Assembly (NCBI GenBank): GCA_019638595.1
Contig: JAHBTJ010000011.1
Span: 186,001 to 250,000 of the forward strand
Length of the DNA: 64,000 nt
Source of the DNA: Chitinophagaceae bacterium
Lineage (GTDB): Bacteria > Bacteroidota > Bacteroidia > Chitinophagales > Chitinophagaceae
Reading direction: 5' to 3'
In this document: positions 1-64,000 of the stretch, piece after piece
Layout: every line of letters starts with the position of its first letter
Position numbering within the stretch: position 1 is the first letter of the stretch
Program-made: the position numbers and the translations under genes
The notes under the pieces: model-generated
Databases searched by the model: none
What the model was told of the DNA's origin: nothing
What the model saw: only the letters and a program-made list of their open reading frames with translations

Positions 1-111
1 CATTCCATACCAGTTAATATGGTACATTTCGGTTTATATGAAATTTGATGCCGTTTACTAGATATTTATGCCGGTTCGCTAGATGATATTATAAAACTGA
101 AAAATCTCACT

Positions 112-195
112 GTATACTTGTGTAAGGTTTTTCATAGGATATTGGATTAAAAAGCGGGGCGGATTTCTATCCAGCCCTTTTTTTTGTGCCATACC
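112..195 (+). repeat. Direct repeat, copy 1 (hairpin element)
   Basis: This is the first of two nearly identical stretches; the other is at 348-429. Both start GTATACTTG, share a common core ending in a GC-rich hairpin and a T run, and finish TGCC-TACC. A weaker similarity extends upstream in the TGCCGTTTACTA / TGCCGGTTCGCTAGATGA motifs at about 47-86 and 304-322. No convincing ORF is present. It may be a duplicated terminator or a small-RNA-like unit; the function is unknown. Confidence 0.75.
157..185 (+). terminator. Rho-independent terminator-like hairpin (copy 1)
   Basis: GGGC-GGAT (157-164) pairs with ATCC-A-GCCC (169-177) across a TTCT loop with one bulged A, followed by eight T residues (178-185). 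It would end plus-strand transcription arriving from the left of the window or from a short RNA starting inside the repeat. Confidence 0.6.
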
Positions 196-347
196 CTGTC
201 TGCAGAGATATTCCCGTTTATAATGAAATACATACTGCCCTATTTTACCGTGCTTTCGGTTATTGTAAATGAATATATGATTGTAACCGTATACTCGAAA
301 AAACTTGCCGTTTACTAAATGAGGCGCTTAAATGCGTAAAACCGGTG

Positions 348-429
348 GTATACTTGCGTAGGTTTTTCATAGGATATTGGATTAAAAAGCGGGGCGGATT
401 TCTATCCAGCCCTTTTTTTATGCCCTACC
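348..429 (+). repeat. Direct repeat, copy 2 (hairpin element)
   Basis: Second copy of the element at 112-195, offset by about 235 bp. The core from GGTTTTTCAT through the hairpin is identical; differences are confined to the edges. It ends just before the 3' end of the minus-strand receiver gene at 460. Confidence 0.75.
392..419 (+). terminator. Rho-independent terminator-like hairpin (copy 2)
   Basis: Same stem as in copy 1: GGGCGGAT (392-399), TTCT loop, ATCC-A-GCCC (404-412), then seven T residues (413-419). Nothing plus-strand lies directly upstream in the window except the repeat itself. Confidence 0.6.
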
Positions 430-459
430 GGTACTCTGCACAATGCTCCTTCTGCCTGG

Positions 460-828
460 TCAGCGGTTATCCTTTCTTTTAAAGAGGAATGCGGTAACGC
501 TCGTTAATAACTCTTCCGCCGAACAGTTGCTGGGTAAAAAGCCAATTTCGTTGGACCGGGTGATGCCTGTTGCTTCAAAATAGTCCATTACAATAACCGG
601 CACGCCCGGAAATTTTTGCATGGCTGATGAAAGTTGTGCTGCAGCCTGGTGTTGCTCCCGGGTGCGGAAATTTACAATAACAAGATCATAGCCTGTGGCG
701 GACATTGCCTCTGACAGGTTGCTGTTGCTCCCGGCTTCGGTGATGACTATGTTTGGAAAGCCTTCTTTAATGCATTCACATATTCCCTTGCGGTAAATAA
801 CATAATCATCCTTTACTAAAATTTTCAT
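460..828 (-). CDS. Orphan pseudo-receiver (REC) domain protein
   Basis: A 122-residue single-domain protein with the receiver fold of two-component systems. The N-terminal acidic pair is present (Asp7, Asp8 after the first beta strand), but the phospho-acceptor position in the strand-3 motif DLVIVNF is Asn53 instead of Asp. The usual Ser/Thr after strand 4 reads Met/Asp (81-82), and the strand-5 Lys is absent around residues 98-101. There is no output domain. Canonical phosphorylation is therefore unlikely; it may act as a constitutive protein-binding module or be a decaying gene. N-terminal resemblance (KDDYVIYRKG) is to NarL/LuxR-class receivers, so it could be a truncated NarL-type regulator. 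It stands alone, with hairpin repeats downstream on the other side of its stop. Confidence 0.75.
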   Translation of the reverse strand: MKILVKDDYVIYRKGICECIKEGFPNIVITEAGSNSNLSEAMSATGYDLVIVNFRTREQHQAAAQLSSAMQKFPGVPVIVMDYFEATGITRSNEIGFLPSNCSAEELLTSVTAFLFKRKDNR

Positions 829-1090
829 AAAGGGTTAGGGTTTAAAGTTTGGAATACAGGATGGGTAGTTGCAGATAGATGATAACATCAGCACACAAGT
901 GAAATAAAGTTGAATGAGTGCTGAAATGTGCTGCAAAGAAAAAGTGTATTCCGTCAAAGAGGTATAGAGCGGTTTATCATTATTGTGTAGTAGTTCAGGC
1001 TACAGGAAGTAAAGCTTCCCGCACCGGAAAGCTGTATGCGTATATCATTTGTTAATTCAGATGAATGCAGCTACTTAAAATCCTCCACCT

Positions 1091-1118
1091 AAAAAAAGCC
1101 CCTGTAGAAACAGGGGCC
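1091..1118 (-). terminator. Terminator-like hairpin, element copy A
   Basis: GCCCCTG (1098-1104) pairs with CAGGGGC (1111-1117) across a six-base loop. Read on the minus strand it is followed by seven T residues (complement of 1091-1097), the form of an intrinsic terminator. It is followed on the plus strand by the motif shared with copy B. Confidence 0.55.
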
Positions 1119-1254
1119 GTACCAAAACTAACTGCTTATGAGAAAATTGATTGTTTTAAATAGTATACATGCAATAGACACCGCAGGTACCGTGAACGTT
1201 TAATTGGTTTTGCTAAAAAATTCTTAAACCCCGCAATCCCTCAAATTTTCCAGC

Positions 1255-1285
1255 TTTTTTAAAAGCCCCTATTGATATAGAGGCT
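1255..1285 (-). terminator. Terminator-like hairpin, element copy B
   Basis: A nine-base-pair stem (1264-1272 with 1277-1285, one G-U pair) lies about 100 bp downstream of the minus-strand MFS gene and could end its transcript. The T run on the minus strand is short (four), so it is a weaker terminator than copy A. Confidence 0.45.
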
Positions 1286-1386
1286 CTAACCAAACTAACT
1301 GCGTGTGAGCAATTATAAGTTAACCTTAGAATCCTGTTATATAAGACGTATAAGTAAGCAGGTAGTACGTATTGAAGTATGTTAAT

Positions 1387-2607
1387 TTAGGTTAAAACTT
1401 CTGTGCCCGGTAATTTGTTACCTCGTTCAGGGCTTTTGATAGCATAGGCAACCGCTACTATTAGTATTAATACACCGCAAAACGACAGGGCTACCGGTAA
1501 CGAATAGCGGAAAGCTATAAAACCCAGGAAGGCAGGTCCTGCTAACTGTCCTGCATACCCCATAGTTGTAACAACAGGAATGGCTATTGCCGGGGGTATA
1601 TCGCTGAGTTTTCCGGCAGCGCTGAAAAATACCGGGACAATATTAGCCGCACCGATACCCAGTAATATAAATCCTGCCAGTGCGCTGCCGACCCAGGGTG
1701 TGGCAACCGCTAAAAAAAATCCTGCGGCAGCAATCAGTCCACCCCAGAATACCACTATTCTTCCATTGAATTTTGTTACAATTGAATCGCCCAGCAGCCG
1801 TACTATAGCCATTGCCACGGAAAAAGCCGCGTAGCCGCTACCGGTCCACGCTTCTTCCACGTTCCTGTTTTCGCGCAGGAACACAGCGCTCCAGTCGAGC
1901 ATGGCGCCCTCTGCCAAAAAAACGGCGAAACATAAAGCGCCAATGAATATTACCTGCGGCTTTAGCCATATAAAGGCCCCCCGGGTTGTTTTTTCCTGTA
2001 TAGCCAATTCTCCCCCGGCCATACCTTCTTCCGCTTTATTAAAAAGAAACCGGTAGCTCCGGCAAACGATAACTACCAGTAATATGGAAATGCTTACAGC
2101 AGCAACCTGGGGGCTGAGTCCCGACTTAATAAGAAAACCCAAACCCAATGACCCGAGGAGACCTCCCACACTGTACAGTCCATGCAGCGAAGACATGATG
2201 GATCTTCCGTAGAAATTTTGTACCTGAACACCATGCGCGTTCATGGCTATATCTATAGTGCCTATGCCCGCACCGAAAATAAACAGCGAAATCCCCATAC
2301 CGGTTACCGTTTGCATTATAAGCAGCAGGGGCAGGGTAATGGCAATGATCATCCCCGAAACAAACATCACAATGCGGCTGCCGTACCGGTGGCAAAGTAT
2401 TCCGCCTACAGGCATCATGGTTATAGCCCCGGCGCCCAGCAAAAGCAGCAAAAGCCCAAGATCAGCGTCGTTTAACCCCAACCGTTCTTTGGCATAAGGA
2501 ACCATGGGAGCCCAGCTTGATATGCCAATGCCGCAGATCAGGAAAATGGCGCTTGTAGCTTTGCGGGCGCCGGAAATATTTTTTTTGAAAGGAACAGTTG
2601 TCGTCAT
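1387..2607 (-). CDS. MFS transporter, YbjJ-like
   Basis: A polytopic inner-membrane protein of about 406 residues with roughly twelve hydrophobic segments. The first segment, ISSWAPMVPYAKERLG, followed by the loop GGILCHRYGSR, matches the major facilitator superfamily and most resembles the YbjJ/FucP-like branch. The substrate cannot be told from sequence. The open frame runs 34 codons further upstream, but ATG at 2605-2607 (MTTTVPFKK) is the better start because the cytoplasmic N-terminus then leads straight into helix 1. It is a single gene; its neighbours are a histidine kinase upstream on the same strand, about 300 bp away, and an empty region downstream. Confidence 0.8.
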   Translation of the reverse strand: MTTTVPFKKNISGARKATSAIFLICGIGISSWAPMVPYAKERLGLNDADLGLLLLLLGAGAITMMPVGGILCHRYGSRIVMFVSGMIIAITLPLLLIMQTVTGMGISLFIFGAGIGTIDIAMNAHGVQVQNFYGRSIMSSLHGLYSVGGLLGSLGLGFLIKSGLSPQVAAVSISILLVVIVCRSYRFLFNKAEEGMAGGELAIQEKTTRGAFIWLKPQVIFIGALCFAVFLAEGAMLDWSAVFLRENRNVEEAWTGSGYAAFSVAMAIVRLLGDSIVTKFNGRIVVFWGGLIAAAGFFLAVATPWVGSALAGFILLGIGAANIVPVFFSAAGKLSDIPPAIAIPVVTTMGYAGQLAGPAFLGFIAFRYSLPVALSFCGVLILIVAVAYAIKSPERGNKLPGTEVLT

Positions 2608-2904
2608 AATGAACGCATGGATATATAAGGCTGCAAAGTAATAAACAGCTCGTATTTGTAGCGTTTCAGTAGGGCGCATTTCAAATTGGTTGAGCAGTTG
2701 CGCCTGCAAAACATAGGATATACCAGGGCGGTGAGCGTACGGGTTGTTTGTAAACCTGGATTATTGAAAGTTACAACATCATCGCCTCCTTACACATCAT
2801 GGCGATACCTACCGCTCCGACCGTTCGGGGGGAGAAGCCATCCTTGCAGTAGATGAAGCGACATTCTGCTGACTGCGAGTCCCGCTGCAATATTCATTCA
2901 ATAT

Positions 2905-4485
2905 TTACTGTATTCTTCTTTCTATGGGAAATTGTATGTAAAAAGTAGAACCTTTATTCAATTCACTTTCCGCCCATATTTTGCCTGAATGCGCCTGTAT
3001 GATCTCACGGGCTATAAACAGCCCGAGACCCATTCCTTTTGTTTTATTATTGCCGGAAATTGCGCGGTAAAACTGGTTGAAGATATGTTCAAGCTGTTCT
3101 TTTGCAATGCCGGTACCATTATCGGTTACGCTTAACCGTACTTCATCGCCCAGCAAAAGCACGGCTATAATAATTTTTGTTTGCGGTTGGGAATATTTAA
3201 CGGCATTAACAAGCAGGTTTACTAATACCTGGATCATTTTTTCCCTGTCAACCTGCACAAAAATATCTTCGGGCAAATTTTGTACTTCAATTGTATGATG
3301 TATTGCGTTAGTGGATTCGATGCTTTCCTGGATGATTTCCCCCAGGCTGTTTCTTTCAAAGTGATAATCCTGCTTTCCGGCCTGTATCTTCGATAGATCC
3401 AGCAGTTCGGTTATAATGTCTTCCAGGCGCTTGATCTGCTTGTTTACTTTGGGCGCGAACTCATGGAGTGGAAGGTTTGCCATTTCGGCCAGTTGCATAT
3501 ATCCTTTTATGGTAGTAAGCGGCGTTTTCAATTCATGACTGGCAAAGCTGATGAACTGGTCTTTTTTATTGTTCTGCACACTTATTTCCTGGTAAAGCTT
3601 GGCATTATCGAGCGCTATTGCTGCAAGGGAAGCGATGTTAACCACCATGTCTTCATGTTCCTGGTTAAATACGGCTTCATCAGGATGACCAAAAAACAAC
3701 CCTCCGAGCACCACTCCGTTTTTAGAAAATACCGGGACTGCCAGGTAGCTTACCACGGGCAAATGGCCTTTAGGCATACCAAAATGGGGACTATTTTTCC
3801 CATAACGGGGGTCTTTGGTAATATTGTTAGACCGTACAATAGTGCTTCCTTCAAATGTAGGCTTAAAAATGGCGGTATTGCGGGGCATCCCAAATCTTTC
3901 AAAAGCCTCTCTTGGCGCGCCAGACAGGGTGTACAGCGTATATACCTCTCCCTGGCTGTCTGTTTTATTATAAAAAAACGCTCCGAAGGAAGCTGTTGTT
4001 AAACGGGTAGCCGAATCGGTTACTGTTTGCAAAATGCTGTCTATATCCAGTTGTGTGTATATGGATTTGCCCAGCTCGTTAATGATGCGTAACCTTTCTT
4101 CGTATTGTTTCTGGCGGGTAATGTCCCGTGCTATTTTTGAAGCGCCTACAATGGTGCCATTGGCATCCTTTATGGGTGAAATAGTCAAAGAAATGTCCAG
4201 TTTTTTACCCATTTTGGTGAGCCGCACCGTTTCAAAATGTTCAACCCTTTTTCCTTGTTTCAGTGTGGCTATTATTTCATCTTCCTCCGTTTGGCGGTCA
4301 GGTGGAATGAGTATATGGATCTGTTGTCCCAGCATTTCAGCCTCCGTATAGCCGAATATCCGCTCAGCCGCTTTGTTCCAACTGGTTATGCGGCTGTTCA
4401 AGTCTTTACTGATGATCGCATCTTCTGAAGCATCAATAATAGCTGAGTATATTGATTGCTTTTGATCTGAAATGTTTGATTCCAT
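2905..4485 (-). CDS. PAS-GAF hybrid sensor histidine kinase
   Basis: A 526-residue protein without membrane helices, so probably a cytoplasmic sensor. Domains: PAS with PAC (about 12-130, including RITSWNKAAERIFGY), GAF (about 140-297), HisKA dimerisation/phosphoacceptor (about 305-370, His317 in SFASHELKTPL), and HATPase (about 400-522) with N-box Asn427, G1 DNGTG (455-459) and G2 GMGLGL (484-489). All catalytic motifs are intact. It would autophosphorylate on His317 and pass the phosphate to a receiver, most likely the single-domain receiver encoded divergently 81 bp away at 4567. The signal is unknown; the GAF domain could bind a small ligand. Confidence 0.92.
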   Translation of the reverse strand: MESNISDQKQSIYSAIIDASEDAIISKDLNSRITSWNKAAERIFGYTEAEMLGQQIHILIPPDRQTEEDEIIATLKQGKRVEHFETVRLTKMGKKLDISLTISPIKDANGTIVGASKIARDITRQKQYEERLRIINELGKSIYTQLDIDSILQTVTDSATRLTTASFGAFFYNKTDSQGEVYTLYTLSGAPREAFERFGMPRNTAIFKPTFEGSTIVRSNNITKDPRYGKNSPHFGMPKGHLPVVSYLAVPVFSKNGVVLGGLFFGHPDEAVFNQEHEDMVVNIASLAAIALDNAKLYQEISVQNNKKDQFISFASHELKTPLTTIKGYMQLAEMANLPLHEFAPKVNKQIKRLEDIITELLDLSKIQAGKQDYHFERNSLGEIIQESIESTNAIHHTIEVQNLPEDIFVQVDREKMIQVLVNLLVNAVKYSQPQTKIIIAVLLLGDEVRLSVTDNGTGIAKEQLEHIFNQFYRAISGNNKTKGMGLGLFIAREIIQAHSGKIWAESELNKGSTFYIQFPIERRIQ

Positions 4486-4566
4486 AAATTGACTGCTTCA
4501 AATGCTGGTCAGGATTTTGTTATAAGTTACCTATTTACAGCTCATCAAATAGCATTAAATATACCA

Positions 4567-4932
4567 ATGATTAAAGTTCTTGTAATTGATGATGATGAAG
4601 ATCTGCTGGAAATGGTAATACTGATGCTGCAAAAATACGGCATAGAAGCAGAAAGCACCACGGGTGGCGACCAGTTGTTTAAGATGATGGACAGGCAGCA
4701 CCCCGATGTGGTATTAATGGACATTTACCTTGGCAGGGAAGATGGAAGAGATTTATGTAAACATATAAAAACCACGGGAAAATACGCGGGTACTGCAGTT
4801 GTGCTGTATTCTGCCGGGTATATTACACCGGCTTCTATTGTTGATTCGGGCGCGGATGCTTTTTTGCAAAAGCCTTTTGATATGAAGCAACTGCTCAGTT
4901 ATGTAAAAGCTTTTTCGGGGGCTTATTCCTGA
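4567..4932 (+). CDS. Single-domain response regulator (CheY-like)
   Basis: A 121-residue stand-alone receiver. It keeps the acidic pocket (IDDDED, residues 8-13), phospho-acceptor Asp52 (VVLMDIYLG), Ser82 and Lys102 (LQKPF), so it should be phosphorylatable, unlike the orphan receiver at 460-828. There is no DNA-binding or enzymatic output domain. The start at ATG 4567 (MIKVLVIDDD) places the first beta strand at the N-terminus; the frame is open further upstream to 4489, but those codons add no conserved sequence and run almost into the divergent kinase gene. It is the likely partner of the PAS-GAF kinase encoded divergently. Confidence 0.88.
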   Translation: MIKVLVIDDDEDLLEMVILMLQKYGIEAESTTGGDQLFKMMDRQHPDVVLMDIYLGREDGRDLCKHIKTTGKYAGTAVVLYSAGYITPASIVDSGADAFLQKPFDMKQLLSYVKAFSGAYS

Positions 4933-5299
4933 ACATATCATTGCATCTTCTTCTGTTTTGTTTTGTGGAGTTCTGGTTATTTTCGGTTGATCTAGCTACT
5001 GTATATATTCCTGACGGGATAACTGATTTTACTCATTATTTTTATCTTGATAGCAACATCCTGTAGCTACTTCCTCAACATATTGTAAGAGATACCCGTT
5101 ATAAATTTTTTGATTTAGTACAAAAGCACTTGTGTATAAGCTCAATGAGATTGCTATAATCCAGGTAAGGCGATGAATTACCTGGTAGCCTGTACTTGCT
5201 TTGAACGTTAAATTGAATGTATTCGCTTGCTTTAATAGCTTATTTCTGTATTGCCTCTGCCTGATATCTTGAGATTTGTGTGTACCTCATACATATTTA

Positions 5300-5313
5300 C
5301 ATGTATATACAAG
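5300..5313. promoter_or_regulatory. GntR operator, distal copy
   Basis: CATGTATATACAAG matches the palindrome CTTGTATATACAAG at 13 of 14 positions. It lies 115 bp upstream of the perfect copy, which would allow two repressor dimers to bind the susC control region. Confidence 0.7.
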
Positions 5314-5428
5314 ATTGTTGTCGAAATATAAAAATGTGAAAAATATTATATCTTATTTTTATCACAATACTATTACTGTAATTAGATTTCATGTGATTTT
5401 TTGTGGGTTAAATTTTTTTTATTAAAAA

Positions 5429-5442
5429 CTTGTATATACAAG
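5429..5442. promoter_or_regulatory. GntR operator, perfect palindrome
   Basis: CTTGTATATACAAG is a perfect 14-bp palindrome ending nine bases before the -7 box of the susC promoter, so a bound repressor would cover the -33 region. The same site occurs in front of the aldolase-dehydrogenase gene (22584-22597), with one-mismatch variants at 5300, 13682 and 21721. Confidence 0.8.
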
Positions 5443-5451
5443 AATAATACT

Positions 5452-5459
5452 TATATTTG
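5452..5459 (+). promoter_or_regulatory. -7 box of the susC promoter
   Basis: TATATTTG fits the Bacteroidota consensus TAnnTTTG. The identical octamer is found in front of the aldolase-dehydrogenase gene at 22615-22622. Confidence 0.6.
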
Positions 5460-5548
5460 AATGATCATTGCTTGTTTATTTATCTTCATACCTCTGTTTT
5501 GAGAATGCAAGCTGGTGATAAGAGATTGGTAACATTAAAACTGATTGC

Positions 5549-8500
5549 ATGAAAAAAATGATTGTTTGTTCCCGCGGATTTGGGAAGGTCGCCGGTAGAA
5601 TCAAATCCGCAAAGCTGTCTTTTTTTATGACAGCTGCCTTTTTAATCATCGTTTCCTGGCTTATAGCGGCGCCCACCGGTATGAAAGGTGCAGCCCATAA
5701 GGAAAAAAAATCATCAGGAAATTCTCCGTTCCAAACTTCCTCCATTGAGATCAAAGGAACGGTAAAAGATGAGAAAGGCGATCCTCTTCCGGGCGCATCC
5801 ATAACAGTAAAAGGAACCAGTATTGGAACGGTAGCGGACGCGCAGGGGGATTTTTCAATTTCTGTGCCAGCCGAAAGATCCGTTCTTCTTATTGAGCATA
5901 GCGGGTATGAGCCGTTTGAGGCTCGCATAGGGGCTCAGCGTTTCTTTAATGTTTCACTTCATATAGACCAGCGCAGCGCGTCCATGGATTCTGTTATAGT
6001 GATCGGGTATGGTACTGCCCGGAAAACAGATTTAACAGGTTCTGTAGCTTCCGTTAAGGAGTCAACATTAAAAGAGCGCCCTGTTGCTTCCCTCGCACAG
6101 GGTTTGGCGGGCCGTGTTTCCGGTGTGCAGGTAAATTCCAATTCCGGACGGCCGGGTGGAAGAACCAATATCCGCGTCCGGGGCTTTAGTTCTATTAATA
6201 CATCTAACAATCCATTGTTTGTTGTAGACGGGGTAGCTATGCCTGTTGGTATCCAGGTGCAGGCGACTTCTGCCATTGACTATATAAATCCTAATGATAT
6301 TGTTTCCATAGAAATATTAAAGGATGCTTCCTCAACTGCCATTTATGGAGCAAGAGGAGCTAACGGTGTCATACTTATTACCACTAAACGCGGGCGGCAG
6401 AATGCAGAAGGAAGAGTAACATATGATGCGAACTTCAGCACCAATACGATGGGGCCAAACAGAATAAAAATGCTGGATGCCGAGGAATTCCTGGCAGTGG
6501 AGGATCTTGCTTATGCAAATATTGCCAAGTATGACCCGGCCGGTTGGGCAGATGGAAAATATACTTCCCGTAATCCTGCGTTTTCACGCAGTGATCCGCG
6601 TATGTTTGATGCCAATGGAAAGCCGAAATACAATACAGACTGGGTAAAGGAAACAATGCAAAGCAAACTTTCCCAGAATCACGATCTGGGTTTTAGCGGG
6701 GGCGGCCCCAACGGGTCTTATTCTGTAGGGCTGGGTTACCGGGATGATCAGGGATTACTGCTTAATTCCTATCTTAAAAGATATTCGGCCCGTCTGACAG
6801 TGGATCAGCAGATAAAAAAATGGTTAAGGGTAGGAGCAACCTTAAGCTATAATAATCAAAGCGAAAATATAGTAGATCAGGATTACCAGGTGATGCGCAA
6901 TATTGCAGAAGGCCTGCCATTTCAACCGGTGAAATACGAAGACGGAACATGGTCGGAAAGCCAGGATTATCCTTTTGCAGAACCATTCTGGAATCCTGTT
7001 CAGCTATTAACTGAACGTAAGTTTATCGTGAAAAGCCAAACTACGGTGGGTAGCATTTTCTCAAATATTGCTTTTTCCAAAGACCTTGAGATGAGAACCG
7101 TATTGGGAGCAAATATACTGAACCAGGAGATAGACCAGTCAACGTCCAGGGGATTATCTCCTTCTTCCAACGGATCTGCGAGTGTCAATAACAGCAGGGA
7201 AGAATTCTGGTCGCTGGAGAATTATCTTACTTATTCTAAAAGCATTGCTGAAGTCCATGCGCTGAAAGCAATGGCAGGCCTTTCGTGGCAGCAGCAGCGC
7301 TATTTCGGTTCAGTCGTTGCTTCCCAGCAATACGCAACAGATTATTTTCTTTATAATAACCTGGGTGCCGGAAGTCTTAATTCCGGCTTCGGCTCCGGAG
7401 CTTCCTCATTTGCGTTTAATTCCTACTTCGGCCGTATTAATTATACTTTTAACGACAAGTATCTTCTTACTGTAACAGGACGTGTGGACGGCTCTTCCCG
7501 TTTTGGAGAAAATCATAAATATGCATTTTTCCCTTCCGCGGCGTTGGCCTGGAAAATTTCGGACGAGCCTTTTTTACAAAACAACAGTGTAATATCGAAC
7601 CTCAAGCTCAGGACCAGCTATGGTATGACGGGCAATTCGGAAATCCCCTCTTATACATCTTTGTCGGTGCTGAGCTCTAATTATGTGGCGATCCTTTCGG
7701 AAGGAAGGGTAGGCGGAACAGGAACAGGAAGACTGGCTAACCCGGATTTGAAATGGGAGAAAACAGCGCAATCTGATGTGGGTATTGAATTGGGTTTATT
7801 TAATAACAGGATCAATATTGAAGCAGACTATTATTACCGGAAAACAACGGACATGCTGCTTGACGCTCCTGTGCCTACCAGCAGCGGCTATTCTACCATC
7901 CGTAAGAACATTGGATCGATGGAGAATAAGGGCTTTGAATTTACGCTGAACACGACGAATATTGCCGGCAGGAATTTTACCTGGACTACCAATTTCAATA
8001 TTTCATTCAATAAGAATAAAGTATTATCACTTGCCACACCGGCCGATATTTTTGGTATCGGAGGTCCCGGGTTCACCAATCAAACCAATATTATCCGGGT
8101 AGGAGCACCGGTTGGTTCATTCTGGGGATTGGTAAGATTAGGCACATGGAATACCAGCGAAGCCGCAGAAGCTGCAAAATATACAAGCTATAGAAATGGG
8201 TTAACATTACTTCCCGGGGACATAAAATACCTGGATGTAAATAAAGACTATATCATTAATGACGCCGACAGGATGATCATAGGCAATGGGTATCCTGATG
8301 CCTATGGAGGATTCCTGAATACCTTCCGGTATAAGGCATGGGAGCTTGTGTTTGAATTGCAATACTCTTATGGCAATGATATTCTTGATCAGACCAAACA
8401 TTCCAGTGAAGACAGGCAGTCGCTCGCCAATAGCTACAGGACTGTCCTTGATGCGTGGACACCCGATCACCAGAATACAATGATCGCTGAAGTTCGTGAT

Positions 8501-8809
8501 ACCAGGGCCGGATACGTTACAAATGTTGATTCGCATTGGGTAGAAGACGGCTCTTTTATCAGGGGGAAAAATATCTTGTTAGGCTATACATTCCCGTCTG
8601 CAACATCCAATGCGCTCAGGATAAGCAGACTGAGAATATTTGCGTCGGTACAAAACGCGTTCTTACTAACAAAGTATAAGAACGGGGATCCGGAAATTAC
8701 GCTTAACACGTTTGGTGCAGAATCCAACAGGGTGTTTGCACAGGGACAAAACTTTCATGCCTATCCAAAGCCTACTATCTGGATGGCGGGTTTAAATGTT
8801 GCTTTTTAA
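5549..8809 (+). CDS. SusC-type TonB-dependent outer-membrane transporter
   Basis: A 1086-residue TonB-linked transporter that would import oligosaccharides across the outer membrane with its SusD partner. A hydrophobic export segment lies at about residues 24-42, then a carboxypeptidase-regulatory-like domain (about 65-140, IKGTVKDEKGDPLPGASITVKGT), a TonB plug (about 150-280, with VIVIGYGTARKTDLTGSV, RVRGFSSIN and VLKDASSTAIYGARGANGVI) and a long beta barrel ending in a C-terminal Phe (GLNVAF). The N-terminus before the first domain is longer than usual and may delay the cleavage site. It is the first gene of the plus-strand PUL, preceded by two GntR operators and a -7 box; susD follows 19 bp after its stop. 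Length and motifs are normal for the family. Confidence 0.95.
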   Translation: MKKMIVCSRGFGKVAGRIKSAKLSFFMTAAFLIIVSWLIAAPTGMKGAAHKEKKSSGNSPFQTSSIEIKGTVKDEKGDPLPGASITVKGTSIGTVADAQGDFSISVPAERSVLLIEHSGYEPFEARIGAQRFFNVSLHIDQRSASMDSVIVIGYGTARKTDLTGSVASVKESTLKERPVASLAQGLAGRVSGVQVNSNSGRPGGRTNIRVRGFSSINTSNNPLFVVDGVAMPVGIQVQATSAIDYINPNDIVSIEILKDASSTAIYGARGANGVILITTKRGRQNAEGRVTYDANFSTNTMGPNRIKMLDAEEFLAVEDLAYANIAKYDPAGWADGKYTSRNPAFSRSDPRMFDANGKPKYNTDWVKETMQSKLSQNHDLGFSGGGPNGSYSVGLGYRDDQGLLLNSYLKRYSARLTVDQQIKKWLRVGATLSYNNQSENIVDQDYQVMRNIAEGLPFQPVKYEDGTWSESQDYPFAEPFWNPVQLLTERKFIVKSQTTVGSIFSNIAFSKDLEMRTVLGANILNQEIDQSTSRGLSPSSNGSASVNNSREEFWSLENYLTYSKSIAEVHALKAMAGLSWQQQRYFGSVVASQQYATDYFLYNNLGAGSLNSGFGSGASSFAFNSYFGRINYTFNDKYLLTVTGRVDGSSRFGENHKYAFFPSAALAWKISDEPFLQNNSVISNLKLRTSYGMTGNSEIPSYTSLSVLSSNYVAILSEGRVGGTGTGRLANPDLKWEKTAQSDVGIELGLFNNRINIEADYYYRKTTDMLLDAPVPTSSGYSTIRKNIGSMENKGFEFTLNTTNIAGRNFTWTTNFNISFNKNKVLSLATPADIFGIGGPGFTNQTNIIRVGAPVGSFWGLVRLGTWNTSEAAEAAKYTSYRNGLTLLPGDIKYLDVNKDYIINDADRMIIGNGYPDAYGGFLNTFRYKAWELVFELQYSYGNDILDQTKHSSEDRQSLANSYRTVLDAWTPDHQNTMIAEVRDTRAGYVTNVDSHWVEDGSFIRGKNILLGYTFPSATSNALRISRLRIFASVQNAFLLTKYKNGDPEITLNTFGAESNRVFAQGQNFHAYPKPTIWMAGLNVAF

Positions 8810-8828
8810 AAAATACAAAAGATATTTT

Positions 8829-10376
8829 ATGAAATTATATTCCATACCAAAGTTTTCGGGCATCGCCTTGCTTGCGGTCATGTTAGTAGCTTCTGGTACC
8901 AGTTGTAAAAAGTTCCTGGAGGAGCAGGATCCTTCCAATCTTACGCCGGATAACTTCTATACTATTCCTCAACATGCGGAAGCCGCCATTGCTTCGGCAT
9001 ACGCGCAAACGCGATTTATTACCGGCGGCGCCAATATTATTTCCATCAATTACCAGATGCTCGATGCCGTAACAGGGATTGTAACGACAGAATCGGCGCA
9101 AAATTCTGACCTGAACAACCTGCTTGGGCTGGCGTATGATGCAGGGAACCAGCATGTAATTAACTGGTGGAATGGTTTGTACCGGGTGATAGCACAGGCT
9201 AATCTTGTTCTGGATAAAGTACCGGGAATTAATCCTATGGATGAAGCTCAAAAAAAGAGTATTTTAGGACAGGCGTTCTTTCTAAGAGCATGGTCTTATT
9301 TTTATGCTGTGCAGATATGGGGGGATATTCCGCTTATTTTACAGCCGCAAACGGCTACTTCAGAAGATTTTTATCCAGTCAGAACGCCGGTTGCCCAGGT
9401 ATATGATCAGATTGTAAGTGATCTTGAAGCTGCAGAAGCTGCGGGGCTTCCCTGGACAGACGGGTCAGGAAGGGTTAGCAGGGCGGCCGTTAAATCATTG
9501 CTGGCAAAGGTTTTTTTAACGATGGCAGGGCAACCGCTGAATAAAGGCGCCGAATATTTTCAAAAAGCCGCTGCAAAAGCCAATGAAGTAATTACCGGGG
9601 CAGGCATTGATTTATTTAGCGACTATGGTCACCTGCACGATTATGCGCACAAAAACCAGGGAGAGCATATCTTCCAGATCCAGTACAATGCAAGTATCGC
9701 AGCCAATAATGAACTTCAGATGTATTGGTTGCCCAATTTTAAGCCCATCACGGCTTATACTGCTTCCTTTGGAACTACAGTACCTACAAAATCATTTTAT
9801 GACTCCTATGAAGCAAATGATCTAAGGACTGTGGATCAAAAAGGCTTTTTCTATAATACTTATTTTGTTGGGGGTACCGGCGCATCTTACGACCTGGATG
9901 CTCCCTATATATTTAAACATTTTGATGTGGCGGCAAACGGCAAACCTGGTACACCCGGTACAGCCAATAGCAGTCTTAATCTTCCGCAGATCCGGTATGC
10001 AGATGTATTGCTTGTATATGCAGAAGCCCAAAACGAAGCTTCAGGGCCAACCCAGGATGCTTACGATGCTTTTAAGAAAATCAGAGACCGGGCACAGATA
10101 GCCACACCCGCCCTCGGCACCTATGATAAAGATGCTTTCAGAAAGGCTATATGGAGAGAGCGCTGGCATGAACTATGTTTTGAGAACGTGCTTTGGTTTG
10201 ACATGGTAAGAACAAAAAAAGTGTATAATACTGCCACCAACGATTTTGATGATTTTGTAGGCCATGTAAACCTTAGCTCTAACAGGCCGCTTGAGGAAAA
10301 ACATTTGTTATTCCCATTGCCGAGGCCGGAAGTGCAGAATAATCCAAACCTTACACCCCAAAATACAGGTTACTGA
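8829..10376 (+). CDS. SusD/RagB family glycan-binding lipoprotein
   Basis: A 515-residue surface lipoprotein that caps the SusC channel and binds glycan. The signal peptide ends in a lipobox (SGTSC then KKFLEEQDPSNLTPDNFY), and the N-terminal TPR-like helices (AEAAIASAYAQTR, YRVIAQANLVLDKV, FLRAWSYFYAVQIWGDIPL) and C-terminal SusD signature (IRYADVLLVYAEAQNEA, ERWHELCFENVLWFDMVR) are present. The ATG at 8829 was chosen because it gives a clean lipoprotein signal; the frame starts 33 bases earlier inside the susC stop. It forms the transporter pair with the gene upstream and is presumably in the same GntR-controlled transcript. Confidence 0.95.
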   Translation: MKLYSIPKFSGIALLAVMLVASGTSCKKFLEEQDPSNLTPDNFYTIPQHAEAAIASAYAQTRFITGGANIISINYQMLDAVTGIVTTESAQNSDLNNLLGLAYDAGNQHVINWWNGLYRVIAQANLVLDKVPGINPMDEAQKKSILGQAFFLRAWSYFYAVQIWGDIPLILQPQTATSEDFYPVRTPVAQVYDQIVSDLEAAEAAGLPWTDGSGRVSRAAVKSLLAKVFLTMAGQPLNKGAEYFQKAAAKANEVITGAGIDLFSDYGHLHDYAHKNQGEHIFQIQYNASIAANNELQMYWLPNFKPITAYTASFGTTVPTKSFYDSYEANDLRTVDQKGFFYNTYFVGGTGASYDLDAPYIFKHFDVAANGKPGTPGTANSSLNLPQIRYADVLLVYAEAQNEASGPTQDAYDAFKKIRDRAQIATPALGTYDKDAFRKAIWRERWHELCFENVLWFDMVRTKKVYNTATNDFDDFVGHVNLSSNRPLEEKHLLFPLPRPEVQNNPNLTPQNTGY

Positions 10377-10483
10377 TTGTCATCAGGCAGAGAGGTAAGA
10401 TACAGATACAAACAGGACAAACTTCCCTGGCCGCAAAAACGCAGCAGGGAAGCCTCTTGCAGCACTTAGTAAAATCATAAAAA

Positions 10484-11662
10484 ATGATGTTATTCAACTT
10501 GCTTGCCCGCAGGCTTACATGGGTAGCCTGTACCGGCCTGCTGATAGCTTCCTGCCATTCATCCGCAGATAAGGATCTGCCTGCTGATACGGAAGAGCTG
10601 CCCAATCTGAAACTTACTTTCAGAAATGATTCCATTATGCGTGACATCAATTTTGAAGGCGATAACTGGCACACCACCTGGGCTGCAGACGGAAATCAAT
10701 ATGTGTTGCAATGTGATGGACAGGGCTATAATACCAAACTTTGGAAGCTGGTAGGATATCCGCCCGGGTACAGGTTTGAAGCGGTAGAATCACACCCCGG
10801 CCCCAAAGAAAAACCACAGGAAAGGTATTATGGTTTTGGGATCCTGGGTATTGGACCTTCCATCTATCATTATTTTTCTACACCGGACAGGTGGTATACC
10901 GATCCCCCCTGGAATTTTATAGGCACAAAAATTATTTACTCGCCTGATACCGGCCGTACATGGAAAAACCAGGACGGAAGTATGCCGGTAGTATTTGAAG
11001 AAACCAATACCAGAAATCATCATAATATGGTTTTCTTCAAAGAGGCTGACAATGTATTTTCGCTGCTTACCATGTTACAAATGGGCAAAGGGTATGAAGA
11101 TAATGTTGATGGATATGTGTATGTATACTCACCGAATGGTGGAACGGAAGGTACGATGAACCAGTTGGTGCTTTTCCGCGTAAACAAGGATAGCCTCCTG
11201 AGCAGAAGCGCATATGAGTTCTTTGTAGAGCCGGGAAAAAGGGGAACTGCGGTATGGTCAAAAAATATAGCAGACAGAAAGCCTGTATATACCTTTCCTG
11301 CAGGATACGTGAACAAGCTGAAGCATCCTTATTCATGGCATCCGAGTGTTGTTTACAATAAAAAGCTTGGATTATATATGATGGCAAACTGGGGAGTGGG
11401 GGTAGACGCTTCAGGTATGTGGTTTACCAAACCCACCTACCTGGGCATATGGATAGCCCGTACTCCATGGGGGCCATGGAAACAGGTTCATGAAGACCTC
11501 CGGTGGTTTCCACCAGGTGGAACTCCTGATGGACAATGCTATCAGCCACAGATAATGCCCGGGTGGATGTCGGATGACGGCAAGTCATTCTGGTTGGCCT
11601 GGACACAATATCCCAAAGGTTATTATTTCCAGGCTCAGCGGGTGGATATTGCAGTGCAGTGA
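10484..11662 (+). CDS. Secreted lipoprotein, DUF4185-like beta-propeller
   Basis: A 392-residue predicted lipoprotein (lipobox LLIASC at about residue 24). The mature part has propeller-like repeats, including an Asp-box, SPDTGRTW, and the WHTTWAADGNQY and WHPSVVYNKKLGLYMMANWG motifs. It is clearly related to the protein at 12498 (shared W-xTW-x-DD/DG start, Asp-box, and a TPWGPWK / HPWGPWTK motif). I read both as DUF4185-like proteins. Members of DUF4185 in Bacteroidota have been described as endo-D-arabinofuranases (GH183); whether this copy is active cannot be told here. It follows susD by 107 bp and probably acts at the cell surface on the imported glycan. Confidence 0.7.
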   Translation: MMLFNLLARRLTWVACTGLLIASCHSSADKDLPADTEELPNLKLTFRNDSIMRDINFEGDNWHTTWAADGNQYVLQCDGQGYNTKLWKLVGYPPGYRFEAVESHPGPKEKPQERYYGFGILGIGPSIYHYFSTPDRWYTDPPWNFIGTKIIYSPDTGRTWKNQDGSMPVVFEETNTRNHHNMVFFKEADNVFSLLTMLQMGKGYEDNVDGYVYVYSPNGGTEGTMNQLVLFRVNKDSLLSRSAYEFFVEPGKRGTAVWSKNIADRKPVYTFPAGYVNKLKHPYSWHPSVVYNKKLGLYMMANWGVGVDASGMWFTKPTYLGIWIARTPWGPWKQVHEDLRWFPPGGTPDGQCYQPQIMPGWMSDDGKSFWLAWTQYPKGYYFQAQRVDIAVQ

Positions 11663-11704
11663 ATAAAAACCGGGTATCACTATTGTATCAGTTAAGCAAT
11701 TCTT

Positions 11705-12466
11705 ATGTTCCGAAGTTTGATCAGTCCGGCAATATTTATTTTTACTTTATTGGTTTCAGCAAGCTCCTTCGCGCAATCCAATCCGCAAATGGTGTTTGTT
11801 AAAGGAGGAGACTTTGAAATGGGGGATAATCATGCAGCCGGCGATCCGGATGAAAGGCCCCTTCACAAAGTAAGGCTGAGCGATTATTATATCGCTAAAA
11901 CAGAAGTTACCGTAAAAGAATGGAGGCTGTATTGTAAGGAGAAGGGCATTGATATGCCTCCTGAGCCCAAATGGGGCTGGAGAGACGATCATCCCATTGT
12001 AAGTGTTACGTGGGAAGAAGCAAATGATTATTGTAAATGGATCTCGGGAAAAACAGGTAAGCCGTATCGGCTTCCTACCGAAGCGGAATGGGAATACGCA
12101 GCAAGGGGAGGGGTGAAAGGGAAAAATTATTTGTATAGCGGAAGCGACAAAGCGGGGGATGTGGCATGGATCATGGAAAACAGTCAATCCTCTGTTCACC
12201 CGGTAGCGCAAAAAAAGCCAAATGAGCTGGGACTTTTCGATATGTCCGGAAATGCCTGGGAATGGTGCAGCGATCATCTTGATAATTATATTGACGAAGA
12301 CCAGGTAAATCCCGCCGGAAGCACAACCAGTGTGTTTGTTGTTCGCAGGGGCGGGAGCTGGGATGATCATGCGTATCGTGCGCGGAGCACTTATCGCATC
12401 GGTAATTCACCCCGGCGAAGTTACCATACGCTTGGCTTTCGTATAGCGATGTCATTTAAAAATTAG
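11705..12466 (+). CDS. Secreted formylglycine-generating-enzyme-like (SUMF1) protein
   Basis: A 253-residue protein with a Sec signal peptide (about 1-23, ending SFAQ) and one FGE-sulfatase domain (QMVFVKGGDFEMGDN, IAKTEVTVKEWRLYC, RLPTEAEWEYAARGG, FDMSGNAWEWCSDH, RRGGSWDD, LGFRIA). True formylglycine-generating enzymes carry a catalytic Cys pair near the C-terminus (GFRC-type ending); here the motif reads GFRIA, and no sulfatase gene is in the window, so sulfatase maturation is unlikely. The fold is often re-used for binding or other oxidations. It lies between the two propeller lipoproteins, spaced 42 and 31 bp, and is probably co-transcribed with them. Confidence 0.82.
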   Translation: MFRSLISPAIFIFTLLVSASSFAQSNPQMVFVKGGDFEMGDNHAAGDPDERPLHKVRLSDYYIAKTEVTVKEWRLYCKEKGIDMPPEPKWGWRDDHPIVSVTWEEANDYCKWISGKTGKPYRLPTEAEWEYAARGGVKGKNYLYSGSDKAGDVAWIMENSQSSVHPVAQKKPNELGLFDMSGNAWEWCSDHLDNYIDEDQVNPAGSTTSVFVVRRGGSWDDHAYRARSTYRIGNSPRRSYHTLGFRIAMSFKN

Positions 12467-12497
12467 CATACACATTTATTTCCTAAAAATAATTCTA

Positions 12498-13661
12498 ATG
12501 AAACTCAGGCACATACTTTTTTTGGGAGCATTGATTGTTGTTGTTATATCATGCTCACAATCCGCACCCGGATCGCTCCCTATTGTAGATATAAGGTTTG
12601 ATTCGAGCTATTCCCAGATCGAAAACAGCAGGGGAGATGAATGGGCTCCCACCTGGGGCAGGGATGACGTGCTATATACAGGCAATGATGATGGCTCCAG
12701 CTTTGGCGGCGTGCCTGCAGGCAATATAGCTTTTGGGAAGCTGGAAGGGGATGATCCTTATGCACTTACCGGTACTACTGTGAACGGTATGGAAGAGTAT
12801 GGAAAGGAAGGTGAAAAAGCAGCCGACAGCGCCAGTTGGAAAACGATGAATTCATATAGTGTGGATGGTGTTTTATACATGTTTGTTACCCGTTGCCTGT
12901 ATCCCGAACAATCGGGGGATACGAAGAACCGGCACATTTTCAGAAGTTCAAGTATTATTAAATCAAATGATAATGGTAAAACATGGACAAGAACGGCGCA
13001 GGAAAACTATGCCAATCCTATGTTTCCCGGAAAACGCTTTGGAGCACCGTATTTTGTCTGGTACGGAAAAGACGGGGAAGCCTCGGTGGATAATGCAGAT
13101 AAGTATGTATACGCTGTATCCAACAACGGACATTTTGAAAGCGGCGATAATTATATAATCGGCCGGGTATTAAAAAACAGGTTACCCGATCTGAATGCTG
13201 CTGACTGGCAGTTTTATGCCGGGGGAGACGGGATGGCAGATGCCGGTTGGACGAATGATATGGAGACAGCAGCGCCGGTCATAACAGATACCAACAACTG
13301 TAGTATGACCGGCATGACCTATATACCCGGGTTAAAGCGATATATAATGGTCGTATGGCATTACACAACCTATAATTTGCGTAAAGACCCACGTACTATC
13401 AATGAATTTTACGAGGCCCCGCATCCCTGGGGACCATGGACCAAATTCAAAACGCTTGACACTAAGGAACTGGGATGGTATGTTCCTGTTATAGGGCAGC
13501 GCTTTCAGTCGGATGCTGACAATGGAGAGGTGAAATGTTTTTTATATCCTACCGGGAATTATCAGAACAGAGAATTATACAGGCTGAATTACATACCTGT
13601 TACTATTGCCACACATACGCTGGAGCACAGCATTCCGGACTATACAGGCTGGAAAAAATAG
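12498..13661 (+). CDS. Secreted lipoprotein, DUF4185-like beta-propeller (paralogue)
   Basis: A 387-residue lipoprotein (lipobox VVVISC at about residue 19). Characteristic stretches are WAPTWGRDDVLYTGNDDGSS near the N-terminus, an Asp-box SNDNGKTW, and APHPWGPWTKF near the C-terminus. It is a diverged paralogue of the protein at 10484 and is probably a glycan-cleaving or glycan-binding five-bladed propeller of the DUF4185 type. It is the last gene of the first transcription unit; a new operator and promoter follow within 62 bp. Confidence 0.7.
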   Translation: MKLRHILFLGALIVVVISCSQSAPGSLPIVDIRFDSSYSQIENSRGDEWAPTWGRDDVLYTGNDDGSSFGGVPAGNIAFGKLEGDDPYALTGTTVNGMEEYGKEGEKAADSASWKTMNSYSVDGVLYMFVTRCLYPEQSGDTKNRHIFRSSSIIKSNDNGKTWTRTAQENYANPMFPGKRFGAPYFVWYGKDGEASVDNADKYVYAVSNNGHFESGDNYIIGRVLKNRLPDLNAADWQFYAGGDGMADAGWTNDMETAAPVITDTNNCSMTGMTYIPGLKRYIMVVWHYTTYNLRKDPRTINEFYEAPHPWGPWTKFKTLDTKELGWYVPVIGQRFQSDADNGEVKCFLYPTGNYQNRELYRLNYIPVTIATHTLEHSIPDYTGWKK

Positions 13662-13681
13662 AGGAGCAGAATATTTTTAAA

Positions 13682-13695
13682 CATGTATATACAAG
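13682..13695. promoter_or_regulatory. GntR operator before the E1/E2 operon
   Basis: CATGTATATACAAG is the same one-mismatch variant as at 5300. It ends 16 bases upstream of a -7 box (13712-13719), so it sits over the -33 region of the operon promoter. Confidence 0.75.
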
Positions 13696-13711
13696 TTAAA
13701 GATTTACCTCT

Positions 13712-13719
13712 TATCTTTG
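13712..13719 (+). promoter_or_regulatory. -7 box of the E1/E2 operon
   Basis: TATCTTTG fits TAnnTTTG and lies five bases before the ATG at 13724, so the transcript would be nearly leaderless or start a little downstream of the box. Confidence 0.45.
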
Positions 13720-13723
13720 AAAT

Positions 13724-14683
13724 ATGAAAATCGGGAAGGAAAGAATTTTATCAATGTATGAACAACTGTTCCTGTTGCGCAATTATGAAGACAGGATCTA
13801 TTATATGTTCCTGGAGGGGATCATGCCCGGCACGATCCACCAGAGCCAGGGGCAGGAAGCCTGTGCCGTTGGAGTGCTGTTTGATGTGCGCAAAGAGGAT
13901 TATATGACATCTACGCACAGACCTGCAGGACATTGTCTCGCAAAGGGAGTATCATTAGAATCTATGATGTGCGAAATGTTTGCTAAAGCCAATGGCTGCT
14001 GCAAGGGGAAGGGCGGGGCAATGCATACGGGCGATATAAGTGTGGGAGCCATTCCCGCAGTAGCTATCACTGCCGGCGGTATGCCGGTAGCGATCGGTGC
14101 AGGATTGTCCTGTAAAATGCGTAAAACGGATAATGTGGTGATCTGCTTTTTTGGGGATGGAGCCAGTAACGAAGGCGCTTTTCATGAATCCATGAATGCG
14201 GCTGCTATATGGAACCTGCCTGTAGTTTTTGTGTGTGAAAATAATTTGTATGGTGCCTCTACTCATATTAACCAGGTAATTAAAATAAAAGACCTGGCTG
14301 AAAGGGCTGCCGCTTACGGTATGCCGGGATATGTTGCAGACGGAAATGATGTGCTGGCAGTAAACAAAGCTGCCAACGAAGCTATTGACCGGGCGAGAAA
14401 AGGAAAAGGCCCGACGCTCCTGGAGCTGAAGACCTATAGGCGTTGCGGGCATTCGCGCAATGACGCCTGCGGGTACAGGGATAAGCAGGAAGAAAAAGAA
14501 TGGTTCGAGAAGGACCCCGTGGCCCGTTGTAAAAATTACATTTTGCAGCAGCAACTGGCAGCTCCCGTTGAATTGGAAGCAATAGAAAAAAAAGTATTAC
14601 AACAGATTGACGATGCCGTGGCCTTCGCAAAGGCAAGCCCCTCGCCGGAGCCGCAGGATGCGCTCCTGCATGTATATGCTTAA
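13724..14683 (+). CDS. Thiamine-diphosphate E1 alpha subunit, 2-oxoacid/acetoin dehydrogenase type
   Basis: A 319-residue E1-alpha subunit that with E1-beta would decarboxylate a 2-oxoacid or cleave an alpha-hydroxyketone on thiamine diphosphate and pass the acyl group to lipoyl-E2. The ThDP/Mg motif is complete: GDGASNE (144-150) to ENN (172-174). MTSTHRPAGHCLAKG and YRRCGHSRNDACGYR are also typical. Its short length and sequence place it near the AcoA/PDH two-subunit class. It is the first gene of a six-gene operon: E1-beta starts 27 bp on, then an aldolase, E2, a cupin isomerase and a sugar kinase. The pathway context suggests a sugar-derived substrate rather than pyruvate from central metabolism. 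Confidence 0.9.
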   Translation: MKIGKERILSMYEQLFLLRNYEDRIYYMFLEGIMPGTIHQSQGQEACAVGVLFDVRKEDYMTSTHRPAGHCLAKGVSLESMMCEMFAKANGCCKGKGGAMHTGDISVGAIPAVAITAGGMPVAIGAGLSCKMRKTDNVVICFFGDGASNEGAFHESMNAAAIWNLPVVFVCENNLYGASTHINQVIKIKDLAERAAAYGMPGYVADGNDVLAVNKAANEAIDRARKGKGPTLLELKTYRRCGHSRNDACGYRDKQEEKEWFEKDPVARCKNYILQQQLAAPVELEAIEKKVLQQIDDAVAFAKASPSPEPQDALLHVYA

Positions 14684-14710
14684 AAATTATCAATAGAGAA
14701 CAAAGACAAT

Positions 14711-15730
14711 ATGGCTACATTATCAATTGCTGAAGCATTAAGGGAAGCGATACGGGAAGAAATGCGAAGAGATGAACGGGTATTTTGCCTGGGTGAGGAC
14801 ATAGATATAGAAGGTGGTTTTGGGGGGGCATTTACGGTTACATTGGGCTTATCTAAAGAATTTGGGCATGAACGTATACTGGATACGCCGATATCCGAAA
14901 TTATGATTGCCGGCGCCGCAGTGGGAGCTGCCATGACGGGAATGATCCCCATAGCCGACGTTCAGTATGGAGATTTCCTTTTTTGTATGATGGATCAGTT
15001 GGCGAATAATGCGGCAAAAATGACTTATATGTCGGGTGGAACAGTGAAGGTGCCCATGGTAATGCGTGCGCCGGTGGGCGCTACTACAAGAGGAGCCCAG
15101 CACGCTCAAAGCCTTGAGGGCTTTTTTACGCACATCCCCGGCCTTAAAATAATTTGCCCTTCCACTGCTTATGATGCAAAGGGGTTACTGAAAACCGCCA
15201 TACGCGATAATAACCCGGTAGTAGTATTTGAGCACAAGCTGTTATACGGCAGTAAAGGCAACAGGGCCGAAAAAGCGGCATTGAGCCCCGTAGGGGAAGT
15301 GCCTGATGAAGAATACCTGATCCCCTTTGGGGAAGGTGTGATTCGCAGAGAGGGAAAAGACATTACCATCGTTGCTAATTTATTGATGGTGTACAGGGCA
15401 ATGGAGGCGGCCGATATATTGGAAAAAGAGGGGATCAGCGTGGAAGTGATCGATCCCAGAACATTGGTTCCTTTTGACTATGAGCTGGTCATCCATTCCA
15501 TTCGCAAAACATCCCGGCTGATGATTGTTGAGGAAGATACCAAAAGAAACGGCTGGGGTGCGGAAGTGGCGGCGCAGATTGCGGAAGATGCACTGTATTA
15601 CCTTGATGCGCCGATCGTAAGAGTGGCCGGTTATGATGTTCCCGTACCTTTTGCTCCTGTAATGGAAAATTATGTAGTGCCATCCGCTTCGCGGATAGCA
15701 GAGGCCGCAAGAAAATTAATGAAATCCTGA
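14711..15730 (+). CDS. Thiamine-diphosphate E1 beta subunit, 2-oxoacid/acetoin dehydrogenase type
   Basis: A 339-residue transketolase-like E1-beta subunit, partner of the gene upstream. Visible motifs are SIAEALREAIREEMRRD, VFCLGEDI, RILDTPISE, VQYGDFLF, GATTRGAQHAQSLEGFFTHIPG (with the conserved His of this family) and the C-terminal transketolase domain VIDPRTLVPFDYELV / VEEDTKRNGWGAEVAAQI. Length is normal for AcoB/PdhB. It is separated by only 22 bp from the following aldolase gene, so the aldolase is embedded inside the complex genes. Confidence 0.92.
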   Translation: MATLSIAEALREAIREEMRRDERVFCLGEDIDIEGGFGGAFTVTLGLSKEFGHERILDTPISEIMIAGAAVGAAMTGMIPIADVQYGDFLFCMMDQLANNAAKMTYMSGGTVKVPMVMRAPVGATTRGAQHAQSLEGFFTHIPGLKIICPSTAYDAKGLLKTAIRDNNPVVVFEHKLLYGSKGNRAEKAALSPVGEVPDEEYLIPFGEGVIRREGKDITIVANLLMVYRAMEAADILEKEGISVEVIDPRTLVPFDYELVIHSIRKTSRLMIVEEDTKRNGWGAEVAAQIAEDALYYLDAPIVRVAGYDVPVPFAPVMENYVVPSASRIAEAARKLMKS

Positions 15731-15752
15731 AAACTTTCAACCCGGGTTTAAT

Positions 15753-16652
15753 ATGGCTTTAGTATCAATGAACACTTTAATGCAAAAAGCGCTGGCAGGC
15801 AGGTACGCGGTTGGATATTTTGAAGCGTGGAATATGGAATCGATACTGGCTGTAACAGATGCGGCAGAGAAAACCCAATCGCCTGTAATAATAGGCTTTG
15901 GCGGTCAATTCATAGGAAGTAAAAAAAGAACCATTACCGAAAATATTCACCATTACGGACAATTGGGAAAAGCGATAGCCGAAACGGTAAACGTACCTGT
16001 TGCCCTGCTTTTAAATGAAGCGCATGAGGTGGACATGCTGTTGAAGGGAATGGATTCCGGATTTAATGCAGTTATGTTTGAAGGGCATGATATTTCCATG
16101 GAGGAATTCATTCGCATTAATCGGCAGCTTGTAAAGATTGCAAAAGGTCGCGATGTTTGCGTAGAAGCTGAAGTAGGTAAATTACCGGATGCTGATATAG
16201 CCAGTGATAGTATCAGTGACGGTAAAAAAACAGATCCCGATGAAGCTGCCTTTTTTGTAAAGCAAACAGGAATAGATGCACTGGCTGTTTCTGTAGGCAA
16301 TGTTCATTTGCTTGAAACAGGAAAAGCTGCTATTGATTTTGCATTGATAAAGGAGTTGAGAAAGAAAATAAATATCCCCCTGGTCTTGCATGGCGGCACA
16401 GGAGTGGCGGAAGAGGAGTTAAAGGAGGCTGTAGCGCTGGGAATGTGTAAAGTAAATGTAGGTACATCCCTTAAACGGGCTTATCTCAACTCCATTCAGG
16501 AATACCTGAATAACAATAATGTTTCGAAGATGGATCCGCACAATGTAATAGGGAGAGGAGGAAACATGGATATGTTGTGTGCTGCGCGGGAAGCGGTTGC
16601 TAAAGAAGTGGAGCGTTTTATTAAAATAATAGGCAGCGAAAATAAAGCCTGA
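15753..16652 (+). CDS. Atypical class II ketose-bisphosphate aldolase
   Basis: A 299-residue TIM-barrel protein of the zinc class II aldolase family (FbaA/GatY/KbaY/IolJ). Retained features are NVGTS phosphate binding (235-239), the VEAEVGKL motif (137-144), His185 (GNVHLL) and His213 (VLHGGTG). The family's LDH motif, which holds the catalytic Asp and one zinc His, reads LNE here (Asn88, Glu89), and the MIDGS motif reads MFEGH. It may therefore use a different metal site or substrate, or catalyse a different reaction. It lies between E1-beta and E2 of a dehydrogenase complex, 22 and 15 bp from its neighbours, indicating a joint pathway: it would split a phosphorylated ketose produced by the isomerase and kinase downstream. 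Confidence 0.82.
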   Translation: MALVSMNTLMQKALAGRYAVGYFEAWNMESILAVTDAAEKTQSPVIIGFGGQFIGSKKRTITENIHHYGQLGKAIAETVNVPVALLLNEAHEVDMLLKGMDSGFNAVMFEGHDISMEEFIRINRQLVKIAKGRDVCVEAEVGKLPDADIASDSISDGKKTDPDEAAFFVKQTGIDALAVSVGNVHLLETGKAAIDFALIKELRKKINIPLVLHGGTGVAEEELKEAVALGMCKVNVGTSLKRAYLNSIQEYLNNNNVSKMDPHNVIGRGGNMDMLCAAREAVAKEVERFIKIIGSENKA

Positions 16653-16667
16653 TTAACCTGAGGTAAC

Positions 16668-17921
16668 ATGCTGAATAAAATTTTGATGCCATCCGGTGGG
16701 CAAACCACCGATGAAATGATGATACTTAACTGGAACAAGCAGGTAGGCGATCCTGTTAAAAGAGGAGATATCCTGTTTGAAATAGAAACCGACAAGGCGA
16801 TACTCACGGTGGAAAGTTTTGCTGAAGGAACATTGCTTGAAATAAAATATCCTGCCGGGAGAATGGTGAAAGTAGGGGAAGTTGTGGCGTTGATTGGCGA
16901 CAAAGAAGATATAGCGTTGAACAAGGATAAACCCGGGAAAGAAGATCGCCATGTTGGAGCAATGACAGGTAAAGCGGATGTTTTGTACAGTACTGAAGTA
17001 CAGGCAGGCGCTCCCCGGGCAGTATCATCTGCGCCCGGCGCTTTCATTGCAGCTTCACCGCTTGCCAGGAAAATGGCTGCCGCCGAGCATGTTTCTCTAA
17101 AAGACATTTTTGAAACAACCGGGAATAAAGTGATCAAGAAGGCGGATGTGGAGGTGTTCATTTCGGAAAAACGCAGGAAAAACCTGCCGGATATTACATC
17201 TTCTGTTTCACATCCGGTTGAACAGCCCGATGATTTTACGTTGGTAAATGTATTACCTGTACGAAAGACGATAGCCCGGCGAATGGTAGAAAGTCTTACG
17301 CTGGCGCCTCATTATGTTATATCTGTTGATATAGACATGACTGCAGCGATCCGGCTGCGGGAAACATTCAACAGGAATATAGAGCAGTCAGGATACCGTA
17401 TATCTTATAACGATATCCTCATGAAAGTAGTATCATCCGCCATACGGGAGTTTCCTGTCATTAACAGTACTTACCTTGGCGACCAGGTGAAGCTCTTCAA
17501 AAATGTGAATATTGGTTTGGCGGTTGCTACAGATTCGGGTATAATAGTACCCGTTGTAAAAGAGGTAAATAAAAAAAGTATCTCAGAGATCGCGCAGCAG
17601 AATGCTGCTAATATAGCAAAAGTCCGTTCCGGTAAGCTTCAGGAAGCTGACAGGCAGGGTGGAACAATAACCATATCCAATCTTGGTATGTTTGGGATAA
17701 ACCAGTTTACCGCAATCATTAATCAACCCGAAAGCTGCATTCTTGCAGTAGGAGCTATTCAGCGAAAGCCGGTAGTGGATGGCGAAAGCGAAAATATTAT
17801 TGTAAAGCCGGTTATGACGGTCACGGCATCTTTTGATCATCGCATGATAGATGGCGCTGTAGGCGCTCCTTTTTTACAAAAAGTAAAGCAGTTGTTAGAA
17901 GAACCCGGTTTATTACTATAG
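16668..17921 (+). CDS. Lipoyl E2 acyltransferase of a 2-oxoacid/acetoin dehydrogenase complex
   Basis: A 417-residue dihydrolipoamide acyltransferase. One lipoyl domain (1-78, lipoyl-Lys43 in ETDKAILTVES), a peripheral subunit-binding domain (about 126-166, FIAASPLARKMAAAEHVSL) and a CAT-like catalytic domain (about 185-417) ending in DHRMIDG with catalytic His391. It would accept the acyl group from E1 and transfer it to CoA. The third component, dihydrolipoyl dehydrogenase, is not encoded in this window, so the complex must borrow the housekeeping E3. It is the fourth gene of the operon. Confidence 0.92.
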   Translation: MLNKILMPSGGQTTDEMMILNWNKQVGDPVKRGDILFEIETDKAILTVESFAEGTLLEIKYPAGRMVKVGEVVALIGDKEDIALNKDKPGKEDRHVGAMTGKADVLYSTEVQAGAPRAVSSAPGAFIAASPLARKMAAAEHVSLKDIFETTGNKVIKKADVEVFISEKRRKNLPDITSSVSHPVEQPDDFTLVNVLPVRKTIARRMVESLTLAPHYVISVDIDMTAAIRLRETFNRNIEQSGYRISYNDILMKVVSSAIREFPVINSTYLGDQVKLFKNVNIGLAVATDSGIIVPVVKEVNKKSISEIAQQNAANIAKVRSGKLQEADRQGGTITISNLGMFGINQFTAIINQPESCILAVGAIQRKPVVDGESENIIVKPVMTVTASFDHRMIDGAVGAPFLQKVKQLLEEPGLLL

Positions 17922-17971
17922 GTATACTGAGAGGGAGCAACGAATGTTTTGTAGAATTTTAAAAATACGAT

Positions 17972-18517
17972 ATGCTTACCAGGGATGAAATAGCGGCAGC
18001 AAGACAGCAGGCGGTTGAATACTTTGCTGCTGCCGGCATTGTTGTAACAGAAAAAGAAAAGCAGGAAATTGAAATTGCGGATTTTGGTTTGGGCGACCTG
18101 TACCGCATGGGGCTGGAAGTGCTGGTATACATCAATACGGAAAGAGTTTGTGCAAAAGAGCTTGTAATGTTCCCGGGACAAACCTGCCCGGAACATATTC
18201 ATCCTACTATCAATGGTGTTCCCGGAAAAGAAGAAACCTTCAGATGCCGTTGGGGAAAAGTACATTTATATGTAGACGGAGCTGCTGAAGGAAATAAATA
18301 TCTGGACGGACTGGGCGAACATGCAGCCTATCTTCAATGTGCAAAAGAGATAGTGCTTATGCCCGGTGATCAGTATACTATTATGCCCGATACCAATCAT
18401 TGGTTCAGGGCCGGTGAAGAAGGAGCTGTAGTTTCAGAATTTTCTACCCGCAGCACAGACGAACTGGATCGCTTCACGGATCCGGGAATCAATCGCTTTA
18501 CAGTTATTTCGGACTAA
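17972..18517 (+). CDS. Cupin sugar isomerase, D-lyxose isomerase family
   Basis: A 181-residue cupin of the D-lyxose ketol-isomerase family (Pfam Lyx_isomer), which interconverts D-lyxose/D-xylulose and in some members D-mannose/D-fructose. Metal ligands are in place: His75 and His77 (CPEHIHP), Glu87 or Glu88, and His143 (DTNHWFRAG). It should be cytoplasmic and manganese dependent. Fed by the alpha-mannosidases of the locus, D-mannose to D-fructose is the simplest role; D-lyxose or a related aldose is also possible. It is followed ten bases later by a PfkB kinase, the expected next step for the ketose. Confidence 0.85.
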   Translation: MLTRDEIAAARQQAVEYFAAAGIVVTEKEKQEIEIADFGLGDLYRMGLEVLVYINTERVCAKELVMFPGQTCPEHIHPTINGVPGKEETFRCRWGKVHLYVDGAAEGNKYLDGLGEHAAYLQCAKEIVLMPGDQYTIMPDTNHWFRAGEEGAVVSEFSTRSTDELDRFTDPGINRFTVISD

Positions 18518-18526
18518 CTTCAGCTC

Positions 18527-19480
18527 ATGACAACAGAGAGAACTGCCATCGTATGTACAGGAATATTGTGCGCGGATATTCTTGGTAAGACCATCAATGA
18601 TTTGCCTGCAAAAGGAAAGCTGAGCCTTGCTGACGAAATTTCAATGCAGGTGGGAGGATGCGCCGCTAATGTAGCCATCGGAATGGCCAAATTAGGATTT
18701 CCGCCCGCTATTATCGGCAGGATAGGACAGGATGGATTAGGAAACTTTATCCGGGGGACGCTTCTTGATATGCATGTGAATATGGAAGGATTGAAAATGG
18801 ACGGGGAGTATTCCACAGCAGCTTCTATGGTTATGATAGACGCTTCGGGGGAGCGTACCATTATACATGCAATGGGAGCAAATGCCGCATTTTGCTTTAA
18901 TGATATACAGCTTGATATAGTAAAGCAGGCAAAGCTATTGCTGATTGCAGGCACCTTTCTCATGCCTTCGTTTGATGGGGAGGGTACGCAGATGCTGTTA
19001 CGCTATGCAAACGAGAACGGGGTGATCTGCTGTATGGATACAGCCTGGGATGCTACGGGAGAGTGGCTTCATAAAATAGAGCCGGCACTGCAATACCTGG
19101 ATTGGTTTATGCCCAGCTATGATGAGGCGGTAGAACTTTCCGGCAAAAAGATACCATCCCGGATAGCACAGTTCTTTTTAGAAAGAGGAGTTAAAAATGT
19201 GGTGATAAAACTGGGAAATGAAGGTTGTTTTGTGCAAGAAGGAGACAACCGTGGTTATCTGGTTCCTTCCTATAAAAATGTTGTTGCTGTTGATAGCTCC
19301 GGAGCCGGAGATTCATTTTGCGCAGGATTTATAACCGGTTTGAACCAGGGTTGGCCCGTACGCGACTGTGCAGTATTTGCCAATGCAGTGGGCGCTCATT
19401 GTGTAATGAAAATAGGTACAACAGCCGGCATTACATCCATGCAGGAAATACTTGATTTTATTAAAAGCGCTGCAAAGTAA
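18527..19480 (+). CDS. PfkB-family carbohydrate kinase
   Basis: A 317-residue ribokinase/fructokinase-family kinase. The N-terminal substrate-binding GG (VGGCAANVAIGMAKLG, 42-57) and the C-terminal catalytic DSSGAGDSF (Asp262) are intact, the latter with Ser in place of the common Thr. It would phosphorylate the ketose made by the upstream isomerase before aldol cleavage. The exact position phosphorylated is not predictable. It is the last gene of the operon, ending 15 bases before the convergent unknown gene. Confidence 0.9.
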   Translation: MTTERTAIVCTGILCADILGKTINDLPAKGKLSLADEISMQVGGCAANVAIGMAKLGFPPAIIGRIGQDGLGNFIRGTLLDMHVNMEGLKMDGEYSTAASMVMIDASGERTIIHAMGANAAFCFNDIQLDIVKQAKLLLIAGTFLMPSFDGEGTQMLLRYANENGVICCMDTAWDATGEWLHKIEPALQYLDWFMPSYDEAVELSGKKIPSRIAQFFLERGVKNVVIKLGNEGCFVQEGDNRGYLVPSYKNVVAVDSSGAGDSFCAGFITGLNQGWPVRDCAVFANAVGAHCVMKIGTTAGITSMQEILDFIKSAAK

Positions 19481-19494
19481 CACTTCGGTTACGC

Positions 19495-21600
19495 TTACTC
19501 CGCAAATACAATTTTCAGATCGGCTGGTTTATCCAGGCTTGCTTTTAACCATAAGGTTTTACTGTCCCAGGCATAATCGCTTTGTGATAAGATTTTCCCG
19601 TTCAATGTTATCGATGTAATATTCGTATGGAGGGTTGATATTTCAAACACCGGGTTGATCGTCCACCGGACGGGTCTGATCTGAATGTTCAGCGTAGCAT
19701 CTTCTGCAATTACCTGCAATGCCTTTCTTTCTGATGAATACGTTTCGGGTCTTGCGCGTCCTCCCCGGATGTGAAGTACCGGAGGTTCCGCATAGCTGAT
19801 AGCAGTATGTAATAATTGGTCTTCGGATGCGTCTGTCATACCTATCAGCCAGGTCCAGGTCTCCAGCTTCATTTTTTTAACTGCTCCCAAAGCGTCCCGG
19901 GTTTCAACTATATTGCTTCTTATCGGGTCGGGACGTTTCGCTCCCCATGTAACAAGGGAATTATGGGAAGGACCTGCCCAAAGCGATTCGTTGATAGAGC
20001 GTCCCGTATTGAAACCCTGGTTCAGCGGCCAATGCCCACCCCAGTAAGCAGGTGTAACAGTTACACCTTTATCGTAAAATGGAGCAAATGCAAAAGGTTT
20101 TTGGGTAAGCAATGGATTGAAACTAAAGGCTGACATTGGTTCATCCCGGTGTATTTTCATGGAATAGATGACCGGTTCAGGCAGATTTTTCCATAAAGTA
20201 TCTTTTTCCGGCAGGGATACCCACCGCTTTTCTCCATTGTTAAAAGATATCAGCCGGAGAGGATTGTCAGGCATAATATCCAGAGGAACAGAAGCCTGTG
20301 AAGCCAGGAGAATGAATTCCGCCAGTTCATATTCAGCTTCGGGAATACTGGTAAGCGTAAGTACTCTTGTACCGGTGCCGTCAGGATAAAAATAATAATC
20401 TTCCCGGGCAAAATCTCCGTTCACTTTATAGTTGAAATCGCAGCTCTGGTAACTCCAGCGAACATGGATCCTGGAGGGAGTGGATTCGATCACTTCCACT
20501 TTGCCGTAACGTAATTCCTTGTCCATTAATGGCTCCGGGCAATCTGTAAATCCATCATTGGGTGAAATTCTTTCGGCCCATTCATAACTCAGCCCTGTAT
20601 TGTATTTGCTGGCCCATATGGGAATATAACTGGCGCCCCTCCAGAATACCCAGCGTGAGCCGTTAGGCAGGCAAACGATATAATCAGATTGGTCATCTTT
20701 CCATGCTTTATTATACATCAACGGTTCATTCCTGCCATTTACAATATTGAGTATGGGCACATCGTAGCGCAGTTTTGTCTCAACAACGCCAAACGCAGGC
20801 GTTGGGATACGCTTACTGATCATTACCTGCACCTCTTTTTTCCATACCTGCATCCCGGCGTTATCAGCCAATGTTATGTGTAACACATCTTTTTCCCCCT
20901 GTTTACTTACGGGCGACGTAAATGTTACAGTTTGCTTTTGACCCGATGGAAGGGTAAGGTCCAGGAAAGTTTTGTCGTCAGGAGATGATGTAAACCAGGC
21001 AGTCAGGATAAACTTTCTTGTATCCTTTTGCCGGTTAATGGCTGCAAACCGGATAAGCGAAGTTTCTCCCTGTTCCAGCAATAACCAGTCGGCGGGTACT
21101 AAGATGGTTCCCATATCTACCGGGTTGATGATTGTTGCAGGCTGTACAACAGCTTCGCATTCAAACATTTCGAAGGGAACCTTTCTCCTTCCAAGGTGTA
21201 TACGTTTTCCGCGGTCGTCTTTATAAGTAAGCATTACCTCATCAACATCCAATGAAATATTTTGCCTTGCCGCTTCATTCTTTTTATTGGAAAATGGAAT
21301 AATGAGCCGGCGGACTTCCCTGCCTTTATGGAGGCAAATCATTTCTACTTTCAATAAATTACCTTTGCCTTCTGACCGGCTGATGACTACATCGAGTGAG
21401 TTGCCTACCCGGTCAAGCCCGAATGGGGGCCTCCAGGGATGTGATTTTTCAATAGTCCATTGAATATTTTCAACTGCTGGATGACCAGTTGCAGAAGCTT
21501 CTGTAACCACCCCCCTGCAAAAAGGGAAAGTGAGCAGAAGCAAGAAAACAGATTGTAAACCTGGCCGCGAAAAAACGGGCAGCATACGCAAGCATATCAT
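19495..21600 (-). CDS. Large secreted protein of unknown function
   Basis: A protein of 701 residues (or 696 from the ATG at 21585) with an N-terminal hydrophobic signal (about 8-30). I do not recognise the family. The sequence is rich in beta-strand-like stretches and aromatic residues, with motifs such as WRPPFGLDRVGN, YEWAERISPNDGFTDCPEPL, PAYWGGHWPLNQGFNTGR and SLWAGPSHNSLVTWG, which suggest a carbohydrate-active or carbohydrate-binding beta-rich enzyme, but no catalytic motif can be named. It is transcribed divergently from gntR and shares the operator at 21721-21734, so it belongs to the same regulon. A -7 box on the minus strand is at 21708-21715. Confidence 0.75.
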   Translation of the reverse strand: MICLRMLPVFSRPGLQSVFLLLLTFPFCRGVVTEASATGHPAVENIQWTIEKSHPWRPPFGLDRVGNSLDVVISRSEGKGNLLKVEMICLHKGREVRRLIIPFSNKKNEAARQNISLDVDEVMLTYKDDRGKRIHLGRRKVPFEMFECEAVVQPATIINPVDMGTILVPADWLLLEQGETSLIRFAAINRQKDTRKFILTAWFTSSPDDKTFLDLTLPSGQKQTVTFTSPVSKQGEKDVLHITLADNAGMQVWKKEVQVMISKRIPTPAFGVVETKLRYDVPILNIVNGRNEPLMYNKAWKDDQSDYIVCLPNGSRWVFWRGASYIPIWASKYNTGLSYEWAERISPNDGFTDCPEPLMDKELRYGKVEVIESTPSRIHVRWSYQSCDFNYKVNGDFAREDYYFYPDGTGTRVLTLTSIPEAEYELAEFILLASQASVPLDIMPDNPLRLISFNNGEKRWVSLPEKDTLWKNLPEPVIYSMKIHRDEPMSAFSFNPLLTQKPFAFAPFYDKGVTVTPAYWGGHWPLNQGFNTGRSINESLWAGPSHNSLVTWGAKRPDPIRSNIVETRDALGAVKKMKLETWTWLIGMTDASEDQLLHTAISYAEPPVLHIRGGRARPETYSSERKALQVIAEDATLNIQIRPVRWTINPVFEISTLHTNITSITLNGKILSQSDYAWDSKTLWLKASLDKPADLKIVFAE

Positions 21601-21707
21601 ATAAGTTCCTTTAAAACGGTATTAAAAGCAATAATTTGTCATACACATACAATACTAAAGCTGCGATGCAAATTCAAAGTCTTGTATTAAATTTGAAACC
21701 ATCTGTT

Positions 21708-21715
21708 CAAAGATA
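21708..21715 (-). promoter_or_regulatory. -7 box for the unknown secreted gene
   Basis: On the minus strand this reads TATCTTTG (TAnnTTTG), the same octamer as the box at 13712. It lies five bases from the operator at 21721-21734, so repressor binding would block it. Confidence 0.5.
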
Positions 21716-21720
21716 CAAAA

Positions 21721-21734
21721 CTTGTATATACAAC
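21721..21734. promoter_or_regulatory. GntR operator in the gntR divergent region
   Basis: CTTGTATATACAAC differs from the perfect palindrome by one base. It lies between the divergent unknown gene and gntR and could control both, giving autoregulation. Confidence 0.75.
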
Positions 21735-21813
21735 TTTGTAATATTTTATAGGTTGCCTATACCAGGTAAATCCCCTTTTGCTAAACGCTTTATAATTAAA
21801 AATTGTCATTCCT

Positions 21814-22530
21814 ATGCAAAAAGAAGAGACGACTCCATTGTATAAAAAACTGATTGAAGATTTAAAGAAGCTGATGGAGGAAGGAAAATTTAAGCAGGGC
21901 GATCTTTTGCCTTCGGAAAATGAGTTGTGTAAATCGTACAACACTACACGCCCGACAGTACGCCAGGCATTGGCAGGGCTTACTAACATGGGGTATATTA
22001 CCCGCCATCATGGTAAGGGTAGTATTGTTGCAGAGCCACGGCGGGGATTGGGTATCCTTTCCGTAAGCGGGGTTACTGCAGGGGTAGGAGATCTTAACCT
22101 CAAAACCGTGATACTGGAAAAACCGGTAAAACGGAACTGGCCCCCGGAATTGATGAAAGACCTCAATTATGCTGAGCAGATAGCGGGCTGCATCTATTTT
22201 ACAAGGGTCAGGATCATCAATAACGCGCCCATATTATATGAAGAAACCTTTCTTACTGATATCAATCTTTTAAGGTTTACTTCCAGGAACCTGGACAATC
22301 GTTCTTTCTTAAAAATATTAAGTGAATATTACCAGGTGGAAGTAACAGGAGGCGAGCAAAAAATATGGGCGGTTGCGGCCGATAAAAGTATTGCCCGGGT
22401 GCTTAAAATATCGGCCGGTCATCCGATAGTACATATGAAGCGGAAACTGAAAACCAATGTAAAGAACTTGAATATTTACTCCTGGTTATATTGCAATACG
22501 GAGAATTATTACCTGGATGACAGGTTTTAA
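21814..22530 (+). CDS. GntR/HutC-family transcriptional repressor (UTRA domain)
   Basis: A 238-residue regulator. The N-terminal winged helix-turn-helix (about 8-75) has the GntR signature LPSENELCKSYNTTRPTVRQALAGLTNMGYITRHHGKGS broken over residues 32-70; the C-terminal part (about 85-236) is a UTRA-type effector domain (FTRVRIINNAPILYEETFL, IWAVAADKSIARVL, GHPIVHMKR). It would bind a sugar phosphate or related inducer and release DNA. It is the only local DNA-binding protein of the main locus. The operator CTTGTATATACAAG resembles the boxes of Bacillus AraR, which also uses a GntR-type DNA-binding domain. A terminator follows 18 bases after its stop. Confidence 0.92.
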   Translation: MQKEETTPLYKKLIEDLKKLMEEGKFKQGDLLPSENELCKSYNTTRPTVRQALAGLTNMGYITRHHGKGSIVAEPRRGLGILSVSGVTAGVGDLNLKTVILEKPVKRNWPPELMKDLNYAEQIAGCIYFTRVRIINNAPILYEETFLTDINLLRFTSRNLDNRSFLKILSEYYQVEVTGGEQKIWAVAADKSIARVLKISAGHPIVHMKRKLKTNVKNLNIYSWLYCNTENYYLDDRF

Positions 22531-22548
22531 ATAGTATTTTGCTGGGCG

Positions 22549-22570
22549 CCGCGTGAGCACGCGGTTTTTT
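22549..22570 (+). terminator. Intrinsic terminator after gntR
   Basis: CCGCGT (22549-22554) pairs with ACGCGG (22559-22564) over a GAGC loop and is followed by six T residues. It separates gntR from the next operon, which has its own operator 14 bases on. Confidence 0.8.
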
Positions 22571-22583
22571 ATAAAAAATTTAT

Positions 22584-22597
22584 CTTGTATATACAAG
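22584..22597. promoter_or_regulatory. GntR operator, perfect palindrome
   Basis: CTTGTATATACAAG, identical to the site at 5429. It ends 17 bases before the -7 box at 22615-22622 and thus overlaps the -33 region of the aldolase-dehydrogenase operon. Confidence 0.8.
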
Positions 22598-22614
22598 TTG
22601 TAACTTGTAATGAT

Positions 22615-22622
22615 TATATTTG
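22615..22622 (+). promoter_or_regulatory. -7 box of the aldolase-dehydrogenase operon
   Basis: TATATTTG, identical to the susC -7 box. Its position rules out a translation start at TTG 22620 and supports ATG 22656. Confidence 0.6.
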
Positions 22623-22655
22623 TATTTCTTAATACTGAAATATAAATATAATGCG

Positions 22656-24605
22656 ATGACGATTGCAGAAAAAGATCAGCTTATTGAAGATAGGGTACAG
22701 AGCTCCCGGATGCTTGGCCGTAATAAATCATTGGTGTTACATGGAGGAGGTAATACTTCGGTAAAAGTAAGAGAGGCGAATCTTGTGGGTGAAGAAGAGG
22801 ATATCCTTTACGTGAAAGGCAGTGGATGGGACCTGGAAACAATTACCCGGGAAGGATTTTCACCCGTGCGGATCAACCACCTGAAAAAGCTGGCCAGGTT
22901 GCCGGAGCTGACTGATTCCCAGATGTTGAATGAACTGGTGACACATCAAACGAAAGCCTCCGCACCGGTTCCGTCCGTAGAAGCGATTTTACATGCTATT
23001 ATCCCTTTTCGCTTTGTAGATCATACCCATGCTGATGCGGTAGTGGCTATTTCAAATTCTGTTAACGGGGATGAAATATTGAAGGAGATATATGGCGACA
23101 CGGTGATATATGTTCCATATATTATGCCGGGGTTTGATTTGTCCAGGCTTTGTGCCACCATACTGGAAAAAGAACTGACTCCTGAAAAACGGGGGATCAT
23201 TCTTCTTCATCACGGTGTATTTACTTATGGAGAGACGGCTACAGAATCGTACGATAGAATGATTGAATTAGTGGGCAAGGCAGAAACCTATCTCGCTGAA
23301 AAGAAAACCCCGGGAAGTACGGTAAAACAATACAAACTGCCCGGGGATTTCACTTCCGGGCTGTGCGCGCTCAGGAAAAAGATAGCTGATGTGGCAGGAT
23401 TTCCTGTAATTATCAAAAGAGCGGACGATGCTAAAAGTATGGACTTCTGCAATCGTTCCGATGTAGCTATTATATCCCGGCAGGGGCCTGCAACGCCGGA
23501 CCATGTTATTCGTACCAAAAGATTGCCGCTTGTTGGCAGGGATATAGACGCTTTTGCACGGGAATACAGCAATTATTTTGCTGAGTACGAGCCATTGGCT
23601 AAGGATAGAAAAACGATGCTGGATCCGGCTCCGCGGGTGGTACTGGATCCGGTGCTGGGCGTTTGCGCTATCGGAAAAACGGTTAAAGACGCTACTATAG
23701 TAGCTGATATATACGATCATACGATTGATATTATACTTGCGGCAAATGCCATTGGCGGTTATGTGGCCCTGCCGGCCAGGGATATTTTTGATGTTGAATA
23801 CTGGGAACTGGAGCAGGCAAAGCTTAAGAAAGCAGGCAACCTGCCTCCTTTTACCGGCGAAATAGCGCTTGTAACAGGAGCCGCATCCGGCATTGGTAAA
23901 GCATGCGCTCTTTCTTTGCTTGCCAGAGGGGCCGTAGTAGTGGGGGTAGATATTAACCCGGCTGTTAAAGACATTTCTTCAGATCCGTCGTATTATGGAA
24001 TGGTGGTGGATCTGGCTTCTGAAGAGGGGTTGATCTCCACGATACAACAAACCGTGTTTTTATTCGGGGGGTTAGACATGCTTGTTTTGAATGCCGGGAT
24101 ATTTCCTGAAAGCAGCAAGGTATCAGAGCTGGCGTATGAAAAGTGGCAACGTGTTTTACAGGTTAACCTGGATGTTAACTTCCGCTTGCTGCAGGAAGCA
24201 TATCCCTGTCTTAAGCTGGCTCCCAAAGGAGGACGGGTAGTAATAGTGGGGTCTAAAAATGTTGCGGCGCCCGGGCCGGGCGCCGCTGCCTATTCTGTTT
24301 CAAAGGCTGCGTTGAACCAGCTAGCCAGGGTAACGGCTATGGAGTGGGGAAAAGACAATATCAGGATCAATTCAGTACATCCCAACGCTGTTTTTGATAC
24401 AGGAATATGGACGGAAGAAGTGCTTCATTCTCGTGCCATGCATTACGGGTTGACCATAGAGGAATATAAAAAGAATAACATACTCAAAACGGAAATAAGC
24501 AGCCGCGATGTAAGTGAGCTGGTAGCGGAGTTATGCAGTCATGTATTTGCCAAAACAACCGGCGCCCAGATACCTGTGGATGGTGGAAATGACAGGGTTA
24601 TTTAG
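22656..24605 (+). CDS. Bifunctional class II (AraD-like) aldolase / short-chain dehydrogenase
   Basis: A fusion of about 649 residues. The N-terminal half is a zinc AraD/RhaD-type aldolase (HTHADAVVAISNS and HHGVFTYGETATESYDR provide metal His residues); the C-terminal half (from about 405) is an SDR with LVTGAASGIGKA, NAGIFPES and the catalytic YSVSK. Such fusions are annotated as rhamnulose-1-phosphate aldolase / lactaldehyde dehydrogenase: they split a ketose 1-phosphate into DHAP and an aldehyde and oxidise the aldehyde. The length fits the family. ATG 22656 was chosen because the promoter box overlaps the upstream TTG. No rhamnose isomerase or FGGY kinase is nearby, so the substrate may not be rhamnose. 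It is first in an eight-gene operon. Confidence 0.88.
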   Translation: MTIAEKDQLIEDRVQSSRMLGRNKSLVLHGGGNTSVKVREANLVGEEEDILYVKGSGWDLETITREGFSPVRINHLKKLARLPELTDSQMLNELVTHQTKASAPVPSVEAILHAIIPFRFVDHTHADAVVAISNSVNGDEILKEIYGDTVIYVPYIMPGFDLSRLCATILEKELTPEKRGIILLHHGVFTYGETATESYDRMIELVGKAETYLAEKKTPGSTVKQYKLPGDFTSGLCALRKKIADVAGFPVIIKRADDAKSMDFCNRSDVAIISRQGPATPDHVIRTKRLPLVGRDIDAFAREYSNYFAEYEPLAKDRKTMLDPAPRVVLDPVLGVCAIGKTVKDATIVADIYDHTIDIILAANAIGGYVALPARDIFDVEYWELEQAKLKKAGNLPPFTGEIALVTGAASGIGKACALSLLARGAVVVGVDINPAVKDISSDPSYYGMVVDLASEEGLISTIQQTVFLFGGLDMLVLNAGIFPESSKVSELAYEKWQRVLQVNLDVNFRLLQEAYPCLKLAPKGGRVVIVGSKNVAAPGPGAAAYSVSKAALNQLARVTAMEWGKDNIRINSVHPNAVFDTGIWTEEVLHSRAMHYGLTIEEYKKNNILKTEISSRDVSELVAELCSHVFAKTTGAQIPVDGGNDRVI

Positions 24606-24650
24606 CCGGTTATTCGTAGAGGTCCGTTTAATTTGCAAAAGCCATATGTA

Positions 24651-27314
24651 ATGATACAAAAGCAGGTTCTTAACAGGAGAAAGTTTGTAAAAGGTATAAG
24701 TTCCGCGATGGCAGCTTTTACATTTGTTCCCACGCCGGCTTCGGCAGGATGGTTCAGGCATTTGTTATCTTTCTCCCGTAATCAACCCGGCAGCTTGCCT
24801 GTTTTTTGGATCATTCCGCATACACACTGGGAAGGGGCTGTGTTTACTACCCGTGAAAAATATCTGGATATAGGGTTACCCCATATCCTTACTGCGTTGA
24901 AATTATTAAAGCAGTATCCCGAGTACCGCTTCACGCTTGACCAGGTATGTTATATCCGCCCGTTTCTCGAAAGATATCCTGAAGAAAGAAACTGGTTCAA
25001 ACAATGTGTAGCTGAAAACCGCCTGCAACTGGTTGGAGGCACTGATACAATGCATGATACCAATATCCCTTCGGGTGAGTCAATTATAAAACAAATTCAA
25101 TATGGAAAAGGATACATACGGAAACAACTTGGCAAAGAGGTAACAGTGGGTTGGGGCATAGATACTTTTGGACACAATGCCCAAATGCCGCAGATACTAA
25201 AACTTGCGGGGTTTACATCCCTCTGGTTTCACAGGGCGGTTCCGTATGCAAAATTTAACTCGGAATTTCTTTGGAAAGGCATAGACGGGACAACGATTGA
25301 CGCTTACTGGTTACCCTTATCCTATGTTCCCCTGTATGACGTGCCCGGGGACTCAAAAGGTTTCAGCCGGTTTGTAAAGGAAAAGTTTGATCGATTGGGC
25401 GAGTACACCAATAATACGGGTGATCGTGTGGGGCTGGCAGGACATGATGTATCCAATCCCAGGGAACAGTTGCCTGTGCTTGTCAGGCAATACCAGGACG
25501 ATAGTAAAAGAGAACTTGATTTATATTTTGGCGTGCCCACAGATTTTGAGAACGCTGCCGAAAAGAATGCAGACCGGGTAGTTTGGCAGGGAGAATTCAA
25601 TCCTGTGTTTCAGGGAGTGTATACCAGCAGGATAGAGCTCAAGCAGCAATTGAGGGCTATTGAAAATTTACTGCTTACTGCAGATAAGCTACATGCGCTG
25701 ACACACCCGGCAGGAGCAGATGATAGGAGCAAAAAAGTGAATGAGGAGCTGTGGCGTGCATGGGAGCCGGTTCTGTTTAACCAGGCGCATGACCTGATGT
25801 CTGGTGTTATGACGGATACCGTTTATGAAGATACGTTAAAGGGATATCATTATGCCGGGCAGGTGGCAGGGCAATTGATAAGTTCGCTTTTTGAAGAGCT
25901 GGTTGCCCATATTGATACAGAGGCTTTACATATTCCGCTTGTTATTTTTAACAGCCTGGGTTGGCAGCGAACGGATGTTGTTGAAACAGAAGTAGGATTT
26001 GCAACAGATGATGTAACAGGTATTATAGTTGAAAATGAAAAAGGCATATCTCTTCCTTTTGAAATTATTGCTGCCGAATATTATGAATCGGGTGGTATTA
26101 ACAGGGCCAAAATCATTTTCATTGCCACGGATATTCCGGCATTGGGTTATGCTGTTTACCAGGTGAAACCGGGGAAAAAAGAGCCGCTTACAGATACCGG
26201 GTCTTTTCAGTCCAATGTTATTGAAAACGATTTTTACAAATGCACTTTTAATATGCGTTCGGGTGCAATAACAGAGCTGTTGGCAAAAGAAAATAACTGG
26301 CAGGTATTAAAAGCGCCCGGAAATGTAGTGGTCCGCCAGTATGATGGAGGAGATTTTTGGGAGATCAATCATACTATCCGCTATCCGACAGTAGCGTTAA
26401 CCAACAAGCAGGAATATCCGCATCCTGATAAAGACAGGTTCAGCAACGAGGGGCAGTATTTTGGAAAAGAAGGGCATATACATCACGGTGCCGTATATTC
26501 TGAATATAAGATCAATCATGGGTTTGGAGATGATAATAAGTTTAGCACATCCGTTCGTATGTACCGGAATGGTATCAGGCGCATAGATATTAAAACGCAG
26601 CTTTTTAATGCTGAAAAGTATGTTAGGTACCAGGCCTTGTTTCCGCTTAATATCAACGATGGAAAAACTACTCATGAAATACCTTTTGGGGCTATTACCC
26701 GGCCGGATGCTGTTGAATATCCCGCCCAGAACTGGGCTCATTTTGGCAATGACGATAAAGGGGTAGCATTGTTAAATAAAGGGCTTCCGGGAAATCTCGC
26801 CATAGGTTCCTCGATGCTTGTTTCCCTTATGCGGTCGGCTAAAATCAATTCCTATCCATTCTTTGGCGGATATGAAGAAGGCATGGATTCTGTAACGGGA
26901 CTGCAGTTGAACAAGCAATTATCTTTCGAATATGCGCTGGTACCACATGTGGGTTCATGGCAGGATGCATCGGTTTATAAGGAGGGCTTTGAGTTTAATG
27001 CACCTTTGTTGTGTATCAAAACTGATCGTCATAAAGGGAAGTTGTTGAGACGATGGGGATTGTTGGAATTATCACATCCCAATGTTGTTATCACTTCAGT
27101 CCGAAAAAATGAAAGGGGAGCGGTAATTATCAGGATGTATGAAGCAGCAGGGAAAGCAGAAGAGCATGTATCTCTGAAATTAAACCTGAAACCCCGGTCA
27201 GTGAGCGCATGTAATTTAATGGAAGACGAACAGGAGACAGTAGTTTCAAAGAACGGGATGTTTCAATTCAGTATAAAACCATTTGAAATAAAAACCTTCA
27301 GCATTCGATTCTGA
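24651..27314 (+). CDS. GH38 family alpha-mannosidase with Tat-like signal
   Basis: An 887-residue glycoside hydrolase family 38 protein. The N-terminus carries a twin-arginine signal (NRRKFVKG, 8-15, then a hydrophobic run to about 32). The catalytic domain shows IIPHTHW (His59), GGTDTMHDTNIPSGESIIKQ and GWGIDTFGHNAQMPQILKLAG with nucleophile Asp171; NQAHDLMSG contributes the late His. The zinc ligand that follows HTHW is normally Asp (HTHWD) and is Glu61 here. C-terminal beta-rich domains make up the rest. It would remove alpha-mannose residues in the periplasm. The start was set at ATG 24651; an upstream TTG is less likely. It follows the aldolase-dehydrogenase gene by 45 bp. Confidence 0.88.
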   Translation: MIQKQVLNRRKFVKGISSAMAAFTFVPTPASAGWFRHLLSFSRNQPGSLPVFWIIPHTHWEGAVFTTREKYLDIGLPHILTALKLLKQYPEYRFTLDQVCYIRPFLERYPEERNWFKQCVAENRLQLVGGTDTMHDTNIPSGESIIKQIQYGKGYIRKQLGKEVTVGWGIDTFGHNAQMPQILKLAGFTSLWFHRAVPYAKFNSEFLWKGIDGTTIDAYWLPLSYVPLYDVPGDSKGFSRFVKEKFDRLGEYTNNTGDRVGLAGHDVSNPREQLPVLVRQYQDDSKRELDLYFGVPTDFENAAEKNADRVVWQGEFNPVFQGVYTSRIELKQQLRAIENLLLTADKLHALTHPAGADDRSKKVNEELWRAWEPVLFNQAHDLMSGVMTDTVYEDTLKGYHYAGQVAGQLISSLFEELVAHIDTEALHIPLVIFNSLGWQRTDVVETEVGFATDDVTGIIVENEKGISLPFEIIAAEYYESGGINRAKIIFIATDIPALGYAVYQVKPGKKEPLTDTGSFQSNVIENDFYKCTFNMRSGAITELLAKENNWQVLKAPGNVVVRQYDGGDFWEINHTIRYPTVALTNKQEYPHPDKDRFSNEGQYFGKEGHIHHGAVYSEYKINHGFGDDNKFSTSVRMYRNGIRRIDIKTQLFNAEKYVRYQALFPLNINDGKTTHEIPFGAITRPDAVEYPAQNWAHFGNDDKGVALLNKGLPGNLAIGSSMLVSLMRSAKINSYPFFGGYEEGMDSVTGLQLNKQLSFEYALVPHVGSWQDASVYKEGFEFNAPLLCIKTDRHKGKLLRRWGLLELSHPNVVITSVRKNERGAVIIRMYEAAGKAEEHVSLKLNLKPRSVSACNLMEDEQETVVSKNGMFQFSIKPFEIKTFSIRF

Positions 27315-27361
27315 TAGAATGAAATTTAATATCAATTGCCCGCGCATACCTGGTTACAGGC

Positions 27362-28243
27362 ATGGGTATAAAAATTTTGTTCTTGAAATCAGCACTGCTT
27401 AAAACAAAGAATGTGAAAAAATACAAGCTCAACCGTTTGTTCAATGCCTCATCGGGAAGATGTTTTGATGTGGCAATAGATCATGGCTTTTTTAATGAAT
27501 TGTCTTTTTTGAAAGGAATTGAAAATATTGAAGGTGCAGTTAAAACACTTCTGCAGGCTGCTCCTGATGCTATTCAACTTACTGTGGGGCAGGCGCATCA
27601 TCTTCAATCTGTTCCGGGGCGCAATAAGCCGGCGCTTGTATTGCGCACAGATGTTGCGAACGTATATGGTACTGCATTGGTGAGGCCCCTGTTCAGTACC
27701 ATGATAGAAAATCCTGTATTACAGGCTATAAAGACAGATGCAACTGCCGTGGTAGTCAATCTGTTTAGCATACCCGGTGAGAGTGACCTGGCTCGTCAGT
27801 GTATTCAAAATATCGCAAAACTAAAACAAGCATGTGACCAGTATGATTTCCCCCTGATGATCGAACCATTGGTATTCAGCCCTGATCAAAAAAATGGAGG
27901 ATATGCTGTAGATGGTAATATTGATAAAATCCTTCCTCTTGTAAGACAGGCAGTAGAATTGGGTGCAGATATTATAAAAGCAGATCCAACAGAAGATATT
28001 TCCGGGTATCACAGAGTAATAGAAATGGCAGGTAACATACCTGTTTTGGTAAGGGGTGGTGGAAAAGCGCCCGATAAGGAAATACTGGAACGTACCTATG
28101 AAGTAATACGCCAGGGCGCTTCAGGAATTGTGTACGGAAGAAATGTAGTGCAGCATCGTAATCCTGCAGGTATTACCCGTGCATTGATGGCTATAGTACA
28201 TGAGAACGCAAAGCCCGGAGACGTTCTGGGAATGCTTGACTAA
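27362..28243 (+). CDS. Class I aldolase, DhnA/FbaB type
   Basis: A 293-residue TIM-barrel Schiff-base aldolase of the DeoC/FbaB/LacD superfamily. The N-terminal FDVAIDHGFFN motif and the lysine in GADIIKADPTED (Lys206, probable Schiff base) are typical, as are VRGGGKAP and GIVYGRNV for phosphate binding. The substrate could be a ketose phosphate, a 2-amino-3,7-dideoxyheptulosonate-like sugar or a sulfosugar phosphate; sequence alone does not decide. It is the third aldolase fold in the regulon. The true start may be GTG 27413, which removes an unconserved 17-residue N-terminus. It ends 10 bp before the oxidoreductase gene. Confidence 0.82.
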   Translation: MGIKILFLKSALLKTKNVKKYKLNRLFNASSGRCFDVAIDHGFFNELSFLKGIENIEGAVKTLLQAAPDAIQLTVGQAHHLQSVPGRNKPALVLRTDVANVYGTALVRPLFSTMIENPVLQAIKTDATAVVVNLFSIPGESDLARQCIQNIAKLKQACDQYDFPLMIEPLVFSPDQKNGGYAVDGNIDKILPLVRQAVELGADIIKADPTEDISGYHRVIEMAGNIPVLVRGGGKAPDKEILERTYEVIRQGASGIVYGRNVVQHRNPAGITRALMAIVHENAKPGDVLGMLD

Positions 28244-28253
28244 AACAGGAATA

Positions 28254-29381
28254 ATGGAAAAAGTAAATGTAGGTATTATAGGTGGAGGACTTATGGGGCA
28301 GGAGGCTGCTTCTGCTTTTGCCAGATGGTTTGTATTAAAAGATTTTCCCATTCAGCCGGTTTTAAAAGCCGTGTGTGATCAAAACGAGTCAGTACTTTCC
28401 TGGTACAGGAACATTTCAACTGTAACATCTTTTGAAACAAATTATAAAAATTTACTTGCCAATGCTGAAATAGACGTGGTCTACGCTGCCCTTCCTCATC
28501 ATTTACATCAACAGGTATATACCGATATTCTTTTATCCGGAAAAGACCTGTTAGCGGAAAAGCCTTTTGGCATAAATGAAGCAGCAGCATCTTCTATCGT
28601 TGAAACTACGGTTAAGCTTAAACGTTTTGTCCGGTGCAGCTCAGAGTTTCCTTTTATGCCTGCAGCCCGGCAACTTATAAGGGATCTGCAATCTTCGGTT
28701 CCCGGGCGTATCATGGCAATAAAAGCAGGGTTTTTACATTCCGGCGATATGGATCCTTTAAAGCCTTTGAACTGGAAACGACAGTCTGCTTATTGTGGTG
28801 AAATAGGTGTGATGGGTGATCTGGGAATGCACGCAATGCATATTCCTTTGCGAATGGGTTGGAAGCCCGATACAGTGTACGCTCAGCTACAGAAGATAAT
28901 AACAAAACGACCGGATGGACAGGGTGGTTGGGGCAATTCTGATACCTGGAATAATGCTTCTTTACACATGAGCTTTCGTGATGGATATGAGAAGATACCT
29001 ATGACGGTTGAATTAAAAAGGCTTGCGCCCGGTGAAACGAATACATGGTATCTGGAAGTTTTTGGAACAAATGGATCTATGAAATACAGCACAGGTGATG
29101 TGAAAGGATACCGGCGGTATTTTCCCGAACATCAATCGTGGCATCGGAAAGAGCTGGGATTGAGTGGAATGGCATTTCCTGTAACCTCCGGGGGCATATT
29201 TGAACCAGGATTTCCCGACTGCTTTCAACAAATGCTGGCGGCTTATTTTGCCGAGCGGGCAGGAGTGCTGAATGAAAAGTTCGGTTGTGTTACGCCGGCA
29301 GAAGCTTATGCAAGTCATAAAATTTTTAAAGCGGCACTGGTGTCTTCAAATAACAGTACTGTTGAAAAAATATACTGGTAG
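28254..29381 (+). CDS. Gfo/Idh/MocA-family oxidoreductase
   Basis: A 375-residue NAD(P)-dependent oxidoreductase. The N-terminal Rossmann motif is VGIIGGGLMGQEAASAF, with ALPHHLHQQVYTDILLSGKDLLAEKPFG as the family EKP motif. The C-terminal alpha/beta domain includes MGDLGMHAMHIPLRMG, where the DxxxHxxH-like pattern suits substrate binding. Many family members oxidise or reduce sugars and inositols. No signal peptide was found, so cytoplasmic. ATG 28254 was preferred to the frame start at 28200, which overlaps the previous gene. The reaction in this pathway is not predictable. Confidence 0.87.
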   Translation: MEKVNVGIIGGGLMGQEAASAFARWFVLKDFPIQPVLKAVCDQNESVLSWYRNISTVTSFETNYKNLLANAEIDVVYAALPHHLHQQVYTDILLSGKDLLAEKPFGINEAAASSIVETTVKLKRFVRCSSEFPFMPAARQLIRDLQSSVPGRIMAIKAGFLHSGDMDPLKPLNWKRQSAYCGEIGVMGDLGMHAMHIPLRMGWKPDTVYAQLQKIITKRPDGQGGWGNSDTWNNASLHMSFRDGYEKIPMTVELKRLAPGETNTWYLEVFGTNGSMKYSTGDVKGYRRYFPEHQSWHRKELGLSGMAFPVTSGGIFEPGFPDCFQQMLAAYFAERAGVLNEKFGCVTPAEAYASHKIFKAALVSSNNSTVEKIYW

Positions 29382-29445
29382 AGAGATAAAATAGTCAACG
29401 CTGAACGGGATTTTGTATGAAGCCTTTTAATTAAAAACGATTGTA

Positions 29446-31671
29446 ATGAAAAATGTCTGCACTTTGTTCGGGATCCTTTTTGCCTTTATGGCGCAAAGCC
29501 AGGAAAAGGTTTCTAATCTTCAATACGTTGACCCAACCATCGGAACAGTGGGTATTGTATTGGGACCTGCATACCCTACGGTTCATCTTCCTAATCATAT
29601 GATCAGGGTTTTCCCGGTCCGTAAGGATCATCTTGATGACCAGATAAGTTATTTCCCGCTAACAGTTACGTCTCACCGTCTTTTTTCCGTATTCTCTGTC
29701 ATGCCTGTAAGCAATGTTGCTGATTCTGGTGTATGGAAACAACGGTTTGAGTACAGTAAAGAAAAGATTACACCTTACTATTATAAAGTTTCTTTGGATG
29801 AAAGCTTCAGCCAGCTTGAATTTGTACCTGGAAAAAAAGCAGGTATTTACCGTATATCTTCACCAACAAAAAGCCCTGTATTTCTTAGATTGGGTATTAT
29901 TAATAAGACGGGAGAAATTACAGCCAATGGCAAACGTGTTATAACAGGGAGGGAGGAATTTTCGGGGATGCAGGCTTTTTTTTATGCCGAAACGGATGCT
30001 GATATTACCGGCATTCAATCAGGAACAACAGGTGATAAAAAAGAACTGGTGGCAGTGTTTGGTAAACATACCGGGACTGTCCAGTTTAAATATGCTGTAT
30101 CATACATCAGCATAGAACAGGCAAAAATAAATTTTGAAAAAGAACTGGCAGGGCAGGGGCTGGAGTCGCTGAAAAAGAAAGCATATGAAGAGTGGGATAA
30201 GGAATTGTCCAAAATTCAGGCAGAAGGAGGTACCCTGGCTCAGAAAAGAGTTTTTTACACCGCACTCTACAGGTGTTTTGAACGGATGGTTGATATCAAT
30301 GAATACGGAAGGTATTTTAGTGCGTACGATCATAAGGTACATTCAGGTTCCGCTCCTTTTTATGTAGATAGCTGGATATACGATTTTACCATCGGGCTGT
30401 ATCCGTTGCAGTCTATCATAAATCCTGCAAGGCAAAATGATTTTATCAATTCCTATATTACTATGTACGAGCAATCGGGGTGGATGCCTTGTTTTGCTTT
30501 GGTGGATGGTGACTGGCCTGCTATGACGGCTAATTATACTGCCGTGTGGATGGCTGACTCCTGGTTTAAAGGGATCAGGGATTTTGATATCAAAAAAGCA
30601 TATGAAGGCCTGCGGAAAAATTCTTTAGATGCTACCGTATTGCCCTGGCGCAATGGACCTCCTACTTCTGTACTGGATAGCTTTTATCACAAGTATGGTT
30701 ATATACCAGGCCTGCCGCCCGGAGAAAAAGAAACTGTAAAAGAGATCCAGGAATGGGAAAAAAGGCAGTCTGTTTCAATTACGTTGGAAAACAGCTATTG
30801 TGATTGGGCTATTGCACAGCTTGCTAACGCTGCCGGATACCCCCGGGATCGGTCTTTATTCTTAAAAAAAGCAACGAATTATAAGAAAATGTACCGTGCG
30901 GAAAAGGGATTTATGTGGCCTAAAGATGAAAATGGAAACTGGATTGAGGGGATCAACCCGGGATTGGCAGGGCGTGAATATTATACCGAGAATAATGCTT
31001 ATGTTTTTAACTGGCATGTAAAGCATGATTTCACGTCTCTTTTTGATATGATGGGGGGCGTGAAAGCTGCAGAGAAAAAGCTGGATGAGTTATACAGAAC
31101 AGATATTGGAGTTCCAAAATTCCGGTTTTGGGCCGTTCAGCCGGATGCAAGCGGGCTGGTTGGCCAATACCCGATCGGCAATGAAATGGGATTTTTTATT
31201 CCTTATCTCTACAATCATACGGGAAGCCCTTGGAAAACGCAAAAGAGGATCCGCTCTCTTTTAGATACATGGTTTCCTGATAACCTGTTCGGATACCCGG
31301 GCGATGAGGATGGAGGAGGAATGTCTGCATTTATTGTTTTATCAATGATGGGTTTTTATCCTGTTACGCCGGGAATACCGGTATATCATATCGGAAGCCC
31401 GGTTTTTGATAAGGTTACAATAGCAACCGGGAGCAATAAAAAGTTTGTGATCAAAGCAAAAAATAACAATGCCTCCAATGTATATATTCAATCGGCCACA
31501 CTCAATGGCAGGCCCTTTGATCAATCGTGGTTTACCCATAAAACTTTAACAAACGGTGGTGAGCTGGAATTTACAATGGGTGATGAACCCAACAAGCGGT
31601 GGGCTGCCGATAGCAAATTATTGCCATTAACAGCACTGGAAAAGAGACCTGAAGAATACATGCAAGATTGA
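29446..31671 (+). CDS. GH92 family exo-alpha-mannosidase
   Basis: A 741-residue secreted GH92 protein, calcium-dependent exo-alpha-mannosidase family. Sec signal at about 1-18. The N-terminal beta domain (DPTIGTVG, with an unusual GPAYPTVHLPNHMIRVFP) is followed by the (alpha/alpha)6 domain with IYDFTIGLYPLQSIINP and the C-terminal motif GDEDGGGMSAFIVLSMMGFYPVTPG (Asp620, Asp622 as catalytic base candidates). The catalytic acid is retained as Glu580, but the surrounding GNEPSHH consensus is GNEMGFF, so the subsite differs from the standard enzymes. It is adjacent to and co-transcribed with a second GH92. Confidence 0.88.
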   Translation: MKNVCTLFGILFAFMAQSQEKVSNLQYVDPTIGTVGIVLGPAYPTVHLPNHMIRVFPVRKDHLDDQISYFPLTVTSHRLFSVFSVMPVSNVADSGVWKQRFEYSKEKITPYYYKVSLDESFSQLEFVPGKKAGIYRISSPTKSPVFLRLGIINKTGEITANGKRVITGREEFSGMQAFFYAETDADITGIQSGTTGDKKELVAVFGKHTGTVQFKYAVSYISIEQAKINFEKELAGQGLESLKKKAYEEWDKELSKIQAEGGTLAQKRVFYTALYRCFERMVDINEYGRYFSAYDHKVHSGSAPFYVDSWIYDFTIGLYPLQSIINPARQNDFINSYITMYEQSGWMPCFALVDGDWPAMTANYTAVWMADSWFKGIRDFDIKKAYEGLRKNSLDATVLPWRNGPPTSVLDSFYHKYGYIPGLPPGEKETVKEIQEWEKRQSVSITLENSYCDWAIAQLANAAGYPRDRSLFLKKATNYKKMYRAEKGFMWPKDENGNWIEGINPGLAGREYYTENNAYVFNWHVKHDFTSLFDMMGGVKAAEKKLDELYRTDIGVPKFRFWAVQPDASGLVGQYPIGNEMGFFIPYLYNHTGSPWKTQKRIRSLLDTWFPDNLFGYPGDEDGGGMSAFIVLSMMGFYPVTPGIPVYHIGSPVFDKVTIATGSNKKFVIKAKNNNASNVYIQSATLNGRPFDQSWFTHKTLTNGGELEFTMGDEPNKRWAADSKLLPLTALEKRPEEYMQD

Positions 31672-31689
31672 TCATTCTAAATTCTGACA

Positions 31690-33981
31690 ATGAAACATAT
31701 ACTTTTTTGTGCTGTACTGCTTGTTGTAAACTCCACATCGTATAGTCAATTGATCAACCCGTCAGGCGATCTTGCAGATTATGCAAATCCATTGACCGGC
31801 ACAGATTCAAAAAGGCATTTGTCTAACGGCAATACCTATCCTGTAATTGCCCGCCCCTGGGGCATGAATTTCTGGACACCGCAAACAAATAATGCGGGTG
31901 ATGCTTTTATTTATGAATACAATAAGGACCAGATCATGGGATTTAAGCAAACACACCAGGCCAGCAACTGGATAGGTGATTATGGTCAGTTTGCCGTTAT
32001 GCCGGGCACAGGAAACATTAAGTTTACGGAAGATGCCCGGGCCAATTGGTTTACGCACAAAACAGAAATTGCCAGGCCCTATTATTATAGTGTATATCTT
32101 GGTGATGCAAATACGACTGCGGAATTTACCACAACTGAAAGAGCGGCTTACTTCCGGTTTACGTTTCCCGAAACCGATAGTGCATATGTGGTTATCGACG
32201 CACTTGACCAGGGATCATATATTCGCCTCATCCCGGAGAAAAATAGGTTGATCGGCTATTCTACCAAAAATAAAGGCAGCGTTCCCGATAACTTTAAAAA
32301 TTATTTTGTTATTACGTTCTCCAAACCTTTTGCCTTTACGTACCTGTTTAAAGACTCGACGCTGGTAACCGGCACAGAGCTGGAAGCAGGTCATACTGGT
32401 GCTGTCATTGGTTTTAAAACAAAAAGACTGGAAAAAATAGAAGCAAAGATTGCTTCCTCGTTTATCAGTTATGAGCAGGCAGAGGTCAACTTAAAAGAAT
32501 TAGGGAATGATGCTTTTGACGCCGTTGTACAAAAGTCAAAAGATATATGGAACAGGGAATTGGGCCGTATACAGATCGAAGGAGCGACCATTGACCAGGC
32601 AAGAACATTTTATACCAACCTGTATCGTACAATGCTGTTCCCCCGGCAATTTCATGAGGTAACAGCCGATAACCAGGTCATACATTACAGCCCGTTCAAT
32701 GGTAAGGTATTACCCGGATATCTTTTCACCGACAACGGTTATTTCGATACGTTCAGGGCATTGTTTCCTTTATTCAGCATTCTCTATCCTGACCTGTATT
32801 CGAAAATATTGCAGGGTATGGTGAATGCGTATAATGAAAGCGGGTGGTTGCCTGAATGGACAAGTCCGGGGCACCATCGCCATGTAACTTTCGGCGCCTA
32901 TTCTGCAGCTATTGTTGCTGATGCCTACACCAAAGGGATCCGTGGTTACGATATAGATCGTTTGTATGAGGCAATAGTAAAAAATACGAAGAGTGAACCT
33001 CCGCCTGGTATTTCTTCTGTAGGCAGGTTGGGAGTTACTTACTATAACCGAATGGGATATGTTCCGTATGATGCAGGGATCAAGGAAAATACAGCGAGAA
33101 CAATAGAGTATGCCTATCTTGATTTTACCATTTACCAACTGGCAAAAGCATTAAAACGTCCTGAATCTGAAGTGCAGCTTTTTTCAAAACGCTCATTTAA
33201 TTATAAAAACCATTTCGATCCTTCAACCGGTCTTATGCGTGGCAAAAATAAAGATGGGAGTTTTCAATCCCCTTTCGATCCTTTTAAGTGGGGCGATGCA
33301 TTTACAGAAGGAAACAGCTGGCATTATACCTGGGCGCCGGTAAACGACATAAAAGGCCTGATGGCGCTTATGGGTGGACGTAAGAATTTCATACACAAGC
33401 TTGACTCCGTATGTATACTTCCCCCGGTATATAATGAAAGCTGGTATGGTTATGTTATTCATGAAATACGTGAAATGCAGATTGCAAACATGGGACAATA
33501 TGTGCATGGCAACCAGCCCATGCAGCATGTTGCTTACCTGTATAATTATGCCGGTGAACCCTGGAAATCCCAGTATTGGGTACGTGAAATCATGGATCGC
33601 TTGTACAATGATTCACCGGCCGGGTATTGCGGAGACGAAGACACCGGGCAAACTTCCGCATGGTATATTCTTTCCGCCCTTGGCTTTTACCCGGTAACTC
33701 CTGGTTCAGGAGAATATGTGCTTGGCTCTCCGCTATTCAGGAAAGCGACTGTAAAGCTTCCGGGTAACAAAATATTGGTTATGAATGCACCCGGAAACAG
33801 CAAAGTCAACCGTTACATCGGGAAGCTGAATTATAACGGAAAAGCGTATACGAAAAACTGGCTGTCGCACAGGGAGTTGATGAAAGGAGGAAAACTGGAC
33901 TTTTTTATGCAGCCAAACCCGGAAAAAAGCCGGGGAATACTTGACTCCGATGCGCCTTTATCGCATTCTTCCGGCAAATAA
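31690..33981 (+). CDS. GH92 family protein with Gln at the catalytic-acid position
   Basis: A 763-residue secreted GH92 protein (signal about 1-20). Family motifs are clear: DYANPLTGTDS, DTFRALFPLFSILYPDLYS, SGWLPEWTSPGHHRHV and YCGDEDTGQTSAWYILSALGFYPVTPG (base candidates Asp649 and Asp651). In the GNEPSHH motif, the general acid Glu is replaced by Gln609 (GNQPMQH). A Gln here is known from GH92 enzymes that hydrolyse mannose-1-phosphate linkages, where the leaving group needs no protonation. It may therefore act on a phosphodiester-linked mannose, or be a binding paralogue. It lies 18 bp downstream of the other GH92 gene. Confidence 0.9.
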   Translation: MKHILFCAVLLVVNSTSYSQLINPSGDLADYANPLTGTDSKRHLSNGNTYPVIARPWGMNFWTPQTNNAGDAFIYEYNKDQIMGFKQTHQASNWIGDYGQFAVMPGTGNIKFTEDARANWFTHKTEIARPYYYSVYLGDANTTAEFTTTERAAYFRFTFPETDSAYVVIDALDQGSYIRLIPEKNRLIGYSTKNKGSVPDNFKNYFVITFSKPFAFTYLFKDSTLVTGTELEAGHTGAVIGFKTKRLEKIEAKIASSFISYEQAEVNLKELGNDAFDAVVQKSKDIWNRELGRIQIEGATIDQARTFYTNLYRTMLFPRQFHEVTADNQVIHYSPFNGKVLPGYLFTDNGYFDTFRALFPLFSILYPDLYSKILQGMVNAYNESGWLPEWTSPGHHRHVTFGAYSAAIVADAYTKGIRGYDIDRLYEAIVKNTKSEPPPGISSVGRLGVTYYNRMGYVPYDAGIKENTARTIEYAYLDFTIYQLAKALKRPESEVQLFSKRSFNYKNHFDPSTGLMRGKNKDGSFQSPFDPFKWGDAFTEGNSWHYTWAPVNDIKGLMALMGGRKNFIHKLDSVCILPPVYNESWYGYVIHEIREMQIANMGQYVHGNQPMQHVAYLYNYAGEPWKSQYWVREIMDRLYNDSPAGYCGDEDTGQTSAWYILSALGFYPVTPGSGEYVLGSPLFRKATVKLPGNKILVMNAPGNSKVNRYIGKLNYNGKAYTKNWLSHRELMKGGKLDFFMQPNPEKSRGILDSDAPLSHSSGK

Positions 33982-33990
33982 AAGAAATAC

Positions 33991-35385
33991 ATGCAAAAGA
34001 GTAAATACAGTCTTTATCTGATCGTAATCAGTGTAATAGCTTCTTTAGGGGGGCTTTTGTTTGGCTTTGATATTGCAGTAATATCAGGCGTATTGCCCCT
34101 GGTGCAACAGCAGTTTTCTTTGTCGCCCGCACAGGAAGGTTGGTTTGTTTCTTCTGCCTTGGTAGGTTGTATTGTTGGGGTAGCTTTTTCAGGGGAGTCA
34201 GGCGACCGTTTTGGCAGGAAAAAAATGCTGGTTGTATCGGCTGTTTTATTTTTTCTTTCCGCAGCAGGCTGTACTTTTTTTTATGAAATTTCTTCTATCA
34301 TTATTTCCCGTATGGTAGGTGGGGTAGGTATAGGAGTTGCCTCCATTATGGTACCTCTTTATATATCTGAAATTGCGCCGGCTGCTATACGTGGCAGATT
34401 GGTAACCGGTTACCAACTGGCTATTACCATCGGTATTCTTCTTGCTTATCTTGCCAATGCAGGTTTGATGAATTATGCAAACTCACCCGGGGGCGAAGCT
34501 TCAGGAGGCCTGTTTCACTGGTTGTATGTTGAACAGGTATGGAGGGGGATGTTCAGCATGTTTGTCATCCCTTCCCTGTTGTTCCTGGTGGGTTTGATAT
34601 TGGTTCCAGAAAGTCCCCGATGGCTGGTATTGAAAGGCGATACCCGCCGTGCAATTGATATCCTGGGAAAAATTTCAAGCAGCATCCCGGCTGCACATGC
34701 TGAAGTGGAAACAATTCAAAAGAGCTCAGAGAACAGGCAGGCGGCATACCGGGAGTTGTGGGCGCCCGGTATGAGAAAAGCCCTGGCGCTGGGTTTATTA
34801 TTGCCTTTACTTTCCCAGCTAAGTGGTATTAACGCCATCATATACTATGGACCTACCATTCTTCAGCATGCCGGAATTCCTGTCTCCGAGTCTTTATCCA
34901 GTCAAATACTTTTTGGAGCAGGCATTGTGCTGTTTACTTTTATTGCTATATGGAAAGTAGACCATCTCGGGCGCCGGAAGCTTTACCTGCTGGGGAGTGC
35001 AGGCGCCACTATTTCTCTTTTCCTGACAGGCTTGTGCTTTTATACCGGTAATACTTCCGGCATATGGTTGTTTTTATGTGTCTTGCTTTTTTTAGCAAGC
35101 TTTGCTTTTTCCATAGGACCGCTGAAATTTGTAATTGCTGCAGAAATATTCCCCAATAAGATCCGTGGCAGGGCGATGGCTTTAAGTATTATGGTAATGT
35201 GGATTTCTGATACGATCGTAGGACAAATTACGCCAATAGCATTGCGCAACTGGGGAACGGCTGCCACTTTTTGGATGTTTGCCACTTTTTGCCTTATTGG
35301 CTTTATTGTAGTTGCAAAACTATTGCCGGAAACAAAAGGACGGTCGTTAGAGCAGATTGAAGATTTCTGGAAAGTTGCTCATTAA
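33991..35385 (+). CDS. MFS sugar:H+ symporter (sugar porter family)
   Basis: A 464-residue inner-membrane transporter with twelve predicted helices and the sugar-porter signatures GLLFGFDIAVISG, GDRFGRKKM, GRLVTGYQLAITIG, VPESPRWLVLKG, QLSGINAIIYYGP and PETKGRSLEQIE, as in XylE/GalP. It would bring the monosaccharide released by the periplasmic mannosidases into the cytoplasm. Spacing of nine bases after the GH92 gene supports co-transcription. Confidence 0.93.
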   Translation: MQKSKYSLYLIVISVIASLGGLLFGFDIAVISGVLPLVQQQFSLSPAQEGWFVSSALVGCIVGVAFSGESGDRFGRKKMLVVSAVLFFLSAAGCTFFYEISSIIISRMVGGVGIGVASIMVPLYISEIAPAAIRGRLVTGYQLAITIGILLAYLANAGLMNYANSPGGEASGGLFHWLYVEQVWRGMFSMFVIPSLLFLVGLILVPESPRWLVLKGDTRRAIDILGKISSSIPAAHAEVETIQKSSENRQAAYRELWAPGMRKALALGLLLPLLSQLSGINAIIYYGPTILQHAGIPVSESLSSQILFGAGIVLFTFIAIWKVDHLGRRKLYLLGSAGATISLFLTGLCFYTGNTSGIWLFLCVLLFLASFAFSIGPLKFVIAAEIFPNKIRGRAMALSIMVMWISDTIVGQITPIALRNWGTAATFWMFATFCLIGFIVVAKLLPETKGRSLEQIEDFWKVAH

Positions 35386-35403
35386 GATCCTATTTCTGTA
35401 TAT

Positions 35404-36441
35404 ATGAGTTCAAATGTTCAGTGTATAGAGAACAGGCTGGTAGCTCTTGGCATAGATATGAATGGGGGTGCATTCACCCGTTTTTCATATCATGGAAGTA
35501 AAATCAATCCCCTGAGTTTCCGGTTCTCAAAAAAGCAAATGCCTGCGGTAAATCGTAAAGGCGCTTCTTTTAAAGGGCATTTTGTATGTGCAGGAAGATG
35601 GGGGGCGCCATCTGAGGGTGAGCGCAAAGCAGGGGTGCCATATCATGGTGAAGCCGCCAATGATGTTTGGCGACTGGATGAAAAAAAGAGCAGGAAACTT
35701 GTAATGTCAACAGAAGGAAAGAGGGAGTTCCTGAAGATCAAGCGGGTTGTACGATTGCATCCCGATCAACCGGTTTGGCATTGTCACGAAGAAATAACAA
35801 ATACAGCTTCACTTGGACGGCTCTTTAACCTGGTACAGCATCCTACTATTGCTGCGCCTTTTTTGGATGCTGATACCAGGGTTTTCTGTAATGCAGATAA
35901 GGGATTTCATTTTGAACATTATGAAGAGCCGGTGTTATGGGGTACAACCTGGCCCCGGGGCTTGAATACCAGGAAAAAAAGAGTTCGTTTGGATAAGAGT
36001 GATACAGGCGATACAGGAGTTTATTCGTTTGTTGTAGCGGAAAATGACCCGTTGGGCTGGATCATCGCTTATGCTCCTGAACACAATCTCTTATTGGGGT
36101 ATATATGGGCACGCCGCGATTACCCCTGGATCAATGTATGGCAACAATATGATGGAAAGAGTATTAAGTACCGCGGACTGGAATTCGGCACTACGGGTAT
36201 TCATCAGCCATTTGACAAAATAATTGCCCGTTGTGATCTTAGTGTCTTGAATGAGCAGGTCTTAGGATATTTAGATGCAGGAACAACTATAACGAAAGCG
36301 TATATCTCATTTCTTATTCACCCCCCCGCCCGAATAAAGAAGGTAACCGGCATGCTGATTGATCGGAATCATATCAGTTTACTGCAAGGGAAGGATATAA
36401 TTGGAAATATACCGGCTGCGGCACTGATAAAAAAAATATAG
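35404..36441 (+). CDS. Galactose-mutarotase-like (aldose epimerase superfamily) protein
   Basis: A 345-residue, probably cytoplasmic protein (no signal). The beta-rich sequence with WHCHEEITNTASLGRLFNLVQHPTIAAPFLD broken over residues 122-152 suggests the galactose mutarotase-like fold, which also holds aldose 1-epimerases and lyase-associated proteins. Family assignment is tentative, because the catalytic His/Glu set of GalM could not be confirmed. It is the last gene of the operon and could interconvert sugar anomers for the isomerase. The convergent TonB receptor gene ends 155 bp away. Confidence 0.55.
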   Translation: MSSNVQCIENRLVALGIDMNGGAFTRFSYHGSKINPLSFRFSKKQMPAVNRKGASFKGHFVCAGRWGAPSEGERKAGVPYHGEAANDVWRLDEKKSRKLVMSTEGKREFLKIKRVVRLHPDQPVWHCHEEITNTASLGRLFNLVQHPTIAAPFLDADTRVFCNADKGFHFEHYEEPVLWGTTWPRGLNTRKKRVRLDKSDTGDTGVYSFVVAENDPLGWIIAYAPEHNLLLGYIWARRDYPWINVWQQYDGKSIKYRGLEFGTTGIHQPFDKIIARCDLSVLNEQVLGYLDAGTTITKAYISFLIHPPARIKKVTGMLIDRNHISLLQGKDIIGNIPAAALIKKI

Positions 36442-36518
36442 CGCTTTGGTTGTGTTTGCTTTTTAAGTGGCTGCGTTGATAATAAAAGAAGATCATCATT
36501 GCTGATGACCTTTGCTGC

Positions 36519-36538
36519 GCGAGGCGTCTTCGCCTCGC
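36519..36538. other. Perfect hairpin between convergent genes
   Basis: GCGAGGCG (36519-36526) pairs with CGCCTCGC (36531-36538) across a TCTT tetraloop. No T tract follows on either strand, so it is a weak candidate for a bidirectional terminator between the genes ending at 36441 and 36597. Confidence 0.45.
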
Positions 36539-36596
36539 ACGGTATTGTTGTCGCCGGCGATAACAGCCGGGGCGGTTTGGGTGAAAGCTTATTTCC

Positions 36597-38942
36597 TCAG
36601 AACTGGATCCTGTAGTTGAAATTAGGCCAAAAGCCCAGTTGATTCTGCGTGCGGATCTTACCCGCCCTGCTGTCGTACCACTGGCTGAAAACATTTTTAT
36701 GATTGGTAACATTTTGGAAGTCAACAAAAAACTCCTGCATGAATCCTTTGTTGTTCATACGGTAAGTAAGCTTAAGATCTATCCTGAAATAGGCTTTGGT
36801 CTTCTCTTCAAAAGCGTGGCGATCGTTGTAAACAGGCTTACCCGTCTGTATGGAAGCTGCTTCGTCAATGGGAGTATACCGTTTGCCGCCCGCGGTAGTG
36901 AACTTAATATCTACGGCAATGGTATGTATGCCTTTTAGCTGCCATTCCCTGCCGGCCAGGGTGTTCAGCACATAACGACCGTTAAATGCCGTATTGTGTT
37001 GTATGCCGTTACTGCCTTTGTATTTCGAATCGAATACCGATACGGTAGCCAGTATATAATACCCATTTGAAAAGGGCTTTTCCGCGGTCATCTCTAACCC
37101 GTAGTTATAACCTTTCCCTTTGTTTACCAGACTGTCCTGTAAGCCTTCCCCGTAACCGGCTCCAATGTTCAGCGCCGACCAGTCGGTAGCCCGTGTTTCA
37201 ACGGGCGCATCGTTCAGTAACTGTGTATATGCTTCCACCTTATACCTCCAGTTATTCCGCAAAGCCTGTTCCCAGCCTGCTACTATGTGATCGCTTTTGG
37301 TAAAGCCCAGGTTCCTGTTTGTTTGTATATAATTGTCTTCAACACGTGTTTCATGAAAATAGGTCATCAGGGTTTGCATCTGGCTGTGCCTTCCGTATGC
37401 CAGTGTAAGCGCCCCCGCGTTCTTCAGCAGGTACCGTGCGCCGATCCTGCTTTCAACGGAGGTGTTTTTGTTAAGGGTAAGATGCTGGCTGTATACCCCG
37501 GTGTTAAGTGTGAACCTTGGGCTGAACCGGTGCTGCCATTGCGCGTATGCTCTCAGTAAATTGGTATTGTTTTTTTCCTGCAGGAAAGGTATAAACCCAA
37601 ATTCGGCATCACGCAGGCTATCGGTATAGCTGTAGTGCAACTGGTCGAAAGTAATGCCGGCGGTTAACCGGTCGCTGGCGGAAAATTTTTTGTTTACCAC
37701 CGCGCTTACCACGTATTTCCATTCACTGCTGTTTTGCCGGTAGTCCTTGTGTGGCAGCCTGTTATCATCCAGTGAATCCTGACGGGTAATAACATTGTTA
37801 CCTGTTGCTGCCAGGGTAAGTGTATAGGAAGTAGTGCTGTTGAAAAAGTATTGGTGTTTCAATCCCACCACACCCATTTTAGCGCTGTTATAAAGATCGT
37901 GATAAGGATCGTTGTAAAAGTTGGATGTATCTTTTAGCTCTCCTTTAAAATCAATGCTGCTTGTACCGCCTGTGCCAAATAGGGTAAACTGGCCTGCTTT
38001 TGCAGTAGGCAGATCTATTTTCAGGCTGATGTCCTGGTATTTAGGCACAGCCGCCCCGGTTCCTACATCTACTCCCAGCGATTTCAATAAACCGGGTATG
38101 CTATACCGGTAGTAAACAAGATAAGACGCTTTGCTTTTCTTGCTGAAAGGTCCTTCCGCACCCAGCTCCAGCCCGTTAAAGCCAACCTGGGCGGTAAATT
38201 CCTGCCGGTGATGGTTCCCGTTGCGCATGCTCAGGTCAAATGCTCCCGCGGTGGCGTTCCCGAATTGTGCCGGAAATGCGCCGGTGTAAAAGGCAGATTT
38301 GCCGATTACATTGTTATTAAGCATACCTACAGGTCCGCCGGTAGCGCCGAGGCTTCCGAAATGATTAGGATTCGGAATATCAACTCCCTCCAGGCGCCAC
38401 AATAATCCCAACGGCGAATTTCCCCTGATAATGATATCGTTGCGCCCGTCATTCACGCTGTTAACGCCTGCAAAATTGGATGCCATACGGGCCACATCGT
38501 TCCTGCTGCCGGCAAACCGCCTGCTGTCTTCGGCGCTGAATTCAACCGCGCTTACCGTTGCCATTTGCCGGGTGGTAAGCTTTTCCCGTCCCGTTATGAT
38601 GATTTCCTTTTGCGTTACGTTGAGCTTTTCCAGCAACTCAAGCTGCAGTACCGTTTCTTTGCCGGCTTCCACCACAACATTATATACCTGCAGGGGTTCA
38701 TAACCAATATGACTTACCTCAACGGCTATGCGCCCAACGGGCACATTATAAATAATAAATGTGCCGCTGCTGTCGGTTAGGCTGCCGAGGCTTGTTCCCT
38801 GCACGGTTACGGATACAGCTCCCAATCCTTTTTTTGATTGCTGATCGCTGATGGTTCCCCTTACGGTTTGCTTTTGGTCTTGCCCCAATACGGCTAATGC
38901 GCACAATACCTGTGCAATGATGGCCGGTAATATCTTTTTCAT
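36597..38942 (-). CDS. TonB-dependent receptor with carboxypeptidase-regulatory-like domain
   Basis: A 781-residue outer-membrane receptor. Signal peptide about 1-20, then a carboxypeptidase-regulatory-like/CNA-B domain (about 25-105, VRGTISDQQSKKGLGAVSVTVQGTSLG), plug domain (about 110-240, with MASNFAGVNSVNDGRNDIIIRGNSPLGLLWRLEGVDI) and a barrel ending FNYRIQF. It is shorter than SusC proteins and has no SusD partner, so the ligand is more likely a metal chelate, vitamin or peptide than a glycan. ATG 38942 gives a proper signal peptide; the frame is open 18 bases further. It is divergent from a LytTR regulator. Confidence 0.9.
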   Translation of the reverse strand: MKKILPAIIAQVLCALAVLGQDQKQTVRGTISDQQSKKGLGAVSVTVQGTSLGSLTDSSGTFIIYNVPVGRIAVEVSHIGYEPLQVYNVVVEAGKETVLQLELLEKLNVTQKEIIITGREKLTTRQMATVSAVEFSAEDSRRFAGSRNDVARMASNFAGVNSVNDGRNDIIIRGNSPLGLLWRLEGVDIPNPNHFGSLGATGGPVGMLNNNVIGKSAFYTGAFPAQFGNATAGAFDLSMRNGNHHRQEFTAQVGFNGLELGAEGPFSKKSKASYLVYYRYSIPGLLKSLGVDVGTGAAVPKYQDISLKIDLPTAKAGQFTLFGTGGTSSIDFKGELKDTSNFYNDPYHDLYNSAKMGVVGLKHQYFFNSTTSYTLTLAATGNNVITRQDSLDDNRLPHKDYRQNSSEWKYVVSAVVNKKFSASDRLTAGITFDQLHYSYTDSLRDAEFGFIPFLQEKNNTNLLRAYAQWQHRFSPRFTLNTGVYSQHLTLNKNTSVESRIGARYLLKNAGALTLAYGRHSQMQTLMTYFHETRVEDNYIQTNRNLGFTKSDHIVAGWEQALRNNWRYKVEAYTQLLNDAPVETRATDWSALNIGAGYGEGLQDSLVNKGKGYNYGLEMTAEKPFSNGYYILATVSVFDSKYKGSNGIQHNTAFNGRYVLNTLAGREWQLKGIHTIAVDIKFTTAGGKRYTPIDEAASIQTGKPVYNDRHAFEEKTKAYFRIDLKLTYRMNNKGFMQEFFVDFQNVTNHKNVFSQWYDSRAGKIRTQNQLGFWPNFNYRIQF

Positions 38943-39199
38943 ACAATAATAACTGCTCATATTTTTTCTGTTTCAATTGTAAAACCTGAGTGCAAAACTA
39001 CTTTTACCGCTGCCCCGTAAAATCCTTTTCGGGGTGAATTGCAGGTTTTTAGGGATGAGATGCAATTTGGGATGAACGGCAACCCCAAATACAGCATTTA
39101 TGGATAGTTTTGAGGCGAAGGACAAATGCGGGTACCGGATACCGGTTGTTCCAACAGGGCGGACGGCTGTTTTTGAATAATAATAATATTAACAATTAT
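38943..39199. promoter_or_regulatory. Divergent control region with GGGATGA direct repeats
   Basis: The intergenic region between the TonB receptor and the LytTR gene contains GGGGTGA at 39031, GGGATGA at 39052-39058 and again at 39069-39075 (spacing 21 and 17). LytTR proteins bind short direct repeats, so this is a candidate binding site for the neighbouring regulator. Confidence 0.4.
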
Positions 39200-40198
39200 A
39201 TGTGGCTGAAAATTATACATCAACCTTTTCCGGTCAATACCTGGCGCCCTTACTGGCTGCGAGGTGCTGGCTGCGGTTTGTTTGTATTTTTATTCCTTTT
39301 TTTGTTTAAGCCGTTTAACCTGCATTATTACCCTTCCGACCAGTTGCTGTATGCCTCTTTTATATATGGATTTATAACGGGAGCAGTTACTTTCATGGCA
39401 AGCGTGATCCTGGTAAAAGTGATTGTGCCACGCATGCAGGATGAGAACTGGACATTGGGCAAGCAAATTTTATGGAATACCATATTAATGGTATGCATAG
39501 CATGGGTAAACATATACGTTACCCAACTGATGCACAATGTAGCGCTCCCTTTGTGGTGGCAACTGAATATGCTGAAATGGGTGTTCATGCTGGGCGTATT
39601 TCCTGTTGCCATAGCCGAACTGATCACTTACAATCATTATTTACGCAGCCATTTAAAAAGTGCCGCCCAATTGTCGCAAATGGTGGAGCGCGTACATTTT
39701 GTTAAGCCTGAAGTGTATGAAACCGGAAGAGCTGATCAAACTTTCTTTAAGAATATGTTTCCGGATCATTATGCAGCGGGCGAAGCCATCGGATCTTTAC
39801 AGAAGAAAACATATACTGTTTCTCATCCATTGTTTCTGATGGGCGAAAACCAGGGAGATAAGGTAGAACTGCCCGGCGAAAGTTTGCTGGCAGTACAGGC
39901 GCTTGACAACTATATAAATGTTTTTTGGGAAAAGAACGGGCGCCTTCAAACAAATATGCTGCGCAGCACACTTACTAATATAGCGGAGCAGGTAACAGGT
40001 TTGCCTCATATAGCAAGAACCCACCGCGGATGGCTGGTAAATATAAAAAGAGTGAAAGAGGTGAACGGGAATGCGCAGGGACTTAAATTGTCTGTTGACC
40101 TGTTGCGGCAGCAGGTACCCGTTTCCCGTGGCAATATTCCCACCTACCGGCAGCTTACGGCAATGTATTCGGTAACTAAAAAAGAGCTGGCCGGGTAG
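39200..40198 (+). CDS. Membrane-anchored LytTR transcriptional regulator
   Basis: A 332-residue protein. The N-terminal part (about 15-150) contains about four membrane helices (CGLFVFLFLFLFKPF, LLYASFIYGFITGAVTFMASVILV, ILWNTILMVCIAWVNIYV, MLKWVFMLGVFPVAIAELI). The C-terminal part (about 225-330) is a LytTR DNA-binding domain (LLAVQALDNYINVFWEKNG, RTHRGWLVNIKRVKEVNG). There is no receiver domain, so the signal is probably sensed in the membrane. ATG 39200 was chosen because the upstream 30 codons are not conserved-looking and extend into the promoter repeats. It is divergent from a TonB receptor gene, a likely target. Confidence 0.85.
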   Translation: MWLKIIHQPFPVNTWRPYWLRGAGCGLFVFLFLFLFKPFNLHYYPSDQLLYASFIYGFITGAVTFMASVILVKVIVPRMQDENWTLGKQILWNTILMVCIAWVNIYVTQLMHNVALPLWWQLNMLKWVFMLGVFPVAIAELITYNHYLRSHLKSAAQLSQMVERVHFVKPEVYETGRADQTFFKNMFPDHYAAGEAIGSLQKKTYTVSHPLFLMGENQGDKVELPGESLLAVQALDNYINVFWEKNGRLQTNMLRSTLTNIAEQVTGLPHIARTHRGWLVNIKRVKEVNGNAQGLKLSVDLLRQQVPVSRGNIPTYRQLTAMYSVTKKELAG

Positions 40199-40400
40199 CC
40201 ACAATCGTCATTGTAAGATTACTTCGCCCGCCCAACATGTATTTTAAATCAAACGCTTATCCGGGCGGCCCCCCGCAAGGACGGGCAAGAGGTTGGGCTA
40301 ATGTATGCTTTACTTAGTACTGGTTATACAACCAAAACCTTCCTCCACTGAGCTCCATATCAAAGATCCGTTTTATATTTAAGGCGTAAAGTTTGTAAGA

Positions 40401-41597
40401 ATGAAACAAAGCCTGGTTACCATATTGTTTTTCTGTATATACGCTGCCGCTATTGCACAGGCGCCTGTTGTTAAGCTGGCAAATGAAAGATTTGTACACC
40501 TGTATGGCAATCTCAACAACAGCTTTCATCAAATCAAAAATAAAAAGCAGGCTACCGTAGCTTTTTTGGGTGGTTCCATTACACAAAATCCCGGCTGGCG
40601 AACTAAAATCGTAGAATACCTTCTGCAGACTTACCCGCAAACACAATTTAATTTTATTCATGCCGGTATCGCTTCTTTAGGCAGTGTGCCGCATAGCTTC
40701 CGGCTGCAGCGCGATGTGCTGGACAAAGGCATGCCCGATCTGCTTTTCCTGGAAACCGCGGTCAATGATCTTGCCAATAAAACGCCTGCCGCACACCAGC
40801 GTAAGGCGCTGGAAGGTATTATACGGCATGCTTTGGCAGTTAATCCTTATATGGATATTGTGCTGATGGCTTTTGTGGATGAAGAAAAAATAGCTGACTA
40901 CGACCAGGGAAAAACACCCGCGGAAGTGGGGCTGCATAACCGGTTGGCTGAATACTATCACTTACCTTTTCTTAACCTGGCAAAGGAAGTGCAGGCGCGT
41001 ATAACTAACCGTGAGTTTACCTGGAAAGATGATTTTAAAGATCTGCATCCCTCCCCCTTTGGGCAGGAGCTGTATTTTCAAACTATCAGGACAATGTTAC
41101 GGATGGGTGATAGTATTTATAAAGACGAGCCTTTGTCCCAATATGCACTTCCCGCCCCGGTTGTTGAAGGAGCATATAATAAAGGAGTATATGTAAATGT
41201 GTCTGCCGCCGAACGTTTACAGCATTTTACCGTTATACCCAACTGGCAGCCCGATGATAGTTTAGATACACGGCCGGGATTTATAAACGTTCCGGTGCTG
41301 CAGGGAATACAGCCGGGAGCTTCTTTTCATGTTCGCTTTAACGGTACGGCGGTTGGTATTGCTATTGTTTCCGGCGCTGATGCGGGTATGATCCGCTATT
41401 CGGTTGATGGAAAAAAGCCGGAAATTGCCGATCTTTATACCCAATGGAGTGGTATGCTGCATCTTCCCTGGTACCTGGTGCTGGCCGATGGGCTAAGGGA
41501 AGGGAAGCATGAGCTGAAAGTGGAAATTTTACCTGGAAAGAATGAAAAATCAAAAGGGAATGCCTGCCGTATAGTGTATTTCCTGGTGAATCAATAA
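40401..41597 (+). CDS. Secreted SGNH/GDSL-family hydrolase
   Basis: A 398-residue esterase-like protein with a signal peptide (about 1-20, ending AIAQA). SGNH blocks are visible: FLGGSITQNPGW (nucleophile Ser), the ETAVNDL Asn block, and DLHPSPFG (Asp and His). The C-terminal about 150 residues form a beta-rich domain. The probable role is removing acetyl or other acyl groups from glycans. It ends 4 bp before the DUF1549/DUF1553 gene and is probably co-transcribed with it. Confidence 0.88.
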   Translation: MKQSLVTILFFCIYAAAIAQAPVVKLANERFVHLYGNLNNSFHQIKNKKQATVAFLGGSITQNPGWRTKIVEYLLQTYPQTQFNFIHAGIASLGSVPHSFRLQRDVLDKGMPDLLFLETAVNDLANKTPAAHQRKALEGIIRHALAVNPYMDIVLMAFVDEEKIADYDQGKTPAEVGLHNRLAEYYHLPFLNLAKEVQARITNREFTWKDDFKDLHPSPFGQELYFQTIRTMLRMGDSIYKDEPLSQYALPAPVVEGAYNKGVYVNVSAAERLQHFTVIPNWQPDDSLDTRPGFINVPVLQGIQPGASFHVRFNGTAVGIAIVSGADAGMIRYSVDGKKPEIADLYTQWSGMLHLPWYLVLADGLREGKHELKVEILPGKNEKSKGNACRIVYFLVNQ

Positions 41598-41601
41598 AAA
41601 A

Positions 41602-44364
41602 ATGAAAAAGTTATTTTCAAGCCGGATAGTATGGATCGTTGCTGTGCTTGCAGTAGTGGTTACTGTATTTACATTCAGCACGCGAAAGCAAACGGTGAGC
41701 TTCAGCGCCGATGTGAAGCCCATACTGAATAAAAAATGTATCAGTTGCCATGGCGGGGTAAAGAAACAGGGAGGGTTCAGTTTGTTGTTCCGTGAGGAAG
41801 CATTGGGCAAAACGGAGTCTGGCCAACCTGCCATTATTCCCGGCGATCCTGATAAAAGCGAGATGATCAAACGGCTGACCGTGCATGACCCGGAAGAACG
41901 CATGCCCTATAAAGAAGCGCCTTTAAGCGATGAAGAGATTGATATCCTGCGCCGTTGGGTAAAGCAGGGAGCGCAGTGGGGTGAACACTGGGCGTATGTT
42001 CCGGTAAAACCTGTAACGGTTCCTAAAGCATCTACTTTTTTTGGATTGATCAGCAACAACAATGATTGGGCTAAAAATGAAATAGATCATTTCATTGCTG
42101 AAAAGCAGGAAGAGCTGGAGCTGACGCATGCGGAGGAAGCGGATAAAAAAACACTGTTCAGGAGAGTGAGCCTTGACCTGATAGGTATGCCTGCCAAAGA
42201 CGAATGGCTGCAGCAATACCTTGCCGATAAAACCGGTAAAGGTTATGAAGCGCTGGTGGATAGCTTACTCAGCTCTCCGCATTACGGCGAACGCTGGACT
42301 TCCATGTGGCTCGACCTGGCACGCTACGCCGATACGAAAGGATATGAAGCGGACCAGGCAAGGAATATCTGGAAATACCGCGACTGGCTGATCAAAGCCT
42401 TTAACAGCGATAAACCTTACAACGAGTTTTTAATTGAACAACTGGCAGGCGACCTGCTACCCGATCCCACAGATGCGCAGTATATTGCTACAGCTTTTCA
42501 CCGTAATAGTATGACCAACGATGAAGGGGGTACGGATAACGAAGAGTTCAGGACTGCCGCTGTGATGGACAGGGTGAATACTACCTGGGAAGTGCTGATG
42601 GGCACTACTTTCTCCTGCGTGCAGTGCCACAGTCATCCTTATGATCCCTTTACACACGATGAATATTATAAGTTCCTGGCATACTTTAATAATTCAAGAG
42701 ACGAGGATACACAGGCTGATTATCCGTTATTGCGCCAGTTTAAAGGAACCGACAGCAGTAAGTTGCCGGAACTAAAAAACTGGCTGAACCATCATGCCAG
42801 CAAGGAAAAGGCTGACGGGCTGTATTCTTTTTTAAGAACCTGGCAACCGGCCATCAATTCGTTGCAGTGCGATCATTATATCAACGGCGCGCAGGTGAGC
42901 AGTTGGTTTGCGGGGCTGCGTAATAACGGTTCATGCCGCCTGCCCGATGTGCATCTTGATCAAAAAACAAGATTGTTATACCGTTATACTTCAGGCTTTG
43001 ATGGTGGTGTGTGGACGATCAGGCTGGATAGTTTGACGGGCGCCGTGTTAAAGAAAACTGTTCTTAAAAAAACGAACGGCTGGGAAATAGCGCAGATTGA
43101 TTTACCGGTTAATAAAGGGGTGCATGATCTGTACTTTACTTACAGCAATCCCCAGCTCAATGGAAAAGAGAACACGGGTGTGCTGTTCGACTGGTTTCAT
43201 TTTGATGAAGCGTTTCCCGGTAAAGGTGAACCCGGCTACGATTCGGCATATAGCGCCTACTGGCAATTGCTCCGCGCGCCGGCGGAAACCACTCCTGTAA
43301 TGGTGGAAAGTAACAGCGAACAGCACCGGGCAACCCATATTTTTGAAAGAGGTAACTGGCTGGTAAAAGGAGAGGAGGTAGAACCCGGTACACCGCATAT
43401 TCTTAATCCGATACCCGCTAACGCCCCTAACAACCGTATGGGATTGGCGATGTGGCTGACAGATAAGAAAAACCCGTTAACGGCCCGTACCATGGTAAAT
43501 CGCCTGTGGGAACAGTTGTTTGGGAATGGAATAGCGGAAACACTGGAAGATATGGGTACACAGGGCATATCGCCTACTCACCGGGAGCTGCTCGACTGGC
43601 TGGCATGGACGTTCATGAATGAGGACGGCTGGAGCATAAAGAAAACCATTAAACGTATGGTACTGTCGGCAACTTACCGGCAGGCTTCGTATGCGGATAA
43701 AGATATTCTTGAAAAAGATCCTTTCAACAGATACCTTACCCGTGGTCCAAGAGTGCGGCTCTCGGCCGAGCAGGTACGCGACCAGGCATTGGTGATCAGC
43801 GGCATTATGAGCCCTAAAATGTATGGTCCCAGTGTAATGCCCTATCAGCCTAAAGGTATCTGGCTGTCGCCGTGGAATGGCGCCGACTGGAAGCAAAGCG
43901 ATGGAGAAGATCAATACAGGAGGGGAGTATATATATACTGGAAAAGAACAGCACCTTATCCATCCATGATGACTTTTGATGCTACGGGGCGTGAAGTATG
44001 TTCATCGCGCAGGATAAGGACCAATACGCCGCTGCAGGCACTGGTTACCCTGAACGATGAGGCTTACCTGGAAGCGGCGCGTCATTTTGCGGTTCGTATG
44101 CAAAAAGAAGGCGGGGCAAAAGTAAGCGACCGGATCAGGCTGGGATATGAGCTGGCAACTTATCAAACGATCAGCAATGAAGGATTGGCGGTGTTGGAGA
44201 AACTATATGAAACCTCGCTGGATACGTATAAGAAAGATACCGCCGCGGCATGCGATATGCTGGAAAATATTACAGCCGATCAAAGAACAGCGCCGGAAAT
44301 AGCAGCAATGACAGTGGTAGCAAGCAGTATTTTAAATATGGATGAGCTGATCACGAAGAACTAA
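41602..44364 (+). CDS. DUF1549/DUF1553 protein with c-type haem-binding motif
   Basis: A 920-residue protein with an N-terminal membrane anchor (about 8-27), a planctomycete-type cytochrome C domain (CISCHGG, about 46-52), DUF1549 (around FSCVQCHSHPYDPFTHDEYYKFLAYFNNSRDED split over 338-370) and DUF1553 at the C-terminus (LTARTMVNRLWEQLFG, GREVCSSRRIRTNTPLQALVTLND). It is exported. These proteins always accompany DUF1501 proteins, as here (74 bp downstream), and are suspected of acting on glycans by an unknown redox-linked mechanism. The CxxCH motifs support haem c attachment. Confidence 0.9.
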   Translation: MKKLFSSRIVWIVAVLAVVVTVFTFSTRKQTVSFSADVKPILNKKCISCHGGVKKQGGFSLLFREEALGKTESGQPAIIPGDPDKSEMIKRLTVHDPEERMPYKEAPLSDEEIDILRRWVKQGAQWGEHWAYVPVKPVTVPKASTFFGLISNNNDWAKNEIDHFIAEKQEELELTHAEEADKKTLFRRVSLDLIGMPAKDEWLQQYLADKTGKGYEALVDSLLSSPHYGERWTSMWLDLARYADTKGYEADQARNIWKYRDWLIKAFNSDKPYNEFLIEQLAGDLLPDPTDAQYIATAFHRNSMTNDEGGTDNEEFRTAAVMDRVNTTWEVLMGTTFSCVQCHSHPYDPFTHDEYYKFLAYFNNSRDEDTQADYPLLRQFKGTDSSKLPELKNWLNHHASKEKADGLYSFLRTWQPAINSLQCDHYINGAQVSSWFAGLRNNGSCRLPDVHLDQKTRLLYRYTSGFDGGVWTIRLDSLTGAVLKKTVLKKTNGWEIAQIDLPVNKGVHDLYFTYSNPQLNGKENTGVLFDWFHFDEAFPGKGEPGYDSAYSAYWQLLRAPAETTPVMVESNSEQHRATHIFERGNWLVKGEEVEPGTPHILNPIPANAPNNRMGLAMWLTDKKNPLTARTMVNRLWEQLFGNGIAETLEDMGTQGISPTHRELLDWLAWTFMNEDGWSIKKTIKRMVLSATYRQASYADKDILEKDPFNRYLTRGPRVRLSAEQVRDQALVISGIMSPKMYGPSVMPYQPKGIWLSPWNGADWKQSDGEDQYRRGVYIYWKRTAPYPSMMTFDATGREVCSSRRIRTNTPLQALVTLNDEAYLEAARHFAVRMQKEGGAKVSDRIRLGYELATYQTISNEGLAVLEKLYETSLDTYKKDTAAACDMLENITADQRTAPEIAAMTVVASSILNMDELITKN

Positions 44365-44437
44365 TGAAGGAATACGGTATAAGGCACAGGGTTTACGGCC
44401 TTACGCCCTATACCCTCCACCCTCTAACTTAAATAAT

Positions 44438-45949
44438 ATGACACAAAAAGAACTATATACCCAACGGCTGGTGAAGGAAGCCAATGAAACGATGATGTCG
44501 TACCAGACCCGGCGGCATTTTATAAAAGAAAGCGCCATGGGTTTAGGGTCGCTGGCTTTAGGCGCTTTGCTGGGCAGCAGTTGCGGTTCAAAAACAACAA
44601 CGGCAGCAGCCAGTGTGTTCGACCCTGCAAACCCGCTGGCATCGCGCTCGCCGCAGTTTGCAGGAAAAGCCAAATCGGTGATCTACCTGCATATGGCAGG
44701 AGCGCCATCGCAACTGGAGCTGTTCGACTATAAGCCCGAGCTGGCAAAGCTGCATGGACAGGATTGTCCGCAGTCGCTGCTGGAAGGCAAGCGGTTCGCG
44801 TTTATAAGAGGCGTTCCCAAAATGCTGGGTCCGCAGGCAGCATTTAAGCAGCACGGACACAGCGGCGCGTGGATATCGGAGAACCTGCCGCATCTCACAA
44901 CCGTTGCCGACGAAGTTTGTTTTTTAAAAGCGGTTACTACCGACCAGTTCAATCATGCGCCGGCGCAACTGATGATGCATACCGGCAGCGCCAGGCTGGG
45001 CCGGCCGAGCATAGGATCGTGGGTTACCTATGGACTGGGCTCCGATAACCAGAATCTGCCGGGTTTTGTGGTGCTTACTTCGGGCGGGCGTTTTCCGGAT
45101 GCCGGTAAAAGCGTATGGGGCAGCGGCTTTTTACCTTCGGTATACCAGGGGGTACAGTGTCGCAGCGAAGGCGACCCTGTATTGTTTGTAAAGGATCCCA
45201 AAGGCATGAACCGCGACCTGCGTAAAGCATCTATAGATGCCATCAATGAAATGAACAGGATCAAATACCAGGAATATAAAGACCCGGAGATCAATTCGCG
45301 CATCTCGCAATATGAAATGGCATACCGCATGCAGATATCCGTTCCGGAAGTAATGGACATCAGCAATGAGCCGGATTATATCCATGAAATGTATGGCACC
45401 CAGCCCGGCAAAGCCTGTTTTGCCAACAACGTGCTGCTGGCGAGAAAGCTGGTAGAAAAAGGCGTACGTTTCGTGCAGTTGTTCGACTGGGGTTGGGACA
45501 GTCATGGCACCGATGCCAACCTGGCTATTGATGTGGGCTTTATTAATAAATGCCGCAGCGTAGACCGTGCCTGCACGGCATTGCTGCTCGATCTTAAACA
45601 GCGCGGGTTGCTGGATGAAACCCTGGTAGTATGGGGCGGGGAATTCGGCCGCACTCCTATGATGGAAAACCGCGAAGGTAAACAGAACCCTTTCAAAGGA
45701 AGAGATCACCACGTAGAGGCATTTACCATCTGGATGGCAGGCGGTGGTATCAAAAAAGGGTTCAGCTACGGCGAAACGGACGAGATAGGCTACAGCGCTG
45801 TGAGCGGTAAAGTAGAACCCTTCGACATACAGGCAACTATACTCAACCAACTGGGCTTTGACCACGAACAATTTACTTACCAGTTCCAGGGACGCTTTTT
45901 TCGTTTAACCGATGTGCATGGCAGGGTGATCAATGAGGTGATAGGGTGA
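44438..45949 (+). CDS. DUF1501 (sulfatase-superfamily-like) exported protein
   Basis: A 503-residue protein with a twin-arginine-type signal (TRRHFIKESAMG, then a hydrophobic run to a lipobox-like SSCGS). The mature part is DUF1501, related to the alkaline phosphatase/sulfatase fold: VIYLHMAGAPSQLELFDYKPEL, HGHSGAWISENLPHL, VVWGGEFGRTPM and KGRDHHVEAFTIWMAGGG. It is encoded with the DUF1549/DUF1553 protein, the usual pair for these families. The substrate is unknown. It is the last gene before the accessory island. Confidence 0.9.
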   Translation: MTQKELYTQRLVKEANETMMSYQTRRHFIKESAMGLGSLALGALLGSSCGSKTTTAAASVFDPANPLASRSPQFAGKAKSVIYLHMAGAPSQLELFDYKPELAKLHGQDCPQSLLEGKRFAFIRGVPKMLGPQAAFKQHGHSGAWISENLPHLTTVADEVCFLKAVTTDQFNHAPAQLMMHTGSARLGRPSIGSWVTYGLGSDNQNLPGFVVLTSGGRFPDAGKSVWGSGFLPSVYQGVQCRSEGDPVLFVKDPKGMNRDLRKASIDAINEMNRIKYQEYKDPEINSRISQYEMAYRMQISVPEVMDISNEPDYIHEMYGTQPGKACFANNVLLARKLVEKGVRFVQLFDWGWDSHGTDANLAIDVGFINKCRSVDRACTALLLDLKQRGLLDETLVVWGGEFGRTPMMENREGKQNPFKGRDHHVEAFTIWMAGGGIKKGFSYGETDEIGYSAVSGKVEPFDIQATILNQLGFDHEQFTYQFQGRFFRLTDVHGRVINEVIG

Positions 45950-46064
45950 GTAATTTCGTCTATGCTTGCCTGGTTGTAGAAGTTGTTCATTGTTTTAAAT
46001 TTATGACAGGATGAACAGAAAATCGGAATGAACCAATTAAAGGAAAGTTCATCCTTTCTCCCTA

Positions 46065-46088
46065 CTGTTGGGTGTCCCCACCCAACAG
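46065..46088. repeat. REP-like palindrome, left
   Basis: CTGTTGGGTG pairs with CACCCAACAG over a TCCC loop. A matching palindrome, TCGTTGGGTG and CACCCAACGA over a GAGA loop, lies at 46499-46522, on the other side of a transposase remnant. Confidence 0.65.
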
Positions 46089-46495
46089 GATTGGTTTTCA
46101 AGCCACCGCATGTCTCACGAAACATGACATGCAGTTGGTTGTCATCACCCAACAGATTTCCATTTTATTATTTTTTGAAAAATCGCTGGAATAAATACGT
46201 TCATTTCCGAGTTTTTGCTACCTTAAATTTTGCTAATTATGAACACTCTTCACAAAAGACAAGCTATTCATCCGAAAAAAGCGACAGAAACTATCAATTC
46301 TGGAAGGGCGATCCACTTGCTATTCCATTAAGCACTATAAAAATATTGGAACAAAAGCTGGAGTATATACATAATAATCCCGTTGTTGAGAAATGGTACT
46401 TAGCCAGGCTACCAGAAGAGTACAGGTGGAGCAGCGCAAATTTCTATTTAAACGGCGTTGATGAGTTTGGTTTTTTAACGCATTATAAGGAGTGA
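46089..46495 (+). pseudogene. Remnant of a REP-associated tyrosine transposase (RAYT)
   Basis: The last 71 codons (46280-46495) carry the typical C-terminus of a Bacteroidota REP-associated Y1 transposase: SDRNYQFWKGDP, LEQKLEYIHNNPV, YRWSSANFYLNGVDEFGFLTHYKE (in pieces). The N-terminal part with the HUH metal site and catalytic Tyr is not recognisable, so the gene is decayed. It is bracketed by REP-like palindromes, as expected for RAYT loci. Confidence 0.7.
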
Positions 46496-46498
46496 TTT

Positions 46499-46522
46499 TC
46501 GTTGGGTGGAGACACCCAACGA
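46499..46522. repeat. REP-like palindrome, right
   Basis: TCGTTGGGTG / CACCCAACGA with a GAGA loop, partner of the palindrome at 46065-46088. Confidence 0.65.
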
Positions 46523-46534
46523 TAGGTGAAGTTC

Positions 46535-46555
46535 AATGTTACCTGCATGTGCTAT
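46535..46555. repeat. Right end of an attC-like element (partial)
   Basis: AATGTTACCTGCATGTGCTAT resembles the right end of the element at 47199-47288 and, like it, coincides with the stop codon of a minus-strand gene (stop at 46552). No matching left half was recognised on the other side, where the REP palindrome lies. Confidence 0.4.
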
Positions 46556-47169
46556 ATTCTTGGTTTTAACTGTCGCCATTGTATATGAGGATTTTCATAC
46601 ATTTTCAATTCCGGCTCATACGATGTTTTGTCAACGAAGTTTGAAATGAGTGTCATTGGCTCACTGGTCTTTGAAAATGTAGGCAATGAATTATTGTCGT
46701 AAAGCAACAACCCTTGGTAGTCAACTGGTACTTTGATTGAGAATTGCCCATTTTGATTCAAGTTGATAGTTTCGATATTGAAGTCAACTGCTAAACTCAG
46801 TTCAATGTCGAATGTTGTGCCGGTAAGAGATAAAAAGCGAATGGTTGAATTGAATTGACAATGTTCTGAGCCTAAATAGATTGAGCCTTCACCTGTGTCG
46901 TCATCGTATGATATGAGGTACTCGTTTCCTACTAAATTTTTCCAATTAGCTTCATTTTGTCCTGTTGCAGGGTTCAAAAACTTTATCCATTCTATGACAA
47001 TAGATGTTGATGTGGGCTGCTCAACATACGCGTGTCCACTGTCAAATGGCTCCAGCGGAATTTCTATTGAGTAGAAAAGTGTCAATGGCAAACCAATGTG
47101 GGAGTTCTCCCAAAGGTTCGAAGTAAAAAGCCCTTTTAATGGTCTGATGTCTTTTGTGTCTAAAGGCAT
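46552..47169 (-). CDS. Hypothetical protein in cassette-like island
   Basis: A 205-residue protein with no signal peptide, no membrane helix and no motif I recognise. It is acidic and rich in aromatic and beta-strand-prone stretches (HIGLPLTLFYSIEIPLEPF, FDIELSLAVDFNIETINL). It is the first of three small minus-strand genes separated by imperfect inverted repeats. It may be an immunity-like or stress-related cargo gene; that is only a guess from context. Confidence 0.6.
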   Translation of the reverse strand: MPLDTKDIRPLKGLFTSNLWENSHIGLPLTLFYSIEIPLEPFDSGHAYVEQPTSTSIVIEWIKFLNPATGQNEANWKNLVGNEYLISYDDDTGEGSIYLGSEHCQFNSTIRFLSLTGTTFDIELSLAVDFNIETINLNQNGQFSIKVPVDYQGLLLYDNNSLPTFSKTSEPMTLISNFVDKTSYEPELKMYENPHIQWRQLKPRI

Positions 47170-47198
47170 AATTGAAGGTTATTTTGTCTGTAATGGTC

Positions 47199-47288
47199 AA
47201 CAACTTTGCATTTGGGAGTCCCGAATTTTCGGGATGAAAAATATCCGCCCCGGAACTGCTACCGCAAAACTGAATGTTGCGTGTTGTT
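47199..47288. repeat. attC-like imperfect inverted repeat A
   Basis: The left end AACAACTTTGCATT and the right end AATGTTGCGTGTTGTT are complementary at their outer six bases and partly inside, with a small internal palindrome (CCCGAATTTTCGGG). The first 60 bases are similar to element B at 47891. The right end overlaps the stop codon of the next gene. Confidence 0.6.
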
Positions 47289-47862
47289 ATTTTCCAAACC
47301 CGATCGCCGACTTGCTTTCTCGTCCAAGCAGTTCATTCTTTAGGGTTTCATAGTGATTTTCAGTTATTATCTCTCTATTGCGTAAAAATTGTAGATTGTT
47401 AATTTGTTGTTCCACGGGAAGAGCCCGGTCAATTTTTCCGTATTTCTCCATTAGATAGTTGTTGGATGCTTCAATAATCTTGTTTGAGAACTCGACTACT
47501 TCTTTTTGGGTTTTGTTGTTGAAGTATAAAATTATTCCGTCACCAGAATAGGTTGGAATTGTTACTGTCTTTTTTCTATTGATGAAAGCGGTCAATACAA
47601 AGATCACTCCAACTGAAAGAAATATTACCGTTAGTTCTTCGGCCGTCCCTAGTAGAAATAGGAAGCTAAATACAAAAAAGAAAAGCCCGGTAATAACAAG
47701 ATTGTTGTTTATTTGTGTTTGAATTATTTTCTTGTTATGAATATTGTCGAATGGAATTTCATATTCAATCCGGTCCAATAAGCCTTTTCGGTCAATCTTT
47801 AGCGAACTGCTAAGAATAGCAAAGGTCTGTCTTGTAAAGCGTCTCTTATTATTGACTGTCAT
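47287..47862 (-). CDS. Hypothetical membrane protein with SHOCT-like C-terminus
   Basis: A 191-residue protein. A PH-like N-terminal stretch (about 10-48) precedes two membrane helices (about 53-91), then a basic/beta segment and a C-terminal short helical motif (QQINNLQFLRNREIITENHYETLKNELL, broken over 150-178) like the SHOCT domain often found at the end of small bacterial membrane proteins. The function is unknown. It is the second gene of the cassette-like array; its stop lies in the right end of element A and its start is followed by element B. Confidence 0.65.
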   Translation of the reverse strand: MTVNNKRRFTRQTFAILSSSLKIDRKGLLDRIEYEIPFDNIHNKKIIQTQINNNLVITGLFFFVFSFLFLLGTAEELTVIFLSVGVIFVLTAFINRKKTVTIPTYSGDGIILYFNNKTQKEVVEFSNKIIEASNNYLMEKYGKIDRALPVEQQINNLQFLRNREIITENHYETLKNELLGRESKSAIGFGK

Positions 47863-47890
47863 AATCTAAATAGGAATAATTGCACCTAAC

Positions 47891-48104
47891 GGTTAGCAGC
47901 TTTGCATTTGGCAGCCCCGAATTTTCAGGATGGAAAGCTTCCAGTGCGGAACCGCTGCTGATTAAAGATACAAAAGTTGAAAATATATTCTGTTGCTCAT
48001 CGCTCATCTGTGTTCGTCCAGCCGGATATGTCGTTAATAGTAGCACTAAAATGAGGATTTATTCGTCGCCCCCTACTGATGTAAAATTAAATGTTGTACG
48101 CCGC
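47891..48104. repeat. attC-like imperfect inverted repeat B
   Basis: The left end GGTTAGCAGCTTTGCATTT and right end AAATGTTGTACGCCGC resemble those of element A, and the left 60 bases share the GCATTTGG-AG-CCCGAATTTTC core. The interior is longer (about 210 bp in total). The right end lies immediately before the stop of the gene at 48108. Confidence 0.6.
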
Positions 48105-48107
48105 TTT

Positions 48108-48509
48108 TTATATGCTTTGAGGAAACTGTCCTAGAAAGAAATTTGACAAAACAATTGTCATTATTATTGTTACAATAATCGTATAAGGTTTTCTGATATT
48201 AAACTTTTCATGTCTGATAGCTTTATAACAAAGCCATAAAAACAAAATGATTAATGGAATAGAAATATAAAAAGTTATGAAAATATAAAAAACCAAGTCG
48301 TTAAATGGTAATTGCCAGTCTGTATCAAACCATCTTGTCCACACCTTAGGGTTTAAATTGTCCTTGCTTCTAAAATTTAACCATTCCTCTTTTGTTCTGA
48401 AAGTGTCAATACGAAAAGTAACCTCATTAACAAGTCCAACGCCAGCTTTTGATTGATAGCAACTCAACAAAATTAAAATTGTCAATATGAATTTGAGGTA
48501 TGGTCGCAT
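48108..48509 (-). CDS. Hypothetical small membrane protein
   Basis: About 133 residues from the ATG at 48509 (the frame is open ten codons further). A signal-like hydrophobic N-terminus (FILTILILLSCYQSKA) may be a lipobox signal, and two more membrane helices follow (LVFYIFITFYISIPLIILFLWLCY and TIIVTIIMTIVLSNFFL). Nothing indicates a function. It is the third gene of the cassette-like series and, like the others, AT-richer than the flanking operons by eye. Confidence 0.55.
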   Translation of the reverse strand: MRPYLKFILTILILLSCYQSKAGVGLVNEVTFRIDTFRTKEEWLNFRSKDNLNPKVWTRWFDTDWQLPFNDLVFYIFITFYISIPLIILFLWLCYKAIRHEKFNIRKPYTIIVTIIMTIVLSNFFLGQFPQSI

Positions 48510-48694
48510 TAAAGTGGTGTACAACTCCCAAATATACAAACCCCATTTCGAAAATGCTTCTGATTCAGATATATGTACGGAAAACTCACCTAGCGGTAAT
48601 CGTCCTTTGTAATTTTATATAAGCTATAACAGGCCGCTTATTTACCGGGAAATCATATTTTCGCTGCCGGGGAGACCCGCTAAACAGATGTGGT

Positions 48695-49876
48695 ATGAAC
48701 GATGGTTGTATCAAAGCAGTATTGGTTGCTTGTTTATTTATAGTTATACGCATTTTTCCACTTTCAGCGCAGGAGCGTATCCCTGTTTTTATATCAGGTG
48801 AAGAAGGACATAAAACATACCGCATTCCGGCTATCATTGATTTGCCCGGCGGTGATCTGCTGGCATTTTGTGAAGGGCGGGTAAATGGAGCAAGCGATTT
48901 TGGCGATGTAAATATTGTAATGAAAAGAAGCAGCGATAAAGGCAAAACCTGGAGCGCTTTGCAAACGCTGGTGGATTATGATACCCTGCAGGCCGGCAAT
49001 CCCGCACCGGTGGTAGACAGAACGGATCCGGCAATCCCCGGCGGCAGGATCTTTCTCTTTTATAATACGGGTAACAACCACGAACATGAAGTACGAAAGG
49101 GAAATGGAGTGCGAGAAGTATGGTATATCAGTTCTGTTGACGGTGGGCAATCCTGGTCTCCACCGGTCAATATTACTCCGCAGGTGCATCGCCCTTTGCA
49201 GCCGGGAGTAAATGTTGCGTACAATTTTAAAGAAGACTGGCGGCATTATGCCAATACGCCCGGTCATGCCATGCAGTTTGCCTCCGGTAAGTACAAAGGC
49301 AGGATATATGTTGCAGCCAATCATTCCTTTGGAAACCCTGCAAAAGATGGCTCTGATTACCGGGCGCATGCTTTTTATTCAGATGATCATGGTAAAACAT
49401 TCCAGCTAACGGATATTGTCAATATTCCCGGTAGTAATGAAGCGCTGGCCGCTGAAATATCGGATAACGGCTTAATGATGAATATCCGCAACCAGAAGGG
49501 GGATGTGAAGCAACGGATCATCGCAAAGAGTAAAGACGGAGGTGTATATTGGGATACGGTATATTTTGATAACCGGTTACCCGATCCCGTTTGCCAGGGA
49601 AGCATTATTTCATATCCTGTTAAAAAAGGAAAATACGTGGTGGCGGTAAGCAATGCGGCGGATACTGTACAAAGGAATAACCTGACACTGAGGATCAGCA
49701 TGAATGAAGGAAAAACGTGGTACCGGTCGGTGTTGGTTGAAAGCGGAGCTTCTAAGGATCGGAATACTGATCCTACAGCTTATTCAGACCTGGTAGTGCT
49801 CTCCCCCCGCAGCATAGGTGTGTTATATGAATACAATGGATACAGCCGGATTGTGTTTAAAGTGGTGAAGTGGTAA
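48695..49876 (+). CDS. nanH: Secreted exo-alpha-sialidase (GH33)
   Basis: A 393-residue sialidase with a signal peptide (about 1-25). The six-bladed propeller hallmarks are there: YRIP (Arg43), a second Arg in CEGR (62), acid/base Asp in ASDFGDV, several Asp-boxes (SSDKGKTW, SSVDGGQSW, YSDDHGKTF, SMNEGKTW) and the nucleophile Tyr region GVLYEYNGYSRI. It releases terminal sialic acids. It stands alone, without neighbouring sialate lyase or transporter genes, so it may serve uncovering of host or fungal glycans rather than sialic acid catabolism. Confidence 0.9.
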   Translation: MNDGCIKAVLVACLFIVIRIFPLSAQERIPVFISGEEGHKTYRIPAIIDLPGGDLLAFCEGRVNGASDFGDVNIVMKRSSDKGKTWSALQTLVDYDTLQAGNPAPVVDRTDPAIPGGRIFLFYNTGNNHEHEVRKGNGVREVWYISSVDGGQSWSPPVNITPQVHRPLQPGVNVAYNFKEDWRHYANTPGHAMQFASGKYKGRIYVAANHSFGNPAKDGSDYRAHAFYSDDHGKTFQLTDIVNIPGSNEALAAEISDNGLMMNIRNQKGDVKQRIIAKSKDGGVYWDTVYFDNRLPDPVCQGSIISYPVKKGKYVVAVSNAADTVQRNNLTLRISMNEGKTWYRSVLVESGASKDRNTDPTAYSDLVVLSPRSIGVLYEYNGYSRIVFKVVKW

Positions 49877-50076
49877 GAAGCTATCAGCCTTCAGCTGTCA
49901 GCAATGAGCTATGGGCCGTGAGTGGTCAATTAGCTATAAGCTGTCCACACACAAAGTTAACTTGCCGCTATAAACAATAAACCCGAAACTCCAAACTAAA
50001 AACCTGAAACTTGAAACCTGTAACCTGCAACAGCCATCAAATCTCGAATTTCAAATTTCAAATCTCCTGAAACCTG
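49877..50076. other. Low-complexity intergenic stretch
   Basis: From about 49978 the sequence is a degenerate tandem of AAACCTGAAACTTGAAACC-type units (short A/C-rich words), followed by AAATCTCGAATTTCAAATTTC. No gene is present in the gap. Such strings are probably slippage-derived spacer. Confidence 0.5.
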
Positions 50077-51090
50077 CTACACTACCATCAGGCTGCATCC
50101 CCGTATATCGCTGTTGTCAACTCTTCCGAGCACTTCAAAGCTTCCGTCAGGGTAGAGCTTACCTGCATCTTCGGTGGCTATGAACGAACAGGAGTAAATA
50201 TTGGCAAGGTCCATTACATTAATAACACCGTTCAAAACCTTACCGGCAGTACGGTTATCTTCTACCGTAAGCGGGTCATCTTCCTTCCGCATTAACACCT
50301 TCATCCACGATGGGCAATAAAATATTCCGTTCTGTTTTGAATAAGCCTGAGACAGCAATTCCGTCATACCATATTCCGAATGGATCGTTTTTACCCCGAA
50401 CGCCTGTTTTAAAATGTCATGCACTTCTTCCCGCGTTATTTCCTCCCTGCGCCCCTTCATACCTCCTGTTTCCATGATGGTAGTATATTGCAAAGGCACG
50501 GGGTATTTTTCGGCAAAGTCGAGCAATCCGAAAGTAACTCCCAGCAGCAGTGTTCTTTGCTGCTGTTCTTCCAGCTTCAGCAGGGTTTCGGAGAGCCGTT
50601 TATGGTCGTGCAGGTAAAAGCCGCTATCGGGGTGCCCGCTGCTTTTGATCAGCTCGTCCGCCATCACTACAAGCGATGAATGCCGGCGTTCCAGGTAGGA
50701 AGGAAGCAGGGCTATAATGCACCAGTTGGCGGGAGTGCCATAAAACAGCTCAAACGTTTTGCCGAAGCTCTCCGTATATAAGGATACATCTTTTATATAA
50801 TGCTTACTGTTAATGGCTTGGGTGGTGCCGCTGCTTTCAAAAACGGTGCTGGTTGTAAAAGCGGTTGTTTTTACCGGGTGGGTTTTAAAGAAGCTGATGG
50901 GTAAAAATGGAATGTCGGTAATTTGCCTTACCGCGTTGCCGTATATACCCAGGGCTTCGCAGTACTGCCTGTAAATTATGTTGTTAGCATATTGAAAATG
51001 AAACACCTCTAATGCCAGGGGGGGAGGGTCTGAAATGTTAAAATCAAATATGCGCCGGGTAATGTCGTTATAGGATGAGCTTTTTTTCAA
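50077..51090 (-). CDS. LuxE-like acyl-protein synthetase/acyl-activating protein
   Basis: A 337-residue protein of the LuxE family, ANL-superfamily-like enzymes that activate fatty or other acyl groups to an acyl-AMP and transfer them to a protein Cys or to CoA. FESSGTTQAINSKHYIKD is the LuxE adenylation motif, and METGGMKGRREEITREEV, HSEYGMTELLSQAY and the C-terminal VLGRVDNSDIRGCSLMV follow the adenylate-forming order. No reductase (LuxC) or other partner is nearby, so the acceptor is unknown. It starts head-to-head with the lipoprotein gene at 51114; the starts lie 24-36 bp apart. Confidence 0.85.
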   Translation of the reverse strand: MKKSSSYNDITRRIFDFNISDPPPLALEVFHFQYANNIIYRQYCEALGIYGNAVRQITDIPFLPISFFKTHPVKTTAFTTSTVFESSGTTQAINSKHYIKDVSLYTESFGKTFELFYGTPANWCIIALLPSYLERRHSSLVVMADELIKSSGHPDSGFYLHDHKRLSETLLKLEEQQQRTLLLGVTFGLLDFAEKYPVPLQYTTIMETGGMKGRREEITREEVHDILKQAFGVKTIHSEYGMTELLSQAYSKQNGIFYCPSWMKVLMRKEDDPLTVEDNRTAGKVLNGVINVMDLANIYSCSFIATEDAGKLYPDGSFEVLGRVDNSDIRGCSLMVV

Positions 51091-51113
51091 ACGGAATATC
51101 TACATTTGTTTTA

Positions 51114-51608
51114 ATGAATATATTTATGAAATCAATATCAGCGGTCGTTTTATTTGTACTGGTTATTGTTTCGTGCAGCAAAGATAAGTTTGAATCCAGA
51201 CCGCGGCTAACATTCAAGGAAATGAAGGGAAATTATGTGCCGGTTGGGAATGAATATGCCGCAAGAATTGTGCTTGAATATACCGATGCAGAGGGCGATA
51301 TTGCCGGAGTACCGCTTTTTTTTGAAAAAATATCATCATCTGCACCATGTGCCAACTCATCTCTTGATCCTAATATTCCGCCCGACACTGTGAATGTCTT
51401 TTTGCGTTTGCCGGGTGATGTGCCGCCAAGCTCTGATCAAAAAGGAGAAATAGAAGTTATACTTAAATGGACGGAACTGAATCCTATTGCCTGTAATCCG
51501 AACGATACGCTGGAAGATGCTACGCTCAAGTTCTGGTTCAAAGACAAAGCAGGAAATATGAGCGACACCGTAACCGTCCCACCTATTCGTATTGAAAAAG
51601 TCTTTTGA
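51114..51608 (+). CDS. Hypothetical lipoprotein
   Basis: A protein of about 164 residues with a lipoprotein signal (ISAVVLFVLVIVSC, Cys at about residue 21 from ATG 51114; ATG 51126 is an alternative start). The mature domain looks like a beta-sandwich of the kind found in many Bacteroidota lipoproteins (ARIVLEYTDAEGDIAGVPLFF, GEIEVILKWTEL). No family is recognised. It overlaps the next gene by four bases (TTGA), so the two are probably translated together. Confidence 0.7.
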   Translation: MNIFMKSISAVVLFVLVIVSCSKDKFESRPRLTFKEMKGNYVPVGNEYAARIVLEYTDAEGDIAGVPLFFEKISSSAPCANSSLDPNIPPDTVNVFLRLPGDVPPSSDQKGEIEVILKWTELNPIACNPNDTLEDATLKFWFKDKAGNMSDTVTVPPIRIEKVF

Positions 51609-52459
51609 TCTTAAAAAAAACTATACGCTATTCAGTTTTTGACTTTTTTTTATACAGCAACCTGTATATAACAGGCTGTGCCTTGCTGATGGTTGAACAA
51701 GCCAATCACCTGTTTTCCCTTCAATACGATCATGCTGTTTTTTTTGCTTTTGTTTCCGGGGCAACACTCTGCAGCTATAATTTTCACTGGTATCTAACGC
51801 CTTTGCAGGCGTCAGCGTCTCCCCGTATTCAATGGAACGACCGGTTCCGGAACCTGCTGCTGGTTTTTTTTATAGCCGGGCTTTGCATATCGTTGATATA
51901 CGGCTGGCAACTACGGCAACACTGGTTGTCTATCGCAATAGGGGTTATAGCCACATTTTTATACTCGGCCCCCAAAATACCCCTGCGCCCCTTTGAATTA
52001 CTTGCTAAGGTAGCTGTGGGTAAAACCATTTTTCTTTCATTCGTTTGGATGTACGTTACCTCCGCGCTTCCTGTGCTGCTGTCTGATACCGCCTGGACAA
52101 ACGAGCACACATTCTATTGTATCAGTCGTTTTTTCCTGATCTATGCTATCTGCATACTTTTTGATTACCGCGACAGGGAAACAGACCGGCAGCAGGGTGT
52201 AAAAAGCATTATTACCTGGGTAAGCGAAAAGAATGTAAAAAGGATATTCTTCGTTTCATTAGGGATTTTCGCGGTTTTTACCCTCCTGCTCGTAAATGTG
52301 CTGGGGGGCTTACAGGTTTTCCTGCTGCTGGTGCCGGGGGGCATCGTTTGGGGATTGTATCGTTATGCGGTAAAGCATTTTGGCGATTATCTCTATTATT
52401 TTGTGCTGGATGGGCTGATGATGTTATCGGCTCTTTTAATGCTCTTGTTAAGGATTTAA
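51605..52459 (+). CDS. UbiA-superfamily prenyltransferase-like membrane protein
   Basis: A 284-residue polytopic membrane protein with about eight hydrophobic segments. LYSAPKIPLRP and LFDYRDRETDRQQGV (the DxxRDxxxD-type acidic motif) are those of UbiA-family prenyltransferases, although the first Asp-rich motif is less clear (CSYNFHWY instead of N-DxxxD), so the enzyme may be inactive or act on another substrate. The start codon is TTG 51605, overlapping the lipoprotein stop. A quinone- or lipid-related role is possible. Confidence 0.65.
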   Translation: MILKKTIRYSVFDFFLYSNLYITGCALLMVEQANHLFSLQYDHAVFFAFVSGATLCSYNFHWYLTPLQASASPRIQWNDRFRNLLLVFFIAGLCISLIYGWQLRQHWLSIAIGVIATFLYSAPKIPLRPFELLAKVAVGKTIFLSFVWMYVTSALPVLLSDTAWTNEHTFYCISRFFLIYAICILFDYRDRETDRQQGVKSIITWVSEKNVKRIFFVSLGIFAVFTLLLVNVLGGLQVFLLLVPGGIVWGLYRYAVKHFGDYLYYFVLDGLMMLSALLMLLLRI

Positions 52460-52491
52460 GTATTTTTGAAAAATATAATAATTGAACAGAC

Positions 52492-53601
52492 ATGGCAAAA
52501 CATACCAAAAGCAAACAAAAATCTATCCTGAAGCCCGAATCGCTTACGTTCCTGAAAAATTATATCAATAACGCGTCTCCTACCGGTTTTGAAAGCAGCG
52601 GACAAAAATTATGGCTGGAATACCTGGAGCCTTATATAGACAGCAGCTTTACAGATCCCTACGGCACAGCAGTAGGAGTGATCAACCCCAATGAAAAATT
52701 TAAAGTAGTAATTGAAGCGCATGCAGATGAGATCAGTTGGTTTGTTAACTATATTACCAATGACGGATTGATTTACCTGAAACGCAATGGTGGCGTGGAT
52801 CACCAGATCGCGCCGGGCAAGCGGGTTATTATTCACGGCAAAAAAGGGGTAGTGAAAGCGGTATTTGGTTGGCCGGCTATCCATACCCGTTTGGGAGGAG
52901 GAGAAAAGGAAGCCCAGCCAAAAGTGGAGAACCTGTTCCTGGATGCGGGCGCCAGGAATAAAAAGGAAGTAGAAGACCTGGGTATACATATTGGAGCGGT
53001 AGCCACCTACGAGGAAGGTTTCGACGAGCTGGCTTATAACTATTATATAGGCAGGGCCATGGACAACCGCGTTGGCGGATTTATGATCGCTGAAGTAGCA
53101 AGACTGCTGAAAGAAAACAAGAAGAAGCTGCCGTTTGGTTTATATATAGTAAACGCGGTACAGGAAGAAATTGGACTGAGAGGCGCAGAAATGATAGCCC
53201 GCCGCATTAAACCCGATGTTGCTATTATTACCGATGTAACGCACGACACTACCACACCCATGATCAATAAGATCATAGAGGGTGATGTAGCTTGTGGTAA
53301 GGGACCGTCGCTGGCGTACGGCCCTGCTGTGCATAATAAATTGCTTGAATTTGTACAAAAAGCGGCTTCTGATAATAAAATACCCGTGCAATTAAGAACA
53401 GTAAGCCGCAGCACCGGTACCGATACCGAATCTTTTGCTTACGCGAATGACGGCTGCCCTTCGGTGCTGATATCTATTCCCTTGCGGTATATGCACACTA
53501 CCGTGGAAATGCTGCATAAGGATGATATTGAAAATACGATCAGGCTCATGTACGAAACCCTGCTGGCTTTAACTCCCAAAACAAAGCTGAGCTATTTGTA
53601 A
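52492..53601 (+). CDS. M42 family aminopeptidase
   Basis: A 369-residue cytoplasmic metallopeptidase of family M42 (glutamyl aminopeptidase/tetrahedral aminopeptidase type). Metal and catalytic residues are in the usual places: EAHADEISWF, GRAMDNRVGGFM (bridging Asp), VQEEIGLRGAE (catalytic and metal Glu), TDVTHDTT and MHTTVEML. It would trim peptides in a dodecameric shell. It stands 32 bp downstream of the UbiA-like gene. Confidence 0.93.
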   Translation: MAKHTKSKQKSILKPESLTFLKNYINNASPTGFESSGQKLWLEYLEPYIDSSFTDPYGTAVGVINPNEKFKVVIEAHADEISWFVNYITNDGLIYLKRNGGVDHQIAPGKRVIIHGKKGVVKAVFGWPAIHTRLGGGEKEAQPKVENLFLDAGARNKKEVEDLGIHIGAVATYEEGFDELAYNYYIGRAMDNRVGGFMIAEVARLLKENKKKLPFGLYIVNAVQEEIGLRGAEMIARRIKPDVAIITDVTHDTTTPMINKIIEGDVACGKGPSLAYGPAVHNKLLEFVQKAASDNKIPVQLRTVSRSTGTDTESFAYANDGCPSVLISIPLRYMHTTVEMLHKDDIENTIRLMYETLLALTPKTKLSYL

Positions 53602-53623
53602 CCCGTAATATTTAAAACTGCTT

Positions 53624-54151
53624 ATGTTCCTTTACAAGCTGTATCGCTACAAACGCAGCCTTTTTGCTTTGGCTGTAGCCGGTTGTTTGATACAGCTTGT
53701 AATTTTTTATAAACAGGGAGCTGTAGCCACTCCTTTTTTTAATTATGGAATGTATTCCGAAAAAATTTTGTCTAAAGATCAATATGAGATATACAAGGTA
53801 TATGTTAACGGGGAGTTATTAAAAGGAGATGATTACAGCATACAGGAATGGGATAAGATATATGTGCCTGTGTACATGTATTATGCTAAAGACACTACGA
53901 ACGAGCTGATGATTGAAGTGCGCAACCGGTTGCTGTTGAAGCTGCAGTTAAAAGGGCTTGAAGCCGATAACCGTTATTTTGAGAACAGGGAATTTAACGA
54001 CGAGGCGTTTATTGAATGGTATGCTGCATACCTGTGCGGCTTTTCGGGGCATTCATCACAAAATATCAGGGTCATAAAACAAAACTATCAATGGAATGGG
54101 CAACAACTGCTACCGGCAGATTCCATAGTGCTGTTTCAATACCGGCAATAG
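53624..54151 (+). CDS. Hypothetical single-pass membrane protein
   Basis: A 175-residue protein with one N-terminal hydrophobic segment (about 12-32) and a soluble remainder facing the periplasm (YSEKILSKDQYEIYKVYVNGE, WDKIYVPVYMYYAKDTTNEL). No known domain is seen. It is followed 29 bp later by a polytopic membrane protein gene, and the two probably work together. Confidence 0.7.
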   Translation: MFLYKLYRYKRSLFALAVAGCLIQLVIFYKQGAVATPFFNYGMYSEKILSKDQYEIYKVYVNGELLKGDDYSIQEWDKIYVPVYMYYAKDTTNELMIEVRNRLLLKLQLKGLEADNRYFENREFNDEAFIEWYAAYLCGFSGHSSQNIRVIKQNYQWNGQQLLPADSIVLFQYRQ

Positions 54152-54180
54152 CGTACCGGCAGCAAACAAAGGTCATTTAC

Positions 54181-54987
54181 ATGTACCTCTTTGTAAGCCT
54201 GCTGTTGTGTGCCGACAGGTGGTGGAATGGTATGCTGTTATCGCAACTGCAGCCTGCCTTCTTTGTAACTCCCATGAATGTAACAGCCTGGGCGCTGATG
54301 TTTACCGGTATTCACGAGCTGTTCATGAACAATCAACCTGCCTGCCTTTTCGCCGACCTGCTGTTAGTTGCTTTTCCGGTTATGTATACTTTATTGCACA
54401 TAAAGCAATATGCGAAGGCAAAGATAATGCTGGGCGGTTGTATGCTGGTTTTTAATTTTGTGTATGCGCAATGCTACACGCTTTATCCCTCCAATTCAAT
54501 AGAAGGGCATATTGGCTGGATGTTGTTCCCGGTAGTATTGATGTGCCACCGGCTTACTGACTTTAGCTTTGCCCTGCAGGTAATCCGTTTTGTTTTTTTG
54601 TTTTTTCTTGCTACTGCCGGTGTGTGGAAAATACGTAACGGAGGTATTTTTAATCCTGGGCAGATGAGCGGTGTATTGCTGCTTCAGCATTCGCAATTAC
54701 TGGCTACGGCGCCGTCTTCTTTCCTGGCGGAAATATATTACTGGCTGATCAGTCACCCAGCAGTGGGTTACCTGCTATACCTGGCAGCTACTTTGCTGGA
54801 GCTTTTTTTTATAGTGGGCTTTTTTACCAGGAAAGCCGACAGGTGGCTGCTGTTGTTGTTGTTTATTTTTTTGATAACCGATATACTGGTAATGCGGATT
54901 AAATACTGGGAGATAATGCACCTGGCAATACCGTTATTCTTTAGCAGGTCGGATTTATTCGCTATAGCGGATAAGACATCAAAATAG
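54181..54987 (+). CDS. Hypothetical polytopic membrane protein (HTTM/DoxX-like)
   Basis: A 268-residue protein with about seven hydrophobic segments. ATG 54181 gives the first helix MYLFVSLLLCADRWW; a longer frame begins inside the upstream gene and is unlikely. The arrangement of short amphipathic loops (AGVWKIRNGGIFNPGQMSGVLL) reminds of HTTM-domain proteins (related to vitamin K-dependent carboxylases) or DoxX-like proteins, but no defining motif can be confirmed. Confidence 0.65.
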   Translation: MYLFVSLLLCADRWWNGMLLSQLQPAFFVTPMNVTAWALMFTGIHELFMNNQPACLFADLLLVAFPVMYTLLHIKQYAKAKIMLGGCMLVFNFVYAQCYTLYPSNSIEGHIGWMLFPVVLMCHRLTDFSFALQVIRFVFLFFLATAGVWKIRNGGIFNPGQMSGVLLLQHSQLLATAPSSFLAEIYYWLISHPAVGYLLYLAATLLELFFIVGFFTRKADRWLLLLLFIFLITDILVMRIKYWEIMHLAIPLFFSRSDLFAIADKTSK

Positions 54988-54990
54988 CCG

Positions 54991-55749
54991 TTAATCTTTT
55001 TTTTGCTTTCCCGATTTTTCCGACCCCGGGCTTTTCCTGTTCATGAACTGCCTGTAACTGTCGTTAATGTATACCAGCATTTCCTCACGGGTATTCTTCC
55101 TGCAAAACTCATACGACGGGCGGTATTTGAACATGAATGTTCGCAAAGAATCTCCTGTAAGCCCGGTAATTTTTGCTACATACAAATGCGGAAATTTATA
55201 ATCAATGTAGTATTCCTTTTCCTGTTCTTCGAAGCGTTTTTTAAAACGACGCCGGTTTTTTTCATCTTTTGAAAAGTGGGAGAGAGGACTAAATGTAACG
55301 CCTACTCCGTCTGTGGGCGTATTACCTTTTCCTCCTACCAGCCTGTTGCTTCGCGTACCAAGAACATCCCCGAATTCTTCCATTCTGTTGATGGAGTCTA
55401 CCTGGTAAGCATTCAGGCTACCCACTGAAACTGTTTCCAGCTCAATTACATTCCTGGTCAGTGAAATATCGTAGGTGCCCGCCAGCATGTCTGCCGTAAC
55501 AGTAATGGTATCCGGCAAATATCCAATGCTTGAAAATGCGATCTTATCGCCTGCCGAGGCGCTTATTTTATAGTTGCCTCCCATATCGCTTTGGGAAAGC
55601 CCCTGTCCGGAAAGATTTCTTACGCTGGCGCCCATTACTACGCGGTCGTATATATCATCTATTATCTTTCCTTTTAAAACAGTTTGCGAAAAGGCTTTGC
55701 CTGTAAAAGCGCTTGCACACAAATAAATCAACAACCATTTGCTTTTCAT
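54991..55749 (-). CDS. Exported carboxypeptidase-regulatory-like domain protein
   Basis: A 252-residue protein with a signal peptide (about 1-21, ending FSQT). Residues 24-110 form one carboxypeptidase-regulatory-like beta-sandwich (LKGKIIDDIYDRVVMGASVRNLSGQGLSQSDMGGNYKIS, split), the domain that also begins TonB receptors. The C-terminal half is basic and helical (EEQEKEYYIDYKFPHLYVAKI, MFKYRPSYEFCRKNTREEMLVYI). Family function is unknown; it probably sits in the outer-membrane/periplasm space. Confidence 0.75.
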   Translation of the reverse strand: MKSKWLLIYLCASAFTGKAFSQTVLKGKIIDDIYDRVVMGASVRNLSGQGLSQSDMGGNYKISASAGDKIAFSSIGYLPDTITVTADMLAGTYDISLTRNVIELETVSVGSLNAYQVDSINRMEEFGDVLGTRSNRLVGGKGNTPTDGVGVTFSPLSHFSKDEKNRRRFKKRFEEQEKEYYIDYKFPHLYVAKITGLTGDSLRTFMFKYRPSYEFCRKNTREEMLVYINDSYRQFMNRKSPGSEKSGKQKKD

Positions 55750-55816
55750 ACCGAATGCAATTTACAACCTCGCCGGCTAAACAGAGGTACAAAATATTAT
55801 ATCAAACACCGTGCAT

Positions 55817-55889
55817 AAAAAGGGCTGACCCAAAAGATCTCCGGTCGTTTATCCCACGCAATAGCGTTTAACGATCTTTTGGGCCAGCC
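55817..55889 (-). terminator. Long-stem terminator of the minus-strand PUL
   Basis: GGCTGACCCAAAAGATC (55823-55839) pairs with GATCTTTTGGGCCAGCC (55873-55889) at 16 of 17 positions, with a 33-base loop region. On the minus strand it is followed by T residues (complement of 55817-55821). It closes the transcript of the SusD gene. Confidence 0.7.
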
Positions 55890-55916
55890 TGTCAGTTAAA
55901 AGAACAGCGATAATGA

Positions 55917-57509
55917 TCAGTTCCAGTCATTCCTAACTCCTGCGGCAACGGCAGGGTTGTAATTTTTCTCAACGTCGGGTATCGGGAACAGTAAGTGTTT
56001 ATCCTGGAAAGGCTGGGTTCCGTCTCCTGGTTCAGCGCCTCTTTCCACATTGATAATTTCTTTGGCAATACCCCAGCGTATCAAATCAAAATAACGCGAC
56101 TGCTCGCCACATAATTCCAGTTGGCGTTCCCTTTTTAAAATATTCATTGCCGAAGCCTGGTCTCCCAGGCTGGAATATAAGGTAGCGCCTACCCTTGCCC
56201 GCACATCGTTTATGTATCCCAGCGGCTCGCTTCCGGTATTCGACTCCTGGATATAAGTTTCCGCAAGCATCAGCAATACATCCGCGTACCGTATTACCTG
56301 TGCATTAATAGAACTGGCCGGGCCGCCGTACGTATCCACTTCATTATAGTATTGATATTTTTTCCATTTGTAATCACCCTGCTGGTCGTCTGCATTAAAG
56401 GGATAGGGCTTCGAGCCTCCCGGACATAATTCACAATAAACCGTAGCACCTCCACTGGCTGCGTTTCCATAGAATGTTGATTTAGCGCGGGGATCAATAT
56501 AATTACCGGCGCCGGCAGGATTGGGATAAGTAAATGCCTTAACCGCGGCATTGGTAATATATACATTGTTCCAATCTCTGAATCCGTATTCCTGTGCCCT
56601 GTCTGAATGAGTTGCTTTTCCTCCCCAGGTTTCCTGCCCACCGAAAACATAGTACTGGTTTCCTATGCCCCAGTCTGTCCAGGGCCCGTTCATTACCTGG
56701 AAAATGTTTTCAGGGCTTACCTGGTTGTTGCTGCTGAAGAGGTGATCGTAGGAAGGATCCAACTTGTATGTATAAGGGCTCTGTGTGAGCTTTAATAATT
56801 CAGTTCTGGCTTCTCCCCATTTTTTCTGATATAAATAAACCTTCCCCAGCAAGGCGGTGGCAGCGCCTTTGGTAGCTCTTCCCAGGTCGGCTGTGCTATA
56901 AACGACCGGTAAATCATTTTGCGCGTCTTTTAAATCCGTTTCAACGGCTGTCCATATGTTGGCTGCCGGCGAACGCTCCGGGTAGTTATTGGCTACCATG
57001 CTTTCATAATCTGTAATCAAAGGTGCATCGCCCCATAAGCTCACAATATTAAAATAGCTGTATGCCCGTAAAAATTTAGCTTCTGCAACATACTGGTTCA
57101 CTTTGTTTTGATCATCAGCATTGGTGGGGCTCCATGCGTTGGCGCGGTCTATAACAATATTGGCCCTGAAGATCATGCGATACAGCCCTTTCCATAAATC
57201 GCCGATCTGGGGTTGATTGGTGCCAAAAGTATACATGGCCAGTTGAGCCAGGTCGCCTTGCATATTGTTGGTTCGTTTAGCTTCATACCCTGTGAGATCA
57301 AAAATAAAATAGTACTCCCTTGCCCACAGCCCATTGTGCAACAGCGTGGCATAAGTGGCTACGGTTGCCTGGTTGAGCGCATCGCTGTTGTTAAAATATG
57401 TTTCATAAGAATAAGCGCCCTGGCTGTCTATTTCGAGCAATGATTTTTTGCAGGATGTAATGATGGCTATCAGGCTTATGACCACCGTTAATCGTGTAAT
57501 ATATTTCAT
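55917..57509 (-). CDS. SusD/RagB family glycan-binding lipoprotein (second PUL)
   Basis: A 530-residue surface lipoprotein (lipobox ISLIAIITSC, Cys at about 20). SusD features include the N-terminal TPR-like helices (NQATVATYATLLHNGLWAREYYF, GLYRMIFRANIVIDRANAW, FLRAYSYFNIVSLWGDAPLI) and the C-terminal IRYADVLLMLAETYIQES and RQLELCGEQSRYFDLIRWG motifs. It is downstream of the interrupted susC, the normal gene order, and would bind the beta-glucan targeted by the GH9 enzyme. Confidence 0.93.
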   Translation of the reverse strand: MKYITRLTVVISLIAIITSCKKSLLEIDSQGAYSYETYFNNSDALNQATVATYATLLHNGLWAREYYFIFDLTGYEAKRTNNMQGDLAQLAMYTFGTNQPQIGDLWKGLYRMIFRANIVIDRANAWSPTNADDQNKVNQYVAEAKFLRAYSYFNIVSLWGDAPLITDYESMVANNYPERSPAANIWTAVETDLKDAQNDLPVVYSTADLGRATKGAATALLGKVYLYQKKWGEARTELLKLTQSPYTYKLDPSYDHLFSSNNQVSPENIFQVMNGPWTDWGIGNQYYVFGGQETWGGKATHSDRAQEYGFRDWNNVYITNAAVKAFTYPNPAGAGNYIDPRAKSTFYGNAASGGATVYCELCPGGSKPYPFNADDQQGDYKWKKYQYYNEVDTYGGPASSINAQVIRYADVLLMLAETYIQESNTGSEPLGYINDVRARVGATLYSSLGDQASAMNILKRERQLELCGEQSRYFDLIRWGIAKEIINVERGAEPGDGTQPFQDKHLLFPIPDVEKNYNPAVAAGVRNDWN

Positions 57510-57543
57510 ACGTAATAATTATTATAGTTAATAAATGGTGCTG

Positions 57544-60500
57544 TTAAAACCCAAGTTGTATACCTGCAAGAAAGGTACGCGGTTGAGGTATCTGTCCATC
57601 ATCTATACCACGATTGAAAATGAAGGATGCGCCGTTTTGCGCAAATATTTCCGGATCGTAGCCGGAATACCTGGTAATGGTAAACAGGTTTTGCGCGGCA
57701 ACATACAACCTGATGCTTTTAAAGGCTCCCATTGCAAAGCCTGCAATCTTATCCTGCATCAATGTGTACCCGAGTGTAATATTTCTTAAACGGGCATAGC
57801 TGCCATCTTCCAGCCACCAGTCCGATGCCCTGAGGTTACCGCTTGAATTAGCGTTTTGTCCAAGCCTGGGTAAAGAGGCTACATCGCCCTCCTGACGCCA
57901 GCGATCAAGGATTGCGGTAGTGGCATTATGACCGGTTGCCATTACCTGTGTGTTGAATTTAGTGGCGTTCAGCAGTTGTAAGCCGCTTACTCCCGAAAGC
58001 ACAATGTTCAAATCGAAATTCTTATAGTTGATACCCGCATTGAATCCATAAACGATTTTAGGGATCGGGTTGCCCAGGATCTCCTGGTCGGCGGAGGTTA
58101 CTACATTATCGCCATTGAGGTCTTTAAAAATAAAATCTCCCGGCATTAATCCTTCCTGGTATTCAGTGCCGGATGAGCCGGTCTTGGCATTAAGCGCGTC
58201 GATCTCAGCCTGGGTAGAAGCTACTTTGTCCAGCCTGTATCCGTAAAAAGCCCCAATGGCTGAACCGGGAGCAGTATAAGTGAACGTAGACAACTGATCG
58301 AACGCGCCTGCCTGTATAGGTGCTGTGAACTCTCCTCCTAACGACAATACCTTATTCCGGTTAAATGCAACATTGGCGCTGATGGTATAACCAAAATCCT
58401 TTGAAGCCTTATCGGCATATCCAACCTGTAATTCAATGCCTGTATTTTGTGCATCAGCGGCATTAACGGTTTTGGTAGATTGTTCCCCGCTTACACCAAT
58501 GCCGGTGCTGGAAGGAATAGGTACGGATACCAGCAGTCCGGTACTTTTTCTTTTGTACCAGTCAATGGTAACATTGAGTTTGTTGTTGATGAAACCAAGG
58601 TCAATACCAACATCCATTTGGTCGGTTTGTTCCCATTTTAAATTGGGGTTAGCCAATGTGCTGATGGTTGTTCCGGGAATAAATGCTTCATCCGGACCAA
58701 ATGAATATACCAGGTTGCCTGTAGGATTACCCGCAAATGTTAAAGGTTTTATGAGGAAATTGGGGATGTTGTTATTGCCTGTACGACCCCAGCCAATACG
58801 CAGTTTTCCTTCAGACAAAAAGCTTAATCCGGTCTGGATAAAATCTTCGTTGCTGAACCGCCAGGCAAGCCCAACGCCGGGGAAGTTACCAAACCTGTTG
58901 TTGGCGCCAAAGTTGGAAGCTCCATCCCGCCTGAAGCTTGCCGTGAGGATATACTTATCGTCGTAGCTGTAATTTAACCTGGCAAAGTAAGAAATAACAG
59001 AGGGTCTTGCTTAGTTGAAGCTCGACCCATTCACAGTTTGTGTAGGAGCTACGCTGATGTTTTGAATATTATCGTTGGGTATATTGGAACCCAGGCCGCT
59101 CAGGCTGGTGGTATTGCCGGCGCTTAAATAGCTGTTGCCAAGCGTTGCCGATAATGAATGAATACCAACGTGTTTGTCATACGAAAAATAGTTTTCGAAC
59201 GTATAGTAAGAATAATCGCTGTAATACATAGTAGACTGCCTGGCGGCGCCAAGATTATTGGAAGCAGTATGCGGATACTGGTAGCCAAGGTTTCTGCCGC
59301 CTCCTATAGTGGCAGCAAGCTGGCTTCTTAATTTTAAACCCTTGATTATATTCACTTCTCCGTACATCTGCGGAAAGAAAACATATTCTTTATTTTTTTG
59401 TGTTGTAAGATTTATTCCCTGCAATGGATTGTCTACGTTACTGAAGTCATCAATATTGGTAACTATGGAATAGCCGCCTAAAACAGTTTCGTCGTAAACA
59501 GGCTTGTAAGGAGGATAACCGATAGCGGAAATAATATTGCTCATTGAGCCGTTTGTATTGGTTTGCCTGATATTAAGGGTTTGCCCGAACTTGAATCGGC
59601 CTAATGTTTCTTCTAAAGAAAAACGGGCGTTCAGTCTTTTGTTGGTAAGGTTCCTTATGGTAGACTGCTGGGTGATATATCCAACAGACATATTGTATAT
59701 TACTTTTTCGCTGCCGCCGCTGATATTCACATTGTTTTCAGAAACTAATCCTTTTTGAAATATTTCCTTTTGCCAGTCATTACGGTCTGCCAGCACATCG
59801 GGAGTGTTGAATTTGGCCGGAAGAGTAGTGTTACTGGTGGCTGCAAAATCTTTGAGAGCGTCAATATATTGAGCTGCATTCAAAACCTTTTGTTGTTTCC
59901 ATGCCCTGGCAATGCCCCATTGCGACACAACCGTAACTTTTGGAGCACCGGTGCGCCCTCGTTTGGTAGTAACGATCACAACACCGTTGGCAGCCGCGGC
60001 GCCGTATATGGCTGTTGAAGATGCATCTTTAAGAACTGTAATATTTTCTATATCCTGCGAGCTTAAGGTGTTAAATAAATTTTTATCACCCTGTATCCCG
60101 TCAATTACGTACAAAGGGTCTACACTGGTAAAAGAACCTGTGCCGCGCACAATAACCTGGGCATCGGCGCCTGGTGTACCGTTGGTTTGTACTACCTGCA
60201 CGCCGGCTGCTTTACCAATTAAAAGTTGCGATGGGTTGGTAGATGTATTAGCACCGGCTTCTTTGGCAGATACTGTACTAACGGCGCCGGCTACTTCTTT
60301 TCGTTTAGCCGTGCCATAGCCTATTACCACAACCTCCTCAAGTCCTGTTTCAATAAGCTCCAGTGAAACCGATACAGCTATGTCGGTGTTTTTAACGGCT
60401 ACTTCTTTCTCTATATATCCTACGTAAGATATAATAAGAACAGAGTTGGGTTTAGAAATGGAAATTGAAAAGCTCCCTTTTTCATCTGTAAGTACAGAAC

Positions 60501-60666
60501 CCGGGCTGCCTTTTACTTTTACAGTTGCCCCCGATAAAGGAGCGCCATCCGTACCTGTTACTTTTCCATGCACGGTTGATGTGTTTTGCGCCAGAAGGGG
60601 CTTGATTGAAAGGATACCGAGCAGTACCATCACAATCAGTGACGAGATCGTTAGTTTTTTTCTCAT
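57544..60666 (-). pseudogene. SusC-type TonB-dependent transporter interrupted by one in-frame stop
   Basis: Read through, the frame covers 1040 residues: signal peptide, carboxypeptidase-regulatory-like domain (about 28-110), TonB plug (about 115-235, VVVIGYGTAKRKEVAGAVSTV, VLKDASSTAIYGAAAANGVVIV) and barrel to the C-terminal Phe (LAGIQLGF). Codon 552 is TAA (59011-59013); both halves are in the same frame, and the residues on either side (SSFN, then ARPSVISYFARLNYSYDDKYILTASFRRDG in pieces) are the usual barrel sequence SYFGRLNYSYKDKY of this family. No frameshift is involved. It is either a nonsense mutation, a base-call error or a case of readthrough. Its susD partner downstream is intact. 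Confidence 0.85.
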
Positions 60667-60833
60667 AACATTAATAGTTTTAAAATGTAGATATTCAGTA
60701 GTTCTTTCATTCGGTTAGCAGTGTTCTTTTTCCCGGGCGGGTATGGGTGTTCTCTGGTAAGAGTACGTCTTAAACAGGTCAGGCGCCTATGGGCGAATGA
60801 GCGCTTTAGGGAAGGGTTGGTTTATTGATAGGG

Positions 60834-62564
60834 TTAAGGATTCTGTATTTTTTCCATAGCGCCTGCTACGTATACCAGTGGTGCATTCCAGTTGATAGCG
60901 ATTTCATTGGAAGCATAGGAGCAATACCTGTCTGTGTAGGATGTTTCCGTTTCTGTAAATTCATAGTCGCATTTGTCCTGTCGGCCGGGATTGGGACCAC
61001 CCGCTAGAAAACCCGGTACCGGGGCTTCTATGCCATCTGCCTGCGATGGACGATGATGAATATGCATGGGCGATTTGTGACCAAACCCGGTTACAAAACA
61101 ATAACCTGTTGCATTCCTGCCTAAAATATAATCGAGGTTAGATGCTGCGGCTTCCAAATATTTTTTATCATTTACAAGTAAAAAGGTTTTGATCAAAAGC
61201 ATACCCTGGTTCATTGCCACAGCGTTGCTGCCCCATATAAAATCGCGGGGCGACTGTCCCATTACGGTTTTAAAAGCCTTATTGCCACCGGCTGTTAACT
61301 GGTCTGCAAATGCCACCATTTCAGTTAGCAACCTGCTTGTGCTCAGTTTGCTGCCGGTAAATACCGTTGGATATTTTAACGCGGTATATACTCCCATCAT
61401 ATCTGCTTTACTCCACGATGGTACATTCGGAGTAATGTGAATAGCTATATTTTTGTTTTGTATATATTCCGTGCTGCCGGTAGTAACGCTCAGCTCCACC
61501 GCAGCCCAGAACCATTCATCCGAAAGGAATTTATCGCCATATGCTCCTGTGGTTACAGGCGGACTGTATGTTTTATTCATTTCATACTGGTTATATTCAA
61601 CAGACGGGTTGCTAACAGCCCATTGCCAGGCGTACAATGCCGCTTTTAAGCAACTGTCGCCCAGTTCCGGCAGTTGATAGGTGAACTTTGAATAAACCCT
61701 GGCAGCCTGCGCCATTACCGCCGCGAAATCCAGCGTTGCCGCCGTGCTTTTTTGAACAAGATACCGGGGCTCTTTGGTTACGCCCGGCATCACCACTCCA
61801 TCAAATTTCGCATTGGTGCATTTATGGTATACTCCACCGTCGGCCGGATCCTGCATGGTAAGCATCCAGCGCAGGTTATATAATACTTCATCCAGTATGT
61901 CCGGTATATCATTCCCGCTTTCCGGGATGTTCAGGTATAGTTTTTTATAGTATGGAGGAAAGTCTTCGTAAGCAGACAGCAAAGTTGCCATGGTGATACC
62001 GCTGTTTACAATGTATTTATTGTAATCACCGGCATCATACCAGCCACCGGGAGAGGAAAGAACGGTGCCCGCCGGGCGTTGTTTACCGGCGGCCGATGGA
62101 TGAATGAGTACGCTGTCATCCTTATGCCCTGCCGGCCGGCTCCATATGCCGGCATACTGCGCTTCCAGCGGCATTGATACACGCTGGTAGTAGTAGGCTT
62201 TTAAAGCTGCTTTTGATAATTCGTTAAGCACATGTTTGTTTATATGAAAAACAGGTGATTGTGTTTTGCCATACAGCAACGTATAATCTCCCTCTTTTTG
62301 TAAGGATGAAAAATCGGCGATACGGGTACGGGCGGAGGAATATGCGGAAGATATAGTGTCTGATAAAACACCCCTGTACACTGTGTCGTGAGCGGAGCCT
62401 GATACAATGAAAAAATCATTGCCGCTATGTAACCCGGTAACGACTGCAATTTTTCGCGACTGCGGATAGAACCCTTCCTGGTTCAGGTGAATGCCTGTAG
62501 TTTGTGCGTAGCTAACGCATGCGTACATGATCATCACCAGCAAACTAATTCCGGTAATTTTCAT
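60834..62564 (-). CDS. GH9 endoglucanase/cellulase
   Basis: A 576-residue secreted glycoside hydrolase of family 9, which cuts beta-1,4-glucan. The signal peptide (about 1-21, ACVSYAQ) is followed by an N-terminal Ig-like CelD_N domain (about 23-105) and the (alpha/alpha)6 catalytic domain with GGWYDAGDYNKYIVNSG (catalytic Asp pair), HIHHRPSQADG, and the C-terminal SYASNEIAINWNAPLV (catalytic Glu). ATG 62564 was chosen, because the frame start at 62606 is in the gap with no signal-like sequence. It lies between the clan GH-A hydrolase and susC of the minus-strand PUL. Confidence 0.92.
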   Translation of the reverse strand: MKITGISLLVMIMYACVSYAQTTGIHLNQEGFYPQSRKIAVVTGLHSGNDFFIVSGSAHDTVYRGVLSDTISSAYSSARTRIADFSSLQKEGDYTLLYGKTQSPVFHINKHVLNELSKAALKAYYYQRVSMPLEAQYAGIWSRPAGHKDDSVLIHPSAAGKQRPAGTVLSSPGGWYDAGDYNKYIVNSGITMATLLSAYEDFPPYYKKLYLNIPESGNDIPDILDEVLYNLRWMLTMQDPADGGVYHKCTNAKFDGVVMPGVTKEPRYLVQKSTAATLDFAAVMAQAARVYSKFTYQLPELGDSCLKAALYAWQWAVSNPSVEYNQYEMNKTYSPPVTTGAYGDKFLSDEWFWAAVELSVTTGSTEYIQNKNIAIHITPNVPSWSKADMMGVYTALKYPTVFTGSKLSTSRLLTEMVAFADQLTAGGNKAFKTVMGQSPRDFIWGSNAVAMNQGMLLIKTFLLVNDKKYLEAAASNLDYILGRNATGYCFVTGFGHKSPMHIHHRPSQADGIEAPVPGFLAGGPNPGRQDKCDYEFTETETSYTDRYCSYASNEIAINWNAPLVYVAGAMEKIQNP

Positions 62565-62592
62565 TGTAACCTGTTTAGTTTTTATAAGGTTC

Positions 62593-64000
62593 CTATTTTT
62601 TATCAACCACCATTACAATAGCGCCCCTGGCCGGTATTGTTACTTTTACACCGTTCGTGGCAGCGGCCGACCTGGCTTTAATGGAAGCATAGTTTTCAGG
62701 TCCACCGGCTTCCTGCGCTGTACTACTTCCATTTATACTTACTTTTCTTGAAAACTCGCCATTGTCGTTCCCTCCTTCAATACTGTACCAGTAAAACCTG
62801 TTTCCGGCCTTGAAATTTTTCCATTTCAATTCAACCGTTACAGGCGCTGTTCCGGTATTCACCAGCGTTGCGTTAATTTGCCCTGAGCTGTAAGTAGAGG
62901 CATACGCTTTAATATTATTGCTGCCTTCGATATTGGCAGGTACCATGCGATCGCCTAATAATTTCTGAAAAAAATACATATAGTAAAAAGAAGGGCGGGG
63001 CGTCCATTTAGGAATGTTCGGCTCTCCGCCATCACTAAATAAACCATGATCGTTCCCGTTTGCCCAACCGTTCAGCAGATCCCACCTGGCTGCCAGGCCG
63101 TACTTGTTTTTAATAGCTTCCCCCAGCACAATAGCGGCAAATACACCACTTACATTCGATACCTGTTGTTTGGAACCTTCGGCAAACATATTCCACTCTG
63201 TTAACGCTATAGGTTTAATAGCCCCGCCATAGTCTTGTATTTGTTGGGTAACAAAGCCCATCATTTTTTCAGGAACGGTAAGGGCCGCATTCAGTATATC
63301 CGCGGCAGAGGAGTTGGTTTGATAAGGCGTAAAATAATTGTGTACTATATAGTAATCATTCGCGCCATTCAACTCCGGTATCATGGTTTGGTTCCATGTT
63401 TTAACGGTGTTGGTTTGCCAGCTTTCTGTGGCGGCGTCATAAGTTACAGCGCCTATATAAATGGTTTTGCCAATTTCAGTGGCGGCTTTGTGCATGGAAT
63501 CTGCAAATACTTTAAAATGTTGCGCATATAATTTCCCGGTAAGATATTCCGGTTGACCATCCTTGTTTTTTGAAACATCAATGCGATAGCCAGCTTCCCA
63601 GTCGCCAAAACTTTCGTTGCCTATTTCCCAGTACCTGGTTCTTCCATTATCATATCTAACCCAATCAGCGGCAAGATGCGCAGCCGCGGCAACGGGATCA
63701 GCGCTTGTGCCGTAACGGGCATAGCCATAGTTAATGGTAATCACGCCTTCATTATTGCCGCTTTGCCTGCGCATTTCATAATACTGATCAGTACTGGCGC
63801 TCCAGCCATTATTTATTTTGCCATACCAGTAGCCGGCATTTTCCAGGCTTCCATTGGCATTCATCAATTGTGAAGGCGCATCTGCGGGAGCTGAGCCCTC
63901 CGGCTGATTCCAGAAATAAACATCGCTGGCGCTGCCTGCCGGCCAACGGATAACGTGCGGCTGCAGGTTGGTGATATGATTCATGAATAAAGGCTGATCC
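62593..64000 (-). CDS. Clan GH-A glycoside hydrolase (GH51-like), 5' end outside the window
   Basis: The reading frame is still open at the window edge, so at least the first part of the gene lies to the right; about 469 residues are visible. TIM-barrel hydrolase features are PHVIRWPAGSASDVYFWN, RYWEIGNESFGDW (acid/base Glu) and IALTEWNMFAEGS (nucleophile Glu), then a beta-sandwich C-terminal domain ending GAIVMVVDKK. Most similar in pattern to GH51-type alpha-L-arabinofuranosidases; GH44 or related endoglucanases are alternatives. It is upstream of the GH9 gene by 28 bp in one operon, pointing to cellulose, xyloglucan or arabinoxylan use. Confidence 0.75.
   Translation of the reverse strand, partial: DQPLFMNHITNLQPHVIRWPAGSASDVYFWNQPEGSAPADAPSQLMNANGSLENAGYWYGKINNGWSASTDQYYEMRRQSGNNEGVITINYGYARYGTSADPVAAAAHLAADWVRYDNGRTRYWEIGNESFGDWEAGYRIDVSKNKDGQPEYLTGKLYAQHFKVFADSMHKAATEIGKTIYIGAVTYDAATESWQTNTVKTWNQTMIPELNGANDYYIVHNYFTPYQTNSSAADILNAALTVPEKMMGFVTQQIQDYGGAIKPIALTEWNMFAEGSKQQVSNVSGVFAAIVLGEAIKNKYGLAARWDLLNGWANGNDHGLFSDGGEPNIPKWTPRPSFYYMYFFQKLLGDRMVPANIEGSNNIKAYASTYSSGQINATLVNTGTAPVTVELKWKNFKAGNRFYWYSIEGGNDNGEFSRKVSINGSSTAQEAGGPENYASIKARSAAATNGVKVTIPARGAIVMVVDKK

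Follow-up and report, generated by a model that had tools for sequence, protein, structure and literature searches.

The closest described relatives of the locus reported here are spread over several systems. The Escherichia coli ydj cluster supplies YdjH and YdjI, the nearest solved relatives of its kinase and its aldolase homologue; YdjI, however, retains the Asp-His typical of class II aldolases, which we take to be the catalytic Asp and an adjacent metal His, and our locus adds an E1/E2 complex and a cupin isomerase. The class II sulfofructose-phosphate aldolase SqiA and the FBP/tagatose-BP aldolases share the fold (TM 0.83-0.88 on the query for the SqiA rows), whereas the clade of our homologue has Asn-Glu for Asp-His and is called NE-type below. 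The D-lyxose/D-mannose isomerase cupins 7nzo and 2y0o align with ours over almost its whole length, with no striking difference. Complexes of the pyruvate dehydrogenase (PDH) and acetoin dehydrogenase type have the same TPP-dependent E1 alpha and beta and lipoyl E2, and the top-scoring models for our genes are PDH E1 and E2; in a comparison whose members included no proven acetoin dehydrogenase sequence, our complex differs in adjoining an isomerase, a kinase and an aldolase homologue, in having no E3 gene within its operon and in forming a clade of its own. Finally, related E1 alpha, E1 beta and E2 genes of Hyphomicrobiales plasmids likewise lie beside a sugar-phosphate enzyme, DRL, although their E1 belongs to another branch (48 and 47% identity), DRL takes the place of the NE enzyme and the transporters are different.

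Here we describe such a locus in a 64,000-nucleotide stretch of a Chitinophagaceae genome (the window). We read it, with a probability of about one half, as a GntR-controlled catabolic module that would convert an aldose of D-manno/D-lyxo configuration, drawn from an alpha-mannoside-like glycan, into an acyl-CoA.

The locus and its regulon

The six genes from E1-alpha to the PfkB kinase (Table 1) follow one another on the plus strand at distances of 27, 22, 15, 50 and 9 bp, and are predicted to form a single operon adjoining mannoside-digesting genes. Terminator-like sites, three of which lie within it, are no commoner than in shuffled sequence (10 found versus 10.0), so that they speak neither for nor against termination inside the operon. 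The gene content given in the original prediction was recovered in full: all six ORFs were re-found with their positions and families, the aldolase gene does lie between E1-beta and E2, and the isomerase and kinase calls agree with matches to 7nzo (E 1.8e-62) and 2y0o (E 6.7e-55) for the cupin and to PfkB and 3h49 for the kinase. The cupin matches Lyx_isomer weakly in Pfam (28.3 bits) and carries HIH at 75 and ETFR at 88, presumably its metal motifs; the top family model of the kinase is an IolC-domain one, yet it reaches 157.0 of 300.

Table 1. Features of the locus and its surroundings, in window coordinates
Feature	Position	Strand	Remarks
Two operators (5300, 5429)	5300..5442		precede SusC
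SusC/SusD pair	5549..10376	+	family matches
Two DUF4185-type proteins (10484, 12498) and FGE-sulfatase-domain protein (11705)	10484..13661	+	
Operator CATGTATATACAAG, GntR-type	13682..13695		first base 42 bp 5' of E1-alpha start
E1-alpha	13724..14683	+	E1_dh, PF00676; clade motifs STHRP and P[AS][IV]AI
E1-beta	14711..15730	+	Transket_pyr and Transketolase_C, PF02779/PF02780; 3-aa and 12-aa insertions
NE-type class II aldolase homologue	15753..16652	+	F_bP_aldolase, PF01116; Asn88-Glu89 replacing Asp-His
E2	16668..17921	+	Biotin_lipoyl and 2-oxoacid_dh; lipoyl domain (ETDKA), acyltransferase domain (DHRMIDG)
Cupin D-lyxose/D-mannose-type ketol isomerase	17972..18517	+	Lyx_isomer; 7nzo, 2y0o matches
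PfkB kinase, YdjH-like	18527..19480	+	AGDSF motif; 3h49 E 1.3e-49
Terminator-like sites inside operon	17853 (E2), 18025 (cupin), 19297 (PfkB)	+	terminator scan
p701, 701-aa protein without known family	19495..21600	-	divergent from gntR across operator at 21721
Operator CTTGTATATACAAC	21721..21734		between p701 and gntR
GntR/UTRA regulator	21814..22530	+	family match
Operator CTTGTATATACAAG	22584..22597		precedes operon 2
Bifunctional class II (RhaD-type) aldolase/short-chain dehydrogenase	22620..24605	+	NF006196, 1012.2 bits over 831
GH38	24633..27314	+	motif HTHWEGAVF
DeoC/LsrF-type class I aldolase or thiolase	27362..28243	+	ADIIK motif
Gfo/Idh/MocA dehydrogenase	28200..29381	+	
GH92, more divergent copy	29446..31671	+	
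GH92 near solved 2wvx/2wzs	31690..33981	+	1011 bits
Sugar-porter MFS	33991..35385	+	TIGR00879, 367.3 over 237.8
DUF4432-like protein	35404..36441	+	18.5 bits, under Pfam cut-off 32.5

The palindrome CTTGTATATACAAG recurs with at most one mismatch at five sites (5300, 5429, 13682, 21721 and 22584), which lie upstream of four transcription units, namely SusC/D, the E1/E2 operon, gntR and the GH38/GH92 operon. With up to three mismatches there are 11 sites versus 3.4 (sd 1.89) in shuffled sequence, and none of 100 shuffles had 11. Judged from these operators, the four units probably form one regulon, the palindrome of which is likely read by the GntR/UTRA protein. The earlier claims of a GntR operator, which we find to be shared across the PUL, and of an operon embedded in a PUL, with SusC/SusD upstream and GH38 and two GH92 genes in the second operon, are borne out. 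The operator sequence of Pollutibacter (locus L013) is identical and likewise stands 42 bp 5' of the E1-alpha ORF, and CTTGTATATACAAG is found there upstream of RhaD-SDR as well. The p701 protein is 53% identical to its Pollutibacter counterpart; its AlphaFold model (pLDDT 37.7) is too poor for use.

The GH38 protein belongs to its family by PF01074 (145.1 bits, cut-off 25) and three more GH38 domains, and has HTHWEGAVF in place of HxD..W, which we take to be the usual metal-site motif. Because the GH38 proteins of four Bacillota loci (L034, L042, L045 and L046) do have HxD..W, the GH38 link seen there is of another kind. A GNQP motif in the second GH92 was considered as a marker of a mannose-phosphate enzyme and dropped, as the solved 2wzs has it too. 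The two DUF4185-type proteins, a family that we equate with GH183, score 48.6 and 38.8 bits, over and under the cut-off of 39.5.

A separate E1 clade and an altered aldolase homologue

All the motifs that we take to mark TPP binding (GDG..NN in E1), the lipoyl-lysine (ETDKA) and the E2 (DHRMIDG) are present, so that the complex type in the earlier label "2-oxoacid/acetoin-type" stands, while its acetoin part draws on PDH-alpha scores below cut-off. E1-alpha reaches neither of the two PDH-alpha equivalog cut-offs (328.2 of 393.85 and 264.5 of 411.35), and a second E1-alpha of the same genome passes one (455.1 over 393.85), for which reason the operon complex is not the housekeeping enzyme; the case raised with the original prediction, that these genes encode the only pyruvate or branched-chain dehydrogenase of the organism, does not apply. 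The E3-binding domain of E2 lies under the Pfam cut-off (20.6 of 23.7 bits), and one E3 over cut-off is found in the whole genome.

In the E1-alpha tree, which leaves out two of 21 rows (L100_3651 and L092_1, the same place with a masked stretch), the window groups with Pollutibacter, a Bacteroidales MAG, an acidobacterium (G872) and Arthrobacter (95/91); the E1-beta tree returns these members together with the spirochaete G679 (100/99), and E1-beta is 93% identical to that of Pollutibacter. The operon E1 thus forms a separate clade marked by STHRP/P[AS][IV]AI and the E1-beta insertions; the 12-aa insertion is shared by L098, which is not a clade member. At strict thresholds it is rare: E1-alpha at E<=1e-90 finds one of 395 Bacteroidota genomes, its own, and E1-beta at E<=1e-105 one of 297 Acidobacteriota, G872, itself an NE genome. 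Such thresholds cut the clade inexactly, since in G679 a non-clade E1-alpha (9.6e-94) outscores the masked clade member (2.7e-83), and distant members could therefore be missed.

The aldolase homologue is a firm member of its fold (PF01116, 226 bits over 25.5; Foldseek), with YdjI, FBP and sulfofructose-phosphate aldolases as nearest solved relatives and two of three metal His kept. Besides the exchange of Asp-His, it has Glu for the Asn of the 'FN' motif. The Asn-Glu clade comprises ten rows from four phyla, with Asn at the Asp position in every row and Glu for the 'FN' Asn in all nine rows that reach it, while the ten other cupin-linked homologues all retain Asp-His. Within the clade, a second metal His is missing from L114, and L113 lacks the Thr; His185, His213, Asn235 and Thr238 are invariant in all six A1 rows. 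Two further genes of aldolase families, one of RhaD and one of DeoC/LsrF type, are present in the regulon and keep their family motifs. Plain zinc aldol cleavage by the NE enzyme, a form of the step that the original prediction assigned to it, is accordingly doubtful. GudL was considered as an analogue and rejected as DapA-like (PMC11775122).

Recurrence in other genomes

The recurrence of the six-gene order, proposed earlier as a check, was found: it is complete in Pollutibacter soli (L013) and a Bacteroidales MAG (L015), among 36 cupin loci from 38 sources (in L042 and L047 the cupin was not picked up by the ORF selection), with ORFs of more than 20 masked residues skipped. Among the 38 sources, in which L010 and L013, on contigs of equal length, look like the same place and are both counted, PfkB accompanies the cupin in 26, E2 in six and E1 in just four. 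At E<=1e-80 the NE aldolase is found in one of 345 Bacteroidota and two of 297 Acidobacteriota. The E1 clade is present in six of the seven NE genomes checked, a count outside which lie three more genomes with NE proteins (G983, G1041, G1048). Because the E1 clade co-occurs with NE genes and is rare at strict thresholds, the NE enzyme and E1/E2 look coupled, as far as gene occurrence can indicate.

An Arthrobacter plasmid carries an NE homologue, cut by the start of the record, with an E1 alpha/beta fusion, a lipoyl protein and an FGGY kinase adjacent, and one contig of G872 carries E1, E2 and a GH38 with HTHWEGAVF. Against coupling count G679 and G872, whose NE gene is on another contig than the genes of the E1 clade, and the acidobacterium G680 (L018), where an NE gene, a cupin and a GH38 are present but the E1 is a fused one of a different kind, accompanied by an E2 of its own and, on visual reading, an E3. 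Neither G676 (L014, a contig of 3 kb that bears E2, PfkB and the cupin) nor G678 (L016) yields an NE match at 1e-20 or an E1-alpha at 1e-30, and the Pollutibacter stretch examined holds no GH38 or GH92.

The related E1/E2 genes adjoin DRL on a Nitratireductor plasmid; DRL is identified in L050 by Pfam (DRL_cat) and in L051, which has an E3, by annotation only. AceE is of a different E1 architecture. The DRL family is reported to have DXP reductoisomerase activity (PMC3847144), and E. coli aceE mutants to permit 1-deoxyxylulose 5-phosphate production (PMC3424233). The DRL neighbourhood and the aceE observation are leads toward ketose-phosphate chemistry.

A possible route and its alternatives

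In the catabolic module that we propose, SusC/D would import the glycan, GH38 and GH92 would release the sugar and the MFS porter would carry it across the inner membrane. The cupin would then isomerise the aldose to a ketose, the PfkB kinase would phosphorylate it and the NE-type homologue would convert the ketose phosphate into the substrate of E1, an alpha-ketol or alpha-dicarbonyl; by breaking a C-C bond of this compound oxidatively, the dedicated E1/E2 would yield an acyl-CoA together with an aldehyde or a triose fragment, and would borrow the one housekeeping E3 to reoxidise its lipoamide. To our knowledge, ordinary D-mannose would not need such a route, which counts against it, as do the sub-threshold E3-binding domain, the aldolase fold and the two metal His that the NE protein retains, the scarcity of E1 and E2 among the cupin sources and the lack of GH38 and GH92 in the Pollutibacter stretch examined. 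Tentatively, the NE proteins may be a new enzyme family that uses the fold of class II aldolases not to cleave but to catalyse a rearrangement or elimination at the ketose phosphate, with a 1-deoxy-ketose or 2,3-dicarbonyl as examples of the product, and with E1/E2 as an oxidative alpha-ketol cleaver that would lead carbon to acyl-CoA past pyruvate.

The NE protein might instead be a working retro-aldolase, with Glu for one metal His, that splits a ketose 1-phosphate into DHAP and an aldehyde, leaving this aldehyde, or a 2-oxo fragment derived from it, to be oxidised by E1/E2. The strong fold match, the solved aldolases nearest to it, the invariant residues of A1 and the joint nearness of kinase and homologue, among solved structures, to the YdjH/YdjI pair all speak in its favour, but the clade-wide exchanges of Asp and the 'FN' Asn, the further losses in L114 and L113, the two regulon aldolase genes with intact motifs and a D83A mutant of the Giardia enzyme, deposited, according to the title of its record, with FBP bound, make it somewhat doubtful. 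That E1/E2 is a second, co-regulated PDH supplying extra acetyl-CoA from pyruvate, next to a normal mannose/lyxose route, seems unlikely: E1-beta does exceed a broad PDH E1-beta subfamily cut-off (362.7 vs 321) and mitochondrial PDH is the nearest solved E1-alpha, but the equivalog scores point away from PDH, and a boost in flux would leave the pairing of E1 clade and NE enzyme across four phyla unexplained.

Quite improbable, in our judgement, is a D-arabinan or lipoarabinomannan-like target, from which a pentose (D-arabinose or D-lyxose) would feed glycolaldehyde or a pentulose phosphate to E1. PMC10115798 reports that DUF4185 takes in endo-D-arabinanases and that, in the D-arabinan PUL of D. 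gadei, the abundant isomerase is predicted to be a fucose isomerase; the former suits the two DUF4185-type proteins of the regulon, the latter speaks against this target. The cupin family is named after D-lyxose and the mannosidases would suit the mannan part of a lipoarabinomannan-like glycan, but none of 21 scanned regulon proteins matches DUF2961/GH172 at E<=0.001, and the DUF4185 proteins of the window have no relative that was found in the 20 kb of L015. Routes for D-apiose, inositol, levoglucosan and sulfoquinovose were set aside, the regulon scans having returned no recognisable enzyme set for them; levoglucosan dehydrogenase is the best model of the Gfo/Idh protein, at 84.7 of 650.

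Significance

Were E1/E2 to take a ketose-derived alpha-ketol straight to acyl-CoA, the module would be a bacterial sugar route bypassing pyruvate, although the best-scoring family models of its key parts are named "pyruvate dehydrogenase" and "fructose-bisphosphate aldolase". No matching description of an NE enzyme with an E1/E2 system was found in our searches of the open-licence PubMed Central literature; the NE substitution clade, the separate E1 clade and their pairing appear to be new, and the recurrence of this pairing in distant bacteria hints at an undescribed conversion of sugar to acyl-CoA.

Cleavage of an alpha-ketol by E1/E2 would amount to the chemistry of DXP synthase or phosphoketolase with CoA as the acceptor.

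The Asn-Glu signature offers a simple marker for finding and testing the pair. Among plasmids, the window aldolase had no match at 1e-40, and the Arthrobacter NE protein recovered the record it comes from, together with nine more at E about 1e-21.

The operon and its relatives

The six ORFs lie on one strand with intergenic gaps of 27, 22, 15, 50 and 9 bp, the tight array that the original prediction had described from the window; that observation stands, and the interpretation placed on it is supported in part. The cupin scores weakly in Pfam (28.3 bits), and with phmmer it matches a solved isomerase of the D-lyxose/D-mannose family, 7nzo, at 1.8e-62 and the solved 2y0o at 6.7e-55. The nearest solved structures are YdjH (3h49, 1.3e-49) for the PfkB kinase and YdjI (6ofu, 6.3e-43) for the class II aldolase homologue.

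Features discussed in the text (L, loci or stretches from other genomes or plasmids; palindrome sites at no more than one mismatch)
Sequence	Position	Strand	Feature
Window	5300, 5429		Palindromes upstream of SusC
Window	10484-13661		Pair of DUF4185-type proteins plus an FGE-domain protein, downstream of SusD
Window	13682		Palindrome upstream of E1α
Window	13724-19480	+	E1α, E1β, class II aldolase homologue, lipoyl E2, cupin, PfkB kinase
Window	15753-16652	+	Aldolase homologue of the NE clade
Window	19495-21600	-	p701, a 701-aa protein
Window	21721		Palindrome between p701 and gntR
Window	22584		Palindrome upstream of RhaD-SDR
Window	22620-24605	+	RhaD-SDR, bifunctional RhaD-type aldolase/short-chain dehydrogenase
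Window	24633-27314	+	GH38 with THWEGAVF
Window	41602-45949		PSCyt/PSD1 cytochrome-type protein, DUF1501 protein downstream; no near operator match
L015 (Bacteroidales MAG)	15544-18601		Set adjoining the six-gene operon: an additional PfkB, an MtlD-like dehydrogenase and a different type of D-lyxose/D-mannose isomerase (NF051472, 287.6 of 350 bits)
L050 (Hyphomicrobiales plasmid)	8513-13268		Operon: DRL (DXR-like; Pfam-confirmed), then E1-alpha/E1-beta/E2
L051 (Hyphomicrobiales plasmid)	8598-14771		Operon: DRL (annotation only), then E1-alpha/E1-beta/E2 and E3
L076 (acidobacterium G872)	6715-7110, 14094-14396		GH38-like fragments near NE-aldolase, cupin and PfkB genes
L100 (spirochaete G679)	2393-3241		RuBisCO-like ORF (PF00016/PF02788, partial), seemingly shortened; close 5' of a lipoyl-E1-alpha fusion of the window's E1 clade

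A cupin search of genome contigs returned 36 loci from Bacteroidota, Bacillota, Spirochaetes, Acidobacteria, Kosmotogales, Aminicenantes and other records, on stretches of at most about 20 kb, many of them shorter. Counted over 38 sources (these loci, the window, and L010, which doubles the Pollutibacter soli locus L013), the cupin was identified in 36 and PfkB in 26, with lower counts for the aldolase homologue (15), Gfo/Idh (11), DUF4432 (10), DeoC and GH38 (8 each), E2 (6) and E1 (4), so that the commonest partner of the cupin is the kinase, followed by the aldolase, and E1/E2 is a minority addition. The complete six-gene order, the search for which had been proposed as a check, recurs in Pollutibacter and in L015. 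Paenibacillaceae loci typically hold DeoC, Gfo/Idh, PfkB, cupin, DUF4432 and a DeoR regulator, the first two of which are also present in the window's second operon.

An aldolase homologue with altered catalytic residues

In characterised class II aldolases, an Asp is catalytic and a His is a metal ligand; 3gb6, by its title a D83A mutant with FBP, fits the former role. A comparison of 20 rows, comprising cupin-linked and later-found homologues, splits into two groups: ten keep Asp-His (L021, L024, L026, L029, L038, L042, L045, L046, L047, L048) and ten, from four phyla, carry Asn-Glu (the window, L013, L015, L017, L018, L053 from an Arthrobacter plasmid, L076, L112, L113, L114), hence NE. Towards the N-terminus, all nine NE rows that reach the region carry Glu at a position that is Asn in nine of the ten rows of the ordinary group; the ordinary GT.H is replaced by GN.H in NE rows, although L114 has lost the His. 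The AlphaFold model is confident (pLDDT 88.7) and adopts the class II aldolase fold by Foldseek. Thus the original assignment as an aldolase holds for family and fold, but not for the catalytic pair, and the name as a statement of activity is an assumption; a new enzyme activity is possible. Adjoining the NE gene in L112 and L114 is a fucose/arabinose-isomerase-like protein, assigned by eye, and in L017 the NE gene and cupin are followed by genes for a Fucose_iso_C protein and for an FGGY kinase.

A distinct E1 clade and its co-occurrence with NE

The window, L013, L015, L053, L097 (G872) and L100 form an E1 group whose E1α sequences share STHRP and P[AS][IV]AI motifs and whose E1β sequences share insertions as far as each reaches, although L098, which lies outside this group, has the 12-aa E1β insertion too. 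Tree support is 95/91 for E1α (five rows, excluding the masked one from G679) and 100/99 for E1β (seven rows, one place doubled). All six carriers of the clade are NE genomes, and six of seven NE genomes checked carry it; the seventh, acidobacterium G680 (L018), combines the NE gene with cupin and GH38 but carries another, fused E1, with an E2 and, read by eye, an E3 on the same contig. The two genes are neighbours in Bacteroidota and Arthrobacter and lie on different contigs in G872 and G679. In sampled genomes, NE at E<=1e-80 was found in 1/345 Bacteroidota, 2/297 Acidobacteriota and 4/169 of G679's phylum, E1α at E<=1e-90 in 1/395 Bacteroidota, and E1β at E<=1e-105 in 1/297 Acidobacteriota, an NE genome; these thresholds only approximate the E1 clade, since a non-clade E1α in G679 outscored the masked clade member.

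Operator and putative regulon

Five copies of the palindrome CTTGTATATACAAG, each with no more than one mismatch, are present in the window. Allowing up to three mismatches raises the count to 11, versus 3.4 (sd 1.89) for shuffled sequence, with no shuffle among 100 reaching 11, and the exact 12-bp core is found at six places in the 7.06-Mb genome, three of them in the window (backwards control, 2). In Pollutibacter a copy lies 42 bp upstream of the E1α ORF, the same distance as in the window, and a second lies upstream of RhaD-SDR; in L015 the palindrome is absent at up to two mismatches. Beneath the window's sites lie SusC/D, followed by the two DUF4185-type proteins and the FGE-domain protein; the six-gene operon; gntR and p701; and a second operon, which comprises RhaD-SDR, GH38, a DeoC/LsrF-type protein, Gfo/Idh, a pair of GH92 genes, an MFS porter and a DUF4432-like protein. 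We infer that GntR binds this element and that genes are co-transcribed; a terminator scan gave as many sites as in shuffles (10 versus 10.0).

Proposed chemistry and sugar

By family membership, the cupin would isomerise a sugar and the PfkB kinase phosphorylate it. The NE enzyme would then act without the usual base, probably on the ketose phosphate, given that phosphate-site residues persist in most rows. The original scheme had this enzyme perform aldol cleavage. At about even odds, we favour instead a reaction in which E1/E2 oxidatively cleaves an α-ketol derived from the ketose and yields an acyl-CoA, because of the NE residues and three indirect leads: a related E1/E2 adjoins DRL (PF21135), a RuBisCO-like ORF lies upstream of the G679 E1, and E. 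coli PDH E1 mutants are reported to permit 1-deoxyxylulose 5-phosphate production (PMC3424233). The plasmid DRL-E1/E2 operons may themselves serve catabolism via 1-deoxyxylulose phosphate. Less likely rivals are the original aldol cleavage, E1/E2 as a second PDH, and a variant with a pentose. The genome has eight E1_dh matches and one E3 above its cut-off, on another contig, C34; the E1α on C34 scores 455.1, above the PDH-α equivalog cut-off of 393.85, and that of the window 328.2, below it. By these scores the window's E1/E2 is not the housekeeping complex, and the original concern that it might be the genome's only pyruvate dehydrogenase falls away.

As for the sugar, a mannose-like residue is indicated by the family of the cupin and by a window GH92 very near solved 2wvx (1011 bits). 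The unusual GH38 motif, together with the DUF4185 proteins, whose family is reported to include endo-D-arabinanases (PMC10115798), would also be compatible with a modified mannose or with a pentose. Pollutibacter shows neither GH38 nor GH92 within its 20 kb stretch, so the glycosidases are no fixed part of the visible gene set. p701 matches nothing in Pfam or NCBIfam at E<=0.001; it adjoins an operator, is 53% identical in Pollutibacter, and is possibly a new glycan-active enzyme. The THWEGAVF GH38 subgroup, also found in L015 and L018, departs from the usual HxD..W motif and, in Bacteroidota and Acidobacteriota, lies close to E1/E2 genes, which suggests a non-standard mannoside; on the G872 E1/E2 contig (L097), a long GH38 ORF carries HTHWEGAVF.
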